From: Clostridia bacterium
GTDB lineage: Bacteria > Bacillota > Clostridia > Oscillospirales > Acutalibacteraceae
Direction: 5' to 3'
Assembly (NCBI GenBank): GCA_017474125.1
Contig: JAFVIF010000030.1
Coordinates: 1-59,156, forward strand
DNA length: 59,156 bases
Shown here: positions 1 to 59,156 of the stretch, piece after piece
Layout: each line of letters opens with the position of its first letter
How positions within the stretch are numbered: the first letter of the stretch is position 1
The notes under the pieces: model-generated
Told to the model about the DNA's origin: nothing
Databases searched by the model: none
What the model saw: the letters and a program-made list of their open reading frames with translations, nothing else
Position numbers and translations under genes: made by a program

Positions 1-162
1 ATCTCTTGGCACAGTCTGAGACACACTTATGCACAAAGGACTTATGCTGAAGCATTGCAAGAGAGACCAAAGAAAGCACGAAAGATTGTAAGCGAAAACT
101 TAGGTCACCACAGAACCGAGGTAACAAGAATTTACTTGGCCGATAAGCCGAAGAAAAAGTAA
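1..162 (+). CDS. Tyrosine recombinase / phage-type integrase, C-terminal end (5' truncated by window edge)
   Basis: The reading frame enters from the left edge and gives 53 residues before TAA. It carries the last catalytic elements of a tyrosine site-specific recombinase: the HSLRH box (His4, Arg7 of the fragment), the LGHH box (His36) and the nucleophile Tyr45 in TRIYL, with the usual nine-residue spacing from His to Tyr. Such enzymes cut and rejoin DNA at attachment sites to move integrative elements. The lysine-rich tail after the tyrosine is common in integrases of Clostridia elements. The two small genes and the toxin-antitoxin pair that follow fit the end of a mobile element. The N-terminal domain and the element's other genes lie outside the window, so the exact type cannot be told. 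Confidence 0.85.
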   Translation: MSWHSLRHTYAQRTYAEALQERPKKARKIVSENLGHHRTEVTRIYLADKPKKK

Positions 163-213
163 GCTATTAATTAAAATGATGAAGGAAGAATTTAAGTTGA
201 CTACAATATCCTG

Positions 214-242
214 TTGACGAAAATCTGTAGGATTGATATATA
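214..242 (+). promoter_or_regulatory. Sigma-A-type promoter for the mobile-element small genes
   Basis: TTGACG, a 17-nt spacer and TATATA, with an extended -10 TG one base upstream. It would start transcription near 249, ahead of two hairpins and the small genes at 330 and 397. Confidence 0.5.
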
Positions 243-266
243 GGGACAATCAAAGGAAGTAAAGGT

Positions 267-313
267 CGGGCCAAAAGCCCGGAGTATATGGCGGTGGCAA
301 CCCTGCCACCGCC
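267..313 (+). other. Two adjacent hairpins in the 5' leader of the small genes
   Basis: The first stem is CGGGC/GCCCG (267-271 with 277-281). The second is a perfect 10-bp stem GGCGGTGGCA/TGCCACCGCC with a 4-nt loop (290-313), ending four bases before the AAGGAG ribosome binding site of the 15-codon gene. Neither is followed by a T-tract, so they are not classical terminators. A role in translation control or in protein or RNA binding is inference. Confidence 0.5.
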
Positions 314-329
314 TGTAAGGAGAATTTAT

Positions 330-377
330 ATGTTATATGTTTTGAGTAAAGCAAATAAAAAACGTCCATACTACTAG
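330..377 (+). CDS. Possible 15-residue leader peptide
   Basis: ATG follows TAAGGAG at good spacing and opens a frame of 15 codons ending in TAG. The peptide is basic and ends in KKRPYY. The next gene starts 19 nt later with its own AAAGGA site. I do not recognise the peptide. It could be a true small protein or a leader whose translation affects the next gene. Support is only the strong ribosome binding site, the promoter upstream and the position after a strong hairpin. Confidence 0.3.
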   Translation: MLYVLSKANKKRPYY

Positions 378-396
378 TGAGTAGAAAGGAAAATAT

Positions 397-609
397 ATGA
401 AAAAAGATAATAAGCTACAACTTGAGATTATGACAAGAGAGCTTAAACTTCTTTATTATAACAACTATCTTTTAAAGCACGGTGTTATAACTAAGCGTGA
501 GCACGATAAAATGAATCTTGCTATAATCTCAAAATACGGAAAAAGACGTCGCAATGAACTCGGCGAAATTTCGTTAGAAGATCGTCTTTCTTCCGCCCGG
601 CACATTTAA
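397..609 (+). CDS. Small helical protein of integrative elements (unknown function)
   Basis: A 70-residue basic, mostly helical protein with an AAAGGA site nine bases before ATG. The middle section (YYNNYLLKHGVITKREHDKM) has the 'long helix - G-[VIL]-I-T-x-x-E - helix' shape seen in SHOCT-like and other short proteins encoded beside recombinases of Clostridia integrative elements. It has no signal peptide or membrane segment, so it is probably cytoplasmic. Position behind an integrase end and before a toxin-antitoxin pair supports a mobile-element origin. A DNA-binding or recombination-accessory role is inference; no catalytic motif is seen. Confidence 0.6.
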   Translation: MKKDNKLQLEIMTRELKLLYYNNYLLKHGVITKREHDKMNLAIISKYGKRRRNELGEISLEDRLSSARHI

Positions 610-655
610 TATGTGCCCTTACATAAATTTTTTAAAGCTTATTATCTTAAATGAG

Positions 656-684
656 TTGACAATATATCAATATTATGATAGAAT
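656..684 (+). promoter_or_regulatory. Promoter and likely autoregulatory operator of the toxin-antitoxin pair
   Basis: TTGACA, a 17-nt spacer and TAGAAT with an extended TG. The inverted repeat TATCA (665-669) / TGATA (676-680) lies in the spacer and reaches the -10, where a bound antitoxin would block RNA polymerase, as is usual for Phd/YefM-type operons. The operator role is inference. Confidence 0.65.
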
Positions 685-714
685 ATGCATAGAATAATTA
701 CAGGAGGTAATTTT

Positions 715-987
715 ATGGCAGCGATTAGACCCAGCTCTGATTTGAGAAATAAATATAATGAAATATCTGATTTTTGTAATCAGTTTAACGAGCCTGTGTT
801 CATTACTAAAAACGGAACAGGAGATTTAGTTGTTCTCTCTAATGCAGAATACGAAAGACTTTGCGGTAAGGCAGAACTGCATAGACTATTAGATGAAGGC
901 TTGTTTGCAGTTAAAAACGGCAATAGCCGTCCGGCAAGTGATGTATTTTCTGATATAGAGAGGAAGTTCGGATTTGACGGAGTATAA
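715..987 (+). CDS. Phd/YefM-family antitoxin
   Basis: A 90-residue protein typical of Phd/YefM antitoxins. The N-terminal half (IRPSSDLRNKYNEISDFCNQ, then PVFITKNGTGDLVVLS) matches the DNA-binding fold in which a short strand 'PV-x-I/V-T-K-N-G' precedes 'D-x-V-L-S-x-x-x-Y'. The C-terminal tail would wrap the toxin. The start at 715 is chosen because CAGGAGG lies just upstream; an in-frame ATG at 685 falls directly beside the -10 box and would precede the transcript start. It overlaps the toxin gene by 14 nt. Known role of the family: neutralise the toxin and repress the operon. Lies at the edge of a mobile element, where such pairs help maintain the element. Confidence 0.85.
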   Translation: MAAIRPSSDLRNKYNEISDFCNQFNEPVFITKNGTGDLVVLSNAEYERLCGKAELHRLLDEGLFAVKNGNSRPASDVFSDIERKFGFDGV

Positions 988-1288
988 AATTGTTATTGAA
1001 GAAACAGCTGAGAACGATTTAGTCGGTATTTTATCATATATCAGCGATACACTTCACGAACCGGGTATTGCGATGAAAATTTACGGGTCGATTAAGAAGG
1101 AAGTATTAACTTTAAATAAAATGCCGTTTAGGTATGCTGTTGTTAATGAGGAGCCTTATCGTTCTATGGGGGTTCGCAGAATACCGGTCGAAAAATATAC
1201 TGCTTTTTATATTGTTGATGAAAACGAAAAAACAGTACATATTTTCCGAATCCTCTATAACCGTAGAGAGTGGCAATATTTATTGTAA
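974..1288 (+). CDS. RelE/ParE-superfamily toxin
   Basis: A 104-residue protein with the RelE/ParE toxin pattern: N-terminal strand YKIVIEETAENDL, two long helices (DLVGILSYISDTL... and AMKIYGSIKKEV), and the C-terminal sheet ending in VHIFRILYNRREW, where R-I-L-Y-N-R-R is the family's active or substrate-contact strand. The start is TTG, read because it overlaps the antitoxin by 14 nt, has AGAGGAAG upstream and gives the family's usual length. RelE members cut mRNA on the ribosome and ParE members poison gyrase; the lack of a clear RelE catalytic set and the helix pair favour ParE-like, but I cannot decide. Translational coupling to the antitoxin is expected. Confidence 0.85.
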   Translation: MTEYKIVIEETAENDLVGILSYISDTLHEPGIAMKIYGSIKKEVLTLNKMPFRYAVVNEEPYRSMGVRRIPVEKYTAFYIVDENEKTVHIFRILYNRREWQYLL

Positions 1289-1311
1289 TACAGATAAGCT
1301 TATGACGATTT

Positions 1312-1343
1312 AAAGGCACGAACTTTTCTCAGTTCGTGCCTTT
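1312..1343. terminator. Bidirectional terminator between toxin and spore protein genes
   Basis: A 12-bp stem AAAGGCACGAAC/GTTCGTGCCTTT with an 8-nt loop, A/T-rich on both sides. It sits between convergent genes and can serve both strands. Confidence 0.8.
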
Positions 1344-1351
1344 AATAATAT

Positions 1352-1600
1352 CTATACAACCACTCTAAATCCGTATGTAATCTGCCTTTCATAGCCTTTT
1401 ACAGTGCGATTTTTACGAGTGAAATTCATATGTCGTACAGGACATATGTTATTAACCATCTGACCGCCGATAGAACCGGCCTGCTTGGAAGTAAGGTCGC
1501 CGTTATAACCCTGCTTAAGGTTAACACCTACTTCGCTTGCAGCTTCCATCTTAAAACGGTTGAGAGCTTCTTTAGCCTCGGGAACTACATTTTTAGCCAT
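1352..1600 (-). CDS. Alpha/beta-type small acid-soluble spore protein with an atypical C-terminus
   Basis: Residues 5-50 match the alpha/beta SASP family: EAKEALNRFKMEAASEVGV, LKQGYNGDLTSKQAG, then GGQMVNN. The FKMEAASEVGV segment includes the Glu at the germination-protease cleavage site, and GYNGDLTSKQAGSIGG is the second conserved block. These proteins coat and protect DNA in dormant spores. Here the usual end (MVKKMIEEYEK type, total 60-70 residues) is replaced by about 30 unrelated residues rich in Arg, containing two Tyr, ending RVVV; total is 82. This could be a frameshift or a real variant. AAAGGGGTG lies upstream of ATG. A sporulation (sigma-G) promoter is expected but I could not confirm one. 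Confidence 0.9.
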   Translation of the reverse strand: MAKNVVPEAKEALNRFKMEAASEVGVNLKQGYNGDLTSKQAGSIGGQMVNNICPVRHMNFTRKNRTVKGYERQITYGFRVVV

Positions 1601-1722
1601 TTCTTTTCACCCCTTTTTTTGTTTTTTGCGTTTGCATTATTATTGTTTTCTCAAAAGCAAAAAATATAAAAGGAAAAATTAGCAAAAAATATAAAAATTT
1701 GTTTAATCAAAATAAATGGATG

Positions 1723-1860
1723 TTAGAAATTGCTTTGCTTTTTATTTCGGTATTCTCCCGGGCGCATACCGGTTATTTTCTAAAAGGTGCGGTAAAAATA
1801 GGAAACGTTTTCAAAGCCACACATTCAATCAATTTCTCGACATTCGATAGTCATTATCAC
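1723..1860 (-). pseudogene. Remnant of an AraC-family regulator C-terminus
   Basis: Reading the minus strand in one frame gives the end of an AraC HTH domain: a CGFENVSYFYRTF block followed by KITGMRPGEYR and a final stop. Two in-frame stops break it, one before the CGFEN block and one just after YRTF, and no start or cupin domain is present. The pattern (second helix-turn-helix of AraC, 'F-x-x-x-x-G-M-x-P-x-x-Y-R') is clear. It is a decayed gene fragment rather than an expressed protein. Confidence 0.75.
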
Positions 1861-1893
1861 CCGTTGGGTGTATGAAGCTGATATATAAACACT

Positions 1894-1934
1894 AAAGCAA
1901 GGAAAACCCGAATGGCGATTTCCTTGCTTTTTTT
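1894..1934 (+). terminator. Rho-independent terminator in the decayed region
   Basis: A 12-bp stem AAAGCAAGGAAA/TTTCCTTGCTTT followed by a run of T on the plus strand. No intact plus-strand gene precedes it; it may be left over from a lost gene or insulate the membrane protein gene downstream. The stretch 1601-2009 otherwise holds only the AraC remnant and a promoter. Confidence 0.7.
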
Positions 1935-1944
1935 ATAAAAAATA

Positions 1945-1973
1945 GTGAATTATGGGAAGCTTTGTGATATAAT
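1945..1973 (+). promoter_or_regulatory. Extended -10 promoter for the small membrane protein
   Basis: TATAAT (1968-1973) with TG one base upstream; the -35 at 17 nt (GTGAAT) is poor. Extended -10 promoters tolerate this. Confidence 0.5.
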
Positions 1974-2009
1974 TTTTAAAAAAGTAATTATATGACGACG
2001 GAGTGAATT

Positions 2010-2402
2010 GTGAGTAAGCTTAAAATTTGGTTTAATGAAAACAAAGGAAAAATAAAAGCTGTTATAACAAAGTGGATTATGTTTGTACTTAACCCACGTT
2101 TTCTTTTATGCTTTTTGATTGGTTGGCTTTTTACGAACGGGTGGAGCTATATTTTCTTTGCTTTGGGCACTTATTTTAAAATTTCTTGGATGGCCATTGT
2201 GGGCGCGGCGTATATGAGTATGCTGTGGGCTCCCTTTACACCGGAAAAAATAGTCACTCTTATTATTGCTATATTTTTGTTGAAATTGCTCTTTCCGAAG
2301 GATGAAAAAACTTTAAAGGTGTTAAATGATGAGCTTGCAAAGGCTAAGGAAAGCCTTAAAAACAGAAAAAGCAAAAAAGCCGATAAGAAAACAGATTTGT
2401 GA
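2010..2402 (+). CDS. Small integral membrane protein (uncharacterised Clostridia family)
   Basis: A 130-residue protein starting at GTG, six bases after CGGAG. A basic amphipathic start is followed by about three hydrophobic stretches (residues 23-50, 55-75, 85-97), with the turn LNPRFLLCFLIGWLFTNGWS and the motif PFTPEKI before the last segment. The tail from residue 98 is a charged, lysine-rich helix (KTLKVLNDELAKAKESLKN) that would sit in the cytoplasm. Proteins of this design are common single genes in Clostridia without known function. It has its own promoter and no operon partner; galM downstream has its own promoter. Confidence 0.7.
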   Translation: MSKLKIWFNENKGKIKAVITKWIMFVLNPRFLLCFLIGWLFTNGWSYIFFALGTYFKISWMAIVGAAYMSMLWAPFTPEKIVTLIIAIFLLKLLFPKDEKTLKVLNDELAKAKESLKNRKSKKADKKTDL

Positions 2403-2411
2403 CTGTTTTAA

Positions 2412-2440
2412 TTGACATACCTTAACTTTTGATTTAAAAT
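2412..2440 (+). promoter_or_regulatory. Promoter of galM
   Basis: TTGACA, 17 nt, TAAAAT; strong sigma-A match 29 nt before the galM start. Confidence 0.75.
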
Positions 2441-2468
2441 AAACTATATATTTTTTGGAGGTAAAATT

Positions 2469-3509
2469 ATGATTTCTGTACGCAGCTTTGGAAAAATTCC
2501 TACAGGTGAGGAAGTTCAGCTATTTATCCTTGAAAACGGTAAGGCTTCGGTATACATTACCGACCTTGGTGCGCATATTGTTGCAATAAATGTTCCTGAC
2601 AAAAACGGTGTGCTGACAGACGTGGTTTTGGGCGCAGATAATGCCGCCGCTTATGCAGGTGATATTTCCTATATGGGAGCAACTGTGGGAAGGTTTGCAA
2701 ACCGTATTGAAAAGGGAAGGTTTACCTTAAACGGAAAAGAATATGCACTTGCCGTAAATAACGGACCTAACCATCTTCACGGCGGTATTGTCGGCTTTAA
2801 CCACAGAATGTTCGATGCCTACGTTGACGGAGAAACTCTTAGAATGTCGTATAATTCCCCTGACGGTGAAGAGGGCTTTCCGGGTAATTTAAAATTTGAG
2901 GTAAGCTTTACGTTACGCGATGAAAATGATTTGACTATTGAGTATAAGGCGGTAAGTGATGCGGATACCGTTGTAAACTTTACTAATCACTCTTACTTTA
3001 ATCTTAACGGTGCTATCACCGAGAAGCCTGTATATAATCACACCCTTCAAATCAGCGCCGATGCGTTTTGCCGCGGCGATAACAACTGCCTTGCCGACGG
3101 AACTATTGTGCCCGTACGCGGTACAGATATGGACTTCCGTACACCTGCAAGCCTTGATGAACGTTTGCGCAGTGATTATTCCGATATTGCCGCAACCGGT
3201 GGTATTGATCATAACTTCGTTCTTGCTATGCAAAGAGGTGAGTTTAAGCATGCTGCCGAGCTTTATTGCGCTGATACCGGTATTGCACTTGAGTGCTTAA
3301 CCGACCAGCCGGGTGTACAGATTTACACCGGTAACGGAACAAACTACAGCGGCGGTAAAGCAGGAGCGCATTACGGTATCCACAGTGCGGTATGTCTTGA
3401 AACACAAAACTTCCCCAATGCCACCTCTTTTGATTATTTCCCAAGCCCGGTGCTTAAAGCAGGGGAGGAATTTTACAGCAAAACCGTTTACCGTTTTTCC
3501 GTAAAATAA
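2469..3509 (+). CDS. galM: Galactose mutarotase (aldose 1-epimerase)
   Basis: A 346-residue cytoplasmic enzyme that interconverts alpha and beta anomers of galactose and glucose. Family landmarks are all present: GRFANRI (residues 74-80), NHLHGG with His104, the catalytic acid His174 in NHSYFNL, Asp247 in GGIDHNF, and the catalytic base Glu311 in LETQNFPNA. Length is normal for GalM. GGAGG lies nine bases before ATG. It stands alone behind its own promoter. The role fits the window's beta-glycan and alpha-galactoside enzymes, whose products need anomer exchange before phosphorylation. Confidence 0.95.
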   Translation: MISVRSFGKIPTGEEVQLFILENGKASVYITDLGAHIVAINVPDKNGVLTDVVLGADNAAAYAGDISYMGATVGRFANRIEKGRFTLNGKEYALAVNNGPNHLHGGIVGFNHRMFDAYVDGETLRMSYNSPDGEEGFPGNLKFEVSFTLRDENDLTIEYKAVSDADTVVNFTNHSYFNLNGAITEKPVYNHTLQISADAFCRGDNNCLADGTIVPVRGTDMDFRTPASLDERLRSDYSDIAATGGIDHNFVLAMQRGEFKHAAELYCADTGIALECLTDQPGVQIYTGNGTNYSGGKAGAHYGIHSAVCLETQNFPNATSFDYFPSPVLKAGEEFYSKTVYRFSVK

Positions 3510-3620
3510 CAGTTTTTTCTTTGTGTCCACGATTGAAAAACACTTTTCTCTACTTTTCGCAAAAATTAATAAAAATATTTTGTTGAATTTTATTCAATGT
3601 GCTGATATTTTTAAATAAAC

Positions 3621-3649
3621 TTGCATTGCTGTTTGTTTTATGATATCAT
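3621..3649 (+). promoter_or_regulatory. Promoter of the hom-lysC-asd operon
   Basis: TTGCAT, 17 nt, TATCAT with an extended TG. It lies 72 nt before hom. No riboswitch or T-box hallmark was seen in the leader. Confidence 0.6.
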
Positions 3650-3721
3650 ATTTTACAATAAATTTTCAATATTACCAACTTGTGTACGCGACTCGCGGAC
3701 ACTTGCTGAAAGAGGTTAAAA

Positions 3722-4867
3722 ATGAACGTAGCTATTCTTGGTTTCGGAACGGTTGGCGTTGGAGTATACGATATTTTGTCTCCTCGTTCCGATATAAACG
3801 TCAAATATGTTTTGGATATCGTTAAGCATGAGGGCCTCACAGCCGTTTCAACTACCGATTTTAATGATATTGTTAATGATGAATCGGTTGATACCGTTGT
3901 TGAGGTTATCGGCGGATTGCATCCTGCTTATGAGTTTATATCTTCCGCTCTTAAAAGCGGCAAAAACGTTATTACTGCAAATAAAATGCTTGTGAGCTCT
4001 TATTACGAGGAGCTGACCGCTCTTGCAAATGCGAACGGGGTTGCGCTTAGGTATACTGCGGCGGTTGGCGGCGGTATTCCGTGGCTTGTTAATCTTGAAC
4101 GTGCTGCAAGATGCGCCAAAATATGCGAAGTCAGCGGTATTATGAACGGTACTTCTAATTATATTCTCGATGCAATGCATACCGACAAGGCCGATTTTTC
4201 GGAGTGTTTAAAAACGGCTCAGGACCTTGGCTATGCCGAGAGAGATCCAAGTGCCGATATTGACGGTATTGATACTTTATGCAAGGTCGTTTTATCTGCA
4301 AATATTGCTTTTTCAACCGTAATTAACAAGGATGACGTTGACGTTGCAGGTATACGTTATATTAAAGATTGCGACATAGCGGCCTGTGAGGGTATGAACA
4401 GGGTTTGTAAGCTTTTGGGTGTTGCGTACGACAGAAAGGATTACGTTTCGATTTTTGTGGAGCCCACCTTTGTTAGTGAAAAGGCTTTGGAAGCATCTAT
4501 TCATACCAACCTAAACCTTATTACCTTCGAGGCTGAACACGTTGGAAGAGAAAGCTTTTACGGTTTTGGCGCAGGAAGATATCCTACTGCATATACTGTA
4601 GTTGAGGACTGTATAGATGTAGCAGGCGGTGTTAAAAAAGCCTATAATAACGTTATGAACAGTTCTGTAATTAAAAATTCCGATACTGTTCACAAATATT
4701 ACGTGAGGACCGATTATAATAACGATTGGTTCGCAAGTATTTCCAAAGAGAATTATGCTAACGGTTTTATTACCGAGGAAGTTTCCGTTAAAGATATGCA
4801 CAGCTTTTGTAATGAAGCGTTAGCGGCCGGAAAAGAATGCTTTATTGCCGGCATTAGAGAATTATAA
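3722..4867 (+). CDS. hom: Homoserine dehydrogenase
   Basis: Reduces aspartate semialdehyde to homoserine, the branch toward threonine and methionine. The Rossmann motif GFGTVGVGV is at residues 7-15, the ANKML segment with Lys88 at 86-90, the family signature GIMNGTSNYIL at 139-149, and DPSADIDGIDTLCK with the catalytic Lys188 at 175-188. At 381 residues it ends soon after the catalytic domain, so the C-terminal ACT domain found in many Bacillota enzymes (420-450 residues) appears to be missing. AGAGG lies upstream of ATG. lysC follows 12 nt later and asd after that, so the three steps from aspartate to homoserine are encoded together. Threonine feedback through ACT is not expected here. Confidence 0.93.
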   Translation: MNVAILGFGTVGVGVYDILSPRSDINVKYVLDIVKHEGLTAVSTTDFNDIVNDESVDTVVEVIGGLHPAYEFISSALKSGKNVITANKMLVSSYYEELTALANANGVALRYTAAVGGGIPWLVNLERAARCAKICEVSGIMNGTSNYILDAMHTDKADFSECLKTAQDLGYAERDPSADIDGIDTLCKVVLSANIAFSTVINKDDVDVAGIRYIKDCDIAACEGMNRVCKLLGVAYDRKDYVSIFVEPTFVSEKALEASIHTNLNLITFEAEHVGRESFYGFGAGRYPTAYTVVEDCIDVAGGVKKAYNNVMNSSVIKNSDTVHKYYVRTDYNNDWFASISKENYANGFITEEVSVKDMHSFCNEALAAGKECFIAGIREL

Positions 4868-4879
4868 AGGGGTATTGAA

Positions 4880-6193
4880 ATGTTAAAGGTACTTAAATTC
4901 GGCGGCACTTCTATGGCCGATGCTAAACAGTTTGCCAAGGTTAAGGCTATTGTAGAAAGCGATCCTTCACGCAGAGTTGTTGTTGTTTCTGCGGCAGGTA
5001 AACGTTTTTCGGAGGATCATAAAATTACCGATTTACTTTTACTTTGTCATGCGCACGTTAAATATGGCGTTTCGGCTGAAAGCGTATTTGATATGATTTC
5101 TCAAAGATACGTTGAAATTCGTAACGACTGCGGCTTATCTACCGATATAGAAAGCGAATTGCAAAAAATTAAAGAAAAGCTTCTGAACGGCATTTCTAAG
5201 GATGAGCTCGTTTCTCGCGGAGAGTATTTATCCGCTCGCCTTATGGCTGATTATCTTGGCTTTGAGTTTATTGATTCAGCTCACTGGGTTAGATTTAAGC
5301 TTGACGGCACAATTGATACCGAAAAGTCTTACGAGCTTCTTCGCGAGCTTGCTGATGGCAGAAAGGTGGTTATTCCCGGTTTCTACGGTGCAATGCCTAA
5401 CGGTTCCATTCGTATAATGAGCCGTGGCGGTTCTGATATAACCGGTGCTCTTGCTGCGGCGGCGCTTGATGCCGATGTTTATGAAAACTGGACTGACGTA
5501 TCGGGTATACTTATGGCTGACCCAAGAATAGTTGATAATCCCGAGCCCATTAAATATATTACCTACGATGAGCTTCGCGAGCTTTCTCATATGGGTGCTC
5601 AGGTGCTTCACGAGGGTACAATTTTCCCTGTACGTCAGAAAAACATTCCTCTTAACATTCGCAATACGAATGCACCTGAGGATCCCGGTAGCTTAATTAT
5701 GGAAAACTGTCCCGATGATGATAACGACAAGCAGTTTATTACCGGTATCACCGGCAAAAAGAACTTTTCTATAATAACCGTTGCTAAAAGCGGTATGTCA
5801 TCTGAAGTGGGCTTTTTACGTAAGGTTCTTGAGGTTTTCGAAAAATATAACGTTAGTGTTGAATACGTACCCTCGGGAATTGACAGCGTTTCGGTTGTTG
5901 TCGCCTCTAAGGGTGTGAGCGATTGTCTTTACGCTATTATGGGTGACCTCCAGAAAAACGTTAAACCTGACAGCATTAACGTTACCGAGAATATTGCCAT
6001 AGTTGCGGTTGTTGGCAGAAAAATGGCATATAAGCCCGGTATGTCAGGCAGACTTTTTGCTGCATTAGGTGAAAGCAAGATTAACATTCGTATGATTTCC
6101 CAAAGCTGCGAGGAGCTTAATATTATTGCGGGCGTAAGCAACGATGATTTTGAAAAGGCCGTGCAGGTGCTTTACAGCAGCTTCGTTAAATAG
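4880..6193 (+). CDS. lysC: Aspartate kinase
   Basis: Phosphorylates aspartate, the first step to lysine, threonine and methionine. The kinase domain starts with KFGGTSMAD (residues 6-14), has SRGEYLSARLM near 113-123, the block MSRGGSDITGALAA near 178-191 and the conserved NWTDVSGILMADPRIV near 202-217. From about residue 295 two ACT domains follow (KNFSIITVAKSGMSSEVGF and ENIAIVAVVGRKMAYKPGM), the usual place for amino-acid feedback. The 437-residue length fits the monofunctional type of Clostridia. AAAGGGG precedes ATG; the gap to asd is 11 nt. Which amino acid inhibits it cannot be told from the sequence. Confidence 0.95.
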   Translation: MLKVLKFGGTSMADAKQFAKVKAIVESDPSRRVVVVSAAGKRFSEDHKITDLLLLCHAHVKYGVSAESVFDMISQRYVEIRNDCGLSTDIESELQKIKEKLLNGISKDELVSRGEYLSARLMADYLGFEFIDSAHWVRFKLDGTIDTEKSYELLRELADGRKVVIPGFYGAMPNGSIRIMSRGGSDITGALAAAALDADVYENWTDVSGILMADPRIVDNPEPIKYITYDELRELSHMGAQVLHEGTIFPVRQKNIPLNIRNTNAPEDPGSLIMENCPDDDNDKQFITGITGKKNFSIITVAKSGMSSEVGFLRKVLEVFEKYNVSVEYVPSGIDSVSVVVASKGVSDCLYAIMGDLQKNVKPDSINVTENIAIVAVVGRKMAYKPGMSGRLFAALGESKINIRMISQSCEELNIIAGVSNDDFEKAVQVLYSSFVK

Positions 6194-6204
6194 GAGGATA
6201 TAAA

Positions 6205-7209
6205 ATGAAAAAGTATAATTTGGCCGTTCTTGGCGCAACAGGTGCCGTAGGTCGTGAAATGTTAAAGGTACTCGAGGAAAGAAATTTTCCTGTTGGCAAC
6301 CTCAAATTGCTCGCGAGTGCCAGAAGTGTTGGCAAAGAAATTGCCTTTGCAGGTAAGGTTTTAAAGGTTGAAGAGGCGACTAAGGATTCCTTCGATGGTG
6401 TTGATATTGTTTTAGGCGCCGCCAGTAATGCTTTGGCTAAGGAGCTTGCGCCTCATATTAAGGCCGCCGGTGCCGTTTTTGTTGATAACTCAAGTGCCTT
6501 CCGTATGTGTGATGACGTTCCCCTTGTTATTCCCGAGATTAACCCTGAGGACGTTAAAAAGCATAACGGTATAATTTCCAATCCTAATTGCTCCACAATT
6601 ATTACCTTAACTGCAGTTAATGCACTTAATAAAGCCAGCAAAATTAAAAGTATGATTGCCAGCACTTATCAGGCTGTTTCGGGTGCGGGTGCAGGCGGCC
6701 CTGTTGAGCTTCTTAACCAAACCGAAGCTATTATGAAGGGTGAGCCTGTTGAGCATAGTGTATTTGCGCATCAAATTGCTTATAATGTTATTCCTAAAAT
6801 CGGCGGTGTAACCACTGAGGGATATACCTCTGAAGAAATGAAAATGCAGAACGAGGGACAGAAGATTATGCATTTACCCGAATTAAAGGTAAGCTGTACT
6901 TGTATTCGCGTTCCCGTACTTCGTTCGCATTCTATTTCAGTGCTTGTTCGTACCGAAGAGCCGGTTTCTGTTGAAAAGGCTGTTGAGCTTATTTCAAACG
7001 CTCCCGGCTGTCGTTACGTTGAGGATATGGATAACGAGGTTTATCCTATGCCTTTGGAAACAAGCGATCAGGATATTGTTTTCGTCGGCCGTGTTCGTCC
7101 TGACCTTACTGATGAGAACGGACTTAACATTTGGTGCTGCGGTGACCAGGTAAGGAAAGGTGCTGCAACCAACGCCATTCAAATTGCCGAGCTGCTTATT
7201 GCCGAATAA
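6205..7209 (+). CDS. asd: Aspartate-semialdehyde dehydrogenase
   Basis: Reduces aspartyl phosphate to aspartate semialdehyde with NADPH. Landmarks: nucleotide motif GATGAVGREM (residues 10-19), the catalytic Cys129 in SNPNCSTI, the substrate-binding Arg235 in CIRVPV and the catalytic His242 in LRSHS. Length 334 is normal. AGGAGGA lies seven bases upstream. It is the last gene of the hom-lysC-asd operon and feeds both homoserine dehydrogenase here and the dapA genes elsewhere in the window. A strong terminator follows. Confidence 0.96.
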   Translation: MKKYNLAVLGATGAVGREMLKVLEERNFPVGNLKLLASARSVGKEIAFAGKVLKVEEATKDSFDGVDIVLGAASNALAKELAPHIKAAGAVFVDNSSAFRMCDDVPLVIPEINPEDVKKHNGIISNPNCSTIITLTAVNALNKASKIKSMIASTYQAVSGAGAGGPVELLNQTEAIMKGEPVEHSVFAHQIAYNVIPKIGGVTTEGYTSEEMKMQNEGQKIMHLPELKVSCTCIRVPVLRSHSISVLVRTEEPVSVEKAVELISNAPGCRYVEDMDNEVYPMPLETSDQDIVFVGRVRPDLTDENGLNIWCCGDQVRKGAATNAIQIAELLIAE

Positions 7210-7232
7210 GCCGAATAATTAAATAAAAAGTT

Positions 7233-7258
7233 AGCGCATCAACATTTGTTGATGCGCT
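7233..7258. terminator. Bidirectional terminator between asd and ligA
   Basis: An 11-bp stem AGCGCATCAAC/GTTGATGCGCT with loop ATTT, T-rich on the plus side and preceded by A-rich sequence for the minus side. It separates convergent genes. Confidence 0.85.
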
Positions 7259-7265
7259 TATATTT

Positions 7266-9254
7266 TTATAAAAGTTTCAAAACCTCTTCTTCACTTAAAA
7301 CGGGGACAGAAAGGCTTTTGGCTTTTGTTAGCTTGCTGCCTGCATTTTCTCCGCAAATAAGCAGGTCTGTTTTCGATGAAACAGAGCCCGAAACCTTTGC
7401 CCCGAGCTTTGTAAGCTTATCGGTAAGCTCATCTCTTGTAAAGCTTTCGAGAGTTCCTGTGATAACAATTTTTTTACCAAAGAAAAATGAGCTTTCATCT
7501 CCGCTTGCTTCGATTTCTTTAAAGGTTAAATAGTCGCAAACAGCTATAAATTCTTCTAAATTGCTTTGATTACTAAACCAGTTATACAGGTTATTGTTCA
7601 TAATATCCCCCAAGCCTTCAATTTCAGTGAAATCGTAATTTTGCTCAACGGCTTTTAAGAATTCCTGAACGTTGCCGGAAAAATTATCTTCAATAAGCTT
7701 TGCTGCGCTTTTGCCAATTAAGTCAATATTCATGGCAACCAAAAGGTTTGAAAGGGAAGTGGATTTAGCCGCTTCTATAGCCGCAACTAAATTATCAAAG
7801 GATTTTTGTCCAAAGCCTTCAAGGGCAACGATTTCTTTTTCGTAATCGGAAAGCGAAAAAATGTCACGCAATCTTAACAGCCAACCGTGTTTAATAAACT
7901 TCTCAATGGTTTGTTCGGATAAGCCGTCAATATTAAGCGCCGGCTTGCTGACAAAATGTGTGAATTTTTTAATGTTTTTTCCTGCGCAGTTCGTATTTTT
8001 ACAATACAAAACTTCTACGGTGCGGTTGTTGTTTTCGGTTGTCGATACGGTAGTGTTACCTGAACAAACGGGACAAACTAAGGGATATTTGAGAATATAT
8101 TCCTTTCTGTTTTCTGCATCAAGGTTTTTTTCTACGTGGGGAATAATCATATTGCGTTTTGAAACCATAATTCTGTCGTTTGGCAAAAGCTTTAAATCCT
8201 TAACAAAGGTCATGTTATGAAGGGAAGCTCGTTCAACAACAGTATTATCAATTTCTACCGCACTAAAGTGTGCTATGGGAGTTAACTGTCCTGTTCGCGA
8301 AATACTCCACTCAATTTCCATTAATTTGGTTTCAAAATGAGGATCACCGAATTTGAAGGCAATACCGTCCTTGAAGTGATGCGCAGTTCTGCCAAGTCCT
8401 GCGGAATAAACGGCGTCATCATAAAAGAAGACGATACCGTCTATAGGTAATCCCATTTTGCCGGCAGTAGCCTTTAAGCTGTAAATACTTTCGGTGATAT
8501 ATTTTGTGTCTGAGTCGGTTGATAGATTAATTGATGGAATTCGTGTAAAGCCGAATTCCTTAAGCTTATCAATTTTGGCGGTGCGCGAAACTACATCCTC
8601 AAGTCCCTCTAAAACGTTAAAAGGCATAAAGCATACGTTTCGTTCTTTACAAACTGCGGAATCGAGCTGTCTTACAGAGCCTGCCGCCAAATTTCTTGGA
8701 GTTGAATATTTTTCCTCATCGTTTTCAATTTTTTCGTTTATAGCATCAAATGTAGCAATGTCGATATACGCTTCACCGGTTACTCTGAGCAGACCCTTAT
8801 AAGGAATATTTCTTGGGATATTTTTAAATACCTTGGCATTATGAGTAATAATTTCACCGACGGTACCGTCGCCGCGAGTTGATGCTTCGGTTAAAATGCC
8901 GTTTTCAAATAATAGTTCAACGGTAAGTCCGTCGATTTTCAGAGCAAGATATCCTTCGTTGGCTTTTACCATATTTACTATATCGGAAGGGTCTTTAGTT
9001 TTAGCAAGACTTAATAGCGGTATTTTATGTGTTACCTTTGGAAGCTCTCCCAAAACCTCGTAACCTACGCGTTGCGTGGGGGACGTTGCAAGAATTACGC
9101 CGCATTCTTTCTCAAGAGCCGAAAGCTCATCAAAAAGCTCGTCGTACTGAGCATCGGAAAGGGTGGGAGTGAAACCGTTGTAGTATTCATCGGCGCATTT
9201 ATTGAGAAAATCAACCAGATATTTGATTCTGCTTATCTTTTCTTCATTCGTCAT
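7266..9254 (-). CDS. ligA: NAD-dependent DNA ligase
   Basis: Seals nicks in DNA using NAD. Domains in order: N-terminal Ia domain (YYNGFTPTLSDAQYDELFDEL), adenylation domain with the catalytic Lys106 in LKIDGLTVEL followed by STRGDGTVGE and RNLAAGSVRQLD, OB fold, a four-cysteine zinc finger (CPVC ... CKNTNC), helix-hairpin-helix repeats (NLLVAMNIDLIGKSAAKLI) and a C-terminal BRCT domain (KKIVITGTLESFTRDEL, DLLICGENAGSKL). Length 662 is normal. Its ATG overlaps the stop of the AraC gene in ATGA, so translation is coupled. The sequence departs from the usual LigA in places, for example ALKIDGLTVELLFENG, so a second, more standard copy elsewhere in the genome is possible. Confidence 0.95.
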   Translation of the reverse strand: MTNEEKISRIKYLVDFLNKCADEYYNGFTPTLSDAQYDELFDELSALEKECGVILATSPTQRVGYEVLGELPKVTHKIPLLSLAKTKDPSDIVNMVKANEGYLALKIDGLTVELLFENGILTEASTRGDGTVGEIITHNAKVFKNIPRNIPYKGLLRVTGEAYIDIATFDAINEKIENDEEKYSTPRNLAAGSVRQLDSAVCKERNVCFMPFNVLEGLEDVVSRTAKIDKLKEFGFTRIPSINLSTDSDTKYITESIYSLKATAGKMGLPIDGIVFFYDDAVYSAGLGRTAHHFKDGIAFKFGDPHFETKLMEIEWSISRTGQLTPIAHFSAVEIDNTVVERASLHNMTFVKDLKLLPNDRIMVSKRNMIIPHVEKNLDAENRKEYILKYPLVCPVCSGNTTVSTTENNNRTVEVLYCKNTNCAGKNIKKFTHFVSKPALNIDGLSEQTIEKFIKHGWLLRLRDIFSLSDYEKEIVALEGFGQKSFDNLVAAIEAAKSTSLSNLLVAMNIDLIGKSAAKLIEDNFSGNVQEFLKAVEQNYDFTEIEGLGDIMNNNLYNWFSNQSNLEEFIAVCDYLTFKEIEASGDESSFFFGKKIVITGTLESFTRDELTDKLTKLGAKVSGSVSSKTDLLICGENAGSKLTKAKSLSVPVLSEEEVLKLL

Positions 9255-10159
9255 AACGTGTTCTCCTGTCTTAAAATGGATGTTTTGTATTTTTTTGGAG
9301 TTTGACCTGTGTATTTTTTAAACGCTCTGTTAAAATTGGGACAGTTGTTGAAGCCGCATTTTAACGCTATTGAAATAATTGAATCGTTGGGATATTCAAT
9401 AAGTAACTGTGTAGCGAGAATAATTCTCTTTTCGCCTATGTAATCCCATAGCTTAACTCCTGTTTGCTCTCGGAAAATATTGGAAAAATAGTTAGGACTT
9501 AATTCTGCAACCGCTGAAATTTTTTCAAGTGTAAGTTCTTCATTTAAATGGGAATCAATATAATCAATGGCTTTTTTTAAAATCTTGTAATTTTTCGAAT
9601 AAGCATCAACCGGCGACATAATTTCGCTGATTGTATGATAATTTGTGTCGCGAGCGATAGTTAAAAGTATAGCTGCGCTGTATTGCAGAATTTCCATTTC
9701 ATAACCCGGCTGTTTAACGGTGAAAACATCTGCTATTCTCAGTAGCTCCTCCTTTAAAACCTTGGCAACGGGGTTGTTCATAGCAATAATGTTTTTAAAA
9801 CCCTTTGAATGCTTTGAGAAAAAACTGTACTCATCAAAAATGGGGCAGGTGGGCAGCATCTCTCCGAAAGACGACGGATCGATTTGAAGACATAGAAAAA
9901 CAGCGTTGCTGTCAGCACTGATTATTTCGGTACTGTCTTCACTGGAAAAAATTAATATGTCACCGTCACTTACGTCATAATTATTTTTAGTGGTTGTGAA
10001 TGAACAGCGCGGAGATTGCATAAGCCAAATTTCAAAATAAGGGTATTTTGCGCTTACTGAAATGTTTTCACCGGCAAAAACACTTTTGCTGGTCAGCTTA
10101 AGCGCGATGTCGTTGTTGTGATTGTAAATAAATTCATCAAAAACTTTGATTTGATACAT
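9251..10159 (-). CDS. AraC-family transcriptional regulator
   Basis: A 302-residue regulator. Residues 1-160 look like an AraC-type sensor (cupin-like) domain, with ISVSAKYPYFEIWLMQSPRC and VSDGDILIFSS typical of the sugar-sensing barrel. The last 100 residues are the double helix-turn-helix domain: LEKISAVAELSPNYFSNIF and IISIALKCGFNNCPNFNRAF, ending TGQTPKKYK. CAGGAG precedes ATG. The gene points away from the eight-gene transporter operon across a 373-nt gap, which suggests it controls that operon in response to a sugar; this is inference. Its four-base overlap with ligA downstream is unexpected. Confidence 0.92.
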   Translation of the reverse strand: MYQIKVFDEFIYNHNNDIALKLTSKSVFAGENISVSAKYPYFEIWLMQSPRCSFTTTKNNYDVSDGDILIFSSEDSTEIISADSNAVFLCLQIDPSSFGEMLPTCPIFDEYSFFSKHSKGFKNIIAMNNPVAKVLKEELLRIADVFTVKQPGYEMEILQYSAAILLTIARDTNYHTISEIMSPVDAYSKNYKILKKAIDYIDSHLNEELTLEKISAVAELSPNYFSNIFREQTGVKLWDYIGEKRIILATQLLIEYPNDSIISIALKCGFNNCPNFNRAFKKYTGQTPKKYKTSILRQENTL

Positions 10160-10532
10160 AAAAACTCCTGAATTTCACTAAAAATTGTATGAATGATAAA
10201 ATTTTAAAATATTTTATGATTTGTTTGTGCCGTGATTTGGCTATTTTTCTGTTGGCATTGTGCAATTTTGCTATCAAAATCCATTAAAATTATACTATTC
10301 ATTCATTAAATTGTCAATTAAATTAACAAAACCTACAAATCAAATTAATAAATTCGTAATATTTTTTATAAAATTCAGTATATATTTGTAGATTTATTTG
10401 CCAAAACATAGTATTCTATATAAGAACTATTCTGCATTATTGGGTCTATTTATGCATTTTTCGACTTTTTGTGTTAAATTTGCTTAAAACCATTTGCGCG
10501 GATTTGTTCTAAATCACTAATTGGAGTATGAT
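10160..10532. promoter_or_regulatory. AT-rich divergent control region between the AraC gene and the transporter operon
   Basis: No gene fits in this stretch. It holds two direct copies of TTTKGCTAT (10236-10244 and 10266-10274, 30 nt apart), a pattern close to the direct repeats upstream of the surface-protein operon near 34.0 kb (CAATTTGCTA on the minus strand). A weak promoter candidate for the plus strand is TTGCCA (10398-10403) with TATAAG (10419-10424), 15 nt apart; the short spacer would suit activator dependence. Assignment to the AraC protein is inference. Confidence 0.35.
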
Positions 10533-10907
10533 ATGCGTTTTATATTTAATGTAATAGTAGTATTTGCTTTTTCTTTATTATTAATATTTACTCTTGCTGC
10601 TTGCGGTAACAAGACTGAAGACGGCGGCAATTCTTCTGTGCCGAGTGAAGCTCCGTCGTCATCGGTAACTTCCGGCTCAACCGATGATGATAACGCTCTC
10701 GACGCTGACGATATTTTCGGTACCGACAGTTCTTCCTCAAGCTCTTCTGACGGCTCTGATGCTTCCGACGGTAGCGAATCATCCGATTCGTCCAATTCTT
10801 CCGATACTTCTTCCGATGCTTCCGACGCCTCTTCGGGTGATCAGCAGGATAATAATTCTTCGGGTATCGATTACGATGATCCAAGCATATGGACCGATCC
10901 CGTTTAA
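10533..10907 (+). CDS. Small Ser/Asp-rich lipoprotein, first gene of the transporter operon
   Basis: The protein is 124 residues. A hydrophobic signal peptide ends in the lipobox LAAC, giving lipid attachment at Cys near residue 22. Almost all of the rest is Ser, Asp, Gly and Ala with no predicted fold, resembling the flexible stalks that carry surface proteins through the wall. Only the last dozen residues (IDYDDPSIWTDPV) look sequence-specific, with two aromatic residues. The start at the ATG preceded by TTGGAG is chosen over a TTG 12 nt earlier that is itself part of the ribosome binding site. I do not recognise a family. It may hold the non-lipidated binding protein next to the membrane or wall; that is inference from position. 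Confidence 0.75.
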   Translation: MRFIFNVIVVFAFSLLLIFTLAACGNKTEDGGNSSVPSEAPSSSVTSGSTDDDNALDADDIFGTDSSSSSSSDGSDASDGSESSDSSNSSDTSSDASDASSGDQQDNNSSGIDYDDPSIWTDPV

Positions 10908-10986
10908 TACGGTACAATTAATTATTTGCTAATATTTACAGCTTTTGCTGTGTTAAGATATTAAATCTATATACGAGGGTGGCAAA

Positions 10987-13932
10987 ATGAAAAAGAAAAC
11001 ACTAAGAATGTTAGCCTGGCTGTTAGCAATTGTTATGATGTTTTCCGCGGCTTCTGTTTCTGTAATGGCAGCTCCGGAGGATAATCAAAACTCTGCTTCG
11101 GCTTCCGATTCGACAGCCGCAACCGATACGGTTGATAAGCTTGTTGAAGGCTCCGGTTCTGACTACGTTTCGTATCAGAATTCAAATGCCGGCGTTCCTG
11201 CTGCAAAGGAGGATATAGCAATTCCTGCTATTAATTATACCTCCGAAAACGGCAGTGGCGTTAAGGTTGGAGAAAAGTTCGGAAAAAAAGATGTGCTCTT
11301 ATGGGAAAGCCGTAACGGCAGTGTAACCTACACTTTTGATATTCCCGAAGAAGCTGTATACAACATTGAGTTTGAATACGGTCTTCTTGATTCCTCGGAG
11401 CGCGACCTTGATTTCGGTATTCAAATTGATGGAAAATTCCCGTTTGACGAAGCTTCTGCTCTTGAACTTCCCAGAATGTGGATGGATGCAACTGATTTCC
11501 GTACCGATGACGTTGGTAACCAGTTTGCTCCCGAACAGATTTCCTACGAAGGCTATGTTACCAAGGCTGCTTTTGATGCATCGGGTGCTTCTGTTTATCC
11601 TATGGAATTTAAGTTTACCAAGGGTACTCACACCGTAACCATTTTGAATAACGATTCCGAATCAATCGCTATATCTAAGGTCTGTCTTGCTGTTCCGGAG
11701 TCCAGTGCACCTACATACGCTGAGGTTTCGGCACAATATAAGGCTAACGGTTATAAGAGCGTTGCTGCAGAGCCCATTGTAATTGAAGGCGAAAGAGCTG
11801 ATATTAAGAGCACTCGTTCCTTGGTTCCTTATGCAGATAACTCTTCCAATCTTGTAACTCCTTCCAGTCCTACCTTGTCACAGATTAATTACATCGGTGG
11901 CGTAAACTGGGAAATGCCTAATCAGGAAATTGTATGGAATATCAACGTACCTGCGGACGGTCTTTATAATTTAGGCATTTTGTTCAAGCAGGACCTTGTT
12001 GTTAACGGTTTCTCATATCGTCATCTTCGTATTGATGGCGAAACTCCCTTCAAGGAGTGCGCAACTCTTCAGTTTAACTACAAAACAGGTTGGCAAACCT
12101 TTGAATTCGGTAACGGCGAAGAGCTTTATGATTTCTATCTTACCAAAGGTACTCATACTCTTTCTCTTACCGGTACTATGGGCAATCTTGCTTCCTCGTA
12201 TTATAAATTAAAGAATATTACCTCTGAAATCGGTAGCTTCTATATTGAAGTTGTAATGATTACCAGTGAATCTCCCGATAGAAATCGTGACTACGAGCTT
12301 TTCAGAACCGTTCCTGATTTTGAAAACCGTCTTTTAAATTTCTCTACCGAGCTCACTTCTCTCGTTGATGAAATGAAACGACTTTCAGGTGAAAAGGGAA
12401 GCAGTTACATTGCAGCCATCAATAATATGGTTCGTGTTATTGATTCTATGAGAAAGGAAAAGTACGAATCGCATCTTTACGTATCTGACTTCTATACTCA
12501 GTACACCACCTTGAGCTCTTGGTTATATGAAATGCAGGCAATGTCGGTTTCTATCGACCAAATGCAAATTATTCCTGCCGGTTCGGAGTTCAAGTTTAAG
12601 GAGTCAAACTTCTTTGCTAACCTTTCCTTCGGATGCCGCAGATTCCTCGCTTCCTTCGATGAGTCTTACAGCCGTGTATCTGTTTTAAAGGGCGGCGCCA
12701 AAACTATCAAGATTTGGGTTAACTGGGGCCGTGATCAGGCTCAGGTTCTTAACAATCTTATAAACGAGTCTTTTGTTCCTTATGCTGAAAAGGAACTTGG
12801 CTATTCAGTAAGTGTAAATCTTGAGCTTGTTAATGCCGATATTATTAAAGGTATGCTCTCGGGCAATGCTCCTGACCTATCGTTACATCTTGCCCGTTCT
12901 ACACCTGTTAACCTTGCGCTTCGTGGCGCACTCGTTGATCTTACTCAGTTCCCGGATTATAAGGATATTCTTCCTCGTTTCGGTAGTACCGCTTCTATTC
13001 CTTACGAATATAACGGTGGTGTTTACGCACTTCCAGATCAGCAGTCATTCTATATGATGTTCTACCGTCATGATATTTTTGAACAGTTAGGAATTGATGT
13101 TCCTCAAACCTGGGATGAGTACCTTGCTGTTACTGCAGTTCTTCAGCGTAACAATATGAACTCTTATTTACCCTACACTAAGATAAGTAATGCCGCTACC
13201 GTTAACACCGGTGTTGGCGGTCTGAATCTTTTCTGTTCTGTTCTTATGCAGCATGGTGAAGACGGTCAGCTTTATAACGCTGAGAGAAACCGCTGTATGA
13301 TGGATTCTCCCACATCTTTGCAGGCATTTACTTATTGGACTGATATGTACACTAAGTATAAGATTCCTACCGAAGCAAGCTTCTATAACCGTTTCCGTGT
13401 AGGTACTATGCCTCTTGGTATTATGGCTTATACTCAGTATACCACTCTTGCAGAAGCTGCTCCTGAAATTGCCGGTCGTTGGAGTATTGCTCTTATCCCC
13501 GGTGTAAAGGATGAAAACGGTAATATTAACCGAACCATTTCCGGTTCCGGTACAGGCTGTTCAATTCTTGCTACCTCTAAGAATCAAACCGAGGCTTGGA
13601 CATTCCTTAAGTGGTGGACTTCCGCAGAGGTTCAATCTCGTTATAACACCAACGTTGAATCTTTGATTGGTACTATTTCTCGTATTACAACCGCCAACCT
13701 TAAAGCATTTGAGGATATGGCATGGGAGCGCGATGACCTTAAGATTCTTCTCGCACAGCGTGATTGGATTGTTGAGGTTCCTGAGGTTCCCGGTAGTTAC
13801 TACGTATCTCGTTCAGTTGACCAGGCTTTCTGGAGCGTTGTTAATAAGGATAGCACTCCTAAGGATTCGCTTACTAAGTGGACTCTTGAAGCTAACAACG
13901 AAATTAAACGTAAGATTGCTGAATACAGCTGA
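10987..13932 (+). CDS. Extracellular solute-binding protein fused to two carbohydrate-binding-like domains
   Basis: The protein is 981 residues, more than twice a normal sugar-binding protein. A Sec signal peptide (1-29, cut near VMA-AP) lacks a lipobox cysteine. After a Ser/Asp-rich linker come two related beta-sandwich modules, about 75-235 and 262-420, each with a 'GxxxxTFxIPxxxxYNIxF' start and ending in TKGTHT (211-216 and 387-392). A helical section follows (445-530). From about 573 to the end is the family 1 type solute-binding domain (TIKIWVNWGRDQAQVLNNLI, APDLSLHLA, LGIDVPQTWDEYLAVTAVLQ, WTFLKWWTSAEVQSRY). It should capture an oligosaccharide outside the cell and pass it to the permeases that follow 19 nt later. 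How it stays at the surface is unclear, since there is no lipid anchor, sortase motif or C-terminal helix. Confidence 0.88.
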   Translation: MKKKTLRMLAWLLAIVMMFSAASVSVMAAPEDNQNSASASDSTAATDTVDKLVEGSGSDYVSYQNSNAGVPAAKEDIAIPAINYTSENGSGVKVGEKFGKKDVLLWESRNGSVTYTFDIPEEAVYNIEFEYGLLDSSERDLDFGIQIDGKFPFDEASALELPRMWMDATDFRTDDVGNQFAPEQISYEGYVTKAAFDASGASVYPMEFKFTKGTHTVTILNNDSESIAISKVCLAVPESSAPTYAEVSAQYKANGYKSVAAEPIVIEGERADIKSTRSLVPYADNSSNLVTPSSPTLSQINYIGGVNWEMPNQEIVWNINVPADGLYNLGILFKQDLVVNGFSYRHLRIDGETPFKECATLQFNYKTGWQTFEFGNGEELYDFYLTKGTHTLSLTGTMGNLASSYYKLKNITSEIGSFYIEVVMITSESPDRNRDYELFRTVPDFENRLLNFSTELTSLVDEMKRLSGEKGSSYIAAINNMVRVIDSMRKEKYESHLYVSDFYTQYTTLSSWLYEMQAMSVSIDQMQIIPAGSEFKFKESNFFANLSFGCRRFLASFDESYSRVSVLKGGAKTIKIWVNWGRDQAQVLNNLINESFVPYAEKELGYSVSVNLELVNADIIKGMLSGNAPDLSLHLARSTPVNLALRGALVDLTQFPDYKDILPRFGSTASIPYEYNGGVYALPDQQSFYMMFYRHDIFEQLGIDVPQTWDEYLAVTAVLQRNNMNSYLPYTKISNAATVNTGVGGLNLFCSVLMQHGEDGQLYNAERNRCMMDSPTSLQAFTYWTDMYTKYKIPTEASFYNRFRVGTMPLGIMAYTQYTTLAEAAPEIAGRWSIALIPGVKDENGNINRTISGSGTGCSILATSKNQTEAWTFLKWWTSAEVQSRYNTNVESLIGTISRITTANLKAFEDMAWERDDLKILLAQRDWIVEVPEVPGSYYVSRSVDQAFWSVVNKDSTPKDSLTKWTLEANNEIKRKIAEYS

Positions 13933-13951
13933 GAAAGGAGGAGCATAAATT

Positions 13952-14869
13952 ATGGCTAAGAAACCTAAGAAAATTGAAAGTAAACAAATGAGTTTCAAGG
14001 AAAGTGTTCCATATTACGTATTACTTGCTCCTTTCCTTTTGATGTTTATTTTGTTTACCGTTTTACCTATTCTTGCATCATTAGTCTTAAGCTTTTTCAA
14101 CTTTGATATGATTAAGACTCTTGATTTTAACGGCTTGGATAACTATGTTCGCCTTCTTGTTGGTGACGACATTTTTATGACAACCGTTAAAAATACTCTC
14201 GTATTTGCGGTAATTACGGGACCCGCAGGCTTCCTGCTTGCATTCGTTCTTGCTTGGTTCATTAACGAATTTTCTCCCTTTATAAGAACACTGCTTTCAT
14301 TTATGTTTTACTGTCCTTCTCTTGTAGGTAACGCTTACTTTATTTGGCAGGTTGCCTTTAGTAGTGACAGCTATGGTTACATAAACAGTGCTCTCCTTTC
14401 TATGGGATTTATTCAGGAGCCTATTTATTGGTTATCTAATGCAGAATATCTGCCTACGATTATTATTATTGTACAGCTGTGGCAAAGTATGGGTGTATCC
14501 TTCCTTTCTAACATTTCAGGTCTTCAAAACGTTAACGGCGAGCTTTACGAAGCAGGCGCTATTGACGGTATCAGAAGCCGTTGGCAGGAGCTTTGGTATA
14601 TAACTCTTCCCGCAATGCAGCATATGCTCCTTTTCAGTGCTGTTATGCAGATTGCAAGTGCATTCTCCGTTAGTGCTATTGCTGTTCAAATGGCAGGTTA
14701 TCCTTCCGTTAGCTATTGCGTTGATACCATCGTTTCCTACCTGTCCGACGTTGGTGGTACTCGTTATGAAATGGGTTACGCTTCCGCAATGTCTGTAATT
14801 CTGTTTATTATGATGGCGCTATCGCGTTCGTTAATTAAGAGGCTTATTAATAGCCTTGGAAATGATTAA
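13952..14869 (+). CDS. Sugar ABC transporter permease (MalF/LplB type), first pair
   Basis: The 305-residue membrane protein has six hydrophobic segments and the EAA loop near residue 198 (YEAGAIDGIRSRWQELWYIT), which docks the ATPase. The first segment follows VPYYVLLAPFLLMFILF, typical of MalF-like carbohydrate permeases. GAAAGGAGGAGC precedes ATG. It forms a heterodimer with the next gene product, 16 nt downstream. The cytoplasmic start is rich in Lys. Confidence 0.93.
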   Translation: MAKKPKKIESKQMSFKESVPYYVLLAPFLLMFILFTVLPILASLVLSFFNFDMIKTLDFNGLDNYVRLLVGDDIFMTTVKNTLVFAVITGPAGFLLAFVLAWFINEFSPFIRTLLSFMFYCPSLVGNAYFIWQVAFSSDSYGYINSALLSMGFIQEPIYWLSNAEYLPTIIIIVQLWQSMGVSFLSNISGLQNVNGELYEAGAIDGIRSRWQELWYITLPAMQHMLLFSAVMQIASAFSVSAIAVQMAGYPSVSYCVDTIVSYLSDVGGTRYEMGYASAMSVILFIMMALSRSLIKRLINSLGND

Positions 14870-14885
14870 AGGAGGGAGAATAAGA

Positions 14886-15800
14886 ATGTTTCGTGCTAAA
14901 GAATATAACTCGGCAGGTAAGCGAGTATTTATGAGAGTATCGAAAAAGAGTCAGGCTAAACGCTACACACGTTCTAAAGTCGGTAACTTTTTCTACATTT
15001 TGTTCTTAGTAGCATTCGGTGCTTTCTCGGTTCTTCCTCTCGTATACTCCATTGCTACTTCCTTTAAGCCCTTGGATGAGCTTATGATTTTCCCACCAAG
15101 CTTTTTGGTGCAGCGTCCTACTTTAGAAAACTATCTTGCTCTTCCCGGTTTGCTTTCTAACCTTCGTGTTCCGCTTTCAAGATACATATTTAACAGTCTT
15201 TTCGTTTCTGTTGTTTGTACCTTCCTTTACGTTGTTGTAGCTACCATGGCTGCCTTCGTACTTGCTCGAAGCGAAATTTACGGCAAAAAGGTTATCTTTA
15301 TGCTTGTACAGTTCGCGCTTCTCTTTAACGGTTATACCCTTGGTATTCCTCGTTATCTCATATATTCATATACAGGTATGATAGATACCTATTGGGTTAT
15401 GATCTTACCTCACATTGCTTCTACCATGGGTGTATTCCTTATGAAGCAGTATATGGAGGGCGCGCTACCGGTCGCGTTGTTGGAAGCAGCGCGAATAGAC
15501 GGAGCGGGGCCGTTCAGAATTTTCTGGCAGATTGTTCTGCCTATAGTTAAGCCTTGTTTGCTTACTCTTACGCTTTTCGGTTTCCGTGACGTATGGGCCG
15601 CTATTCCCGATGGTACCGTTTTCAGTGAAACACTTAAAACCTTACCTACTATTATGTCACAGATCACAGCAGGTGGTATTGCTCGTTCGGGTAGTGCCAT
15701 GGCAGTAACCGTAATTATGATGATTCCTCCTATTCTTGTATATATGATTTCTCAGAGTAGTATTAAGGAATCTATGAGTAGCGCCGGCATTAAAGGTTAA
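14886..15800 (+). CDS. Sugar ABC transporter permease (MalG type), first pair
   Basis: The 304-residue membrane protein has six segments and the EAA loop LEAARIDGAGPFRIFWQIVL, a good match to MalG-type permeases. The start at 14886 is chosen because AAAGGAGGG lies just before it; an in-frame ATG 30 nt earlier lies inside the previous gene and upstream of that site. The extended basic N-terminus (about 35 residues) before the first segment is longer than usual. It pairs with the preceding MalF-type subunit. Confidence 0.93.
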   Translation: MFRAKEYNSAGKRVFMRVSKKSQAKRYTRSKVGNFFYILFLVAFGAFSVLPLVYSIATSFKPLDELMIFPPSFLVQRPTLENYLALPGLLSNLRVPLSRYIFNSLFVSVVCTFLYVVVATMAAFVLARSEIYGKKVIFMLVQFALLFNGYTLGIPRYLIYSYTGMIDTYWVMILPHIASTMGVFLMKQYMEGALPVALLEAARIDGAGPFRIFWQIVLPIVKPCLLTLTLFGFRDVWAAIPDGTVFSETLKTLPTIMSQITAGGIARSGSAMAVTVIMMIPPILVYMISQSSIKESMSSAGIKG

Positions 15801-15814
15801 GGAGGATTTAATAA

Positions 15815-17953
15815 ATGAAAAACAGAATTATTCGTTTTATAACAGTTCTCCTTGCCTTAGTGATTGTTGTGGGAACCATACCTGCATCGGCAACCAATGG
15901 CTTTATCAAGGAATTTGGTGACATTCCTTACGATACCTTTACTTATTGGAACGGTGCCAACGTTGGTCATGATAAGCCCGTGCGTGCTACAGGTATGTAC
16001 AACTATTATAAAACCTACTTTAGTGAGGACGTAATCGGTGTAGACGTTAATTCCTTTACCGACGTATCGGTTGATACTAACGATATGGTTTATGTTCTTG
16101 ACGGTGCTACATCAAGAATTCACATATTTGATAAGAAGTATGATTATGTAAAAACAATTGGCGAATTGGTTGCTGAAGACGGTACTTCTTATAATTATGC
16201 AAAGGCTGAAAGTATTGTTGTATCTGCCGACGGCATAATTTACGTTTGTGATACCGAAAATCAACGTGTTCTTTTGGCTGATTTTGACGGTAAGCTAATA
16301 GGTGATCCCTTGCTCTTACCTGATTCAAACCTTATTCCTGAAGACTTTAAATATCGTCCTATGAAGATAGCTGTAGACTCCAGTAATTACATTTACGTTT
16401 TGAGTGATGGTTCATATTACGGTGCTATACTTTATTCTCCCAATGGCGATTTCCTCGGCTTCTTCGGTGCAAATACAGTGCCTACAACCGTTGTTGAATT
16501 CTTTAAGAGAATTTGGGAAGGCCTTATAATGACTGATGAAAGAAGAGCTACCGCAGAGCGTAAGCTTCCTTTCCAGTTTACCGATCTTTACGTTGATGGA
16601 CAGGATTTTATCTATACAGCAACCGGTCGTACTAAAAAGGGTATAGAAAAAGGTCAGGTTAAACGTTTGAGTCCCGGCGGACTTAATATTCTTGAGTCTG
16701 ACAGTGTTTCCTTCAGTCTTCACGCATCCCTGCCGAAACGTAACGATTATCGTTATCCTAACGTAGAGGGTCTCGCCGTAAGTGAGGATAATTACATTTA
16801 TACTTACGATAACAGTTCCGGCTATATTTCAATTTTTGATAACGACTGTAATATGCTTAATACCTTTGGCGGCGGTTCTGCAGGTAACGGAGATCAGGAC
16901 GGCACATTTATGATGGTTTCGGCTATCGATCTTAATTCCGAGAAGGATATTATTGTTCTTGACGATACCAAAAAATGTATGACCGTATTTAAGCTTAATG
17001 ATCACGGTAGAGTTCTTATGGAGGCGGGCAACCTTACTCGTAGCGGTGACTACGAGGCGGCACTTCCTCTTTGGCAGCAGGTGCTTAAGAATGACCGTAA
17101 CTGTCAGGTGGCTTATTCGGGTATTGCCAGAGTATACTACGCTGCAGGTGATTACGATAAAGCAATGGAATATGCAAAGATAGGCTTTGACTATCACACC
17201 TATTCTCTTTCATTCGAGTTTGTTCGTACCAGCTTTATCGAGGAATACATTTATGTAGTTGCCGGTGTTCTGCTTGTTTTGGTTGTTGCAATTATTCTAT
17301 TTGTTCACTTTAAGCGTAAGAAGAATATTGTTATACTTAAAAACCAAGAATTAAAGCTTCTTTCCAGAGTAATGTTGCATCCCGGTGAGGTATTTAACGA
17401 GGTTAAGCAGAAGAAACGCGGTTCTGTGCTAATCGGATTTATACTAATCGTTATATACTACGTTACCGCAACTATTATGCAAACTGAAAGCGGTTTCTTG
17501 TTTAAGTCTCCCAATAATACGAGCTTTAACTCTTTGCTTGTACTTCTCCAAACAGTTGGTGTTGTTCTTCTCTGGACAATATGTAACTGGGGTGTATGTA
17601 CACTTCAAGAAGGTAAGGGTAAAATGCGCGAGATATTCGTTGTTACCTCTTACAGTCTTGTTCCTCTGATTATTTCTAATATTGTTTATACCATTGCTTC
17701 TAACGCAATTCTTGCCAGCGAAGCCGCATTCTTAAATATTTTCGTAACTGTAATGCAGCTGTTTACAGCTTATATCCTTATTATGGGTACCATTATTGTT
17801 CACGACTATTCTTTCGGAAAATTTGTAGGAACTTCCATTATGTCACTTTTAGGCATACTTATAGTTGTGTTCCTCGGTATAGTAATTGTAATTCTTGTTC
17901 AGCAGGTGTTTATGTTCTTAGGAACTATTTACCGTGAATTTATGTATCGATGA
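15815..17953 (+). CDS. NHL-propeller / TPR / Yip1-domain membrane protein
   Basis: A 712-residue protein with a rare order of parts. Signal peptide 1-26; then an outside NHL-type beta-propeller (about 30-395) with repeats such as VSVDTNDMVYVLDGATSRIH, VSADGIIYVCDTENQRVLL and LAVSEDNYIYTYDNSSGYIS; a short TPR section (about 400-468, GDYEAALPLWQQVLKNDRNC, AAGDYDKAMEYAKIG); a transmembrane helix near 478-500; a basic linker; and a Yip1-type domain with about five membrane helices (520-712). Propeller and TPR would face out and the Yip1 part sits in the membrane. Its place between permeases and the DUF5696 protein suggests sensing or organising uptake, but no function is known. AAGGAGG precedes ATG. 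Confidence 0.85.
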   Translation: MKNRIIRFITVLLALVIVVGTIPASATNGFIKEFGDIPYDTFTYWNGANVGHDKPVRATGMYNYYKTYFSEDVIGVDVNSFTDVSVDTNDMVYVLDGATSRIHIFDKKYDYVKTIGELVAEDGTSYNYAKAESIVVSADGIIYVCDTENQRVLLADFDGKLIGDPLLLPDSNLIPEDFKYRPMKIAVDSSNYIYVLSDGSYYGAILYSPNGDFLGFFGANTVPTTVVEFFKRIWEGLIMTDERRATAERKLPFQFTDLYVDGQDFIYTATGRTKKGIEKGQVKRLSPGGLNILESDSVSFSLHASLPKRNDYRYPNVEGLAVSEDNYIYTYDNSSGYISIFDNDCNMLNTFGGGSAGNGDQDGTFMMVSAIDLNSEKDIIVLDDTKKCMTVFKLNDHGRVLMEAGNLTRSGDYEAALPLWQQVLKNDRNCQVAYSGIARVYYAAGDYDKAMEYAKIGFDYHTYSLSFEFVRTSFIEEYIYVVAGVLLVLVVAIILFVHFKRKKNIVILKNQELKLLSRVMLHPGEVFNEVKQKKRGSVLIGFILIVIYYVTATIMQTESGFLFKSPNNTSFNSLLVLLQTVGVVLLWTICNWGVCTLQEGKGKMREIFVVTSYSLVPLIISNIVYTIASNAILASEAAFLNIFVTVMQLFTAYILIMGTIIVHDYSFGKFVGTSIMSLLGILIVVFLGIVIVILVQQVFMFLGTIYREFMYR

Positions 17954-17969
17954 AAGGAGAGAACTTAAA

Positions 17970-20228
17970 ATGAATAAAATATTCAAAAAAGCTTTGATTA
18001 TAGTATTATGCTTGGCTATGGTTCTCTCTTTAGCCGCATGCGGTTCCTCGAACGCAGTTCTTATTGACCCGTTGAAGTTTGATAAGGAGCATACTAATAA
18101 AACCTCTGATTCTTTTATGATAACCAACGATTCTTCTGCTTACGAGCTTCATTGGGATGCTGAGAATTACCGAATTCTTCTCCGTGATAAGGTTACAGGG
18201 GAGTATCATTGTGCTACTCCCTCCGAAAAGCTTGAAAGCAGGGTGGGCGATAACGGTTTTCCGATTACAAATCATCCTAAGCTTGAGTCAAACATTATTA
18301 TAGAGTACGTAGATACCGTTAATAACTTTGCTACAAAAACTGCTAACGGCTACGTTCGTTCTCTTAAAACTAAAACCTATTCTATTGAGAAAACGGCTGA
18401 TGGTAACGGCTTTAAGCTGATTTATTATTTTGATAACGCCGATATTTCTATCCCTGTTATTTACACTCTTCTTGATGATGGTATTAAAATGACTATCGTT
18501 CCCGAAGAGATTACCGAATCAGGTGATAACATACTACATAAGGTTTCTATTTCTCCTTTTTTTGTATCTGTTCCCAATATTGATGAGGATGCGTATCTTT
18601 TCTATCCTTCGGGATCGGGAGCAATTATCAATGCGAATAACAGCAAAGAAATCAGTACGTATTTCTCTAACGAGGTTTATGGCTATGATGCTCTTCAAAG
18701 AGATTATATGGGTATTAGAGCAAACCCTGTAGAGTATATCAGAATGCCTGTTTTCGGTGCTAAAAACGGTGATAAAGGCGTTGTTGCAATAATTTCCGAA
18801 GGTGCTGAAACAGCCCTTATTGAGGGTGATATTGGAAACGCAACAATCGGTTATTCCGGTTTGTATGCTACCTTTAAAATTCGCGGTACCAATATTGCAA
18901 GTAAGGTTGCTAACGGACTTCAGTATTCTGAGCAATACGCACATACTCCTATGTCTGTTTGCTTTTACCCCTTAAGCGGCGAGGACGCTTCCTACGTTGG
19001 AATGGCTAAACGTTATCGTGAATTCCTCCAGAATGAAAGAGGAATGACCGATAAGGCAGAAAAAGCCTCGGCAGGTATTTCGCTTGTGGGCGGTAGCTTG
19101 CTTGATACTTCTTTCTTAGGTATGCCTACTAAGGAAGTATTTGCAACTACTACCGTAAAAGAAGCAGAAACAATTATTACCGAGCTTGATTCCAAGCTTC
19201 AGCTTCCTCTCGTTGCTGATTTAGTTGGTTTCGGTTCTTCGGGTATCGACGTAGGCAAGCCTGCAGGTAACCTTAAGCTTGCCAAAAACATAGGTACCGA
19301 AGCTCAGGCTAAGGAGCTTTCCGCTAAATGTAAAGAGCTTGGCATAGATCTTTATTTAGATTTTGACCTTGTGCACTTTAACTCTAACGGCCTTGGTCTT
19401 ACCGTTACAAGCGGTGGCTCTGCAAAGGGACCCGGTCACGTTTATACTCGTTTCTATGCTTACAGATTAGGTGATAGTCAGTCATCCTTTATGTCTTATC
19501 TTGTTGGACGTGATGAGCATTCCGCACTTGCTGACAAAGCTGCTGATTTCACTAAGTCTATGGATATTCAGGGTATATCCTTTAGAAAGCTTACCTCTCT
19601 TGCGTATTCAGATTATGCCGCTAACCGTACTATTGCCAAAGCAAATATGGGTAACGACGTTTCTGCAATTTTGCAGACTATGAACAAAGCCGGTCTTAAG
19701 GTGCTTGCTAATCAAGCTAACGATTATGCTGCTATCAATTCCGACGTAATTATTGAAGCACCTATTTGTTCTTCTATGCTTTCTATTTTTGATTACGACG
19801 TTCCTTTCTATCAAATTGTATTAAAGGGACACGTACCTATGTTTGGTACTGCAGTTAACACTACTACTAACAAAGATCTTACCGTTCTTCGTTGTGTTGA
19901 AGGTGGCTCTGCGTTAAGATACAGCCTTATTAACAACTATGACAACGATCTTCTTACTTCTATTTCTCAGATTTTCAACGCCGTAGTTTATGAAGATAAT
20001 GCTGAAAGTCTTGTGGCTACTATTAATGCTAATACCGATTATTTCAAAGCAATTGAAGATGCTCACATCGTAAATCACGTTTGCATAAATACCGATGTGC
20101 GTAAGGTTGTTTATGATAACGGTATTGTGGTTTATGTAAACTACGGTGACGTAGCGTACGAATCCGAACTCGGTAACGTTGAGGCAGGATCTTATATTTA
20201 CGGAAAGGAGGTAAGTAATAATGGCTAA
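17970..20228 (+). CDS. DUF5696-type lipoprotein
   Basis: A 752-residue lipoprotein: signal peptide with lipobox LAAC, lipid attachment at Cys24. After a short linker, about residues 40-330 form a beta-rich domain (YELHWDAENYRILLRDKVTG resembles the strand pattern of the DUF5696 N-terminus). The second half (about 360-700) alternates strands and helices like a TIM barrel, with carboxylate-ending strands such as LGIDLYLDFDLVHF and AAINSDVIIEAPICSS. This suggests a glycosidase-like barrel, but I cannot point to a proven catalytic pair. The start at 17970 follows AAAGGAGAG; an earlier in-frame start overlaps the previous gene and spoils the signal peptide. DUF5696 proteins are often encoded beside sugar ABC transporters. 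It overlaps the next permease gene by 8 nt. Confidence 0.75.
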   Translation: MNKIFKKALIIVLCLAMVLSLAACGSSNAVLIDPLKFDKEHTNKTSDSFMITNDSSAYELHWDAENYRILLRDKVTGEYHCATPSEKLESRVGDNGFPITNHPKLESNIIIEYVDTVNNFATKTANGYVRSLKTKTYSIEKTADGNGFKLIYYFDNADISIPVIYTLLDDGIKMTIVPEEITESGDNILHKVSISPFFVSVPNIDEDAYLFYPSGSGAIINANNSKEISTYFSNEVYGYDALQRDYMGIRANPVEYIRMPVFGAKNGDKGVVAIISEGAETALIEGDIGNATIGYSGLYATFKIRGTNIASKVANGLQYSEQYAHTPMSVCFYPLSGEDASYVGMAKRYREFLQNERGMTDKAEKASAGISLVGGSLLDTSFLGMPTKEVFATTTVKEAETIITELDSKLQLPLVADLVGFGSSGIDVGKPAGNLKLAKNIGTEAQAKELSAKCKELGIDLYLDFDLVHFNSNGLGLTVTSGGSAKGPGHVYTRFYAYRLGDSQSSFMSYLVGRDEHSALADKAADFTKSMDIQGISFRKLTSLAYSDYAANRTIAKANMGNDVSAILQTMNKAGLKVLANQANDYAAINSDVIIEAPICSSMLSIFDYDVPFYQIVLKGHVPMFGTAVNTTTNKDLTVLRCVEGGSALRYSLINNYDNDLLTSISQIFNAVVYEDNAESLVATINANTDYFKAIEDAHIVNHVCINTDVRKVVYDNGIVVYVNYGDVAYESELGNVEAGSYIYGKEVSNNG

Positions 20229-21150
20229 AAAAGATAAGATTAGTAAGCCTAAGAAGAGTATTCATGCCAGAGGTATTGAAGCTCTTAAGGAGCGCTATGG
20301 TTGGATATGTGTTGCGCCTTGGGTATTCGGTTTGATTATTTTCTTTATCATTCCTATTTTCCAGTCATTTATATTTACCTTCTGTAAGGTTACTCTTGTA
20401 ACCGGCGCGCTTAACACTAAGTTTGTGGGTTTAGAAAACCTTAAGTATATCTTCACTGTTGATCAGTATTTCCCCGATAACCTTGCAGCAGGTGTTGGTA
20501 CGTTTGCTTACTCTTTCCCAATTATACTTGTACTCAGTCTTATACTTGCTCTTATGCTTAACCAGAAGTTTAAGGGAAGAGTTTTCTTCCGTGCAATCTA
20601 CTTCCTTCCCGTTATTATAGCAAGCGGTGTTATTCTCGGTACAATTATCGGTGATACCAGCAGCGTTTCTAACGTTAGCGGCACTACAGATGAAGCGGTT
20701 TCTGCTAATATGATTAACGTTACCGAACTCGTTGAGTGGACCGGCTTGCCCGAGAAGATCGGTGAGTATTTCAATGATGCAATAACCAAGATTATGAACC
20801 TTGTATGGAAATGCGGTGTTCAGATTATTCTGTTTATTGCAGGTATGCAGTCAATACCTGACCTTTATTACGAGGTTTCCAAGGTTGAGGGTGCTACCGC
20901 TTGGGAAGAATTTTGGTTTATTACCTTCCCATCACTTTCACGTGTTATTACTCTGGTAACAGTATTTACAATGGTTGAACTTATGACTTCTCAGACCGAT
21001 AAGGTTATTAAGCAGGCTTACAACCTTATCAGTTCTCAGATGTTTGGAGAAAGCTCCGCTATTTTGTGGGTTTACTTCTGCATAATCGGTGCTATTCTCG
21101 GTGTAATTCTTTTTGCATTCAATCATTTCTGTGCCAAGAAGTGGGAATAA
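20221..21150 (+). CDS. Sugar ABC transporter permease (MalF type), second pair
   Basis: A 309-residue permease with six segments (PWVFGLIIFFIIPIFQSFIF is the first) and a degenerate EAA loop YYEVSKVEGATAWEEFWFIT near residue 219. Between the third and fourth segments is a loop of about 60 polar residues (TSSVSNVSGTTDEAVSANMI onward) that would face outside, not seen in the first-pair subunit. AAAGGAGG lies within the end of the previous gene. Translation is coupled by the 8-nt overlap. Confidence 0.92.
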   Translation: MAKKDKISKPKKSIHARGIEALKERYGWICVAPWVFGLIIFFIIPIFQSFIFTFCKVTLVTGALNTKFVGLENLKYIFTVDQYFPDNLAAGVGTFAYSFPIILVLSLILALMLNQKFKGRVFFRAIYFLPVIIASGVILGTIIGDTSSVSNVSGTTDEAVSANMINVTELVEWTGLPEKIGEYFNDAITKIMNLVWKCGVQIILFIAGMQSIPDLYYEVSKVEGATAWEEFWFITFPSLSRVITLVTVFTMVELMTSQTDKVIKQAYNLISSQMFGESSAILWVYFCIIGAILGVILFAFNHFCAKKWE

Positions 21151-21163
21151 GGAGGTTTGAATC

Positions 21164-22177
21164 ATGGCAGAATTTATTAATAAGCTCTTTGGTTCCGGAA
21201 ATTCGGAAAAAACCTCTAACGCTTCCTCACTTGCGGCTTACAGAACAAAAAGAGTTATTTCTTCCGTATTAATTTCAATATTCAGATACGCTCTTTTGAT
21301 TTCTGTTAGCTATGTTGTTCTTTACCCGCTTTTCTATATGATCTCTAATTCCGTTAAAGATCTTATTGACTGGTCGGATCCTAACGTTTTCTGGATTCCG
21401 AAGCATTTTACCGGCTTGTGGTATGACTGGGCTATGGGTGCTCTTGATTTCTTCAACGCGCTTAAAAACACCGTTCTTTTTGAATTGGTTGCCGCATTCC
21501 TTGAGATTTTATCCTGTTCCTTAGTTGCTTACGGTCTTGCTCGTTTCAAGTTTAGAGGTAAATCTATCTTAATGTTTATGCTGATCCTTACAATTCTTGT
21601 TCCCGATCAGATGATTATTATTCCTAAGATGATGAACTTTGCTAACCTTGATTTATTCGGAATTATTGGTTTGATTAACAAAATCAGCGGTGCAGGAATT
21701 AGAATTAATATTCTTAATACAGGATTTGTATTCTATTTGCCATCTATATTTGCTGTTGGTCTTCGTTCCGGTATTATTATTTATATCTATATGCAGTTCT
21801 ACAAGGGACTTCCAAGAGAGCTTGAAGAAGCCGCTTGGATTGACGGTGCCGGTCTTTTCAAAACCTATACCAAAATTGCTCTGCCTTCATCCGGCGTTGT
21901 AATTACCACCGTTTCTATTTTCTCTATTATATGGCATTGGAACGATTACTATTTGGCAATTATGTATATGAACGATGCTGAAGCTATGCCTCTTGCAGTT
22001 CGTCTTTCGAATATTCAAGCCGTTATGACCACCTTGCATAACGTTTGGGGTGGTGCAAAGCTTACTGCTACACAGTGTGCGGCTTGTATTTTGTTCATTG
22101 CGCCTATGCTTATTATGTATATTATTCTTCAACGTAAATTCGTTAAGAGTATCGATCGTGTAGGTATTACAGGTTAA
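21164..22177 (+). CDS. Sugar ABC transporter permease (MalG type), second pair
   Basis: A 337-residue permease with six segments and the EAA loop LEEAAWIDGAGLFKTYTKIA near residue 222. An insertion around residues 168-185 (GLINKISGAGIRINILNTG) lengthens it relative to standard MalG. AAGGAGG precedes ATG. It is the last gene of the operon and the second half of the second permease pair. No ATPase gene follows; a shared MsmK/MsmX-type ATPase encoded elsewhere would be needed. Confidence 0.93.
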   Translation: MAEFINKLFGSGNSEKTSNASSLAAYRTKRVISSVLISIFRYALLISVSYVVLYPLFYMISNSVKDLIDWSDPNVFWIPKHFTGLWYDWAMGALDFFNALKNTVLFELVAAFLEILSCSLVAYGLARFKFRGKSILMFMLILTILVPDQMIIIPKMMNFANLDLFGIIGLINKISGAGIRINILNTGFVFYLPSIFAVGLRSGIIIYIYMQFYKGLPRELEEAAWIDGAGLFKTYTKIALPSSGVVITTVSIFSIIWHWNDYYLAIMYMNDAEAMPLAVRLSNIQAVMTTLHNVWGGAKLTATQCAACILFIAPMLIMYIILQRKFVKSIDRVGITG

Positions 22178-22181
22178 TTTA

Positions 22182-22215
22182 AAAAGTGGCTTCTTTGAAA
22201 GAAGCCACTTTTTTA
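22182..22215 (+). terminator. Terminator of the transporter operon
   Basis: Stem AAAAGTGGCTTC/GAAGCCACTTTT extended by a few pairs, followed by six T. It starts four bases after the last permease stop. Confidence 0.9.
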
Positions 22216-22220
22216 TATAA

Positions 22221-22253
22221 AAACAGTCGGATAAGTATCCGACTGTTTTTTGG
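22221..22253 (-). terminator. Terminator of pgcA (also readable on plus strand)
   Basis: A 13-bp stem AAACAGTCGGATA/TATCCGACTGTTT with A- and T-runs on both sides, directly after the pgcA stop. It backs up the preceding terminator for plus-strand transcripts. Confidence 0.85.
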
Positions 22254-23957
22254 TTAAATTAATTGCTTGGTTATATCTTCAAGCTCGGTGAGCTTTTTGT
22301 CACACTCGTCGCGGGTTGCTGCTACAGAGCTAAGATAAAACTTGATTTTAGGCTCGGTTCCCGAAGGACGGGCGATAAGAGAACATCCATCGGCAGCAAT
22401 AAATGAAATTACGTTGGATTTTGGTAGGTTTATTGCGACTGACTTTCCGTTATTTGGGGTTATGGAAAGAGAGTTTGCATAATCGTTAATTGTTACAACG
22501 TCAGATCCCAAAAGCTTTAACGGAGGGTTGGTGCGAAGGGAAGTCATTATATCGGAAATATGTTCCATTCCCGATTGGCCCTCAAAGGTGTAATTTTTCT
22601 GGGAACAGAAGAAGTAGCCGTGTTTTTTATAGATGTTTTCGAGAACGTCTACAAGAGTAACTCCTTTGTCTTTATAGTATGCAACCATTTCACATATAAG
22701 CATAGAAGCAACAACAGCATCCTTATCACGAACGTAGCTACCTGCTAAATAGCCATAGCTTTCCTCAAAGCCGAAAACGTAACGGTTTTCTTCACCTGAT
22801 TTTTCCAAAATGCCGATTTGCTCGCCTATAAACTTAAAGCCGGTAAGAACGTCGATAAGCTCACAACCGCGCTCAGCAGCGATTTTTTTGCACAAATCGG
22901 TAGTAACTATTGTTTTAACCGCAATGGGATTATTAGGCATTGTGCCGTTATCTGTTCTGCGCTGTAAAATGTAATCAAAAAGTAAAGCGCCAACATCGTT
23001 GCCTGTCATAAGCTGATACTCACCGTTGTGCTTTACGGCAATTCCGACACGGTCACAGTCGGGGTCGGTGGCAAGTAATAAATCGGGATTGACGGTTTTA
23101 GCTAAATTTAGTGCTATTTCAAAGGGCTGCTTGATTTCGGGGTTTGGGTAAGGTGCAGTAGGGAAGTTACCGTCCGGTAATTCCTGCTCTTTAACGATTG
23201 TAACGTTTTTGATGCCTATTCTGTTCAGTATTGCTCGAACGGGCTTATTACCGCTACCGTGAAGGGGAGTGTAAATTACGTTAAGCTTAGATAAATCGAT
23301 ATTTGCGGCAACTGAGCATTTTTGCACCTCGTCAAGGTATTTTTCAATAACCTCGTTGCTGATGTATTCGATTTTATTTTGCCTTACTGCATCATCAAAG
23401 TCGATGCTATTAACGCCCTCGAAGGTGTCAACCTTATTCATAATGGAAAGCACGTAGGTGCTTGCTTCAAGGTTTAATTGGCAACCGTCGGGTCCGTAGG
23501 CCTTATAGCCGTTATATTTTGCAGGGTTGTGGCTGGCAGTAATTACTACGCCTGCATCACAGCCGAAATATCTAACCGCAAAGGATAACATTGGGGTCGG
23601 CATAAGCTCAGGATAGATATAAACCTTAATTCCGTTTGCTGCAAAAATCGATGCGGCTGTACGGGCAAATACGTCAGATTTGATTCTACTGTCATAAGCT
23701 ATTGCGACACTGCCGTTTTTGTTTACCGAGTTAACGTATTCGCTAAGCCCTTGGGTAGCTTTTCCGACAGTATATACGTTCATACGGTTGGTGCCTGCTC
23801 CGATTTCTCCACGCAAACCACCTGTACCGAATTCAAGATCTTTGTAAAAACGGTCAGATATAGCTTCCTCATCATCCTTGATGCTTAAAAGCTCGTCTTT
23901 TAAGTCGGGATCAAGTACGGCTTTATCTAACCATAGGTTATATTTTTCTTTAGTCAT
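22254..23957 (-). CDS. pgcA: Phosphoglucomutase / phosphomannomutase family (alpha-D-phosphohexomutase)
   Basis: A 567-residue cytoplasmic enzyme interconverting glucose 1-phosphate and glucose 6-phosphate (and possibly mannose phosphates). The phosphoserine loop is TASHNP with Ser142, the magnesium loop TDPDCDR at 297-303, the sugar-binding loop GFEESYGYL further on, and the C-terminal phosphate-binding RPSGTEPKIKF. Length and sequence match the PgcA group of Bacillota rather than the shorter GlmM group. AAAGGAG lies upstream of ATG. In this genome it could handle sugar 1-phosphates made by the GH130 phosphorylase at the right end. It is transcribed alone from a strong promoter. Confidence 0.93.
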   Translation of the reverse strand: MTKEKYNLWLDKAVLDPDLKDELLSIKDDEEAISDRFYKDLEFGTGGLRGEIGAGTNRMNVYTVGKATQGLSEYVNSVNKNGSVAIAYDSRIKSDVFARTAASIFAANGIKVYIYPELMPTPMLSFAVRYFGCDAGVVITASHNPAKYNGYKAYGPDGCQLNLEASTYVLSIMNKVDTFEGVNSIDFDDAVRQNKIEYISNEVIEKYLDEVQKCSVAANIDLSKLNVIYTPLHGSGNKPVRAILNRIGIKNVTIVKEQELPDGNFPTAPYPNPEIKQPFEIALNLAKTVNPDLLLATDPDCDRVGIAVKHNGEYQLMTGNDVGALLFDYILQRRTDNGTMPNNPIAVKTIVTTDLCKKIAAERGCELIDVLTGFKFIGEQIGILEKSGEENRYVFGFEESYGYLAGSYVRDKDAVVASMLICEMVAYYKDKGVTLVDVLENIYKKHGYFFCSQKNYTFEGQSGMEHISDIMTSLRTNPPLKLLGSDVVTINDYANSLSITPNNGKSVAINLPKSNVISFIAADGCSLIARPSGTEPKIKFYLSSVAATRDECDKKLTELEDITKQLI

Positions 23958-24011
23958 AAAGAGACTCCTTTCAGGAAACGCTATTATATTAGTATAAACT
24001 ATATATTATAT

Positions 24012-24040
24012 ATAATACATTTTTGTTGTCGCTATGTCAA
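24012..24040 (-). promoter_or_regulatory. Promoter of pgcA
   Basis: On the minus strand TTGACA, 17 nt, TATTAT. Confidence 0.7.
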
Positions 24041-24109
24041 TATTTCTTCTTTCCTAAGTTTGGCAAAAAAATAGCCTTAAGTTTAATAATATTTATATAT
24101 TTGTCACTA

Positions 24110-24138
24110 TTGACATCGGCTGTAATATATGTTAAAAT
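24110..24138 (+). promoter_or_regulatory. Promoter of the lysine-riboswitch dapA-lysA operon
   Basis: TTGACA, 17 nt, TAAAAT with an extended TG; start expected near 24145, just before the aptamer. Confidence 0.8.
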
Positions 24139-24144
24139 TACTGC

Positions 24145-24353
24145 AATAAAAGATAGAGGCGCGATTTGTTATTATTAGCATCACGTTTAATGCCCGACGG
24201 GGAAATATGTGCTGTGAAAGGAACGGTCGCCGAAGATGTCCTCCGGTGGGAGGTATTCTGGTAATTTGAAATAATATTCACTTTACTGTCGCAGTAATCT
24301 GCGGAGTGCTATCGAAACCGGTACAAAATTCTTTTCCTGAGTACCAGATTTTG
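24145..24353 (+). promoter_or_regulatory. Lysine riboswitch (L-box): aptamer and antiterminator
   Basis: The leader shows the conserved L-box core: GATAGAGGCGCG at the 5' side, GTGAAAGGAACGGTCGCCGAAG in the centre (24213-24234), a CTGTCGCAG segment near 24287 and the closing CTATC. P1 pairs GATAG (24152-24156) with CTATC (24309-24313). The same CTATC and the following AAACCGGTAC can instead pair with GTACC...GATAG (24341-24357) as an antiterminator. Bound lysine would favour P1, free the GATAG arm and let the terminator form. It controls dapA and lysA, the two lysine-specific genes behind it, which fits the known regulon. Confidence 0.95.
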
Positions 24354-24378
24354 ATAGCCGATTTGTCGGCTATTTTTT
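24354..24378 (+). terminator. Riboswitch-controlled terminator
   Basis: Stem ATAGCCGA/TCGGCTAT with loop TTTG and a run of six T. Its 5' arm is shared with the antiterminator, so the two structures exclude each other. It lies 29 nt before dapA. Confidence 0.9.
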
Positions 24379-24407
24379 ATTGTAAAAAAGCTTTGGAGGC
24401 ATTTATT

Positions 24408-25298
24408 ATGAAAAAGACAGTTTTTACGGGTATCGGTACCGCGCTTGTAACACCGCTTAATGAAAACGGTATTGATTATGAAGCGTTTGGTCGCCTTATT
24501 GATTGGCAAATTGCCGAAGGCGTAAATGCACTTGTTGTTTGCGGTACTACCGGTGAAGGCTCCACTCTTACCGATGAAGAGCATAGAGCAGCTATTGATT
24601 TTTCAGTTAAAAGAGTTGCAGGCCGAGTTCCCGTTATTGCAGGTACCGGCTCTAACGATACCGCATATGCAATTGAACTTACAAAGCACGCTTGTGAGTG
24701 CGGTGTAGACGGCGTTCTTGTAGTAACACCGTATTATAATAAAGCAACTCAAAAAGGCCTTATTGAAATGTTTAAGGCTATTGCCGATGCATCTACCGCT
24801 CCTGTAATTCTTTATAACGTTCCTTCGAGAACAGGTTGCAATATTGAGCCTAAAACTGTATCCGTGCTTGCAGATCATCCTAATATTGTTGCAATTAAGG
24901 AAGCTTCGGGTAATATTTCTCAAATTGCTGAAACTATTCACCTTGCGGGAGACAGAATTGACGTGTATTCGGGTAACGATGACCAAATCGTTCCGATTCT
25001 TGCTTTAGGCGGCAAGGGTTGTATTTCTGTTCTTTCCAATCCTTTGCCTAAAAAGAGTGTTGAAATCTGCGATAGGTTCTTTAGCGGCGACGTAGCAGGC
25101 TCTGCTAAGCTTCAGCTTGAATTACTTCCTCTTATCAACGCGCTGTTCTGTGAGGTTAATCCTATTCCCGTAAAGTCTGCAATGGCTGCAATGGGCTTTT
25201 GCGATGAATATCTTCGTTCTCCGCTTACCGTTATGGAGCCCGAACACCGCGAGGTGCTTTTTGCGGAGATGCGCAAGCAGGGAATTGATATTAAATAA
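24408..25298 (+). CDS. dapA: 4-hydroxy-tetrahydrodipicolinate synthase, riboswitch-controlled copy
   Basis: Condenses pyruvate with aspartate semialdehyde, the first committed step to diaminopimelate and lysine. At 296 residues it has the TIM-barrel landmarks: GTTGEGSTL with Thr47 and Thr48, LYNVPSRTG with Tyr136 and Arg141, and the Schiff-base Lys164 in IKEASGN. The start at 24408 is fixed by TTGGAGG; the longer frame begins inside the riboswitch. lysA follows 17 nt later. A second dapA (near 48 kb, with dapB) makes this one the lysine-repressible copy. Confidence 0.96.
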   Translation: MKKTVFTGIGTALVTPLNENGIDYEAFGRLIDWQIAEGVNALVVCGTTGEGSTLTDEEHRAAIDFSVKRVAGRVPVIAGTGSNDTAYAIELTKHACECGVDGVLVVTPYYNKATQKGLIEMFKAIADASTAPVILYNVPSRTGCNIEPKTVSVLADHPNIVAIKEASGNISQIAETIHLAGDRIDVYSGNDDQIVPILALGGKGCISVLSNPLPKKSVEICDRFFSGDVAGSAKLQLELLPLINALFCEVNPIPVKSAMAAMGFCDEYLRSPLTVMEPEHREVLFAEMRKQGIDIK

Positions 25299-25315
25299 TT
25301 AAAGGTTGTTATTTT

Positions 25316-26611
25316 ATGCTAAGTAAGAACATAACTGTATCGGCAGACGGAACGCTTCTTTTTGCCGGTTTTAATACCGTTGAGCTTGCAAATAAATACG
25401 GAACACCTCTTTATCTTTTTGATGAGGAGCTTATCAGAGAGCGTATGCGAGAATATAAAAACGCTCTTACCGACTTTTTTTCTACTGATTCGGTACCCGA
25501 ATATGCCAGTAAGGCTTTTTCCTGCAAAAGAATATACGAGATTGCCGCAGAAGAGGGGATTAATGTTGACGTTGTTTCTGTCGGTGAGCTTTATACAGCT
25601 TATAAGGCGGGCTTTCCTACGGGAAATTGCTTTTTCCACGGCAACAATAAAACCGATGAAGATATAATATTTGCTATTGAGCTCGGTATAGGCTGTTTTG
25701 TGGTTGATAATCTTGATGAGCTTTATGCTATTAACCGCATTGCAGAAGAAAAGGGAATATGCCAAAATGTTATTTTAAGGGTTACCCCGGGTATTGATCC
25801 GCATACTCATAAAAAAATTTCAACCGGCTCGGTTGAATCTAAGTTTGGTATGGCCATTGAAACAGGAGATGCTTTTAACGGTGTTGAAGCTGCGCTTTCT
25901 CTTTCTAATCTTAAGCTTCACGGTTTTCATTGTCATATAGGTTCTCAAATTTTTGAATCACAGCCTTTTGTTACTGCGGCAGAGGTTATGGTCTCTTTTA
26001 TGGTTGACGTCAAGAAAATGTTTGGTTATACTGCCGATACTCTTAATCTTGGCGGCGGATTTGGTGTCAGATACGTTGAAAATGACCCCATAATCAATTA
26101 TCGTGAAAGAATTGAAGAAGTTGCCGTTAAGGTTAAAAAGATTTGCGAGAACGAAAATTTCCCCCTACCACGTATTCTTATGGAGCCCGGCAGAAGCCTT
26201 GTTGCTGATGCAGGTATGACACTTTATACTGTTGGCAGTGTTAAGGAAATCGAAGGCTATACCAATTATGTTTCTGTTGACGGTGGTATGACCGATAACC
26301 CCCGTTACGCGCTTTATGAATCGGAATATACCGTTTATAACGCATCAAATGCAGGCGCTGAGCCGGATTACGTTGCAACGATAGCAGGCCGATGCTGTGA
26401 GTCGGGTGACCTCATTCAAGAAAATGTGAAGATTAAAAAGCCTTGCCGCGGTGATATAATTGCCGTTGCAACCACAGGTGCTTATAATTATTCTATGGCT
26501 TCAAACTATAACCGTGTTGCTCGCCCGCCTGTAGTTATGCTTTCTAAAGACGGTGATTATTTAGCGGTTAAGAGAGAAACTCTTGATGATATAATCGCAC
26601 TTGATGTATAA
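25316..26611 (+). CDS. lysA: Diaminopimelate decarboxylase
   Basis: Removes CO2 from meso-diaminopimelate to give lysine; PLP-dependent, cytoplasmic. Landmarks: PLP lysine Lys66 in YASKAF, His208 in HCHIGSQ, the glycine-rich phosphate loop LGGGFG at 245-250, EPGRSLVADAG at 290-300, and the catalytic pair Cys361-Glu362 in CESGD. Length 431 is normal. The ribosome binding site (AAAGG) is modest. It is the last gene of the lysine-riboswitch operon. Confidence 0.96.
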   Translation: MLSKNITVSADGTLLFAGFNTVELANKYGTPLYLFDEELIRERMREYKNALTDFFSTDSVPEYASKAFSCKRIYEIAAEEGINVDVVSVGELYTAYKAGFPTGNCFFHGNNKTDEDIIFAIELGIGCFVVDNLDELYAINRIAEEKGICQNVILRVTPGIDPHTHKKISTGSVESKFGMAIETGDAFNGVEAALSLSNLKLHGFHCHIGSQIFESQPFVTAAEVMVSFMVDVKKMFGYTADTLNLGGGFGVRYVENDPIINYRERIEEVAVKVKKICENENFPLPRILMEPGRSLVADAGMTLYTVGSVKEIEGYTNYVSVDGGMTDNPRYALYESEYTVYNASNAGAEPDYVATIAGRCCESGDLIQENVKIKKPCRGDIIAVATTGAYNYSMASNYNRVARPPVVMLSKDGDYLAVKRETLDDIIALDV

Positions 26612-26615
26612 AATT

Positions 26616-26639
26616 AAGCTCCTGTATAAACAGGAGCTT
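26616..26639. terminator. Terminator between lysA and purF-like gene
   Basis: A 10-bp stem AAGCTCCTGT/ACAGGAGCTT with loop ATAA, four bases after the lysA stop and six before the convergent purF stop. Confidence 0.85.
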
Positions 26640-26645
26640 TTAAAT

Positions 26646-28055
26646 TTATTCTTTACCGTTCCAGCAGTAGGTACAAAGCTTGTCTACGTCGAGACCAACG
26701 GCATTCAGCATATCGTCGAGTCGCTGATAGCGAAGGGAAGTGAAATGAAGCTTGTCACAAATTGCATCAACCATAGTTTGGTATTTCTCGCTGTCGGGGT
26801 TGGCATATTCGCTAAGCACCTCCATGCTTAAGTCGGTAGTGCCCTCGAGCTCGCTAATGGTTTTTCTTGTTATAAGCTCCATTTCAGAGCCTGAACGTGA
26901 AAAACCGAGATATTTACAGCTAAACATAATGGGAGGGCATGCAGGACGAATATGAACCTCTTTAGCGCCGCTTTCATAAAGGAAGTCGGTAGTTTCGCGC
27001 ATTTGCGTTCCGCGAACAATGGAGTCGTCTATTAAAAGCAGGCTTTTGCCGTCAATTAAATCGTGAACAGGAATTAATTTCATTTTGGCTATAAGCTTTC
27101 TCTTGCTTTGATGTGTAGGAGTGAAGGAACGAGGCCAGGTAGGTGTATACTTAACGAATGGGCGAGAATAGGGGACACCCGATTCGTTTGCATAGCCTAT
27201 TGCATGGGCAACACCCGAGTCGGGTACACCTGCAACAATATCGGGCTTAATATGATCACGGCGGGCAAGCGCCTGTCCGCAATTGTTACGCATTTTTTCG
27301 ACGTTAATGCCCTCGTAACAAGAGGAGGGGTAACCGTAATATATCCATAAAAAAGTGCAGATTTTCATATCCTTTCCGGGTTTTACGATAGTTTTAACAC
27401 CTGTTTTGTCCATAACGGTGATTTCGCCGGGGCCCAATTGTTTTAAATCGGTATAGCCTAAATTAAGATAAGCAAAGCTTTCAAAGCTGTAGCAATATCC
27501 ATCCTCTTTAACACCTACCGAAATAGGGGTGCGGCCTAATTTATCTCTTGCGGCGTAAATACCCTTTGGCGTTAAAATAAGCATACTTATTGAACCTTCA
27601 ATAACGTTTTGCGCGTACCTAATGCCGTCTACAAAATTTGATTTTTGGTTTATAAGAGCTGCTACAAGTTCCGTAGGGTTAACTTCACCGTTTTTCATTT
27701 CAAAAAAGTGTGCTTTGTCATCGGTTACCATTTTAGCAAGCTCTTCTGCGTTATTGATTTTACCTACTGTGGTTATTGCGAAGGTGCCGTGATGTGAACG
27801 GATAAGAATGGGCTGAGCTTCGTAATCGGAAATGCTTGCTATTCCCATGTTTCCTTTCATAGAAACGGATTCGTCGGAGAACTTAGTTCTAAAAGGAGCG
27901 TTTTCAATATTATGTATAGATTTATCAAAACCTTCGATTTCATCGTACACAGCCATACCTGCACGACGAGTGCCTAAATGAGAGTGATAGTCAACTCCGT
28001 AAAACAAATCAAATACACAATCTTCATTAGATACTACACCGAAAAAGCCACCCAT
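26646..28055 (-). CDS. purF: Amidophosphoribosyltransferase homologue lacking the N-terminal cysteine
   Basis: A 469-residue PurF relative. PurF makes phosphoribosylamine from PRPP and glutamine, the first step of purine synthesis. The C-terminal PRTase half is intact: the PRPP loop LLLIDDSIVRGTQMRE, preceded by PDIVAGVPDSGVAHA. The N-terminal half has the Ntn glutaminase layout (DYHSHLGTRRAGMAVY, FAITTVGKINNAEEL). However, the nucleophile expected as Cys right after Met (C-G-x-x-G) is absent: the chain begins MGGFFG. The start is fixed by AAAGGA nine bases upstream; the ten-residue longer frame has no Cys in the right place either. Either it uses ammonia, relies on a partner, or has another role. 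Confidence 0.88.
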   Translation of the reverse strand: MGGFFGVVSNEDCVFDLFYGVDYHSHLGTRRAGMAVYDEIEGFDKSIHNIENAPFRTKFSDESVSMKGNMGIASISDYEAQPILIRSHHGTFAITTVGKINNAEELAKMVTDDKAHFFEMKNGEVNPTELVAALINQKSNFVDGIRYAQNVIEGSISMLILTPKGIYAARDKLGRTPISVGVKEDGYCYSFESFAYLNLGYTDLKQLGPGEITVMDKTGVKTIVKPGKDMKICTFLWIYYGYPSSCYEGINVEKMRNNCGQALARRDHIKPDIVAGVPDSGVAHAIGYANESGVPYSRPFVKYTPTWPRSFTPTHQSKRKLIAKMKLIPVHDLIDGKSLLLIDDSIVRGTQMRETTDFLYESGAKEVHIRPACPPIMFSCKYLGFSRSGSEMELITRKTISELEGTTDLSMEVLSEYANPDSEKYQTMVDAICDKLHFTSLRYQRLDDMLNAVGLDVDKLCTYCWNGKE

Positions 28056-28089
28056 AACTTGAATTCCTTTCAAAACAAAATACAATGGT

Positions 28090-28095
28090 ATTATA
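28090..28095 (-). promoter_or_regulatory. Extended -10 promoter of the purF-like gene
   Basis: On the minus strand TGATATAAT; no convincing -35 at 17 nt. The upstream 28096-28220 stretch is AT-rich with no purine riboswitch core seen. Confidence 0.4.
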
Positions 28096-28220
28096 TCAAA
28101 AAAATGTATGAAAATAAAGGGGTAAAAACAAATTTTTATAAAAAAACCAAAATATTTTGCGTATTTGTAATAAATGTGTGTATTTTACTAAATCTATATG
28201 AGTTCTTAATAAGGAATATA

Positions 28221-28250
28221 AAAATCGACAGATTTTAGTCTGTCGATTTT
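28221..28250 (-). terminator. Terminator of the first surface-protein/GH16 operon
   Basis: A 12-bp stem AAAATCGACAGA/TCTGTCGATTTT with a 6-nt loop and T-run on the minus strand, six bases past the GH16 stop. Confidence 0.9.
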
Positions 28251-28255
28251 TATAC

Positions 28256-30118
28256 TTAGTATACTCCGCCTGTTGGGTTGTTGGGGTAGAAGATTTTGCT
28301 TGTGCCGGAATCCTTTTTCTGGTCCCAACCGGTTATTAGCTGAGGATTCTTTGCATCGCTTTGATAAATACGAACGTAGTCAACAAGCATTTCGGTATAT
28401 TCAGGATGCACGTCGGTCTTATAAGTTGTACCGTAGGTAGCAAGGCCCATTCTGCAACGCATAATATGATAGTTCATAAGGCAATGAGCGGAAATAGAAG
28501 TGTTGTCAGCGAATTCGTAATCAAGGAACTTCTTTCCGTCAAAAGCGTATATAATTCTGTCTTTGTCCCAATAGCAAGACCAAGTGTGGAATTCGGTGGT
28601 CAAATCGTCGCCATAGCGTTCTTTATCGTAATTGTAGCGAAGACTGTTTTTACCTTTTGTATCGTACTTGCTGCCGCCAAGACCGGAATGTCCGGAGTAT
28701 GTGTTACCTGCGATGTCTCTTTCTGTCCACCATAAATGCAAGGTGCTGGTGAAGTAGTCGTCTCTGCCGTAGTTTTCAAGTATATCCATTTCGGTCATAA
28801 CGGTACGATTTTGGTTACCGAAACGCTTTTCAAAGTCGGTGCCTGAAGTGGTTGAACCGTTAGGCCAAAGGGAAGTACATGCGGGCACGTCGCCTAAGTT
28901 TGCTTTAATTTCAATAAGGCCGTAACGGAAAATCATAGTCCAATAGGTTGAAAGCTGAGCGCCGACAAAGTCCTTGTCGGTAACCTTTTGGGTGCCCATA
29001 TGTAAATAACCGTCGGAAGTATAAATTAAGTCTTTTAAGTTACTGCCTTTATACAGAGATTCATCGTATACGTTTTGCCAATAAACGTTACCGCCAAGGC
29101 AGGAAGCGCCGGCGGGGGAATTTACTTCGGTACGGTAGTCGCTCCACATATTATAGTCTAATTTTGCGGCGTCAAATTCGTCGTGCCAGTTAAGGGTGTA
29201 TACGTCTTTTTTTGTTGCATCGTATTTACCGTTAACTGTGTGACCGTCAGACCAAGCTATTCCGGCGCCGCTTTCAAAACCTTTTTTGATTTCATCGACA
29301 AAGTAAGCAACGGCGGTGTGGGTAGCAAGATCGGTGCCACCTTTAATTACGATTTTATTACCGATTACTTTAATAATGTAGTTATCGCCCTCGACTTTAA
29401 CTGTTTTTGAAATTTCTCGGTCGCAGTCGCCGATAAGTATTTCATATTCGGTCTCTTTATCAAAATCTTCAACAGACTGAACGTTATAACCGCAGTTATT
29501 ATAGGTTGTGACGAACTCTTCGGCATTCATACCGTAAAGATAAGAACCGAAACGGGGAAGAACTACGGTATAAAGGCCGAGATCGGTTCCGTTGGACGAG
29601 TTGTCAATATTTCCGGTCTTATGCTCGTAAATAAATTCATAGTTTGTTTTGAGCTTTGCCCAAGTTTCAGGCGACTGGCAGAAGGTATTGATAAACCAAG
29701 TTGCCGCGGCGTAAATTGTTTCACCATCAATAGCTTGAATACATATTTTTTCACCAATAACAGTAATTATAAAATCACTTGCGTGATTATTGCGGTTATC
29801 TTTAAGACGCTTTAAAGCTTCGGCAGACTCCTCACGGTCGGTGTTACCGATGAGTATTTCATAGTTGCCATCGAAATCTTCATAAGCTGCGTCTTTTTTA
29901 TAGGTGACGGCAACGCCAAAGTTGTCTTTTATAGCGTTACGAATCTCTTTAGCGCTGTTTTCGATGTTAAGGTCAACATTATCGAAGGGACGGGTAACAG
30001 CGTAAACGAATCTGCCATCATCGTTAACTCCCGAAGGCACAGAAGCTGCAGAGCAAGCGCAAAGGCCGATAATCATAGACAAACTAAGGATAAAACAAAT
30101 TATACTTTTGAATTTCAT
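28256..30118 (-). CDS. GH16-family glycoside hydrolase lipoprotein, copy 1
   Basis: A 620-residue lipoprotein. The signal peptide ends in lipobox LCAC, lipid attachment at Cys22. Two copies of a small alpha/beta module follow (about 35-165 and 180-280), each with YEILIG[ND].[TC]DRE and a GEKICIQA/GNKIVIKG strand, like the N-terminal accessory domain of GH67 and related enzymes. Residues 305-605 form a GH16 beta-jelly roll with the catalytic ExDxxE motif EMDILE (Glu443, Asp445, Glu448). GH16 enzymes cut beta-1,3, beta-1,3/1,4-glucans or galactans; the substrate here is unknown. The chain ends in PNNPTGGVY, a tail shared with copy 2. It lies 19 nt after the surface protein gene and shares its promoter. 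Confidence 0.9.
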   Translation of the reverse strand: MKFKSIICFILSLSMIIGLCACSAASVPSGVNDDGRFVYAVTRPFDNVDLNIENSAKEIRNAIKDNFGVAVTYKKDAAYEDFDGNYEILIGNTDREESAEALKRLKDNRNNHASDFIITVIGEKICIQAIDGETIYAAATWFINTFCQSPETWAKLKTNYEFIYEHKTGNIDNSSNGTDLGLYTVVLPRFGSYLYGMNAEEFVTTYNNCGYNVQSVEDFDKETEYEILIGDCDREISKTVKVEGDNYIIKVIGNKIVIKGGTDLATHTAVAYFVDEIKKGFESGAGIAWSDGHTVNGKYDATKKDVYTLNWHDEFDAAKLDYNMWSDYRTEVNSPAGASCLGGNVYWQNVYDESLYKGSNLKDLIYTSDGYLHMGTQKVTDKDFVGAQLSTYWTMIFRYGLIEIKANLGDVPACTSLWPNGSTTSGTDFEKRFGNQNRTVMTEMDILENYGRDDYFTSTLHLWWTERDIAGNTYSGHSGLGGSKYDTKGKNSLRYNYDKERYGDDLTTEFHTWSCYWDKDRIIYAFDGKKFLDYEFADNTSISAHCLMNYHIMRCRMGLATYGTTYKTDVHPEYTEMLVDYVRIYQSDAKNPQLITGWDQKKDSGTSKIFYPNNPTGGVY

Positions 30119-30137
30119 AATAATTTACCGTCCTTTC

Positions 30138-33100
30138 TTATGCTTTTTTACTTTTATTGGATTTTATAATAATAAGTGCGATTCCGCCGAGTATAATTAC
30201 TGCGCCAACACAAATTATTATAATAATCCAAGGAGCTATGCCGTTGTCATCTAATGATAAATCAATAATAGTTGAAACGTCAATTTTGTTTTCGTCCTGC
30301 TGTGATGAAACGTATTCGGTGTACGTTACAGGAGTGGATAACGGAACGTCGTTTGCAAGAGTAAAGGTGACGTCGTCAATGAATAGCTCAACTCCACCGG
30401 GGGTTTGAATACTTGCATAAGATTCTACGGAGTTAAAGGTGTAAGACACTTCATGCCATTGTCCGTCGGTAAGGTCGTTTATGGCAACAACAGGGTAGTA
30501 GTCGCCGGTTGTTGACCACGCGTATACATAGTTTCGGGAAGAAACAACCTTGATTGCGCCGTTTGTATGGCTATACTTGCCCATTTTAACCTTGAAGGAA
30601 ACAGTGTAACGTTCACCTTCGGCAATTTTATCGGTTGTGTTAAGTACAAGTGCGTTTTCATAATGAACGGAATTTCCTAAACGGTGTAGCGAATATCTGC
30701 CGCTTGTAACGTTATCCTTAGAATTGCCTTCCGCTTCGCTATCGTACACTCTGTAGTCAAAGTCGAAGGTGGACATAACTTTATACTTTTTGAAAGGGCT
30801 GTGATATGCGTTGTTATCGAAATCCTGTACTACCTTACGTTCCAAAAATCGCGCGTAAACTATAAATGCAGTATCGGCAAACTTCATATCTTCTCTTTTA
30901 AGTTCTGCAAAGCTACCGTCAGCAGAAAGAATATAATATCCTTTGAAAACCTTATCTCCGTTTTTGGGATTCTCCGGAAGCTTTTTAGCAAAGCTGGAGC
31001 CCGGCTTACCTGTAATGTAGGCGGGTACGTCCTTGCTGTCTTGAGAGTTAATAACAACAACGGAATGACCGGCAGGTACAGCAGAAATTACAACGTTGTC
31101 AATGTAAATGATACCCTCCTCACCGCCGTTTACACGTAGATAAAGAGCGTTGTAAGCAATGTCGGTAAGCTTGTTGGCATCAACGAGTAGTGTTGTGGAG
31201 TGCCATTTATTCGATTGAACGTTTATGTCGATATCGACAGAGGACATAATCACAGGTACAGCCCAGTAGTTGTCAGGATGTCCGGTAGATAGAGAAAGTG
31301 AAAAAGGAGTAGAAGGGGCTTTTTTAATGTAATAGTTAACGGTAACTATATATTGTGTTTTTTCTTTTGCTGTGAAGGCTTTGTCTTTATATGCAATTGC
31401 CGCATACGAAGAAAGAGTTTCAAGAGGTTTGGTTCTGTCGAAAGCTAAAACCTTATTACCTGAAAGCGCCTTGTTGAAGGAAATAACATGGCCGTCGCGG
31501 CGCATATTTCTGTGTGATTCACCTCTGTGAGGAATGTCGTATTTCTCAAAGGTGTAGGTAATTGTTGTGGCGGGCTTCCAACCTGCATAAACTGTGATGG
31601 CAGTATCAGCGGCGTAGGTTTCAGCAGTAAACTTTTCAGTGCATTCTGCATCGGTGTACCAACCTGTGAAACTATAACCGAAATTTGTGGGAGTGGCAGG
31701 GAAGTCGATTTTTTCTCCTGCTTCACCCTGAGAAAGGTGAAATCCTTCATCATTATTGTATTCGAAGAATACGTAGGGAGGCTCTACTTTCTCAACTCTA
31801 ACGTTATCAACGTATACGTCAGCACGTGCATTTTCCGTTCTGTCAGCTGAATAGAACATTAAGAAAAGGGCATTAGCTGCGGGATCGGTAAAGGTCGGGC
31901 TAACAAATATCTCCTCTTTAATCCATTCTTTATCCTTGGTATCAACTACAACGGTATTGGATGGGTATTGCTTGAATTGCGGAGCCCAAACATTGCTGCC
32001 GTTACCTGTTGCAGGAATAATTTCGGTGCCGTTCTTAGCCTTAGAACCCGATTTGCGGTAATAAGTAATTTTATAAACCGCATTAGGCACAACCTTACCG
32101 ATAATAAGATAACTGTCTATGGAGTTTATGCGTTCGTGAAATTTAAATGTTGTGCCGTTGTATTCGTATGATTTGGAAGCATCGAAAACGAAATGTGCGG
32201 CATAATTATCATCAATACCTATACCGTCGCCTTTATTTATAAATATACTGTACTGCGCTCTGCCGGTAATAGGATACTCATAGTTTTCAAAGGTTATGGG
32301 AATTGCGCTCCATTTTGCATAAACGTTAGTAATACCTTCGTCGAAGGTGGTAGCGGTAAATGGAACAGTAAGTTCGGCGTCAGCATACCAACCAAGGAAA
32401 TCGCATCTTGAGTCGGTAAGTGTAGGAAGTTCAAAAGAATTTCCTGCGATTCCGCTGATAACGTTATTTTTAATAGAAGGAATGTTAGAGTGTATGAAAA
32501 GTGCCGGTCCGGAAATAGCTTCTACCGAAACGTTATCAATGTACGCATTAACAAATGCATTGGCAGTAGAATCAGCGGAATTTATCATTAAATAGAGAGC
32601 ATCATATCCCTTGCCAATGGTTTCTTTCGTAAAGAAATATAATTCTTCCTTTACCCATTCGGTGTCGGTAGCCGAAATAGATACAGAAGAGTCGGCGTAA
32701 CTTGAATAACCGCCGTAAACGTTAGAAATGTTAGCAGTGGCAAAAATTATTTTGAAATCGCTCTGGCAATCATCGGCGGCTTTTCTCATATAAGAAACCT
32801 TATATAGAGTGTTTGGGGTAACCTTTTGCGCAACTACTACGCCGTTATCGGTTGAGCGAGCACGTTCAAAGAATTTATAAGTCGTTCCTTTGTATTCATA
32901 TTCTGCATCGCCGTCATAATAGAAGTTTAGAGCGTAATTATCATCAAAACCGAGCTTATCACCTTTTCTGATAAACATAGTATAAACGGATCTGTTAGCG
33001 ATTGTGTATTCGTAATTTTCAAAGGTAATTGGGGGATCGCTCCACTTTGCATAAGCGTAAGTAAAACCTTCGGCAAGCGTAGTGGCTGTAAAAGGTACGG

Positions 33101-33890
33101 TAAGCTCTGCATCGGCGTACCAACCGAGGAATTCACATCTTGAGTCGGTAGGAGTGGGAAGGGTAATAGCATCGCCAATCTTACCTTTAATTATATCGTT
33201 TGCAATATTAGTGTTGTTGTAGTTTAAGAATAGAACGTTGCCGGTAACGGCCTCCACGGTAACGTTGTCAACGTATGCGTCAACAAAAGCATCGGCTGAA
33301 GGATCTGCAGAGTTGAATAGGATGAAGAGAGCGTTAAAAGCTTCACCTTTGAGCTTTGTGGTAAAATATACAACCTCTTTAACCCACTCTTTATCATCAG
33401 ATGCTACTTGTACGAGAGAATCGGAACATTCAGCGTATCCGCCAAAAATATTACTGGACTGAGCAGTAGCAAACTTGATTTTAAAGTCGCTTTGACAGTT
33501 TTCTCCCGCTTTTCTCATATACGTTACTCTATATAATGTGTTATCTTCTACCTTGTTTGCGATTAATGCAAAGTTATCTGTAGAGATGGCGCGTGTATTT
33601 AACTGGTATTCGGCTCCGTTGTGGATTCCGATTGCGTCACCGTCGTAATTGAAGTTTAACGCATAGTCATCATCAAAACCTGCTTTTTCACTATTCTTAA
33701 TTGACATAGTGTTTAAAGCTCTGCCGAAAATTTTGTGTGGATAGTTTTCGAAGGTGACAACCGTTTCGGAATTAACTTCGTCCGCCTTGGCATAAAAGCT
33801 CATCGGCACGTAAAGAGAGCCGATAAGAAGCAAAGCAGCGCAAATTAAACCTATTAGCTTGTTTAATTTGATGGTGTTGGATTTGAACAT
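30138..33890 (-). CDS. Giant repeat surface protein with InlB-like and carbohydrate-binding-like modules, copy 1
   Basis: A 1250-residue secreted protein with an N-terminal signal peptide and a C-terminal transmembrane helix (PWIIIIICVGAVIILGGIAL) plus a basic tail. Between them five CBM4/9-like jelly-roll modules of about 165 residues (each starting TFENY or similar and ending VDAYVDNVTVE or the like) alternate with four InlB-B/Listeria-Bacteroides-type repeats of about 65 residues (FLGWYADAELTVPFTATT, ending YAKW). The start at 33890 follows AAAGGAG; a TTG six bases earlier is less likely. It probably stands on the cell surface and binds a glycan that the co-transcribed GH16 lipoprotein cuts; this is inference. 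Confidence 0.85.
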   Translation of the reverse strand: MFKSNTIKLNKLIGLICAALLLIGSLYVPMSFYAKADEVNSETVVTFENYPHKIFGRALNTMSIKNSEKAGFDDDYALNFNYDGDAIGIHNGAEYQLNTRAISTDNFALIANKVEDNTLYRVTYMRKAGENCQSDFKIKFATAQSSNIFGGYAECSDSLVQVASDDKEWVKEVVYFTTKLKGEAFNALFILFNSADPSADAFVDAYVDNVTVEAVTGNVLFLNYNNTNIANDIIKGKIGDAITLPTPTDSRCEFLGWYADAELTVPFTATTLAEGFTYAYAKWSDPPITFENYEYTIANRSVYTMFIRKGDKLGFDDNYALNFYYDGDAEYEYKGTTYKFFERARSTDNGVVVAQKVTPNTLYKVSYMRKAADDCQSDFKIIFATANISNVYGGYSSYADSSVSISATDTEWVKEELYFFTKETIGKGYDALYLMINSADSTANAFVNAYIDNVSVEAISGPALFIHSNIPSIKNNVISGIAGNSFELPTLTDSRCDFLGWYADAELTVPFTATTFDEGITNVYAKWSAIPITFENYEYPITGRAQYSIFINKGDGIGIDDNYAAHFVFDASKSYEYNGTTFKFHERINSIDSYLIIGKVVPNAVYKITYYRKSGSKAKNGTEIIPATGNGSNVWAPQFKQYPSNTVVVDTKDKEWIKEEIFVSPTFTDPAANALFLMFYSADRTENARADVYVDNVRVEKVEPPYVFFEYNNDEGFHLSQGEAGEKIDFPATPTNFGYSFTGWYTDAECTEKFTAETYAADTAITVYAGWKPATTITYTFEKYDIPHRGESHRNMRRDGHVISFNKALSGNKVLAFDRTKPLETLSSYAAIAYKDKAFTAKEKTQYIVTVNYYIKKAPSTPFSLSLSTGHPDNYWAVPVIMSSVDIDINVQSNKWHSTTLLVDANKLTDIAYNALYLRVNGGEEGIIYIDNVVISAVPAGHSVVVINSQDSKDVPAYITGKPGSSFAKKLPENPKNGDKVFKGYYILSADGSFAELKREDMKFADTAFIVYARFLERKVVQDFDNNAYHSPFKKYKVMSTFDFDYRVYDSEAEGNSKDNVTSGRYSLHRLGNSVHYENALVLNTTDKIAEGERYTVSFKVKMGKYSHTNGAIKVVSSRNYVYAWSTTGDYYPVVAINDLTDGQWHEVSYTFNSVESYASIQTPGGVELFIDDVTFTLANDVPLSTPVTYTEYVSSQQDENKIDVSTIIDLSLDDNGIAPWIIIIICVGAVIILGGIALIIIKSNKSKKA

Positions 33891-33961
33891 AAGCAATACT
33901 CCTTTAATTATTTGAAATTACAAATTGGTTGTATCTACACAAAGTGCAATTTTACACCTAT

Positions 33962-33990
33962 ATTATATTTCATATTTCGTGTTAAAACAA
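33962..33990 (-). promoter_or_regulatory. Promoter of the first surface-protein/GH16 operon
   Basis: On the minus strand TTGTTT, 17 nt, TATAAT, about 70 nt before the gene. Confidence 0.65.
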
Positions 33991-34026
33991 TAGCAAATTG
34001 TTCAAATTTATTAGCAAATCGTTCAA
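33991..34026 (-). promoter_or_regulatory. Phased direct repeats next to the -35 (likely AraC-type activator site)
   Basis: On the plus strand, TAGCAAATTGTTCAA (33991-34005) and TAGCAAATCGTTCAA (34012-34026), 14 of 15 bases alike and 21 nt apart, which is two helical turns. They touch the -35 of the minus-strand promoter. This is the classical layout of an AraC-family activator half-site pair. The regulator is not identified; the AraC genes at 9251-10159 and 51264-52073 are candidates. Confidence 0.55.
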
Positions 34027-34096
34027 TATTCTTGTAAATTTCAGGTAATTTTACCTATTAATTACTTGACCAAAGTGCCGGAACTCCTTTAAATAA

Positions 34097-34128
34097 AAGG
34101 AAAACCACCATTTTAGGTGGTTTTCCTT
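34097..34128 (-). terminator. Terminator-like hairpin upstream of the surface-protein operon
   Basis: A 13-bp stem AAGGAAAACCACC/GGTGGTTTTCCTT with T-rich sequence on the minus strand. It would stop read-through from the tRNA genes into the operon. The remaining bases from 34129 to 34197 hold nothing I can name. Confidence 0.65.
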
Positions 34129-34197
34129 CTGCCTATGGGCTACCAAAAAGATATTTTTGCTGTTTTTGCGTATGAATTCGAACCCTTACATAAAAAA

Positions 34198-34362
34198 TGA
34201 AATCCGTGCAAGCACGGATGAAATCTGCTATGCAGATGAAATCTTCGGCTACGCCTCAGATGAAATTAAATCCGTCCAATCTCCCGACGAAGTCGGATTT
34301 CATCACGAAGTGATTTCATCCCACGAAAGCGGGATTTATCCCGTCCGATAGGACGGATTTAG
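34198..34362. repeat. Array of small palindromes (GATGAAATC-type, MITE/REP-like)
   Basis: The first half repeats GATGAAATC or a near copy several times with short hairpins between (CCGTGC-AA-GCACGG, TCTGC-TAT-GCAGA). The second half repeats the inverse GATTTCATC with hairpins (CCGAC-GAA-GTCGG, ATCAC-GAA-GTGAT, CCGTCC-GATA-GGACGG). Inverted AAATCCGTCC / GGACGGATTT (34268-34277, 34351-34360) bracket the right half. No coding potential is convincing. It resembles the dispersed non-autonomous elements of Clostridia genomes, placed beside a tRNA terminator. Confidence 0.7.
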
Positions 34363-34364
34363 TT

Positions 34365-34405
34365 GAAAAAGACCTATGCTTTGATACAAAGCATAGGTCT
34401 TTTTC
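34365..34405 (-). terminator. tRNA-Ser operon terminator with a 19-bp perfect stem
   Basis: GAAAAAGACCTATGCTTTG pairs fully with its inverse around a 3-nt loop. It abuts the encoded CCA of the tRNA-Ser(GCU) gene. Confidence 0.85.
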
Positions 34406-34495
34406 TGGCGGAGTAGGAGAGACTTGAACTCTCGCGCCGGTTACCCGACCTACGCCCTTAGCAGGGGCGCCTCGTCACCACTTGAGTACTACTCC
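34406..34495 (-). tRNA. tRNA-Ser (anticodon GCU)
   Basis: A 90-nt class II tRNA with acceptor stem GGAGTAG/CTACTCC, long variable arm, anticodon loop CTGCTAA, T-loop TTCAAGT and encoded CCA. It reads AGC/AGU codons. It is the downstream gene of a tRNA-Ser pair. Confidence 0.95.
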
Positions 34496-34533
34496 AAATG
34501 ATAGCCGTTTTAAAACGTATTTTTGAAAAGGTG

Positions 34534-34620
34534 TGGCGGAGAGGAAGGGATTCGAACCCTTGGCTCTTGCGAGTCACTGGTTTTCAAGACCAGCTCCTTA
34601 AACCACTCGGACACCTCTCC
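34534..34620 (-). tRNA. tRNA-Ser (anticodon UGA)
   Basis: An 87-nt class II tRNA with acceptor stem GGAGAGG/CCTCTCC, anticodon loop CTTGAAA, long variable arm, T-loop TTCGAAT and encoded CCA. It reads UCN codons. It is 38 nt upstream of tRNA-Ser(GCU) and probably co-transcribed. Confidence 0.95.
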
Positions 34621-34695
34621 GTGGACTTAAACGAGTATAGCATAACCAAAGGGTTTTGTCAACACTTTTCTTTAAGTATTTAGTAAATTTTATGG

Positions 34696-34724
34696 TTGTT
34701 ATTTGCTGTACGATATAGTATAAT
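34696..34724 (+). promoter_or_regulatory. Promoter of the GH36 gene
   Basis: TTGTTA, 17 nt, TATAAT; 32 nt before ATG. Confidence 0.7.
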
Positions 34725-34756
34725 TATAGCGAAATTTTCCATCGCGGAGGGATAAT

Positions 34757-36946
34757 ATGATAAAATTTGATGAAGCAAATAAAATTTTTCATTTGCAAAC
34801 TAAAAATACCAGCTACGTATTCGGATTTTTAAAGGATAGGTTTTTGGTTCATCTTTATTGGGGCAAAAAGTTAGTTAGCGAACAGCTTGATTACGATATG
34901 TTCTTGGACTATATGAAATATCGTAGAAATATGTGCGCAAGCGATTATAACGATATTCGATTATCACGCGATTGTCTGCCTTCGGAATTTAGCACCTTTG
35001 GTAATACCGACCAGAGAACACCCTCATTCCATGCGGTTTATAAAAACGGCTCTTTTATTACTGAACTTTCGTATGATTCGCATATTATATATAAAGGTAA
35101 GAAGCCCTTAAAATGTCTTCCCGCAACCTACGTTGAAAACGATGACGAGGCCGATACTTTAGAGCTAACCTTAAAGGATGAGCTTACCGGTATTAAGGTT
35201 GTTTTATCTTATACCGCCTTTAACGAGCTTGATGCTATAACAAGAAGCGTTAAAGTGATAAACACAGGCGCCGACAGAGTTCGTCTCGATGCTGTTCTTT
35301 CTGCAGTTGTAGACTTTAAGGATAACGACTATGATTTCATCCATCTGCCCGGTGCGTGGGCCAGAGAGCGTCACCCCGAAAGAGTTTCGTTAATGACAGG
35401 TAAGCAGATTGTTGACAGTGCTCGCGGTAACAGCTCGGCTCAGCACAATCCTTTCTTTGCACTTGTTAAAAAGGATACCACCGAAAGTATGGGAGATGCC
35501 TACGGCTTTAATCTTGTATACAGCGGTAACTTTACTGCAGGTGTGGAGGTAGACCCTTATAACACTTCGCGCGCATTTATCGGTATTAATCCTTTTGGCT
35601 TTGAATGGCAGCTTGAAAGCGGTGAGGAGTTCGTTTCTCCCGAAGCCGTGCTTGTATATTCCGATTGCGGCTTAGGAGGTATGTCGAGAATTTTCCACAA
35701 GCTTTACCGTACAAGGCTTTGCCGCGGCAAGTTCCGCGATATTGAGCGTTACGTGCTTATTAATAACTGGGAAGCAACCTATTTTAATTTTGATGAAGAA
35801 AAAATCCTTAACATTGCCAAAAAAGCGTCGGAGGTTGGTGTAGAGCTTCTTGTTCTTGACGACGGTTGGTTTGGTAAACGTAACAATGATAACAGTTCTC
35901 TTGGCGACTGGTACGTTAATAAAGAAAAGCTTCCCGGCGGTCTCACTCAGCTTGCACGTAAGGTTAATGAGCTTGGTATGAAGTTCGGCTTATGGTTCGA
36001 ACCCGAAATGGTATCTCCCGACAGCGATTGCTACCGTGCTCATCCCGATTGGTGCATTCACTCTAAGGACAGGATTCGTTCCGAAGGCAGAAATCAGCTT
36101 GTTCTTGACCTATCCCGTCAGGATGTTTGCGACCACGTATATAACAGTCTTTATGAAAATCTTTCTACAGTTAATATTTCCTATGTTAAGTGGGATTATA
36201 ACAGAACTATGAGTAATATAGGTTCCGCTTTGCTTGCTGCTGATAAACAAGGCGAGTTCTTCCATAGATATATTCTCGGTCTTTATTCCGTTCTTGAAAA
36301 ATTAGTTGCTGAATTTCCCGACGTTCTGTTTGAAAGCTGTAGCTCAGGCGGTGCTCGCTTTGATCCGGGTATGCTGTATTATATGCCGCAAACCTGGACG
36401 AGTGACGACACCGATGCTCTTGAGCGTGTATTTATACAATACGGTACGAGTATGTGCTATCCCTATTCTGCAATGGGCGCTCACGTTTCTATAGTTCCCA
36501 ATCATCAGGTTGGCAGAACGACACCTATTTCTGCGCGCGGCAACATTGCTATGATGGGTCAGTTTGGTTACGAGCTTGACCTTAATAAGCTTAATGAAAA
36601 CGAAATTGAAGCCGTTAAGGAGCAAATTAAAACCTATAAAAAGCTCGGCTCCGTTTTCCACAGCGGTTCGCTTTACCGTCTTGTTACCCCTGAAAACGGA
36701 AATTTTGTAAGCAACGAATTTGTTTCCGAAGATAAAAACACCGTTATTGTATCTAACTGTGTTATGCGCGCAGTACCTAATTCACCTGTATATTATTTGA
36801 AGCTTCAAGGACTCGATGTAAATGCTGTATATCTTCTCGAAGAAACAGGGAAGTGCTACGGCGGCGATATACTTATGTCTGCGGGTATTCCTTACCAGCT
36901 TACAAAGGATTACGACACAAGGATTTTAGTATTTAAAAAACAATAA
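34757..36946 (+). CDS. GH36 alpha-galactosidase
   Basis: A 729-residue cytoplasmic enzyme (no signal peptide) that removes alpha-linked galactose from raffinose-type sugars and galactomannan pieces. An N-terminal beta-sandwich is followed by a TIM barrel: ELLVLDDGWFGKRN near 364-376, LWFEPEMVSPDS near 412-423, nucleophile Asp480 in YVKWDYNR, ESCSSGGARFDPG near 526-538, and acid/base Asp550 in WTSDDTDALER. Length and motifs match the long GH36 group of Bacillota. GGAGG precedes ATG. It is a single gene; galM elsewhere in the window would process released galactose. Confidence 0.95.
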   Translation: MIKFDEANKIFHLQTKNTSYVFGFLKDRFLVHLYWGKKLVSEQLDYDMFLDYMKYRRNMCASDYNDIRLSRDCLPSEFSTFGNTDQRTPSFHAVYKNGSFITELSYDSHIIYKGKKPLKCLPATYVENDDEADTLELTLKDELTGIKVVLSYTAFNELDAITRSVKVINTGADRVRLDAVLSAVVDFKDNDYDFIHLPGAWARERHPERVSLMTGKQIVDSARGNSSAQHNPFFALVKKDTTESMGDAYGFNLVYSGNFTAGVEVDPYNTSRAFIGINPFGFEWQLESGEEFVSPEAVLVYSDCGLGGMSRIFHKLYRTRLCRGKFRDIERYVLINNWEATYFNFDEEKILNIAKKASEVGVELLVLDDGWFGKRNNDNSSLGDWYVNKEKLPGGLTQLARKVNELGMKFGLWFEPEMVSPDSDCYRAHPDWCIHSKDRIRSEGRNQLVLDLSRQDVCDHVYNSLYENLSTVNISYVKWDYNRTMSNIGSALLAADKQGEFFHRYILGLYSVLEKLVAEFPDVLFESCSSGGARFDPGMLYYMPQTWTSDDTDALERVFIQYGTSMCYPYSAMGAHVSIVPNHQVGRTTPISARGNIAMMGQFGYELDLNKLNENEIEAVKEQIKTYKKLGSVFHSGSLYRLVTPENGNFVSNEFVSEDKNTVIVSNCVMRAVPNSPVYYLKLQGLDVNAVYLLEETGKCYGGDILMSAGIPYQLTKDYDTRILVFKKQ

Positions 36947-36950
36947 TTTC

Positions 36951-36974
36951 GTAAGAGCCGTTTACGGCTCTTAC
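36951..36974 (+). terminator. Terminator of the GH36 gene
   Basis: An 11-bp stem GTAAGAGCCGT/ACGGCTCTTAC with a very short loop; the T-tail is weak. Confidence 0.6.
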
Positions 36975-37063
36975 ATTTCAAGCAAATTGACAGAAAAATA
37001 ACAATAAAATTTAGTGCGATAAAATGGAGAACAAAAAAGTTTGATAAATTTGTCACAAAGTGG

Positions 37064-37092
37064 TTGACAAATGTAGCCGTCTTTAATATAAT
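37064..37092 (+). promoter_or_regulatory. Consensus promoter of serC-serA
   Basis: A perfect TTGACA, 17 nt, TATAAT, so strong constitutive transcription is expected. Confidence 0.9.
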
Positions 37093-37125
37093 GGTAGCAT
37101 ATTCATTTTTTTGGAGGAATTTATT

Positions 37126-38208
37126 ATGGCAAGAGTATTTAATTTTAGTGCCGGCCCTTCTATGTTGCCGGAGGATGTTCTTAAAACTGCAGCAGAAGAA
37201 ATGCTTGAATACGGTACAAGCGGTCAATCCGTTATGGAAATGTCCCATCGTTCTAAGGAATATCAAGCAATTATTGATGCAGCTGAAGCTGATCTTCGCG
37301 AAATTATGAACATTCCCGATAACTATACCGTTCTTTTCTTACAGGGCGGCGCGTCTACACAGTTCGCAATGGTTCCCTTTAACCTTATGAACAAGAACAA
37401 TAAGGCTGACTACATTATTACCGGTCAGTGGGCTAAAAAGGCTTATAAGGAGGCTGCCCGTTACGGTAAGGTTCGTGCAATTGCGTCTTCCGAGGACAAA
37501 ACCTTCTCATATATTCCTAAAATCACACCCGATATGATCGATCCCGAGGCTGACTACGTTCATATTTGTATGAACAATACCATTTACGGTACTAAATGGA
37601 ATGAGCTTCCCGATACAGGCAACGTACCTCTGGTAGCTGATATTTCCAGCTGTATCTTATCTGAGCCCATCGACGTTTCTAAGTTTGGTGTGCTTTATGC
37701 AGGTGCTCAGAAAAACGTTGCTCCCGCAGGTCTTACTATAGTAATTATCCGTAATGACCTTATCGGCAACGCTATGGATATGACTCCTACTATGCTTAAC
37801 TATCAAACCCATTCCGAAAACGGTTCTATGTTCAATACACCTCCTTGCTATACCATTTATATTGCAGGCCTTGTATTTAAGTGGATTAAGGAAATCGGCG
37901 GTCTTGATTATATGAAAAAGGTTAACACCGAAAAGGCCGCTATGCTTTACGATTTCCTTGACAACAGCAAGCTTTTCAAGGGTACCGTTGTTGCTGAAGA
38001 CCGTTCTCTTATGAATGTTCCCTTTATTACAGGTAATGACGAGCTTGACGCAAAATTTGTTGCTGAATCTAAGGCTGCAGGCTTTGTTAATCTTAAGGGT
38101 CACAGAAGTGTTGGCGGTATGCGTGCATCTATTTATAACGCTATGCCTGTTGACGGTGTTAAGAAGCTTGTTGAATTTATGAAGAAATTTGAAGAGGAGA
38201 ACGCATAA
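37126..38208 (+). CDS. serC: Phosphoserine aminotransferase
   Basis: Transfers an amino group from glutamate to 3-phosphohydroxypyruvate, second step of serine synthesis; also able to serve pyridoxal phosphate synthesis in some bacteria. The 360-residue chain begins VFNFSAGPSMLP, has the substrate loop MSHRSKEY at 39-46, FLQGGASTQFA near 71-81, the PLP lysine Lys196 in YAGAQKN, and HRSVGGMRASIYNA near the end. The start at 37126 follows TTGGAGG; a start 15 nt earlier would lie in that site. Its stop overlaps the serA start in TAATG. Confidence 0.96.
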   Translation: MARVFNFSAGPSMLPEDVLKTAAEEMLEYGTSGQSVMEMSHRSKEYQAIIDAAEADLREIMNIPDNYTVLFLQGGASTQFAMVPFNLMNKNNKADYIITGQWAKKAYKEAARYGKVRAIASSEDKTFSYIPKITPDMIDPEADYVHICMNNTIYGTKWNELPDTGNVPLVADISSCILSEPIDVSKFGVLYAGAQKNVAPAGLTIVIIRNDLIGNAMDMTPTMLNYQTHSENGSMFNTPPCYTIYIAGLVFKWIKEIGGLDYMKKVNTEKAAMLYDFLDNSKLFKGTVVAEDRSLMNVPFITGNDELDAKFVAESKAAGFVNLKGHRSVGGMRASIYNAMPVDGVKKLVEFMKKFEEENA

Positions 38209-39368
38209 TGTATCCTATTAAAACTTATAATAAAATTGCAAAAATCGGACTTGATAATTTCGATGACAAATACGTTATCGGTGATGACGTTAAGGAGCCT
38301 GTAGGCGCTATAGTACGTTCTGCCGCTCTTCACGAAGAGCAGTTTGACGATAGCCTTCTTGCTATTGCAAGAGCAGGTGCAGGCACCAATAATATTCCTA
38401 TCGACCGTTGCAGTGATGAGGGTATTGTAGTATTTAACACCCCCGGTGCTAATGCAAATGCTGTTAAGGAGCTCGTGCTTGCAGGCTTGCTTATTTCTTC
38501 ACGTCGTATTCTTCCTGCAATTGAGTGGGCTAAAACTCTTAAGGGAAACGGCGATCAGGTAGGCAAAATGGTTGAAAAGGGTAAATCTGCCTTTGTTGGT
38601 CCCGAAATTCGCGGTAAAAAGCTCGGTATTATAGGACTTGGAGCTATTGGTGTACTTGTAGCTAATGCTGCGAATCAGCTTGGTATGAAGGTTTACGGTT
38701 ACGATCCGTATCTTTCTCTCCAAAACGCTTGGAACCTTTCTCACCACATTATCCGTGCTAACGATATTAAAGAGATTTATGAAAACTGCGACTATATTTC
38801 TCTGCATATTCCGCTTACCAAGGATACTAAGGATACCATTGATGCCGCCGCTCTCGGTATGATGAAGGACGGCGTACGTATTCTTAACTTTGCCCGTGAC
38901 GGTCTTGTAAACAGCACCGATATGATTGTTGCACTTGAGCAGGGTAAGGTAGCTTCCTACGTTGTAGACTTCCCGACTGATGAAATGATTGGCGTTAACG
39001 GTGTGATTTGTATTCCTCACCTTGGTGCTTCTACTCCCGAATCTGAGGATAACTGTGCTGTTATGGCGGCAAAGCAGTTGGTTGATTACATCGAAAACGG
39101 TAATATTGTTAATTCTGTAAATCTTCCCAATATTTCTATGCCCAAGAGCGGTGAAAAGCGTATTTGTATTATTCATAAAAATATTCCCAATATGCTTACC
39201 GCGATAACCACAATCGTAGCAAAGGATAACGTTAACATTGAAAACCTTCTTAATAAATCAAGAGGTGAAATTGCTTACACGATGCTCGACGTTAACGAAT
39301 GTGATACCGAAACTATCAGTAAGCATATTTCCGATATCGAAGGTGTAATCAGAGTACGTATTATCTAA
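38208..39368 (+). CDS. serA: D-3-phosphoglycerate dehydrogenase
   Basis: Oxidises 3-phosphoglycerate to 3-phosphohydroxypyruvate, first step of serine synthesis. The 386-residue chain has the NAD-binding LGIIGLGAIGVLVAN near 141-155, catalytic Arg in the NFARDGLVN loop, and the His of PHLGASTPES. A single ACT domain fills the last 65 residues (RICIIHKNIPNMLTAI), a place for serine control. It lacks the extra ASB domain of the long form. It is translationally coupled to serC by a one-base overlap. Phosphoserine phosphatase is not in this window. Confidence 0.95.
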   Translation: MYPIKTYNKIAKIGLDNFDDKYVIGDDVKEPVGAIVRSAALHEEQFDDSLLAIARAGAGTNNIPIDRCSDEGIVVFNTPGANANAVKELVLAGLLISSRRILPAIEWAKTLKGNGDQVGKMVEKGKSAFVGPEIRGKKLGIIGLGAIGVLVANAANQLGMKVYGYDPYLSLQNAWNLSHHIIRANDIKEIYENCDYISLHIPLTKDTKDTIDAAALGMMKDGVRILNFARDGLVNSTDMIVALEQGKVASYVVDFPTDEMIGVNGVICIPHLGASTPESEDNCAVMAAKQLVDYIENGNIVNSVNLPNISMPKSGEKRICIIHKNIPNMLTAITTIVAKDNVNIENLLNKSRGEIAYTMLDVNECDTETISKHISDIEGVIRVRII

Positions 39369-39377
39369 TAAGCAATA

Positions 39378-39406
39378 AAAAGCCTTGCAGTGCAAGGCTT
39401 TTTTGT
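39378..39406 (+). terminator. Terminator of serC-serA
   Basis: AAAAGCCTTGCA/TGCAAGGCTTTT followed by more T, nine bases after the serA stop. Confidence 0.9.
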
Positions 39407-39440
39407 TAGATTTTTTACTAATATAAAAGAAGTGATAATT

Positions 39441-40136
39441 ATGTTAGGTGTACTTGTTAACACCGCAACCGTTATAATCGGTAGTGCAATAGGTTTATTG
39501 TTCAAAAAAGGTATTTCGAAAAAGATAAATGATGCAGTTATGATTGCCATAGGAGCCTGTACGCTTTTTATAGGTATCAGCGGTTCACTTAACGGCCAAA
39601 ACGTCCTTATAACGATAATTTCGATGGTTTTAGGCGCTATTGTAGGCACCGTTATAGATATTGATAAGCAAATAAACAGCTTGGGCGATTTTTTAAAAAA
39701 GAAGTTTTCGAAAACCTGCGGCACCTTCACCGAGGGCTTTGTTACCGGCTGTCTTATTTTTTGTGTCGGTGCTATGACAATTACCGGTTCAATTGATTCG
39801 GGTATAACGGGGGATAACTCAACGATTTTTGCAAAGAGCCTTTTAGACCTTATATCTTCAATGATGCTGTCTTCTGCTCTTGGCATCGGAGTTATGTTTG
39901 CTTCAATATTCGTTTTCGTGTTTCAGGGAGCTTTAGTCTTATTGGCCCAATATATTGCTCCGTTTTTAGGAGAAGCGGTTATAAATGAGTTAACCTGCGT
40001 TGGTTCAATAATCATTATTCTTTTGGGACTTAATATCATTGGTATAGGGAAATTTAAGGTAGCAAATTTCCTTCCTGCGATTGTTTTTGCACCGTTTGTA
40101 TATTATCTGTATCAATTTATTATATCGCTTATATAA
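39441..40136 (+). CDS. DUF554-family membrane protein
   Basis: A 231-residue membrane protein with about six hydrophobic segments. It begins LGVLVNTATVIIGSAIG and contains GACTLFIGISGSL and a DDNSTIFAKSLLDLISSMML-like stretch (GDNSTIFAKSLLDLISSMML), the pattern of the DUF554 (YdfK/YqgA) family. Function is unknown; a transporter-like role is often suggested. The start at 39441 is used because an upstream in-frame start lies inside the serA terminator stem. The ribosome binding site is weak, and I see no clear promoter in the 70 nt before it, so it may depend on read-through. Confidence 0.85.
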   Translation: MLGVLVNTATVIIGSAIGLLFKKGISKKINDAVMIAIGACTLFIGISGSLNGQNVLITIISMVLGAIVGTVIDIDKQINSLGDFLKKKFSKTCGTFTEGFVTGCLIFCVGAMTITGSIDSGITGDNSTIFAKSLLDLISSMMLSSALGIGVMFASIFVFVFQGALVLLAQYIAPFLGEAVINELTCVGSIIIILLGLNIIGIGKFKVANFLPAIVFAPFVYYLYQFIISLI

Positions 40137-40152
40137 TTGAATTTTAAGCAAA

Positions 40153-40182
40153 AAAACAACGGCTGAGTTCAGCCGTTGTTTT
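40153..40182. terminator. Bidirectional terminator between DUF554 gene and second GH16 gene
   Basis: A 14-bp stem AAAACAACGGCTGA/TCAGCCGTTGTTTT between convergent genes, with A- and T-runs on both sides. Confidence 0.9.
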
Positions 40183-40185
40183 TTA

Positions 40186-42066
40186 TTAATATCTGTCGCC
40201 TAACGGATTGTTAGGATACTTAATGCTTACAACTCTTTTTTCGGGCTTCTTTTCGTCGGTTGCAGTAAGCATCTGTGCGCTTTGATCTTCACGCTGATAA
40301 ATTTTGACATAGTCTACCAAAGCTTCACAATACTTGGGGTGCACGTCAACGTCGTATGTGACGCTACAGTAACCTGCCTGAGACATACGACAGCTTAAAA
40401 TTACATAGTTCATAAGACAGCGGATAGAAGCTGCACCATTATCCCTATGATAAACTGTAAGATGAGCTTTACCGTCAACGGCAAACGTGATTCTTTCAGC
40501 ATCCCAATAACAAGACATAATGTGATAATCGTCAGTAAGTGTATCACCGTATCTTTCGCTATCGTAGTAGTATCTTATGTTGTTGTCGGGTTGTGTGTAT
40601 TTTGAGTTGCCGCTGATTGAGGAATGGCCGGAACTACCGGTAGTTCCGTCTGGATTCGTATGTGACCACCAGTTATGTAATGTGCTTGTAAAATATTTCG
40701 TTTGACCGTAATCTTCAAAAATATCAATTTCGGTCATGGAAGCTCTGTTCTGGCTAACTCCGTTTACAGTCCAATGCTTGAATCTATCACCGCTTGTTTT
40801 AGCGCCGTTTTGCCATACGGAGCAGGCAGCAGGCTCGGGAGCAAATTTTTCGCGAACTTCGACAATACCGTAGCGGTAAATCATAGTGGGTAAGGTGGAA
40901 ACAATTGCACAGGCGAAATCTTTGTTATTAATATTCTGAGTTCCTAAGTGAAGCTTGCCGTCGGAGGTGTATATTAAGTCCATCATACCGTCGCCGGTGT
41001 ACTTAGATTCTCCGTAGCAGTTCTGCCAATAAAGGGTACCACCGTTTTGTGAGGGGGTATTTTGATCAAGAGCGTCATAGTCACTCCACTTGTTAAAATC
41101 AATGGCAGAGCCTTCGAATTCATCGTACCAGTTAAGGGTATAGTCGCTTGCCTTATCGCCGACGTATTTACCATTTATGGTGTATCCGTCGGACCAATCA
41201 AAGCCGGTGCCGGTTTCTTTGCCTTTAAGAATTTCCTCGTAAAGCTTTAACACGGCTTCGCGTGTAGCAAGGTCGTTACCGCCTTTAGCCACAATTTTGT
41301 TTCCGATTACTTTTATAACGTAATTGTTATCCTCAACTGTAACCGATTTAGATGCGGGTCGGTCACAGTCACCTATTAAAATTTCGTATTCAACTTCTTT
41401 ATCGATAATATCCTCGTACCAAACAGGTCCATAACCGATTGATTTGTAGTGAGCAATAATTTCATCGGCAACCATACAGTATAAATAAGAAGCATAGCGG
41501 GGAAGAACAACGTCATAAGTGCCGACGTCTCTGCCGTTAGCTTTATTTGCGTAAATCGAACCGACGTCGTGCTCATAAATGAACTTGTATCCGGTTTTTA
41601 ATTTTTGCCAAGACTCTAAACTTTGGCAAAAATTATTTACAAACCATTCAGCAGCGGTATAGAGAACAGAATCGTTTTTAGAGTAAATACAGATTTTATT
41701 ATTTATAACGGCAACGATAAAGTCGTTGTTGTTATTCAATCTGTTATCATCAAGAAGTTTAATAGCTTTTGCGGTTTCTTCTCTGTTGGTTTCGCCTATA
41801 AGAATTTCATAATCGCTATTAAATTCCTCGAGAGCTGTATCCTTAATGTAGGTAAGAGTCACGCCAAAATTTTCTTTTATTGCTGAACGAATTATTCTTG
41901 CGGAATCATCAATCAAAGTAATTGGAGTACCGCCGGGACGAACTATAGAATAAATAAAACGTCCTTCTTCATCGATACTCGCAGGTACAGACTGAGCGGC
42001 ACAGCCCGAAAGGGAGATAATTAGCGCTACAGCCAGTAAAATACTAATAATATTTTTGATTTTCAT
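40186..42066 (-). CDS. GH16-family glycoside hydrolase lipoprotein, copy 2
   Basis: A 626-residue paralogue of the GH16 protein at 28-30 kb with the same order of parts: lipobox LSGC (Cys22), two YEILIG modules (about 35-165 and 182-282) and a GH16 domain from about 308 with ExDxxE as EIDIFE (Glu446, Asp448, Glu451). The tail PNNPLGDRY matches copy 1. Differences cluster in the GH16 loops around 405-440 and 455-480, where substrate contacts lie, so the two may prefer different glycans; that is inference. It lies 19 nt after its own surface-protein gene, just like copy 1. Confidence 0.9.
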   Translation of the reverse strand: MKIKNIISILLAVALIISLSGCAAQSVPASIDEEGRFIYSIVRPGGTPITLIDDSARIIRSAIKENFGVTLTYIKDTALEEFNSDYEILIGETNREETAKAIKLLDDNRLNNNNDFIVAVINNKICIYSKNDSVLYTAAEWFVNNFCQSLESWQKLKTGYKFIYEHDVGSIYANKANGRDVGTYDVVLPRYASYLYCMVADEIIAHYKSIGYGPVWYEDIIDKEVEYEILIGDCDRPASKSVTVEDNNYVIKVIGNKIVAKGGNDLATREAVLKLYEEILKGKETGTGFDWSDGYTINGKYVGDKASDYTLNWYDEFEGSAIDFNKWSDYDALDQNTPSQNGGTLYWQNCYGESKYTGDGMMDLIYTSDGKLHLGTQNINNKDFACAIVSTLPTMIYRYGIVEVREKFAPEPAACSVWQNGAKTSGDRFKHWTVNGVSQNRASMTEIDIFEDYGQTKYFTSTLHNWWSHTNPDGTTGSSGHSSISGNSKYTQPDNNIRYYYDSERYGDTLTDDYHIMSCYWDAERITFAVDGKAHLTVYHRDNGAASIRCLMNYVILSCRMSQAGYCSVTYDVDVHPKYCEALVDYVKIYQREDQSAQMLTATDEKKPEKRVVSIKYPNNPLGDRY

Positions 42067-42085
42067 AGTTTATTACCTTCCTTTC

Positions 42086-45000
42086 TTACGCTGCTTTTGA
42101 TTTTTTCTTCTTAATTATCATTATTACCGATAAACCGCCCACAATAACAACCGCTACCGCAACACCTATGATAATCCATAAGGAGTAATCATTTTGTGTT
42201 AGCGAAAGGTCAATTATGGTAGTAGCGTCTAAAGAAAATGTGCTATCCTTGGTTTCGGTAACGTGCTCGGTGAAGACAATAGGGGTGGAAAGGGGAGCCT
42301 CGGGAGTAAGTGTGAAGGTAACGTCGTCTATAAACAGTTCAACGTCACCGGGAGTGATTATGGAAGCAAAAGGCTCGATCGAGTTATAGGTATAGGAAAC
42401 CTCGTGCCACTGTCCGTCTGCTAAATCTGCTATAGAAACTATGGGGTAGAAGTCGCCTGTAGTAGCCCAAGGATTAACGTAGGTTCTGCACGAAACGAAC
42501 TTTACAGCGCCTTCTGTGTGCTTGTGTTCGCCCATTTTTACCTTGAAGGAAATGGTGTATCGCTCGTCGGGTGCAATATCCTTACCTAATATAAGCAACA
42601 TTGCAGCTTCATTAAAGAGAGATTCACCTTTTCTGTGAAGCGAGAAGTTTCCGCTGGTTACGTTATCCTTGGAATTGCCTTCCTTGGTGCTGTCATAAAT
42701 TTCGTAATCGAAATCGTAATGCTTTAGTGTACCGTATTCATTTCCAGCGAACGAATACGCATTGTCGTCAAAGCTTTCAACAACCTGCTTGTTAAGAAAA
42801 CGCGCGTATACTGTGTAAGAGTTTTTATCAAACTTCATATTCTCGCGCTTTAATTCCTGATAGGTACCGTCTGCAGCTTTTGTGAAATAACCTTTAAAGT
42901 ATTTGCCCTCATATTTCGGCTCTGCAGGAAGCTTGCTTGCAAAGCTGGCGCCAACCTTGCCGATAACGTATTGGGGCATACCCGGAGCGTTACTGCTGTT
43001 GATTGCTACTGCGGATTCGCCTTTATCAAGATGTCTGATGGTAACGTCGTCGATATAATACTTGCCATTGGTACCGCCGGTAATTTGAACGAACAAGCCA
43101 TTGTAATTTTCTGTTTTAATCTGTGAGCCTGAAGCTACAAAGCTGACAGACTGCCATTTATTCACTTTTTCAGTTGCATCTATTTTGTAGGTACCAAGTG
43201 ATACGCGGTTAGCATAATAGTTTGTAGGTGATGCCATGGCTACTGATAATGAAGCCGAGGCGGGAGAGTGCTTTTCAACGTAATAGTTAACCGTAATTAC
43301 GTATTCGGATTTCGGGTCAATTTCAAAGGTCGCTCTATCGTAAGCAACTGCAGTAAAGGATACACCGGTCCATTCGGGAGTACGCTTGAATTCTATAACC
43401 TTTTTGCCGGATTTAGCGAAAGGCTTAGCAACACAAAACGCTTGACGAGTGGTGATAATGCCTTTTTCATCTAAATAGTGGGGCATATCGAAGTTTTCAA
43501 AGGTATAGGTAACTACGGAAGCAGGAGTCCAGCCGGCGTAGACTACTACCTGAGTGTTTTCGTCGAAGGTGGTTTGAGTGAAGGGAATGGTACGCTCGCT
43601 ATCCAAATACCAATTTGTTAAATCGTAGGAGAAGTATACGGGGGTTTTAGTTGGGGCGATTTTATCACCCGGTTTGCCCATAAGAAGCTCACCGTCATTT
43701 CCTTCGGTGTGGTCGAAGTAAACGTAGTTGCCTTCAATAGGAACAATTTGAACGTTATCAATATCTACGTTAATAACAGTCTCGGGTTTAGCTCCGTCAA
43801 TAATAAAATTGAAATACAAGCAGTCATTTACGATTCCCGAGGCGGTTTTAGTGAAATTGGTGGCGAATATTACTGATGCTTCTTGCCATTTACCGATATT
43901 CTTGTCGGTAACCTTGTACGAAGAGGCGCCGATCGTTCTTCCGCCGGTCCACATATTACTATTGTTTGCGCTAAACAAACGCATATTGAATTCGGCGTTT
44001 GCCTTATTAACTCTGTACTTATAGGTCATTTTGTAAGCTTTGCCGTTTTCTACCTTGAAAAGCTTTGCAGAGTGAGTAGTGTAAGAACGATCACACATTA
44101 ACGTATCAGTGTTTTGATACTTATCAGATCCTACAAAATCAAAATTCAAAGCAAAATTATCGTCGTAACCGTAGCCGTCTTTTTCAATAATATGCATGGG
44201 CTGACCAAACTGAGTAACTGTTGAAGTGTTAACGTCCATTTTATAGGTATCGAAAGCGATAGGTCCGGCGCTCCATTTAGCATATACAACGGTAAATGCT
44301 TTATCAATGGTTGTAGAGGTATAAGGAGTAGTGAATTCCTTATCTGTAAACCAACCATCGAAAACTTCTCTACCGTTAACGGGGGTGGGAAGGTCAAATT
44401 TATCACCGATTTTACCGGTAATAACCGTATTTTTAGCATTATTGCCGTTACCGTCGAAGAATACTACATTGCCTGTAACCTCTTCAAGATAAACGCTGTC
44501 AACGTATGCGTCTACAAAGGCGCTTTCGGTAATATCAATACAGTTAAACTGCAAATACAAGAAGTTGTATTTTGTATTGGTGAAGGTGGGCATAAAGTAA
44601 ACGGTTTCTTTTACCCAATCGGTTTCGTTTTTCTTGGCAACAACCTTCGAGCCGTAATAGGTAATATATTCACCGGCCCAAATATTGTCGCCGCCTGTGG
44701 TAGCAACAATAGAATAGCTGCTGTTTGTAGCCTTGTCAGCTCTTCTGTAGTAAGAAAGTAAATATACCTTGCCGGCTTCAACAGTACCTATTTGTGCAAC
44801 GTTGTCCTTTGAGTTAACACGGCTTACAAACTTAATGGGCTCACTATCCATTGATGATTGATAGGTTGCATCAGCATCATATTTAAAGTTAAGCGCATAC
44901 TTATCATTCTGACCAATGCCGTCTCCGTTTTTGATTGAAAGGGTAAAGGGAGCACGTACCTTAAGGGTATAGGGGTAATTGTTAAAGGTCATTATCTTAT

Positions 45001-46834
45001 TTCCCCATTTTGCATAAACGGCAGTGAAGCCCTCGGAAATGGTGGTAGAAGTGAAGGGAACGGTTAATTCCTTGTCGGCATACCAACCGATAAACTGAGC
45101 TTCGGGGTTATCAAGAACGGGGATTTCGAACTCGTCGCCAACATTGCCGGAAACTACAACGTCTTTAACTAAATCAGAGTTTGTTTCAAAGTAAACGATG
45201 TTGCCGGTTACTTCTTCAACTAATACATTATCAACGTATGCGTCAACAAATGCAGCGTCGGTTAAGTCGGCACTGTTAAATTGCATATAGAGGTAATTAG
45301 CACTATCTACGGTAAAGTCTGCAATAAAGTAAACGGTTTCTTTTATCCATTCCTTTTCTTTTGCAGAAACGGTAACTGCAGTATCGTTATACGAAATACG
45401 TCCTGAATTCCAAATATTATCGGCACCGGTAATTAACTTAATGGTGTAATCGGACTCGCTGTTTTCGCCCGATCTTCTCATATAAGAAACTTTATATACT
45501 TTACCTTTTTCTACTTTTGTAATTTTGATAACGTTATCAATATTTCCGGCTCGTTGTGAGAACTTAATGGGTTCAGGGTCGATGGTGTATTGATAGGTTT
45601 TATCACCATCGTGGTAGAAGTTAAGAGCATAATCGTCGTTTACGCCGACACCTTCGCCATTTTTGAAGAACAAAGTATAAACAGCGCGAATTGATATAGC
45701 ATTAGCTATATGCGCGGTTTTGAAGGATATGGGTTCAGCGCCCCACTTAGCGTATGCTGTTAAATTCCTTCTTGTAAATACAGTATCATTGAAAGGTACT
45801 GTAAAATCTTTGTCGGCATACCAACCTAAAAACTCTCTGTCGCCGTTTTTAACTTCGGGAAGAGTAAAGGAGTCGCCGCGTTTGCCTACAAGAACTTGAT
45901 TATCTTCGCCGTTATTAGCAACAACAGTTACGGCATAGTCGCTTGGCTGCATAACGGGCGTGAATACAAAGTCATCTATGTAAACAGTGTAATCCTTGTT
46001 TTCCTTAGGTTTAAATACAAAGTACACAGCGAAATCGGTAGCTCGCTCTTGGTAATTAACGGTAACAGTAGTTGAATATTCTTGCCATTCAGTGGATGTG
46101 GTATTTAATTCTCCGTTTGCGCAACTGGTAGAGTAGGCCCATATATTATTATGTTGTGCTGTATAAAAAGCGAAGGAAACGGCAGTATCAGCCTTTTCGA
46201 ATTTATACTTGAAGGTGACGTTATAAGTCACGTGATTGTCGAAGGTTTTGAAAAGCATAACCTTAGCATCAATGTTCTTATATCTTGTATTATTATATGT
46301 AGCAGGGTCATTCGGGTCCTTTACCATAGTGGAATCCCATACCATTTTTACGGCATTACCGCTGCCGCCGTAAGTAACTTCGGATTGCTTCTGCATTCCT
46401 TCAAAGAAGTAGTTACGGTTACTTTTGGTTTTATCACCATTAGTTTCTTTTACGGTGAACTGGTCATCGGTGTAATTTTCAAAATCCTGAGAAAGAACTT
46501 TGTATTCACTTTTCCATTTGGAATACAACACAACGTCTTCTTCGCCGAATACAGTTTCTTTGAATTCGATTCTGCAATTATCGTCGGTGAACCAACCTAA
46601 AAAGAATTTTTTTCCGTTGGCATCAACCGGGTCGGCAGGGAAGTTGATTACACTACCTGTTTCACCGGACAATTCCTGTGTAGTGTTATTAAGGGTATCG
46701 TTAAAGGTGATTTTAACCGAAGGCACAGCACTTACCGATAAAATAAGTGCTGAGGAAACGGTGGTAATAATCATAACGATACTGAATAACAAACACAACA
46801 TTTTCTTTAAAAAATTGCTATTGCAGTTTTTCAT
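42086..46834 (-). CDS. Giant repeat surface protein with InlB-like and carbohydrate-binding-like modules, copy 2
   Basis: A 1582-residue paralogue of the copy 1 protein. A signal peptide (about 1-37) is followed by six InlB-B/Flg_new-type repeats (for example FLGWYADKDFTVPFNDTVF, FIGWYADKELTVPFTSTTI, ending YAKW or YAGW) alternating with six CBM4/9-like jelly-roll modules, then a transmembrane helix (LWIIIGVAVAVVIVGGLSVI) and a KKKKSKAA tail. It has one more of each module than copy 1 plus an InlB-like repeat at the very start. The last 200 residues are the most alike between the two. GAGGATGG precedes ATG. It likely forms a long surface rod carrying glycan-binding sites. Confidence 0.85.
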   Translation of the reverse strand: MKNCNSNFLKKMLCLLFSIVMIITTVSSALILSVSAVPSVKITFNDTLNNTTQELSGETGSVINFPADPVDANGKKFFLGWFTDDNCRIEFKETVFGEEDVVLYSKWKSEYKVLSQDFENYTDDQFTVKETNGDKTKSNRNYFFEGMQKQSEVTYGGSGNAVKMVWDSTMVKDPNDPATYNNTRYKNIDAKVMLFKTFDNHVTYNVTFKYKFEKADTAVSFAFYTAQHNNIWAYSTSCANGELNTTSTEWQEYSTTVTVNYQERATDFAVYFVFKPKENKDYTVYIDDFVFTPVMQPSDYAVTVVANNGEDNQVLVGKRGDSFTLPEVKNGDREFLGWYADKDFTVPFNDTVFTRRNLTAYAKWGAEPISFKTAHIANAISIRAVYTLFFKNGEGVGVNDDYALNFYHDGDKTYQYTIDPEPIKFSQRAGNIDNVIKITKVEKGKVYKVSYMRRSGENSESDYTIKLITGADNIWNSGRISYNDTAVTVSAKEKEWIKETVYFIADFTVDSANYLYMQFNSADLTDAAFVDAYVDNVLVEEVTGNIVYFETNSDLVKDVVVSGNVGDEFEIPVLDNPEAQFIGWYADKELTVPFTSTTISEGFTAVYAKWGNKIMTFNNYPYTLKVRAPFTLSIKNGDGIGQNDKYALNFKYDADATYQSSMDSEPIKFVSRVNSKDNVAQIGTVEAGKVYLLSYYRRADKATNSSYSIVATTGGDNIWAGEYITYYGSKVVAKKNETDWVKETVYFMPTFTNTKYNFLYLQFNCIDITESAFVDAYVDSVYLEEVTGNVVFFDGNGNNAKNTVITGKIGDKFDLPTPVNGREVFDGWFTDKEFTTPYTSTTIDKAFTVVYAKWSAGPIAFDTYKMDVNTSTVTQFGQPMHIIEKDGYGYDDNFALNFDFVGSDKYQNTDTLMCDRSYTTHSAKLFKVENGKAYKMTYKYRVNKANAEFNMRLFSANNSNMWTGGRTIGASSYKVTDKNIGKWQEASVIFATNFTKTASGIVNDCLYFNFIIDGAKPETVINVDIDNVQIVPIEGNYVYFDHTEGNDGELLMGKPGDKIAPTKTPVYFSYDLTNWYLDSERTIPFTQTTFDENTQVVVYAGWTPASVVTYTFENFDMPHYLDEKGIITTRQAFCVAKPFAKSGKKVIEFKRTPEWTGVSFTAVAYDRATFEIDPKSEYVITVNYYVEKHSPASASLSVAMASPTNYYANRVSLGTYKIDATEKVNKWQSVSFVASGSQIKTENYNGLFVQITGGTNGKYYIDDVTIRHLDKGESAVAINSSNAPGMPQYVIGKVGASFASKLPAEPKYEGKYFKGYFTKAADGTYQELKRENMKFDKNSYTVYARFLNKQVVESFDDNAYSFAGNEYGTLKHYDFDYEIYDSTKEGNSKDNVTSGNFSLHRKGESLFNEAAMLLILGKDIAPDERYTISFKVKMGEHKHTEGAVKFVSCRTYVNPWATTGDFYPIVSIADLADGQWHEVSYTYNSIEPFASIITPGDVELFIDDVTFTLTPEAPLSTPIVFTEHVTETKDSTFSLDATTIIDLSLTQNDYSLWIIIGVAVAVVIVGGLSVIMIIKKKKSKAA

Positions 46835-46886
46835 AAAAATACCATCCTCATCATTTTAGTTTAAATATGTATATTCTAACATCAAC

Positions 46887-46948
46887 ATTATAACACATAA
46901 TTGTTTATAATGAAATTGCAAAAATATACCAATTTACATTGCAAAAAT
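46887..46948 (-). promoter_or_regulatory. Promoter and direct repeats of the second surface-protein/GH16 operon
   Basis: On the minus strand TTTCAT, 17 nt, TATAAT (46887-46915). Two copies of ATTGCAAAAAT (plus strand, 46915-46925 and 46938-46948), 23 nt apart, begin at the -35. A weak -35 with adjacent direct repeats suggests control by an activator, as in copy 1, but the repeat sequence differs. Confidence 0.5.
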
Positions 46949-46988
46949 CACCATACCGCAAAAAAATGGCTTATTATGGTAAAAAAAT

Positions 46989-47017
46989 AAACAGCCTTCC
47001 TTAGAAAAAGGCTGTTT
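46989..47017 (-). terminator. Terminator of dapA2-dapB
   Basis: A 10-bp stem AAACAGCCTT/AAGGCTGTTT followed on the minus strand by a T-rich tract, a few bases past the dapB stop. Confidence 0.85.
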
Positions 47018-47022
47018 AAAAT

Positions 47023-47775
47023 TTATTTAATCATTTGATTCATATCATATATACCGGCTTTTTTTCCTGCTAAAAAAATCGCTGCTCTTACGGCTCCGTT
47101 TGCAAAAACCGTGCGCGAAGCGGCAGAGTGACTAAGAGTAATAACCTCGTCCTTGCCTGCGAAAATTACGTCGTGCTCACCAACTATTGTACCGCCTCTT
47201 ATAGAGTGAATACCGATTTCGTTATTGGAGCGCTTTTGGCGTTTTGAATGTCGGTCATATTCGTACTGCAGGGAATCGTTAAATACTTCGTTAATCGAAT
47301 TCGCAAGCATTAAAGCCGTACCGGAGGGTGCATCTAATTTTTGATTATGATGCTTTTCAACTATCTCTATATCAAAATCACTGCCGAGAATCTGCGCAGC
47401 CTTTTTTGATAAAGCGGTAAGCAGGTTAATACCAAGAGACATATTAAAGGTAAAGAAAATAGGCACGAGGTCGGACGCTTCCTTTATTGCCTTGGTTTGC
47501 TCATCGGTATAACCTGTGGTAGCAAGAACGATAGGAGTCGATGTGCTTTTGGAATAGCTTAGCAGTGAATTTAAGGCTGATGGGTTGCTGAAATCAATAA
47601 TTACGTCGGCTTTTTCTTTAACCTCGTTAATTGATTTGTAAACAGGGAAGTCCGCTTCGCCGCTTCCGTAGGCGTCTACACCTGCACATATTTCACATTC
47701 TTGGTTTTCGGCAACAATTTCAGTAATTACTTTGCCCATTCTGCCGAAACAGCCGTTTAAAATTATCTTAATCAT
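47023..47775 (-). CDS. dapB: 4-hydroxy-tetrahydrodipicolinate reductase
   Basis: Reduces the dapA product with NAD(P)H on the way to diaminopimelate. The 250-residue enzyme has the nucleotide motif GCFGRMG (residues 8-14), DFSNPSA at 61-67, TTGYTDEQ at 86-93, the signature EKHHNQKLDAPSGTA at 140-154 with the catalytic His142-143 and Lys146, and the lysine-binding end IRGGTIVGEHDVIFAGKDE. It lies 23 nt after dapA2. AAAGGATG precedes ATG. Confidence 0.96.
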   Translation of the reverse strand: MIKIILNGCFGRMGKVITEIVAENQECEICAGVDAYGSGEADFPVYKSINEVKEKADVIIDFSNPSALNSLLSYSKSTSTPIVLATTGYTDEQTKAIKEASDLVPIFFTFNMSLGINLLTALSKKAAQILGSDFDIEIVEKHHNQKLDAPSGTALMLANSINEVFNDSLQYEYDRHSKRQKRSNNEIGIHSIRGGTIVGEHDVIFAGKDEVITLSHSAASRTVFANGAVRAAIFLAGKKAGIYDMNQMIK

Positions 47776-47798
47776 TTTTTAACATCCTTTGGTACTAA

Positions 47799-48686
47799 CT
47801 ATAATAAATTACATATCTTTAGCTGATTAATAAGCTCTGCCTTTGGTGCTTCGTCCATTTTTATTAAAGGAAGCCTGCAAGGGCCGACGTCCATTCCCAT
47901 AGCGTTCATTGCTTCCTTTACGGGAATAGGGTTGACGTCGGAGAATAGAGCCTTAATAAGCCTTGTATAGAAAATTTGCTGCTGTGCGGCAAGGGAAGTA
48001 TTGCCGTTTAAATAATTCAAGCACATTTCGTGGGTTTGCTTGGGAGCTACGTTGGAAAGAACAGAAATAACGCCGATGCCGCCGAGTGACATAATAGGAA
48101 TAACCTGATCGTCGTTACCCGAATAAATATCAAGCTCATCGCCGCAAAGTGCTTTTGTAAGCGCAACTGAAGAAATATCGCCGTTAGCTTCCTTGGTTGC
48201 TACAATATTAGGGTGCTTACAAAGTTTTGCATAGGTTTCGGGGGCAATATTTACACCCGTTCTCGAAGGAACGTTATAAAGTATTATAGGACTGTCAATA
48301 CGGTCTGCAACGTAAAAATAGTGTGAAACAAGACCCTTTTGCGAGGTTTTGTTATAATAAGGAGTGACCATCAGCATAGCGTCGGCACCGCAACTGATAG
48401 CATCCTTACAAAGCTCTACGGTATAGGTGGTGTCGTTAGAGCCGGTACCTGCAATAATCGGCACTCTGCCCGCGGCACTGTTAACTGCGGTCTCAATAAC
48501 CTTAACGTGTTCTTTATAATTAAGGGTGGACTTTTCTCCTGTAGTGCCGCAAATAACAAGTGCATCAATTCCTGCGGAAATTTGCTCGTTAACAAGTGAA
48601 GCAACCTTTTCAAAATTAACGCTTCCGTCACTGTGCATAGGAGTAACCAGAGCAGTAGCGGCACCGGTAAATATTCTTTTTTTCAT
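47799..48686 (-). CDS. dapA: 4-hydroxy-tetrahydrodipicolinate synthase, second copy
   Basis: A 295-residue paralogue of the riboswitch-controlled dapA. It keeps GTTGEKSTL with Thr48-Thr49, LYNVPSRTG with Tyr137 and Arg142, and the Schiff-base Lys165 in TKEANGD. It is paired with dapB, and its 5' leader (48687-48825) is too short for and does not show a lysine riboswitch. This copy may therefore supply diaminopimelate for the cell wall or dipicolinate for spores when lysine is plentiful; that is inference. AAAGGTG precedes ATG. Confidence 0.95.
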   Translation of the reverse strand: MKKRIFTGAATALVTPMHSDGSVNFEKVASLVNEQISAGIDALVICGTTGEKSTLNYKEHVKVIETAVNSAAGRVPIIAGTGSNDTTYTVELCKDAISCGADAMLMVTPYYNKTSQKGLVSHYFYVADRIDSPIILYNVPSRTGVNIAPETYAKLCKHPNIVATKEANGDISSVALTKALCGDELDIYSGNDDQVIPIMSLGGIGVISVLSNVAPKQTHEMCLNYLNGNTSLAAQQQIFYTRLIKALFSDVNPIPVKEAMNAMGMDVGPCRLPLIKMDEAPKAELINQLKICNLL

Positions 48687-48876
48687 AGTTCAAAAGCACC
48701 TTTCTACATTAATTTCAGTAAAAAAACAAACTTTTGTGTTGATATCATTAACAATTTGTTCTATAATACAATATTGTTGATGACTTCTATTATTACTATG
48801 TAAATAATAACATTCAGCATATTGTTTGTCAAATATATTTTATGCTAAAAAGCCTTGTTATAAGACAGGAGATTTT

Positions 48877-49899
48877 ATGAAAAAAAGTGATTTTTATTAC
48901 GACCTGCCCGAAGAGCTGATTGCTCAAACTCCTATTGAGCCTCGCGATTCTTCGAGACTAATGCTTATTGATAAAGAAAATAAAACCTGCGATGAAACTG
49001 TTTTTAACCGTATAACCGATTATTTAAAGGCAGGCGACCTTCTTGTTCTTAACGATACGAGAGTGCTCCCCGCACGAATTTTCGGCACACGTAACGACAC
49101 AGGAGCGGTGGTTGAATTCGTTTTATTGAAGCAACTTGAAATGGGTAAATGGGAATGTATTGCCGGTCCCGGAAAAAAGGCGAAAGCCGGTAATGAATTT
49201 ACCTTCAGTGACAATCTTTCCGCCGTGGTTGAGGACGTGCTTGAGGACGGTAACAGAATTTTACGCTTTGATTATAAAACTGATTTTTTTGCGGCACTTG
49301 ACGAAGTGGGTAATATGCCGCTTCCTCATTACATTAAAGAAGAATTAAAGGATAAGGAACGTTATCAAACCGTTTATTCAAGAGAGCTGGGCTCTGCTGC
49401 CGCTCCAACGGCAGGTTTGCATTTTACCAAAGAGCTTATGCACAAAATATCCGAAATGGGTGTAGGCATTGCCTACGTAACTCTGCACGTAGGACTTGGT
49501 ACGTTTCGACCTGTTAAAGTGGATGATATTAAAGACCATCATATGCATTCGGAGCATTATTCGATACCTTTGGTTACAGCAAATAAAATCAATGAAACCA
49601 AAAGAAACGGCGGAAGAGTAATTTGTGTAGGCACAACAAGCTGTAGAACTCTCGAAAGTGCCGCCACAAAATTCGGTGAAATAAAAGAATGCAGCGATGA
49701 TACCTCAATATTTATTTATCCGGGATACGAATTTAAATGTATGGATGCGCTAATTACAAATTTCCACCTGCCCGAAAGCACCTTAATAATGCTTGTTTCG
49801 GCTTTTGCGGGTTATGATTTTACAATGGAGTTTTACAAAAAAGCGGTGAAGGATAAGTTTAGATTCTTTAGCTTTGGTGATTCAATGTTTATTGTATAA
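48877..49899 (+). CDS. queA: S-adenosylmethionine:tRNA ribosyltransferase-isomerase
   Basis: Builds epoxyqueuosine from the tRNA-bound preQ1 base using S-adenosylmethionine. At 340 residues it starts with FYYDLPEELIAQTPIEPRD, has LLVLNDTRVLPARIFG, then TAGLHFTKEL, YVTLHVGLGTFRPVK, ITNFHLPESTLIMLVSAFAG and ends RFFSFGDSMFIV, all standard. The start at 48877 follows ACAGGAG; a longer in-frame version would begin 51 nt upstream with no ribosome binding site. tgt follows, the usual partner, although here a small repeat element lies between them. Confidence 0.96.
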   Translation: MKKSDFYYDLPEELIAQTPIEPRDSSRLMLIDKENKTCDETVFNRITDYLKAGDLLVLNDTRVLPARIFGTRNDTGAVVEFVLLKQLEMGKWECIAGPGKKAKAGNEFTFSDNLSAVVEDVLEDGNRILRFDYKTDFFAALDEVGNMPLPHYIKEELKDKERYQTVYSRELGSAAAPTAGLHFTKELMHKISEMGVGIAYVTLHVGLGTFRPVKVDDIKDHHMHSEHYSIPLVTANKINETKRNGGRVICVGTTSCRTLESAATKFGEIKECSDDTSIFIYPGYEFKCMDALITNFHLPESTLIMLVSAFAGYDFTMEFYKKAVKDKFRFFSFGDSMFIV

Positions 49900-50067
49900 G
49901 TGAAGAATGAATAATGAAAAATGAATGATGAAGAATTAAGGAGTGCCTTCGGCACGAATTATAAATCGTCGGCAAAGCCGACACCGAAATTATTCATTAT
50001 TCAATATTCACTATTCATTGTTTACGGCATCACATATGCCGTAAAGTTCGGTGATTCAATGTTTATT
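49876..50067. repeat. MITE-like element flanked by an 18-nt direct repeat of the queA end
   Basis: GGTGATTCAATGTTTATT occurs at 49876-49893 (in queA) and again at 50050-50067. Between them is a palindromic unit: GAATGAATAATGAAAAATGA-type sequence on the left and its approximate inverse (TTATTCATTATTCAATATTC) on the right, enclosing hairpins GTGCCTTCGGCAC and GTCGGCAAAGCCGAC, then TTTACGGCAT/ATGCCGTAAA. The second repeat reads FGDSMFI in the queA frame, so it is a copied piece of queA. No coding region is seen. Confidence 0.75.
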
Positions 50068-50082
50068 CGTTAGGAGTATTTT

Positions 50083-51213
50083 ATGTTTAAAGTAATTAAA
50101 ACTGAAGGACGTTCGAGGTTAGGTGAATTTCACACCAATCGCGGAGTAGTAAAAACTCCTGCCTTTATGAACGTTGCAACAAGTGCCGCCATTAAGGGCG
50201 CAGTTTCGGCCGAGGATCTTGAAAAAGTCGGATGTCAGGTAATGCTTAGCAACACATACCATTTGCATATTCGTCCCGGCGATAAAATTATTAAGCAATG
50301 CGGCGGTCTTCATAATATATCTACCTGGAAGGGGCCTATTCTCACCGACAGCGGTGGATTTCAGGTGTTTTCCTTGGCTCCGCTCCGCAAAATTACCGAG
50401 GAGGGCGTTACCTTTAATTCCCATGTTGACGGTAAAAGAATTTTTATGGGTCCTGAAGAAAGTATGCAGATTCAAAGTAATTTGGGCTCAACCATAGCTA
50501 TGGCCTTTGACGAATGTGTTGAGAATCCCGCTCCCTACAGCTATTCTAAAGAATCCTGCGAGCGAACAACCCGTTGGCTTAAACGCTGTCAGGCCGAAAT
50601 GAAAAGGTTGAATTCTCTTGAGGATACCATAAATCGTGAGCAAATGCTTTTCGGTATTAACCAAGGCTGTACCTTTAACGATTTGCGTATTGAGCATATG
50701 AAAACAATAGCAGAATTAAACCTTGACGGCTATGCTATCGGCGGTCTTGCCGTTGGTGAGCCTGCCGAGGTTATGTACGACGTTATTGAAAACGTTACTC
50801 CGTATATGCCCACAGATAAGATTCGTTATCTAATGGGTGTTGGAACTCCCGTTAATATTTTGAACGCAGTTGAAAGGGGTGTTGACCTCTTCGATTGTGT
50901 AATGCCAAGCCGTAATGCGCGTCACGGTCATTTATTTACAAGCGAAGGTATTATAAATTTAAATAACAATAAGTACGAAACCGATATGCGTCCAATAGAC
51001 GAAAAGTGTGATTGTCCCGTTTGCAAAAGATACAGCCGTGCATATATTCGCCATCTGATTAAAAGCAAGGAGATGCTTTGTAATCGACTGTGCGTGCTTC
51101 ACAACCTTTATTTTTATAATAAGCTTATGGAAGATATAAGAAATGCTTTGGCAGAAGGCCGTTTTGCTGAGTTTAAAAAGGAAAAAGAGGAAATTTACGG
51201 CACAAGAATTTAA
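50083..51213 (+). CDS. tgt: tRNA-guanine transglycosylase (bacterial type)
   Basis: Exchanges guanine-34 for preQ1 in tRNAs with GUN anticodons, the step before QueA. The 376-residue TIM barrel has Asp89 in DSGGFQVFSL, GGLAVGEP near 220-227, the nucleophile Asp271 in DLFDCVMPSRNARHG, and the zinc site Cys309, Cys311, Cys314 and His340. AGGAG precedes ATG. It follows queA on the same strand; transcription probably crosses the repeat element. Confidence 0.97.
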   Translation: MFKVIKTEGRSRLGEFHTNRGVVKTPAFMNVATSAAIKGAVSAEDLEKVGCQVMLSNTYHLHIRPGDKIIKQCGGLHNISTWKGPILTDSGGFQVFSLAPLRKITEEGVTFNSHVDGKRIFMGPEESMQIQSNLGSTIAMAFDECVENPAPYSYSKESCERTTRWLKRCQAEMKRLNSLEDTINREQMLFGINQGCTFNDLRIEHMKTIAELNLDGYAIGGLAVGEPAEVMYDVIENVTPYMPTDKIRYLMGVGTPVNILNAVERGVDLFDCVMPSRNARHGHLFTSEGIINLNNNKYETDMRPIDEKCDCPVCKRYSRAYIRHLIKSKEMLCNRLCVLHNLYFYNKLMEDIRNALAEGRFAEFKKEKEEIYGTRI

Positions 51214-51219
51214 TAACAA

Positions 51220-51250
51220 AAAAAGCCACGGTATGCTGCCGTGGCTTTTT
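51220..51250. terminator. Bidirectional terminator between tgt and the AraC gene
   Basis: A 12-bp stem AAAAAGCCACGG/CCGTGGCTTTTT with a 7-nt loop between convergent genes. Confidence 0.9.
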
Positions 51251-51263
51251 AAAATTTAAGTGT

Positions 51264-52073
51264 TTAGAGCTTGTCGGATTTTCGGTATTCGGGAAGACTT
51301 GTTATATTTCGTCCGAAGAGCTTTTTATAAAGTGCACTGACATAGTTTGCGTCGGAATAGCCATACATCTCGGCAACCTTATACATTGGCAGGTTTTCCT
51401 TATCGAGAAGGTTCTTTATATCGGTAAGCTTACGAAGGTTAACGTAGTGTATAAGGGTCATACCCTCTGACTTTTTGAAAACACTGCATAAATAGCTCGG
51501 AGAAACTCCCAAATGCTCTGCCACCGCCTGTTGAGTTATGGGCTTCTTTATGTTTTTTTGAATATACGACTTTGCCTTTTCTGCCACAAGGGAATATTTA
51601 GGCTGATAAAAAGACTCGTTTTTACGGCTTGCCTCATCAATTTTGCAAAGAATCCTTAAAAACAGCTCCGCCGTTCTTCCGGGGGAGTTTTCATAAATAT
51701 ACGACGAATAGACGAATTCATCAATAAGACGTTTTATTTCTTCTGTCTCGTGACAGCGTTTTAACACATAAGGAATATGAAAAGCCGAAATATTCTTATC
51801 GGAAAACTTCCACAAGGTATCCACCGAAACTACGTGGTGAGAGTGGAAACCCGTGGTGCGCACTGTGGTATTAACGTCTCGTATAGCGCATAAAATATCG
51901 TCTTTCTCGGCAATATACCTTTCGTTACCCTTTGTAACTTCAAGCCGTCCTTCTGAAACGTACGCGATTTCAAGGCAGGTATTTGACGGTTCAAAAGAGT
52001 TACTGTATTTCTCCGCTTCAAAAACACAAGCTAATTTGAAAATCGGCATTTTGTAGATATCGATAATTTTCAT
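51264..52073 (-). CDS. AraC-family transcriptional regulator
   Basis: A 269-residue regulator. Residues 1-130 form the sugar-sensing cupin-like domain (YVSEGRLEVTKGNERYIAEK, HHVVSVDTLWKF). The last 100 residues are the double helix-turn-helix domain (QAVAEHLGVSPSYLCSVFKK, MYKVAEMYGYSDANYVSALY). GAGGTGAGGA is directly before ATG. It is divergent from the transporter-GH28-hydrolase-GH3 cluster across 152 nt, so it is the likely regulator of that cluster. Confidence 0.92.
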   Translation of the reverse strand: MKIIDIYKMPIFKLACVFEAEKYSNSFEPSNTCLEIAYVSEGRLEVTKGNERYIAEKDDILCAIRDVNTTVRTTGFHSHHVVSVDTLWKFSDKNISAFHIPYVLKRCHETEEIKRLIDEFVYSSYIYENSPGRTAELFLRILCKIDEASRKNESFYQPKYSLVAEKAKSYIQKNIKKPITQQAVAEHLGVSPSYLCSVFKKSEGMTLIHYVNLRKLTDIKNLLDKENLPMYKVAEMYGYSDANYVSALYKKLFGRNITSLPEYRKSDKL

Positions 52074-52167
52074 TTCCTCACCTCAAAAACAGTATAACAC
52101 AATATTAGTATTCGTTCAACAATTTTAAAAAAACGTTAATTATGCAAAGAATTCAAAACTTTATCTA

Positions 52168-52196
52168 TTCAAAAATTAAATATAAACAGATATAAT
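52168..52196 (+). promoter_or_regulatory. Promoter of the DMT transporter / GH28-like / hydrolase / GH3 cluster
   Basis: TTCAAA, 17 nt, TATAAT. The -35 is weak, and ATTCAAAA is repeated at 52151-52158 and 52167-52174, overlapping it, which would suit an activator such as the divergent AraC protein. Confidence 0.55.
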
Positions 52197-52225
52197 GTAA
52201 AAAAATTAATAACACGGAGAACTAT

Positions 52226-53071
52226 ATGCAATATTTGTTACTTATCTGCTTGGTTGTTTTTGTAGCGGCTCAAAGCATTATCAAAAAACAGTATAATTTG
52301 AAGGCGCAATATCCAAAAGTGTTTTTCTTTTCGGCGGTTACAGCCGCCGCCGAGGTCATTTTCTTCGCAATCTCCTCGGGTTTTAAATTTGAATTTGTAC
52401 CCGAACTTATTCCCTATTCAGTTGCCTTTGCGGCAATGTTCTCGGCTATGCTTATCGGAGGTTTCCTATCCATTTCTTGGGGCCCATTATCAATAACAAT
52501 GCTAATTATATCCTATTCTCTTTTAATCCCTACCTTTTATGGACTTTTTAAAGGTGAAACAATCGGTGTAACAGGTATAATTGGCGGTATTCTTTTACTT
52601 ATCTCGCTATTTTTAATAAGTATAAAAAAGGAAAAACTGAATTTTTCACTCAAATGGCTTATTGCCGTTATAGTAACTTTTGTTGTAAATGGTCTTTCAT
52701 CGGTTATTTTGGATATTCAACCCGAAAAATTCGATGGTAAGTATAAAAACGAATTTATGATGATGGCAATGCTGTTGTCCTGCATCATTCTTTTTGTAGC
52801 CTCCCTTATAAAAAAAGAAAAAATAACTAAAGAAAAGTGCCTTTGTATAGCTTTTGGCACAATTAACGGAATTTCAAACGCTCTTGTTAATTTGCTTGTT
52901 ATGTATCTTTCAAGTTGCATTGCCAGTGTCATACTTTTCCCCGTAGTATCTGCAGGCGGTATTGTACTCGGATTTATAATGGCAATATTCGTTTACAAGG
53001 AAAAACTTTCCAAAATGCAAACAATAGGTTATTTTATAGGCATCGCTTCAATCGTATTACTAAAGATTTGA
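52226..53071 (+). CDS. DMT/EamA-like membrane transporter
   Basis: A 281-residue protein with about ten hydrophobic segments in two halves and short loops, the layout of drug/metabolite (EamA-like) transporters. The middle loop (around residues 130-140) is basic and the C-terminal half holds FGTINGISNALVNLL and LFPVVSAGGIVLGFIMAIFV followed by YKEKLSKMQTIGYF, a common ending in this superfamily. Substrate is unknown. It heads a cluster with three cytoplasmic hydrolase-like genes, so it may import the small glycan they process or export a product. ACGGAG precedes ATG. Confidence 0.8.
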   Translation: MQYLLLICLVVFVAAQSIIKKQYNLKAQYPKVFFFSAVTAAAEVIFFAISSGFKFEFVPELIPYSVAFAAMFSAMLIGGFLSISWGPLSITMLIISYSLLIPTFYGLFKGETIGVTGIIGGILLLISLFLISIKKEKLNFSLKWLIAVIVTFVVNGLSSVILDIQPEKFDGKYKNEFMMMAMLLSCIILFVASLIKKEKITKEKCLCIAFGTINGISNALVNLLVMYLSSCIASVILFPVVSAGGIVLGFIMAIFVYKEKLSKMQTIGYFIGIASIVLLKI

Positions 53072-53115
53072 AAGTGCAGGTAAAATAGTAATTTAACCGA
53101 AAGGAATAGTTGTAT

Positions 53116-54282
53116 ATGAAAAAGCTTTACGGTGACGGAACACATTTGGATACAGGAGGAATTCAGGATTTATTAGACTCAGGTTCTCCATTGGTTGAAC
53201 TGCCTGTTCCCGAAAAGGAATATCTTATTGATAAACCCCTTAGAATACATTCAAATCAGGAGCTTAAATTACCAAGATATTGCAGAATAAAACTTGCCGC
53301 AGGCTCTAACTGTCATATGGTTGTTAATGATGACTTTGAACAAGGTAACAAAAATATTGCCCTTACCGGCGGTATTTGGGACTATAATAATTTGGAGCAG
53401 GATAAAAACCCTCAATACGTTAAAATAATCGAGAAGTCGGTTCCTCCGAGAAAGGGCACCGACGTTACGGTTATGCGTTTTAAAAACGTGAAGGACATTC
53501 ATATCTCTAACCTCACGGTAAAAGACCCTGTAACCTATGCTATATGGATAGATATGGCCTCCTATTTTACGGTTGAAAACATTGTATTTGACTTCAATTT
53601 AGGTAACCCCAGACCTGCCAATATGGACGGCGTACACGTTGACGGAAATTCCCACTACGGAACCATTCGAAACATTAAGGGAAAATGCTATGATGACCTT
53701 GTTGCCCTTAATGCCGATGAGGGAAGCGACGGAAGTATTTCTCATATTGACGTTGACGGTCTTTATGCCGAGGATTGCCACAGCGCCGTTCGCCTTTTAA
53801 ACCGAAAGCACAAGGTTACGAACATTCATATCCGCAACGTTTTCGGCAGTTATTATCAGTACGTAATAGGTATTACGAAGTTTTGCAATTATGCCGTCGA
53901 CGGATATTTTGATGCGATTGTGCTTGATAATTTGCACGTCAGAAAGGCGGTCAGATACACCTACTTAAGCTATAGCGAAGAATGTGCAACAAATTACAGA
54001 ATACTTCCCATTGTCTTTTTAGAAGAGCTTGTAAACGTAAAATCACTTAGCATAAGCGAGGTTTACAGAACCGAAGAAAACGTGTCAATTCCCACAATTT
54101 CGGTAAACGAAGGCGCAACGGTGGAGAATCTTTCCATTAAGAATTGCTACACCGAAAACAACACGGATAAGCCCTTTGCTTTTTATGAGCAAAAGGGCAC
54201 GGTTAAAAAGCTCGTTTGGGAAAATAACCGTATGGTAAACGGCGAATTATATCTCCCGAAAAGCTTAAATATTGAGGAATAG
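53116..54282 (+). CDS. Pectate-lyase-fold protein, GH28-like, cytoplasmic
   Basis: The protein is 388 residues with no signal peptide. It begins GDGTHLDTGGIQDLLDS, the 'D-x-T-x-x-I-Q' entry of polygalacturonase-type beta-helices, and continues as repeated beta-helix coils (VKDIHISNLTVKDPVTYAIW, NPRPANMDGVHVDGN, GTIRNIKGKCYDDLVALNAD, VTNIHIRNVFGS). N-x-D-G (169-172) and Asp193-Asp194 sit where GH28 has its catalytic NTD and DD pairs; the third GH28 motif (G-H-G) is not clear. Hydrolysis of galacturonide-type oligosaccharides is plausible but unproven. The start at 53116 (AAGGAA upstream) is chosen over a TTG six bases earlier. The next gene begins 19 nt later. Confidence 0.78.
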   Translation: MKKLYGDGTHLDTGGIQDLLDSGSPLVELPVPEKEYLIDKPLRIHSNQELKLPRYCRIKLAAGSNCHMVVNDDFEQGNKNIALTGGIWDYNNLEQDKNPQYVKIIEKSVPPRKGTDVTVMRFKNVKDIHISNLTVKDPVTYAIWIDMASYFTVENIVFDFNLGNPRPANMDGVHVDGNSHYGTIRNIKGKCYDDLVALNADEGSDGSISHIDVDGLYAEDCHSAVRLLNRKHKVTNIHIRNVFGSYYQYVIGITKFCNYAVDGYFDAIVLDNLHVRKAVRYTYLSYSEECATNYRILPIVFLEELVNVKSLSISEVYRTEENVSIPTISVNEGATVENLSIKNCYTENNTDKPFAFYEQKGTVKKLVWENNRMVNGELYLPKSLNIEE

Positions 54283-54301
54283 AACCTACGGAGAAAAAGT
54301 T

Positions 54302-55426
54302 ATGAAGCTTCTTAATAAATCGCTTCTTGAAAAGAATTTACTTGAAACTACCAAAAGTTTTTTAGACAAAGGCGTTATTTGCGGCTCTGTAATGGTGGTT
54401 AATCAAAAGGGTAAAAGAATCGCCACAATATCGGCAGGAAGTCAAAAGCCTGACGCAGATATTCCTACTGACGAAAAAACCTTGTTCAGGCTGGCATCCC
54501 TTACAAAGCCCGTTACGGGTGTTGCGGCTCTTATTGCCGAAGAACAAGGTCTGCTTTGTCTTGAGGACGACGTTTGCGATTATATTCCCGAGTTTAAAAA
54601 TATTCTTATCGGAAAGCTTGAAGACGGCAAGGTCGTTCCCGACAGAAAGCCCAATACTAAATTGAAGCTATCGTATTTTTTGGCTCACTGCAGTGGTTTT
54701 CTCTCCCAGGACGAGCTATATGACCCACAGATAAAGCGGATGCCTCGGGAAGCCTTTAAAACCATTAAAACCCATACCGATTACACTATAAATAACGTAT
54801 ATCTTTCCTTCGAGCCTTTTTCTAAAGCGGTTTACAGCACCTATGCTTACGATATAATCGCCCGAATTATCGAGGAAAAAAGCGGAATGGCTTATGCCGA
54901 TTTCCTTAACAAATATTTATTTATTCCTCTCAGCATAAGGGATATGACCTTCAGTCCCACCGAGGAGCAATGGAGCAGACTCATCTCTGTCGGAAACAAC
55001 AACGAGAAAAACGAGTTTTGTCCGTTGGAAATAGGTCGGCACACCTTTACCGACCATCCTCTGACCTTCTCCGCTTCGGGAGCAGGGCTTTGCGGTACTG
55101 CAGAAGATTACAATATTTTTATGGAAATGCTTTTAAATAGGGGCATCTATAACGGTGTTCGCGTTATGAAAGAAAGCTCGGTAAGAAAACTGAAAACGAG
55201 GATTTGCGAAAACTGGGGACTTGGGGTAAACGTACGGGACGATACCACTCCTCTCCCCGAAAACTCATACGGTTGGAGCGGTGCATACGGAGCCCACTTT
55301 TGGGTTGATGAGGAAAACCAAATTACGGCTCTTATGCTTAAAAACCACAGGGCTTTAACAGACAATTTTTGGAGCGAAAGTATTCATAAATTTGAAAAAA
55401 GCGTTATGAATTCTTTTGAACTTTAG
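54302..55426 (+). CDS. Serine hydrolase of the beta-lactamase / CubicO family
   Basis: A 374-residue cytoplasmic protein (no signal peptide). It has the class C-type catalytic motif S66-L-T-K69 in RLASLTKP and a YST motif at 178-180 (AVYSTYAYDIIARI) in place of the usual YxN. The third motif is not obvious (HFWVDEENQ near the end may correspond to the HxG region). Family members are esterases, amidases or D-aminopeptidases. Being inside a glycan cluster, an esterase removing acetyl or methyl groups is one option; another is peptidoglycan-fragment processing with the GH3 enzyme. GGAGAA precedes the chosen ATG; a longer frame overlaps the previous gene. Confidence 0.85.
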   Translation: MKLLNKSLLEKNLLETTKSFLDKGVICGSVMVVNQKGKRIATISAGSQKPDADIPTDEKTLFRLASLTKPVTGVAALIAEEQGLLCLEDDVCDYIPEFKNILIGKLEDGKVVPDRKPNTKLKLSYFLAHCSGFLSQDELYDPQIKRMPREAFKTIKTHTDYTINNVYLSFEPFSKAVYSTYAYDIIARIIEEKSGMAYADFLNKYLFIPLSIRDMTFSPTEEQWSRLISVGNNNEKNEFCPLEIGRHTFTDHPLTFSASGAGLCGTAEDYNIFMEMLLNRGIYNGVRVMKESSVRKLKTRICENWGLGVNVRDDTTPLPENSYGWSGAYGAHFWVDEENQITALMLKNHRALTDNFWSESIHKFEKSVMNSFEL

Positions 55427-55463
55427 AATATAAAACAATTTTGCAGAAAGGCAGTTGAAGTTT

Positions 55464-57044
55464 ATGAAGGAATTAAAATTTGAAGAGCTATCAATAAAGC
55501 AAAAGCTTGGAATGGTGTTTACTCCATTCCTCAACAGTTGGGCAAAATCCGAGCCTGACGAGGAGTTTGTTTTAAATCTTATAAAAGAGCGTGCCCTCGG
55601 TTCGGTTTGGATTCAGCAGGGATACAGAGATGCCGAAGTAATGCTCAAAAGGGTTAAGGAGCTTGCGGATTATCCCATTATTATAATGACCGATGCAGAA
55701 AGCGGAATTGAAAGCAGCGAAGGCAGATATATTGTCGGAAGACATAGCGCCATAAGCAGTACGGGTGACCCCAAATATGCTTACGCTTTCGGTAAGGTGC
55801 TTGGAACAAAGGCTCATCAAATGGGATACAATATGATTTGTAACCCAATCGTTGACATTCTCCCCGGAAAAATACGTTCTTTGGGTGGTGACAAGGAAAC
55901 CGTTACAGAGTATGCGCTTGCTATGGCACGGGGTATGCACGACGGCGGCGTTCTTACCATTGCAAAGCACTACCCCGGCGGAAGCAACCCCAATAAAATC
56001 GACTCCCATATGACCGAAAGTATCTCCTACGATACTAAGGAAGAGCTTATAGAAGAGCATCTTTATCCTTATAAAAAGCTTTTGGACGAAGGACTGCTCG
56101 GTGGTATTATGACAGGGCACAAGAGAATGGTAAACATCGACAATACCCGTCCCACTTCACTTTCTAAGCCTGTTATCGATATAATAAGAGAAATGGGATT
56201 TGACGGCGTTGCCATTACCGATGCCCTTTGTATGATGGGTATTCGTGAAAGTTATACCGACGTTGAGGCTAAAGGCTTTGCTATTGCAGCAGGCAACGAC
56301 CTTGTACTCCCCTTTACTCAGGATAATAAGGTTAAGTTTAATAAACTTGTTGAAGCCTATGAGCAAGGACTTATCCCCGACGATATTCTTGATGCTGCGG
56401 TTAAACGCGTACTTGCAACTCAGCACAAAACCACTCTGCTTAAAAACGACGCTGAAATTTCAGAGGAAGAACTAAACTTATTTTTCAGCATCAATAAGGA
56501 TAACATCTGCGCAATAACCGACAAAGGAATAGCGCCGAACATTTCAAAAGACGGAAAGCACTTCTTTGCGATGGTTATACGCAACGAAATGAGCATTGGC
56601 GCAGACGGAAAAATAGACGTTGATACCTTCTCTTCAAATTGGCTCTATCCCGAAAAGGTCAAAGAGAAAATCCTTAAGCTTTTCCCAAATTCTCAGGTAG
56701 AATACATATATGAATTCCCCACACAAGCGCAAAACACGAGAATACTCTCCAGATCCCTTGGCTGTGATGAATTTGTATTCCTTACCTTCACCGAACCGTT
56801 ATCCTTTGTAGGAGAGGAAAAACTTACCCACAGATTAGTAACCCTTATTAATGCGCTTCAGTATAAAAACAGATTATCAACCGTTGTGCATTTCGGAAAT
56901 CCCCTTGTCCTTGAGGAGCTGCCACATATTCCGAGGCTTATTATCGGAAGTCTGTCAACAGAAAACGTCGACTCATGTCTTGAGGTCCTTGCAGGAAACT
57001 ATCCCGCAAAGGGAATTCTTAACTGCTCTCCCGAGTTTAAATAA
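55464..57044 (+). CDS. GH3-family enzyme, NagZ (beta-N-acetylhexosaminidase) type
   Basis: A 526-residue cytoplasmic protein. The barrel carries KHYPG (168-172), the Asp180-Ser-His182 dyad that acts as acid/base in NagZ-type GH3 enzymes, GIMTGHKRM (213-222) and the nucleophile Asp253 in GVAITDAL. After about residue 330 a second alpha/beta domain follows (HFFAMVIRNEM, DEFVFLTFTEPLSF), as in two-domain NagZ enzymes of Bacillota. The DSH dyad points to N-acetylglucosaminides rather than glucosides. Start uncertain: ATG at 55464 is used; TTG nine bases earlier is possible since AAAGG lies at 55447. It ends the cluster. Confidence 0.88.
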   Translation: MKELKFEELSIKQKLGMVFTPFLNSWAKSEPDEEFVLNLIKERALGSVWIQQGYRDAEVMLKRVKELADYPIIIMTDAESGIESSEGRYIVGRHSAISSTGDPKYAYAFGKVLGTKAHQMGYNMICNPIVDILPGKIRSLGGDKETVTEYALAMARGMHDGGVLTIAKHYPGGSNPNKIDSHMTESISYDTKEELIEEHLYPYKKLLDEGLLGGIMTGHKRMVNIDNTRPTSLSKPVIDIIREMGFDGVAITDALCMMGIRESYTDVEAKGFAIAAGNDLVLPFTQDNKVKFNKLVEAYEQGLIPDDILDAAVKRVLATQHKTTLLKNDAEISEEELNLFFSINKDNICAITDKGIAPNISKDGKHFFAMVIRNEMSIGADGKIDVDTFSSNWLYPEKVKEKILKLFPNSQVEYIYEFPTQAQNTRILSRSLGCDEFVFLTFTEPLSFVGEEKLTHRLVTLINALQYKNRLSTVVHFGNPLVLEELPHIPRLIIGSLSTENVDSCLEVLAGNYPAKGILNCSPEFK

Positions 57045-57073
57045 AATTTATGGTACAAGAATTTAATTTTATC

Positions 57074-57102
57074 TTGATTTGTTATTATTTTTAGTATATA
57101 AT
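57074..57102 (+). promoter_or_regulatory. Promoter of yajC
   Basis: TTGATT, 17 nt, TATAAT; 36 nt before ATG. Confidence 0.75.
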
Positions 57103-57137
57103 ACCATTATATTTATAATTTTGGGAGGATTTTAAAA

Positions 57138-57452
57138 ATGGAGAAGTATGGAATTTTATTATACTTAGTCGTTATCATCGGTGTAATGTACTTTGTAATG
57201 ATTCGCCCTCAGAAGAAAAAGCAAAAGGAAGAGCAGAAAATGCGCGATTCCTTGCAGGTTGGAGACGAGCTTCTTACTATCGGCGGCATTTACGGACGTA
57301 TAGTTTCCATTAAGGAAGACAGCCTTATTATTGAATCAAGTGCTGACCATTCTAAAATTAAGATTGCCAAATGGGCAATTAGCCAGAACCTTACCGTTCA
57401 CGAAGACGTAGCTGACGTTAAGACTAAGGCAAAGAAAAAGGATGAAGAATAA
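57138..57452 (+). CDS. yajC: Preprotein translocase subunit YajC
   Basis: The 104-residue protein has one N-terminal transmembrane helix (LLYLVVIIGVMYFVMI), followed by the family signature RPQKKKQKEEQKMRDSLQVG and the beta domain DELLTIGGIYGRIVSIKED. YajC associates with SecDF and helps protein export. The Lys/Glu-rich tail is cytoplasmic. GGGAGGA precedes ATG. In Clostridia it is often followed by a TIGR04086-type gene, as here. Confidence 0.95.
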   Translation: MEKYGILLYLVVIIGVMYFVMIRPQKKKQKEEQKMRDSLQVGDELLTIGGIYGRIVSIKEDSLIIESSADHSKIKIAKWAISQNLTVHEDVADVKTKAKKKDEE

Positions 57453-57465
57453 GTTCTAATTTTTA

Positions 57466-57500
57466 CCCCCTCGGAATATGATATTCCGAGGGGGATTTTT
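57466..57500 (+). terminator. yajC terminator whose 3' arm is the ribosome binding site of the next gene
   Basis: A 14-bp stem CCCCCTCGGAATAT/ATATTCCGAGGGGG with a 1-nt formal loop, followed by ATTTTT. The GAGGGGG arm lies seven bases before the ATG of the next gene, so the same hairpin can stop transcription and hide the ribosome binding site. Confidence 0.85.
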
Positions 57501-57911
57501 ATGACTGCATTTAAATATAAGAGTATGAAAAAGTCGGTTGTATCAGCTTATATAGTGGGTTTGTCGATCGGCTTAATGATAACGCTGTTAAGTATTTTTC
57601 TTTTCGCCGCAGTTTATATGCTGAGCGAATTGGCGGAATACTATAATGCTGTATTCGCAACCCTTTCACTGATTATAGGCTCATATTGCGGTGCTGCATT
57701 TACGGTTAGTAAAATTAATCAAAACGGCTTTTTAAACGGCATAATATTAGGTGTGCTGATATTCGTTTCGGTTTTTGTGGTTTCATTTATAGTTAGCGGA
57801 AATTCCGTAAGCCTTACCTCCGTTTTTCATCTTGTGTGCTGTGCGCTTTCAGGCGGTATTTCGGGTATTGTGCGTGTAAATAAGGAAAAGAATAAAAAGT
57901 ATTTAAAATAA
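57501..57911 (+). CDS. TIGR04086-family small membrane protein
   Basis: A 136-residue protein with four hydrophobic segments (about 15-38, 46-62, 75-96 and 104-124), a glycine-containing SLIIGSYCGAAFTVSKINQNGFLNGIILG middle (ISKxxxxxGxxxG pattern) and a Lys-rich tail. This matches the TIGR04086 (YrzE-like) family of Bacillota, of unknown function and often found after yajC. Its ATG directly follows the T-run of the yajC terminator and its ribosome binding site is inside that hairpin, so expression probably depends on read-through with the hairpin melted or on ribosomes arriving from yajC. Confidence 0.85.
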   Translation: MTAFKYKSMKKSVVSAYIVGLSIGLMITLLSIFLFAAVYMLSELAEYYNAVFATLSLIIGSYCGAAFTVSKINQNGFLNGIILGVLIFVSVFVVSFIVSGNSVSLTSVFHLVCCALSGGISGIVRVNKEKNKKYLK

Positions 57912-57960
57912 CGCTTTATATTTTTGTCAACAATAATATTATCAAAAAAAGGAGAGCGTT

Positions 57961-58089
57961 ATGGAATATTCTGATAGCTTGCAAAATGTTGACAGGGAAG
58001 TGGAGATTTACAAAAAACTTATATATTTAATAGAACGTGATATAATGGCCGAAGAAAACGGTGAAAAATTCGAGGATGAAAAAGAATAA
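57961..58089 (+). CDS. Small acidic protein of unknown function
   Basis: A 42-residue protein with AAAGGAGAG before ATG and good codon use. It is a single amphipathic helix rich in Glu and Asp (EVEIYKKLIYLIERDIMAEE, then ENGEKFEDEKE). It lies between the TIGR04086 gene and the GH130 promoter. I do not recognise it. The strong ribosome binding site makes it a likely real gene. Confidence 0.5.
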   Translation: MEYSDSLQNVDREVEIYKKLIYLIERDIMAEENGEKFEDEKE

Positions 58090-58092
58090 GCG

Positions 58093-58121
58093 TTGCATAT
58101 CTTTAATGTATGTGATATAAT
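58093..58121 (+). promoter_or_regulatory. Promoter of the GH130 gene
   Basis: TTGCAT, 17 nt, TATAAT with an extended TG. Confidence 0.75.
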
Positions 58122-58166
58122 TTTTACGACAAAATGTCCTACATTAAAGAAACGAGGTATTATAAA

Positions 58167-59108
58167 ATGAATGAATTTATTCTTCACCGTCATCCTGCAA
58201 ATCCACTGATTTCTCCTAAGGATTTTCCCGTTCCTGCCGATTCGGTTATGAACTGCGGTCAGGCAATGTATAAGGGTAAAACTGTTTTGCTTTGCGCTTG
58301 TATTTACCGCGGACTTGTTAATGGTCAGAAGACGGGTATTCACGTTGCTATGAGTGATGATGGCATTAACTTTACGGTTAATCCCAAGCCTCTTTGCACT
58401 CATAATCCCTGGAGTGACGACGTCTGCAATTACGATGGCTGGGTAATTGACCCTCGTCTCACTCAAATTGGCGATGAATACTACATTGTACGCCCGGGTC
58501 AGGGTCCCTTAGGCCCTTGTGCGCTTCTTGAAAAGACTACCGACTTCGAAAGCGTTGAATTTATGGGATGTATCGCTTTACCGCCCAACCGTGTTCCTTG
58601 TCTTTTCCCTGAGAAAATCAACGGTATGTACGCCCGTCTTGACCGTCCTATGTTCGGTTCAGGTAAGGGCTGTGGCGAAATTTGGATTTCTTATTCTCCC
58701 GACCTTAAGTATTGGGGAGATTATAAACCTCTTATGCGTCCCGGTGTTGTTCCGTATTTTGATTTTAAAATCGGTCCTACCGTTCCCGTTAAAACCAAGC
58801 ACGGCTGGCTTGAAATTATTCACGGTACATGGAACACCTGCGCCGATACCCGTTATTCTTTGGGCGCTGTTCTTCTGGATCTTGAGGATCCTTCGAAAAT
58901 TATCGGTAGAACATATAGCTGGATTCTTACTCCTCAGGCTCCTTATGAGCTTAACGGTCACGTAAGTAACGTATGCTTTGCCTGCGGTTGTCTCGTGGAT
59001 GAGGATAAGGATGAGGTTAAGGTTTACTACGGTGCCGCCGATGAGAGAATTTGCCTTGCTACCGGCTCTCTCTCAGAGCTTATAGACGCTTGTAAAAATA
59101 ATTTATAA
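58167..59108 (+). CDS. GH130-family beta-mannoside phosphorylase
   Basis: A 313-residue cytoplasmic five-bladed propeller enzyme. GH130 members split beta-mannosides with phosphate to give mannose 1-phosphate. Typical blocks are HRHPANPLISPKDFP at the start, then DGWVIDPRLTQIGDEYYIVR (carrying the family's catalytic Asp region), ISYSPDLKYWGDYKPLM, GPTVPVKTKHGWLEIIHGT and the C-terminal NVCFACGCLVDEDKDEVKVYYGAADE. The exact linkage (beta-1,4-mannosyl-glucose, beta-1,2- or other) cannot be told. The start at 58167 follows ACGAGG; an earlier in-frame start lies next to the -10. The sugar phosphate could feed the phosphohexomutase (pgcA) in this window. Confidence 0.92.
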   Translation: MNEFILHRHPANPLISPKDFPVPADSVMNCGQAMYKGKTVLLCACIYRGLVNGQKTGIHVAMSDDGINFTVNPKPLCTHNPWSDDVCNYDGWVIDPRLTQIGDEYYIVRPGQGPLGPCALLEKTTDFESVEFMGCIALPPNRVPCLFPEKINGMYARLDRPMFGSGKGCGEIWISYSPDLKYWGDYKPLMRPGVVPYFDFKIGPTVPVKTKHGWLEIIHGTWNTCADTRYSLGAVLLDLEDPSKIIGRTYSWILTPQAPYELNGHVSNVCFACGCLVDEDKDEVKVYYGAADERICLATGSLSELIDACKNNL

Positions 59109-59131
59109 TTAATATAAAAGAATGGCTTAGA

Positions 59132-59155
59132 GGCACCCTCCATTAGGAAGGTGCC
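59132..59155 (+). terminator. Terminator stem of the GH130 gene, cut by the window end
   Basis: GGCACCCTCC/GGAAGGTGCC with one mismatch and a 4-nt loop; the T-run would lie just outside the window. Confidence 0.6.
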
Positions 59156-59156
59156 C

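Follow-up and report, generated by a model that had tools for sequence, protein, structure and literature searches.

The closest described systems are the carbohydrate importers of the CUT1 type (MalEFGK2 and MsmEFGK), which have MalF/MalG permeases, a MalE-type solute-binding protein (SBP) domain and an unlinked MalK-type ATPase in common with the gene block described here. Importers powered by MsmK, in the portions of the literature consulted, likewise depend on an unlinked promiscuous ATPase, and the number of SBPs per permease pair can exceed one. For Anaerocellum bescii, two SBPs serving a single permease pair are described in the part of that source used here (PMC12838199). We analysed a 59,156-nucleotide contig of a Clostridia bacterium (JAFVIF010000030.1 of assembly GCA_017474125.1; the window) that carries an operon with two permease pairs.

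Results

Organization of the operon

All eight genes lie on the plus strand in the order given by an earlier note on this DNA (Table 1). Its description of an operon with tight spacing and a double terminator was confirmed by the open reading frames, the gaps between them and hairpin folding. In the mechanical ORF list the gaps from gene 1 to gene 8 are 79, 19, −14, 14, −20, −8 and 13 nt; the −20 nt between genes 5 and 6 becomes about +16 if gene 6 starts at its ATG. The hairpin pair after G2 had a folding energy of −37.7 kcal/mol (z = −9.96), and 0 of 200 shuffled sequences folded as low. A consensus scanner did not list the hairpins at 22185–22249; it gave 11 terminator-like sites (12.3 in shuffled sequences) and 49 promoter-like ones, for which shuffling gave 37.0 (sd 6.4). 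The divergent AraC-family gene is likely to be the local regulator of the operon, and a sigma-70-like site with a 12/12 match (10317–10289) is oriented towards it. The operon itself contains no glycosidase genes, and the next gene downstream, for a sugar-phosphate mutase, is convergent with it.

Table 1. Features of the operon and its immediate surroundings in the window.
Feature	Position	Strand	Description
AraC-family regulator	9251–10159	−	divergent, upstream of gene 1
Gene 1	ORF 10521–10907, ATG 10533	+	short Ser/Asp-rich lipoprotein (LAAC)
Gene 2 (S)	10987–13932	+	oversized binding protein
Gene 3 (F1)	13952–14869	+	MalF-type permease, pair 1
Gene 4 (G1)	14856–15800	+	MalG-type permease, pair 1
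Gene 5 (Y)	15815–17953	+	NHL + TPR + Yip1 membrane protein
Gene 6 (D)	ORF 17934–20228, ATG 17970	+	DUF5696 lipoprotein (LAAC), predicted GH129-like fold
Gene 7 (F2)	20221–21150	+	MalF-type permease of pair 2, matching models weakly
Gene 8 (G2)	21164–22177	+	MalG-type permease, pair 2
Two terminator hairpins	about 22185–22209 and 22220–22249	+	between G2 and convergent sugar-phosphate mutase gene

Elsewhere in the window there are two dihydrodipicolinate synthase-family genes (24306–25298 and 47799–48686), one adjoining an Orn/DAP/Arg decarboxylase-type gene and the other DapB. Two very large List_Bact-repeat proteins (30138–33896 and 42086–46834) each adjoin a gene of 620–626 aa, and one of these has GH16 similarity slightly below the cut-off.

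Components of the operon

The operon encodes a single binding protein, S, as the earlier note had stated, and this protein is of the MalE type expected of a CUT1 importer. Pfam placed SBP_bac_8/1 at about residues 620–886 of S, and a CBM_35 match scored under its cut-off. The structure model predicts β-sandwich domains at about 60–240 and 260–397, the second CBM35-like, followed by a helical region (399–517) and a MalE-type SBP domain (571–981). S has a signal peptide without a lipobox. BPD_transp_1 was found by Pfam in F1, G1 and G2; F2 alone gave no Pfam match, UgpA/MalF models matched it weakly, and it passed the permease cut-off only with neighbours included in the frame. An EAA-loop expression was satisfied by 108 F1, 108 G1, 110 F2 and 106 G2 proteins from the 111 complete gene blocks described below. 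The operon thereby has the MalF/MalG-type permeases with EAA loop of a CUT1 importer, F2 only weakly so. Judged from their sequences, both permease pairs belong to CUT1-type carbohydrate ABC importers, sugar transport itself being a prediction.

Gene 5 encodes NHL, TPR and Yip1 domains (Pfam; Yip1 57.8 bits, cut-off 28.6). A fusion of Yip1 with DUF5696 was considered and rejected, because the D and Y profiles never hit the same ORF.

Gene 6 matched DUF5696 (PF18952) with 413.2 bits (cut-off 25.6), and its model (mean pLDDT 87.6) has the predicted fold of a GH129-type glycosidase. The GH129 Pfam model did not match gene 6, for which DUF5696 alone was listed at E up to 0.01. We take the catalytic pair of the GH129 enzyme NagBb to be the nucleophile Asp-435 and the acid/base Glu-478. 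In D, position 552 after strand 4 is Lys in the window; Asp stands there in 72 of the 135 module proteins (a set that omits a fragment of <600 aa, L044) and in 25 of 25 standalone proteins. There is no conserved Glu at positions 592–596. The equivalence of these positions to those of NagBb was inferred from strand order. In sequence searches with the C-terminal half of D the alignment stopped before the nucleophile or else the matches were mostly to repeat proteins, and a GH129 search of 199 phylum genomes gave 0 matches, as did its control, so that it is uninformative. The window's D is predicted to have a GH129-like fold without a clear catalytic set. That DUF5696 is dead throughout the module class, as a first count of Asp-552 in 11 of 38 proteins had suggested, was weakened by the 72 of 135 in the larger set. 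The standalone DUF5696 proteins of the window's family (e.g. L064:8986–11331) have no permeases or Yip1 encoded next to them and carry the invariant Asp; from their sequences they are possibly active enzymes.

Conservation of genes 2–8

The 161 DUF5696 loci that we read comprise the window itself, 80 selected stretches and the 80 highest-ranking of 343 hits to named genomes, including those of Paenibacillus, Cohnella, Bacillus, Acetivibrio and Ruminiclostridium MAGs; at least three pairs of loci are copies (L116/L121, L047/L131 and L107/L199). A complete block of genes 2–8 was present at 111 loci and a partial block at 25, many of these at contig ends, while 25 loci, all in the window's own family, had a DUF5696 gene without other block genes, so that DUF5696 can exist without the block. 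The usual order is S-F1-G1-Y-D-F2-G2; three of the 111 complete blocks are swapped (Y-D-F2-G2-S-F1-G1) and three have another order. F2 directly follows D in all 111. Y is split into two genes, NHL-TPR and Yip1, in 56 complete blocks and fused in 49. Among the downstream neighbours, GH26 (12/98) and GH38 (6/98) were found in a wider set and β-helix proteins (7/67) in the window's family.

DUF5696 scored above the cut-off in 39 of 398 phylum genomes and, within the window's family, in 66 of the 150 examined. A full-length match was found in 37 of the 398 (window included), with weak partial matches in nine more. All 37 contain Y (E ≤ 1e-20) and 36 contain the N-terminus of S (E < 1e-100), which in the remaining genome (G252) is cut by a contig end. 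Outside these 37, Y occurred once as a fragment (G392) and S twice on short contigs (G253 and G303), with weaker S-like matches in seven genomes. Since in many genomes at most three, two and three candidates were scored for the three markers, copy numbers are not comparable.

The grouping of these genes is thus supported for genes 2–8 well outside the window genome, with 111 of 161 loci complete and the three markers together in 37 of 398 genomes; it does not extend to gene 1. This gene has no Pfam match, a phmmer search (E 1e-5) of the first 81 loci with their 3149 ORFs matched only gene 1 itself, and the 900 nt upstream of S at the loci scanned showed nothing similar. Gene 1 lies outside the conserved block and was seen only in the window, which leaves genes 2–8 as the unit to be explained. 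The idea that gene 1 is a remnant of an SBP gene was set aside because no homologue was found. The block is a real, conserved composite of two CUT1-type importers and two accessory proteins, undescribed as far as searched.

ATPases

No ATPase gene is present among the window's eight. The window genome has one OB_MalK (PF17912) match, on contig C68, in a protein with ABC_tran, OB_MalK and TOBE_2 domains, and it thus contains the MalK/MsmX-type ATPase that goes with a CUT1 importer. We infer that both window pairs are powered by an unlinked ATPase, most likely this one. An ABC ATPase gene stands directly before S in 10 of 111 blocks (L103, L132, L145, L146, L153, L161, L164, L166, L174 and L179), two such genes in eight, and none of the ten has a linked small SBP gene of the kind described below. 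Four of these ATPases were checked; ABC_tran matched and OB_MalK did not. The nearest relatives of one of them in the window genome are a 235 aa ATPase on C14 (44%) and a 1002 aa protein on C67 (42%); the MalK-type protein on C68 is at 33%. The source of energy may differ between clades. The ATPase pair (about 240 and 320 aa) is seen at L146:627–2342 and L164:724–2387 and alike at L132, L145, L153, L161, L166 and L174, and the longer protein has a C-terminal MazE_antitoxin match.

A second family of binding proteins

A canonical SBP gene, here called s, is linked to 85 of the 111 complete blocks (same strand, at most two genes before S or three after G2). It lies upstream of S in 60 and downstream of pair 2 in 28, with both in three. 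An earlier count had found an SBP-labelled gene directly upstream of S in 30 blocks, and 32 further upstream genes gave overlapping counts of 19 SBP_bac_8 and 13 SBP_bac_1 matches. For 68 of 86 blocks, the first SBP encoded inside a range of nine genes has a lipobox, as defined by a regular expression; S has one in 4 of 111 blocks and D in 11 of 111. In an SBP tree of 128 rows, made by a quick method and rooted at the midpoint, 99 of 104 module-linked SBPs fell into one set of 106 (SH-aLRT 95), separate from the S domains (support 100) and from the SBP on C18 of the window genome. The module-linked rows outside this set are those of L106, L111 and L051 (upstream) and L186 and L188 (downstream).

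The genomes of all 26 blocks without a linked s also contain matches to the s profile (E ≤ 1.2e-15). In the first 15 the E values were 6e-97 to 1.2e-15; the window's genome matches by construction and the other 14 contributed no row to the profile. The remaining 11 all matched as well (best E 8e-74 to 6e-53), with 1 to 21 matches per genome, of which a few weak ones are S itself. At L048, L061, L062, L063 and L083 the match lies no more than about 2 kb upstream of S, just beyond the flank used. In a control of 20 family genomes with standalone DUF5696 a single match (G003) had E < 1e-14, and 7 of 20 matched at the preset 1e-8. The s-profile matches are not all placed in the tree, and they discriminate little in SBP-rich genomes (61 matches in G413, 15 in G533). 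Tandem runs of about five matches occur at G546:C42:4425–12606 and G553:C9:23873–31926, in genomes holding the block.

The window genome itself has two s genes on C73 and a piece of a further one on C47, the latter matched by the profile only (E 2.7e-39); neither contig has a permease match. The two C73 SBPs group (support 98) with the SBPs of L085, L082, L089 and L073, which stand directly behind pair 2. These are the four blocks nearest to the window by summed permease score; by the S domain alone the nearest is L086, whose contig ends after G2. The apparently missing second receptor of the window is thus most probably encoded at another place in the window genome. As this genome is 86% complete, the C73 SBPs may also adjoin a transporter that was left unassembled. 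On C73 (L207:1–2019) the two SBP lipoprotein genes lie in tandem and are preceded by two genes, one lipoprotein-like (365 aa) and one of 1143 aa. On C47 (L248:3–3311) the SBP piece lies next to genes for an AraC-type regulator and for a kinase of the APH family (PF01636), the kinase presumably resembling N-acetylhexosamine kinases. That the SBP piece at the C73 edge and that on C47 form one gene was rejected, because the overlapping residues differ; by sequence they are probably separate paralogues. At least two s genes with one block in the window genome, together with the multi-match genomes, make it likely that several receptors serve one two-importer block.

Assignment of receptors to permease pairs

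The two halves of the block are encoded apart in a minority of genomes, which in part is the separation that the earlier note had named as speaking against a single system. In these split loci, which derive from few related genomes, s lies within three genes of five of six isolated Y-D-F2-G2 halves; at the six isolated S-F1-G1 loci it is absent from that range. No s was seen beside six pair-2 halves that lie at contig ends, where the sequence stops. In blocks with swapped halves s precedes Y in L115, L118 and L261 and does not in L120. The other observation that the earlier note had singled out, a second canonical SBP always beside pair 2, also agrees in part: such an SBP is usual, yet 60 precede S versus 28 that follow pair 2. 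Four of the six isolated S-F1-G1 halves (L251, L260, L263 and L265) share genes upstream of S on the opposite strand, with products of about 329, 340 and 355 aa, and the 457 aa neighbour of another (L254) is a GH32 protein.

Raw distance correlations fail to single out s (0.85–0.89, versus 0.85–0.93 among the core proteins). In partial rank correlations, calculated for 78 blocks, S-F1-G1 and Y-D-F2-G2 each form a group, and s is closest to D and Y. The values were 0.39 for S-F1, 0.37 for D-F2 and 0.32 for S-G1, with cross-links S-F2 0.27, Y-F1 0.19 and s-G1 0.18. Y gave 0.23 with G2, 0.20 with s, 0.19 with D and 0.19 with F1; s gave 0.21 with D, 0.20 with Y, 0.10 with G2 and 0.03 with F2.

Discussion

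We consider it probable that the block represents two CUT1-type importers that are kept as a unit, with S feeding pair 1 and s feeding pair 2. Importer 1 would consist of F1/G1 and S, with its N-terminal β-sandwich domains and no predicted lipid anchor. Importer 2 would combine F2/G2 with ordinary lipoprotein-type SBPs and have as accessories DUF5696, probably involved in glycan binding or handling, and the NHL-TPR-Yip1 membrane protein, both presumably located at the surface beside pair 2. As s genes may be linked, unlinked or multi-copy, several receptors could serve one block; those of the window genome would be encoded on C73 and C47, and the ATPase on C68 would drive both pairs.

The sharing of one receptor by two transporters, which the earlier note had put forward, is not borne out. 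That both pairs use the big receptor S, a very improbable arrangement by our assessment, could be read from the presence of one SBP in the operon and the S-F2 correlation of 0.27, and the reverse, two SBPs per permease pair, is known from the A. bescii system as far as that source was covered (PMC12838199). It is countered by the second SBP family, which was linked to 85 of 111 blocks, matched in the genomes of the other 26, directly follows pair 2 in the four blocks nearest by permease score, has unlinked kin in the window genome and goes with the pair-2 half where the halves part, while S accompanies F1/G1 alone in six isolated halves. Because D tracks F2 (0.37, the second strongest partial correlation) and s barely does (0.03), the protein that docks on pair 2 could be D and not s. 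We regard it as unlikely, though less so than a shared S, that DUF5696 is the extracellular partner of pair 2, as receptor (another option of the earlier note) or substrate feeder, with the small SBPs as helpers. The invariable position of F2 after D agrees with this role, and an Asp-552 kept in 25 of 25 standalone versus 72 of 135 module proteins would be expected if binding matters more than cleavage. However, D is predicted to have a GH129-type fold instead of the hinged one of SBPs, the block comes with a canonical SBP family, neighbouring genes may share history without contact, and with Asp kept in 72 of 135 proteins many may be active.

A doubtful but conceivable alternative, close to the link through the Yip1 protein that the earlier note had suggested, is that Y and DUF5696 form the scaffold and the glycan grip of one large surface complex holding both importers. 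The joint presence of Y, D and S in 37 of 398 genomes and the modest correlation of Y with both halves agree with it, but the halves are encoded apart in some genomes and no ORF joins D to Y. A similarly doubtful reading is a so far undescribed Gram-positive uptake hub in which a Y scaffold would hold the two-importer block, unlinked and interchangeable receptors would feed it, and D, often without the Asp retained by its standalone relatives, would dock on pair 2 and pass glycan to it.

With separate receptors for the two pairs as the preferred reading, an operon that is short of receptors may draw on receptors encoded elsewhere. Since the block occurs in many Paenibacillus, Cohnella and Clostridia genomes, in some beside glycan-degrading enzymes, Gram-positive bacteria may have in it an important means of taking up complex glycans. 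DUF5696 gains a predicted fold and partners, and a bacterial Yip1 protein gains a testable setting.

The earlier note knew of no described system with this gene set, and this stands within open-access full texts: no account of the block was found in those covered (including PMC12838199, PMC4765114 and PMC8106489, as far as their text was drawn on), and open-access full texts gave no mention of DUF5696. D differs from the GH129 glycosidases (NagBb and the Zobellia 3,6-anhydro-D-galactosidase) in that the GH129 Pfam model is unmatched and position 552 is Lys in the window. The MsmK-powered importers have one permease pair and, in the portions of text consulted, no mention of DUF5696 or NHL-TPR-Yip1 proteins, whereas the block has two pairs. 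Compared with the CUT1 importers MalEFGK2 and MsmEFGK, the block is distinguished by its two permease pairs, a big SBP with β-sandwich domains and two obligate extra proteins, and in 10 of 111 cases by ABC ATPases encoded before S, the four checked being without OB_MalK.
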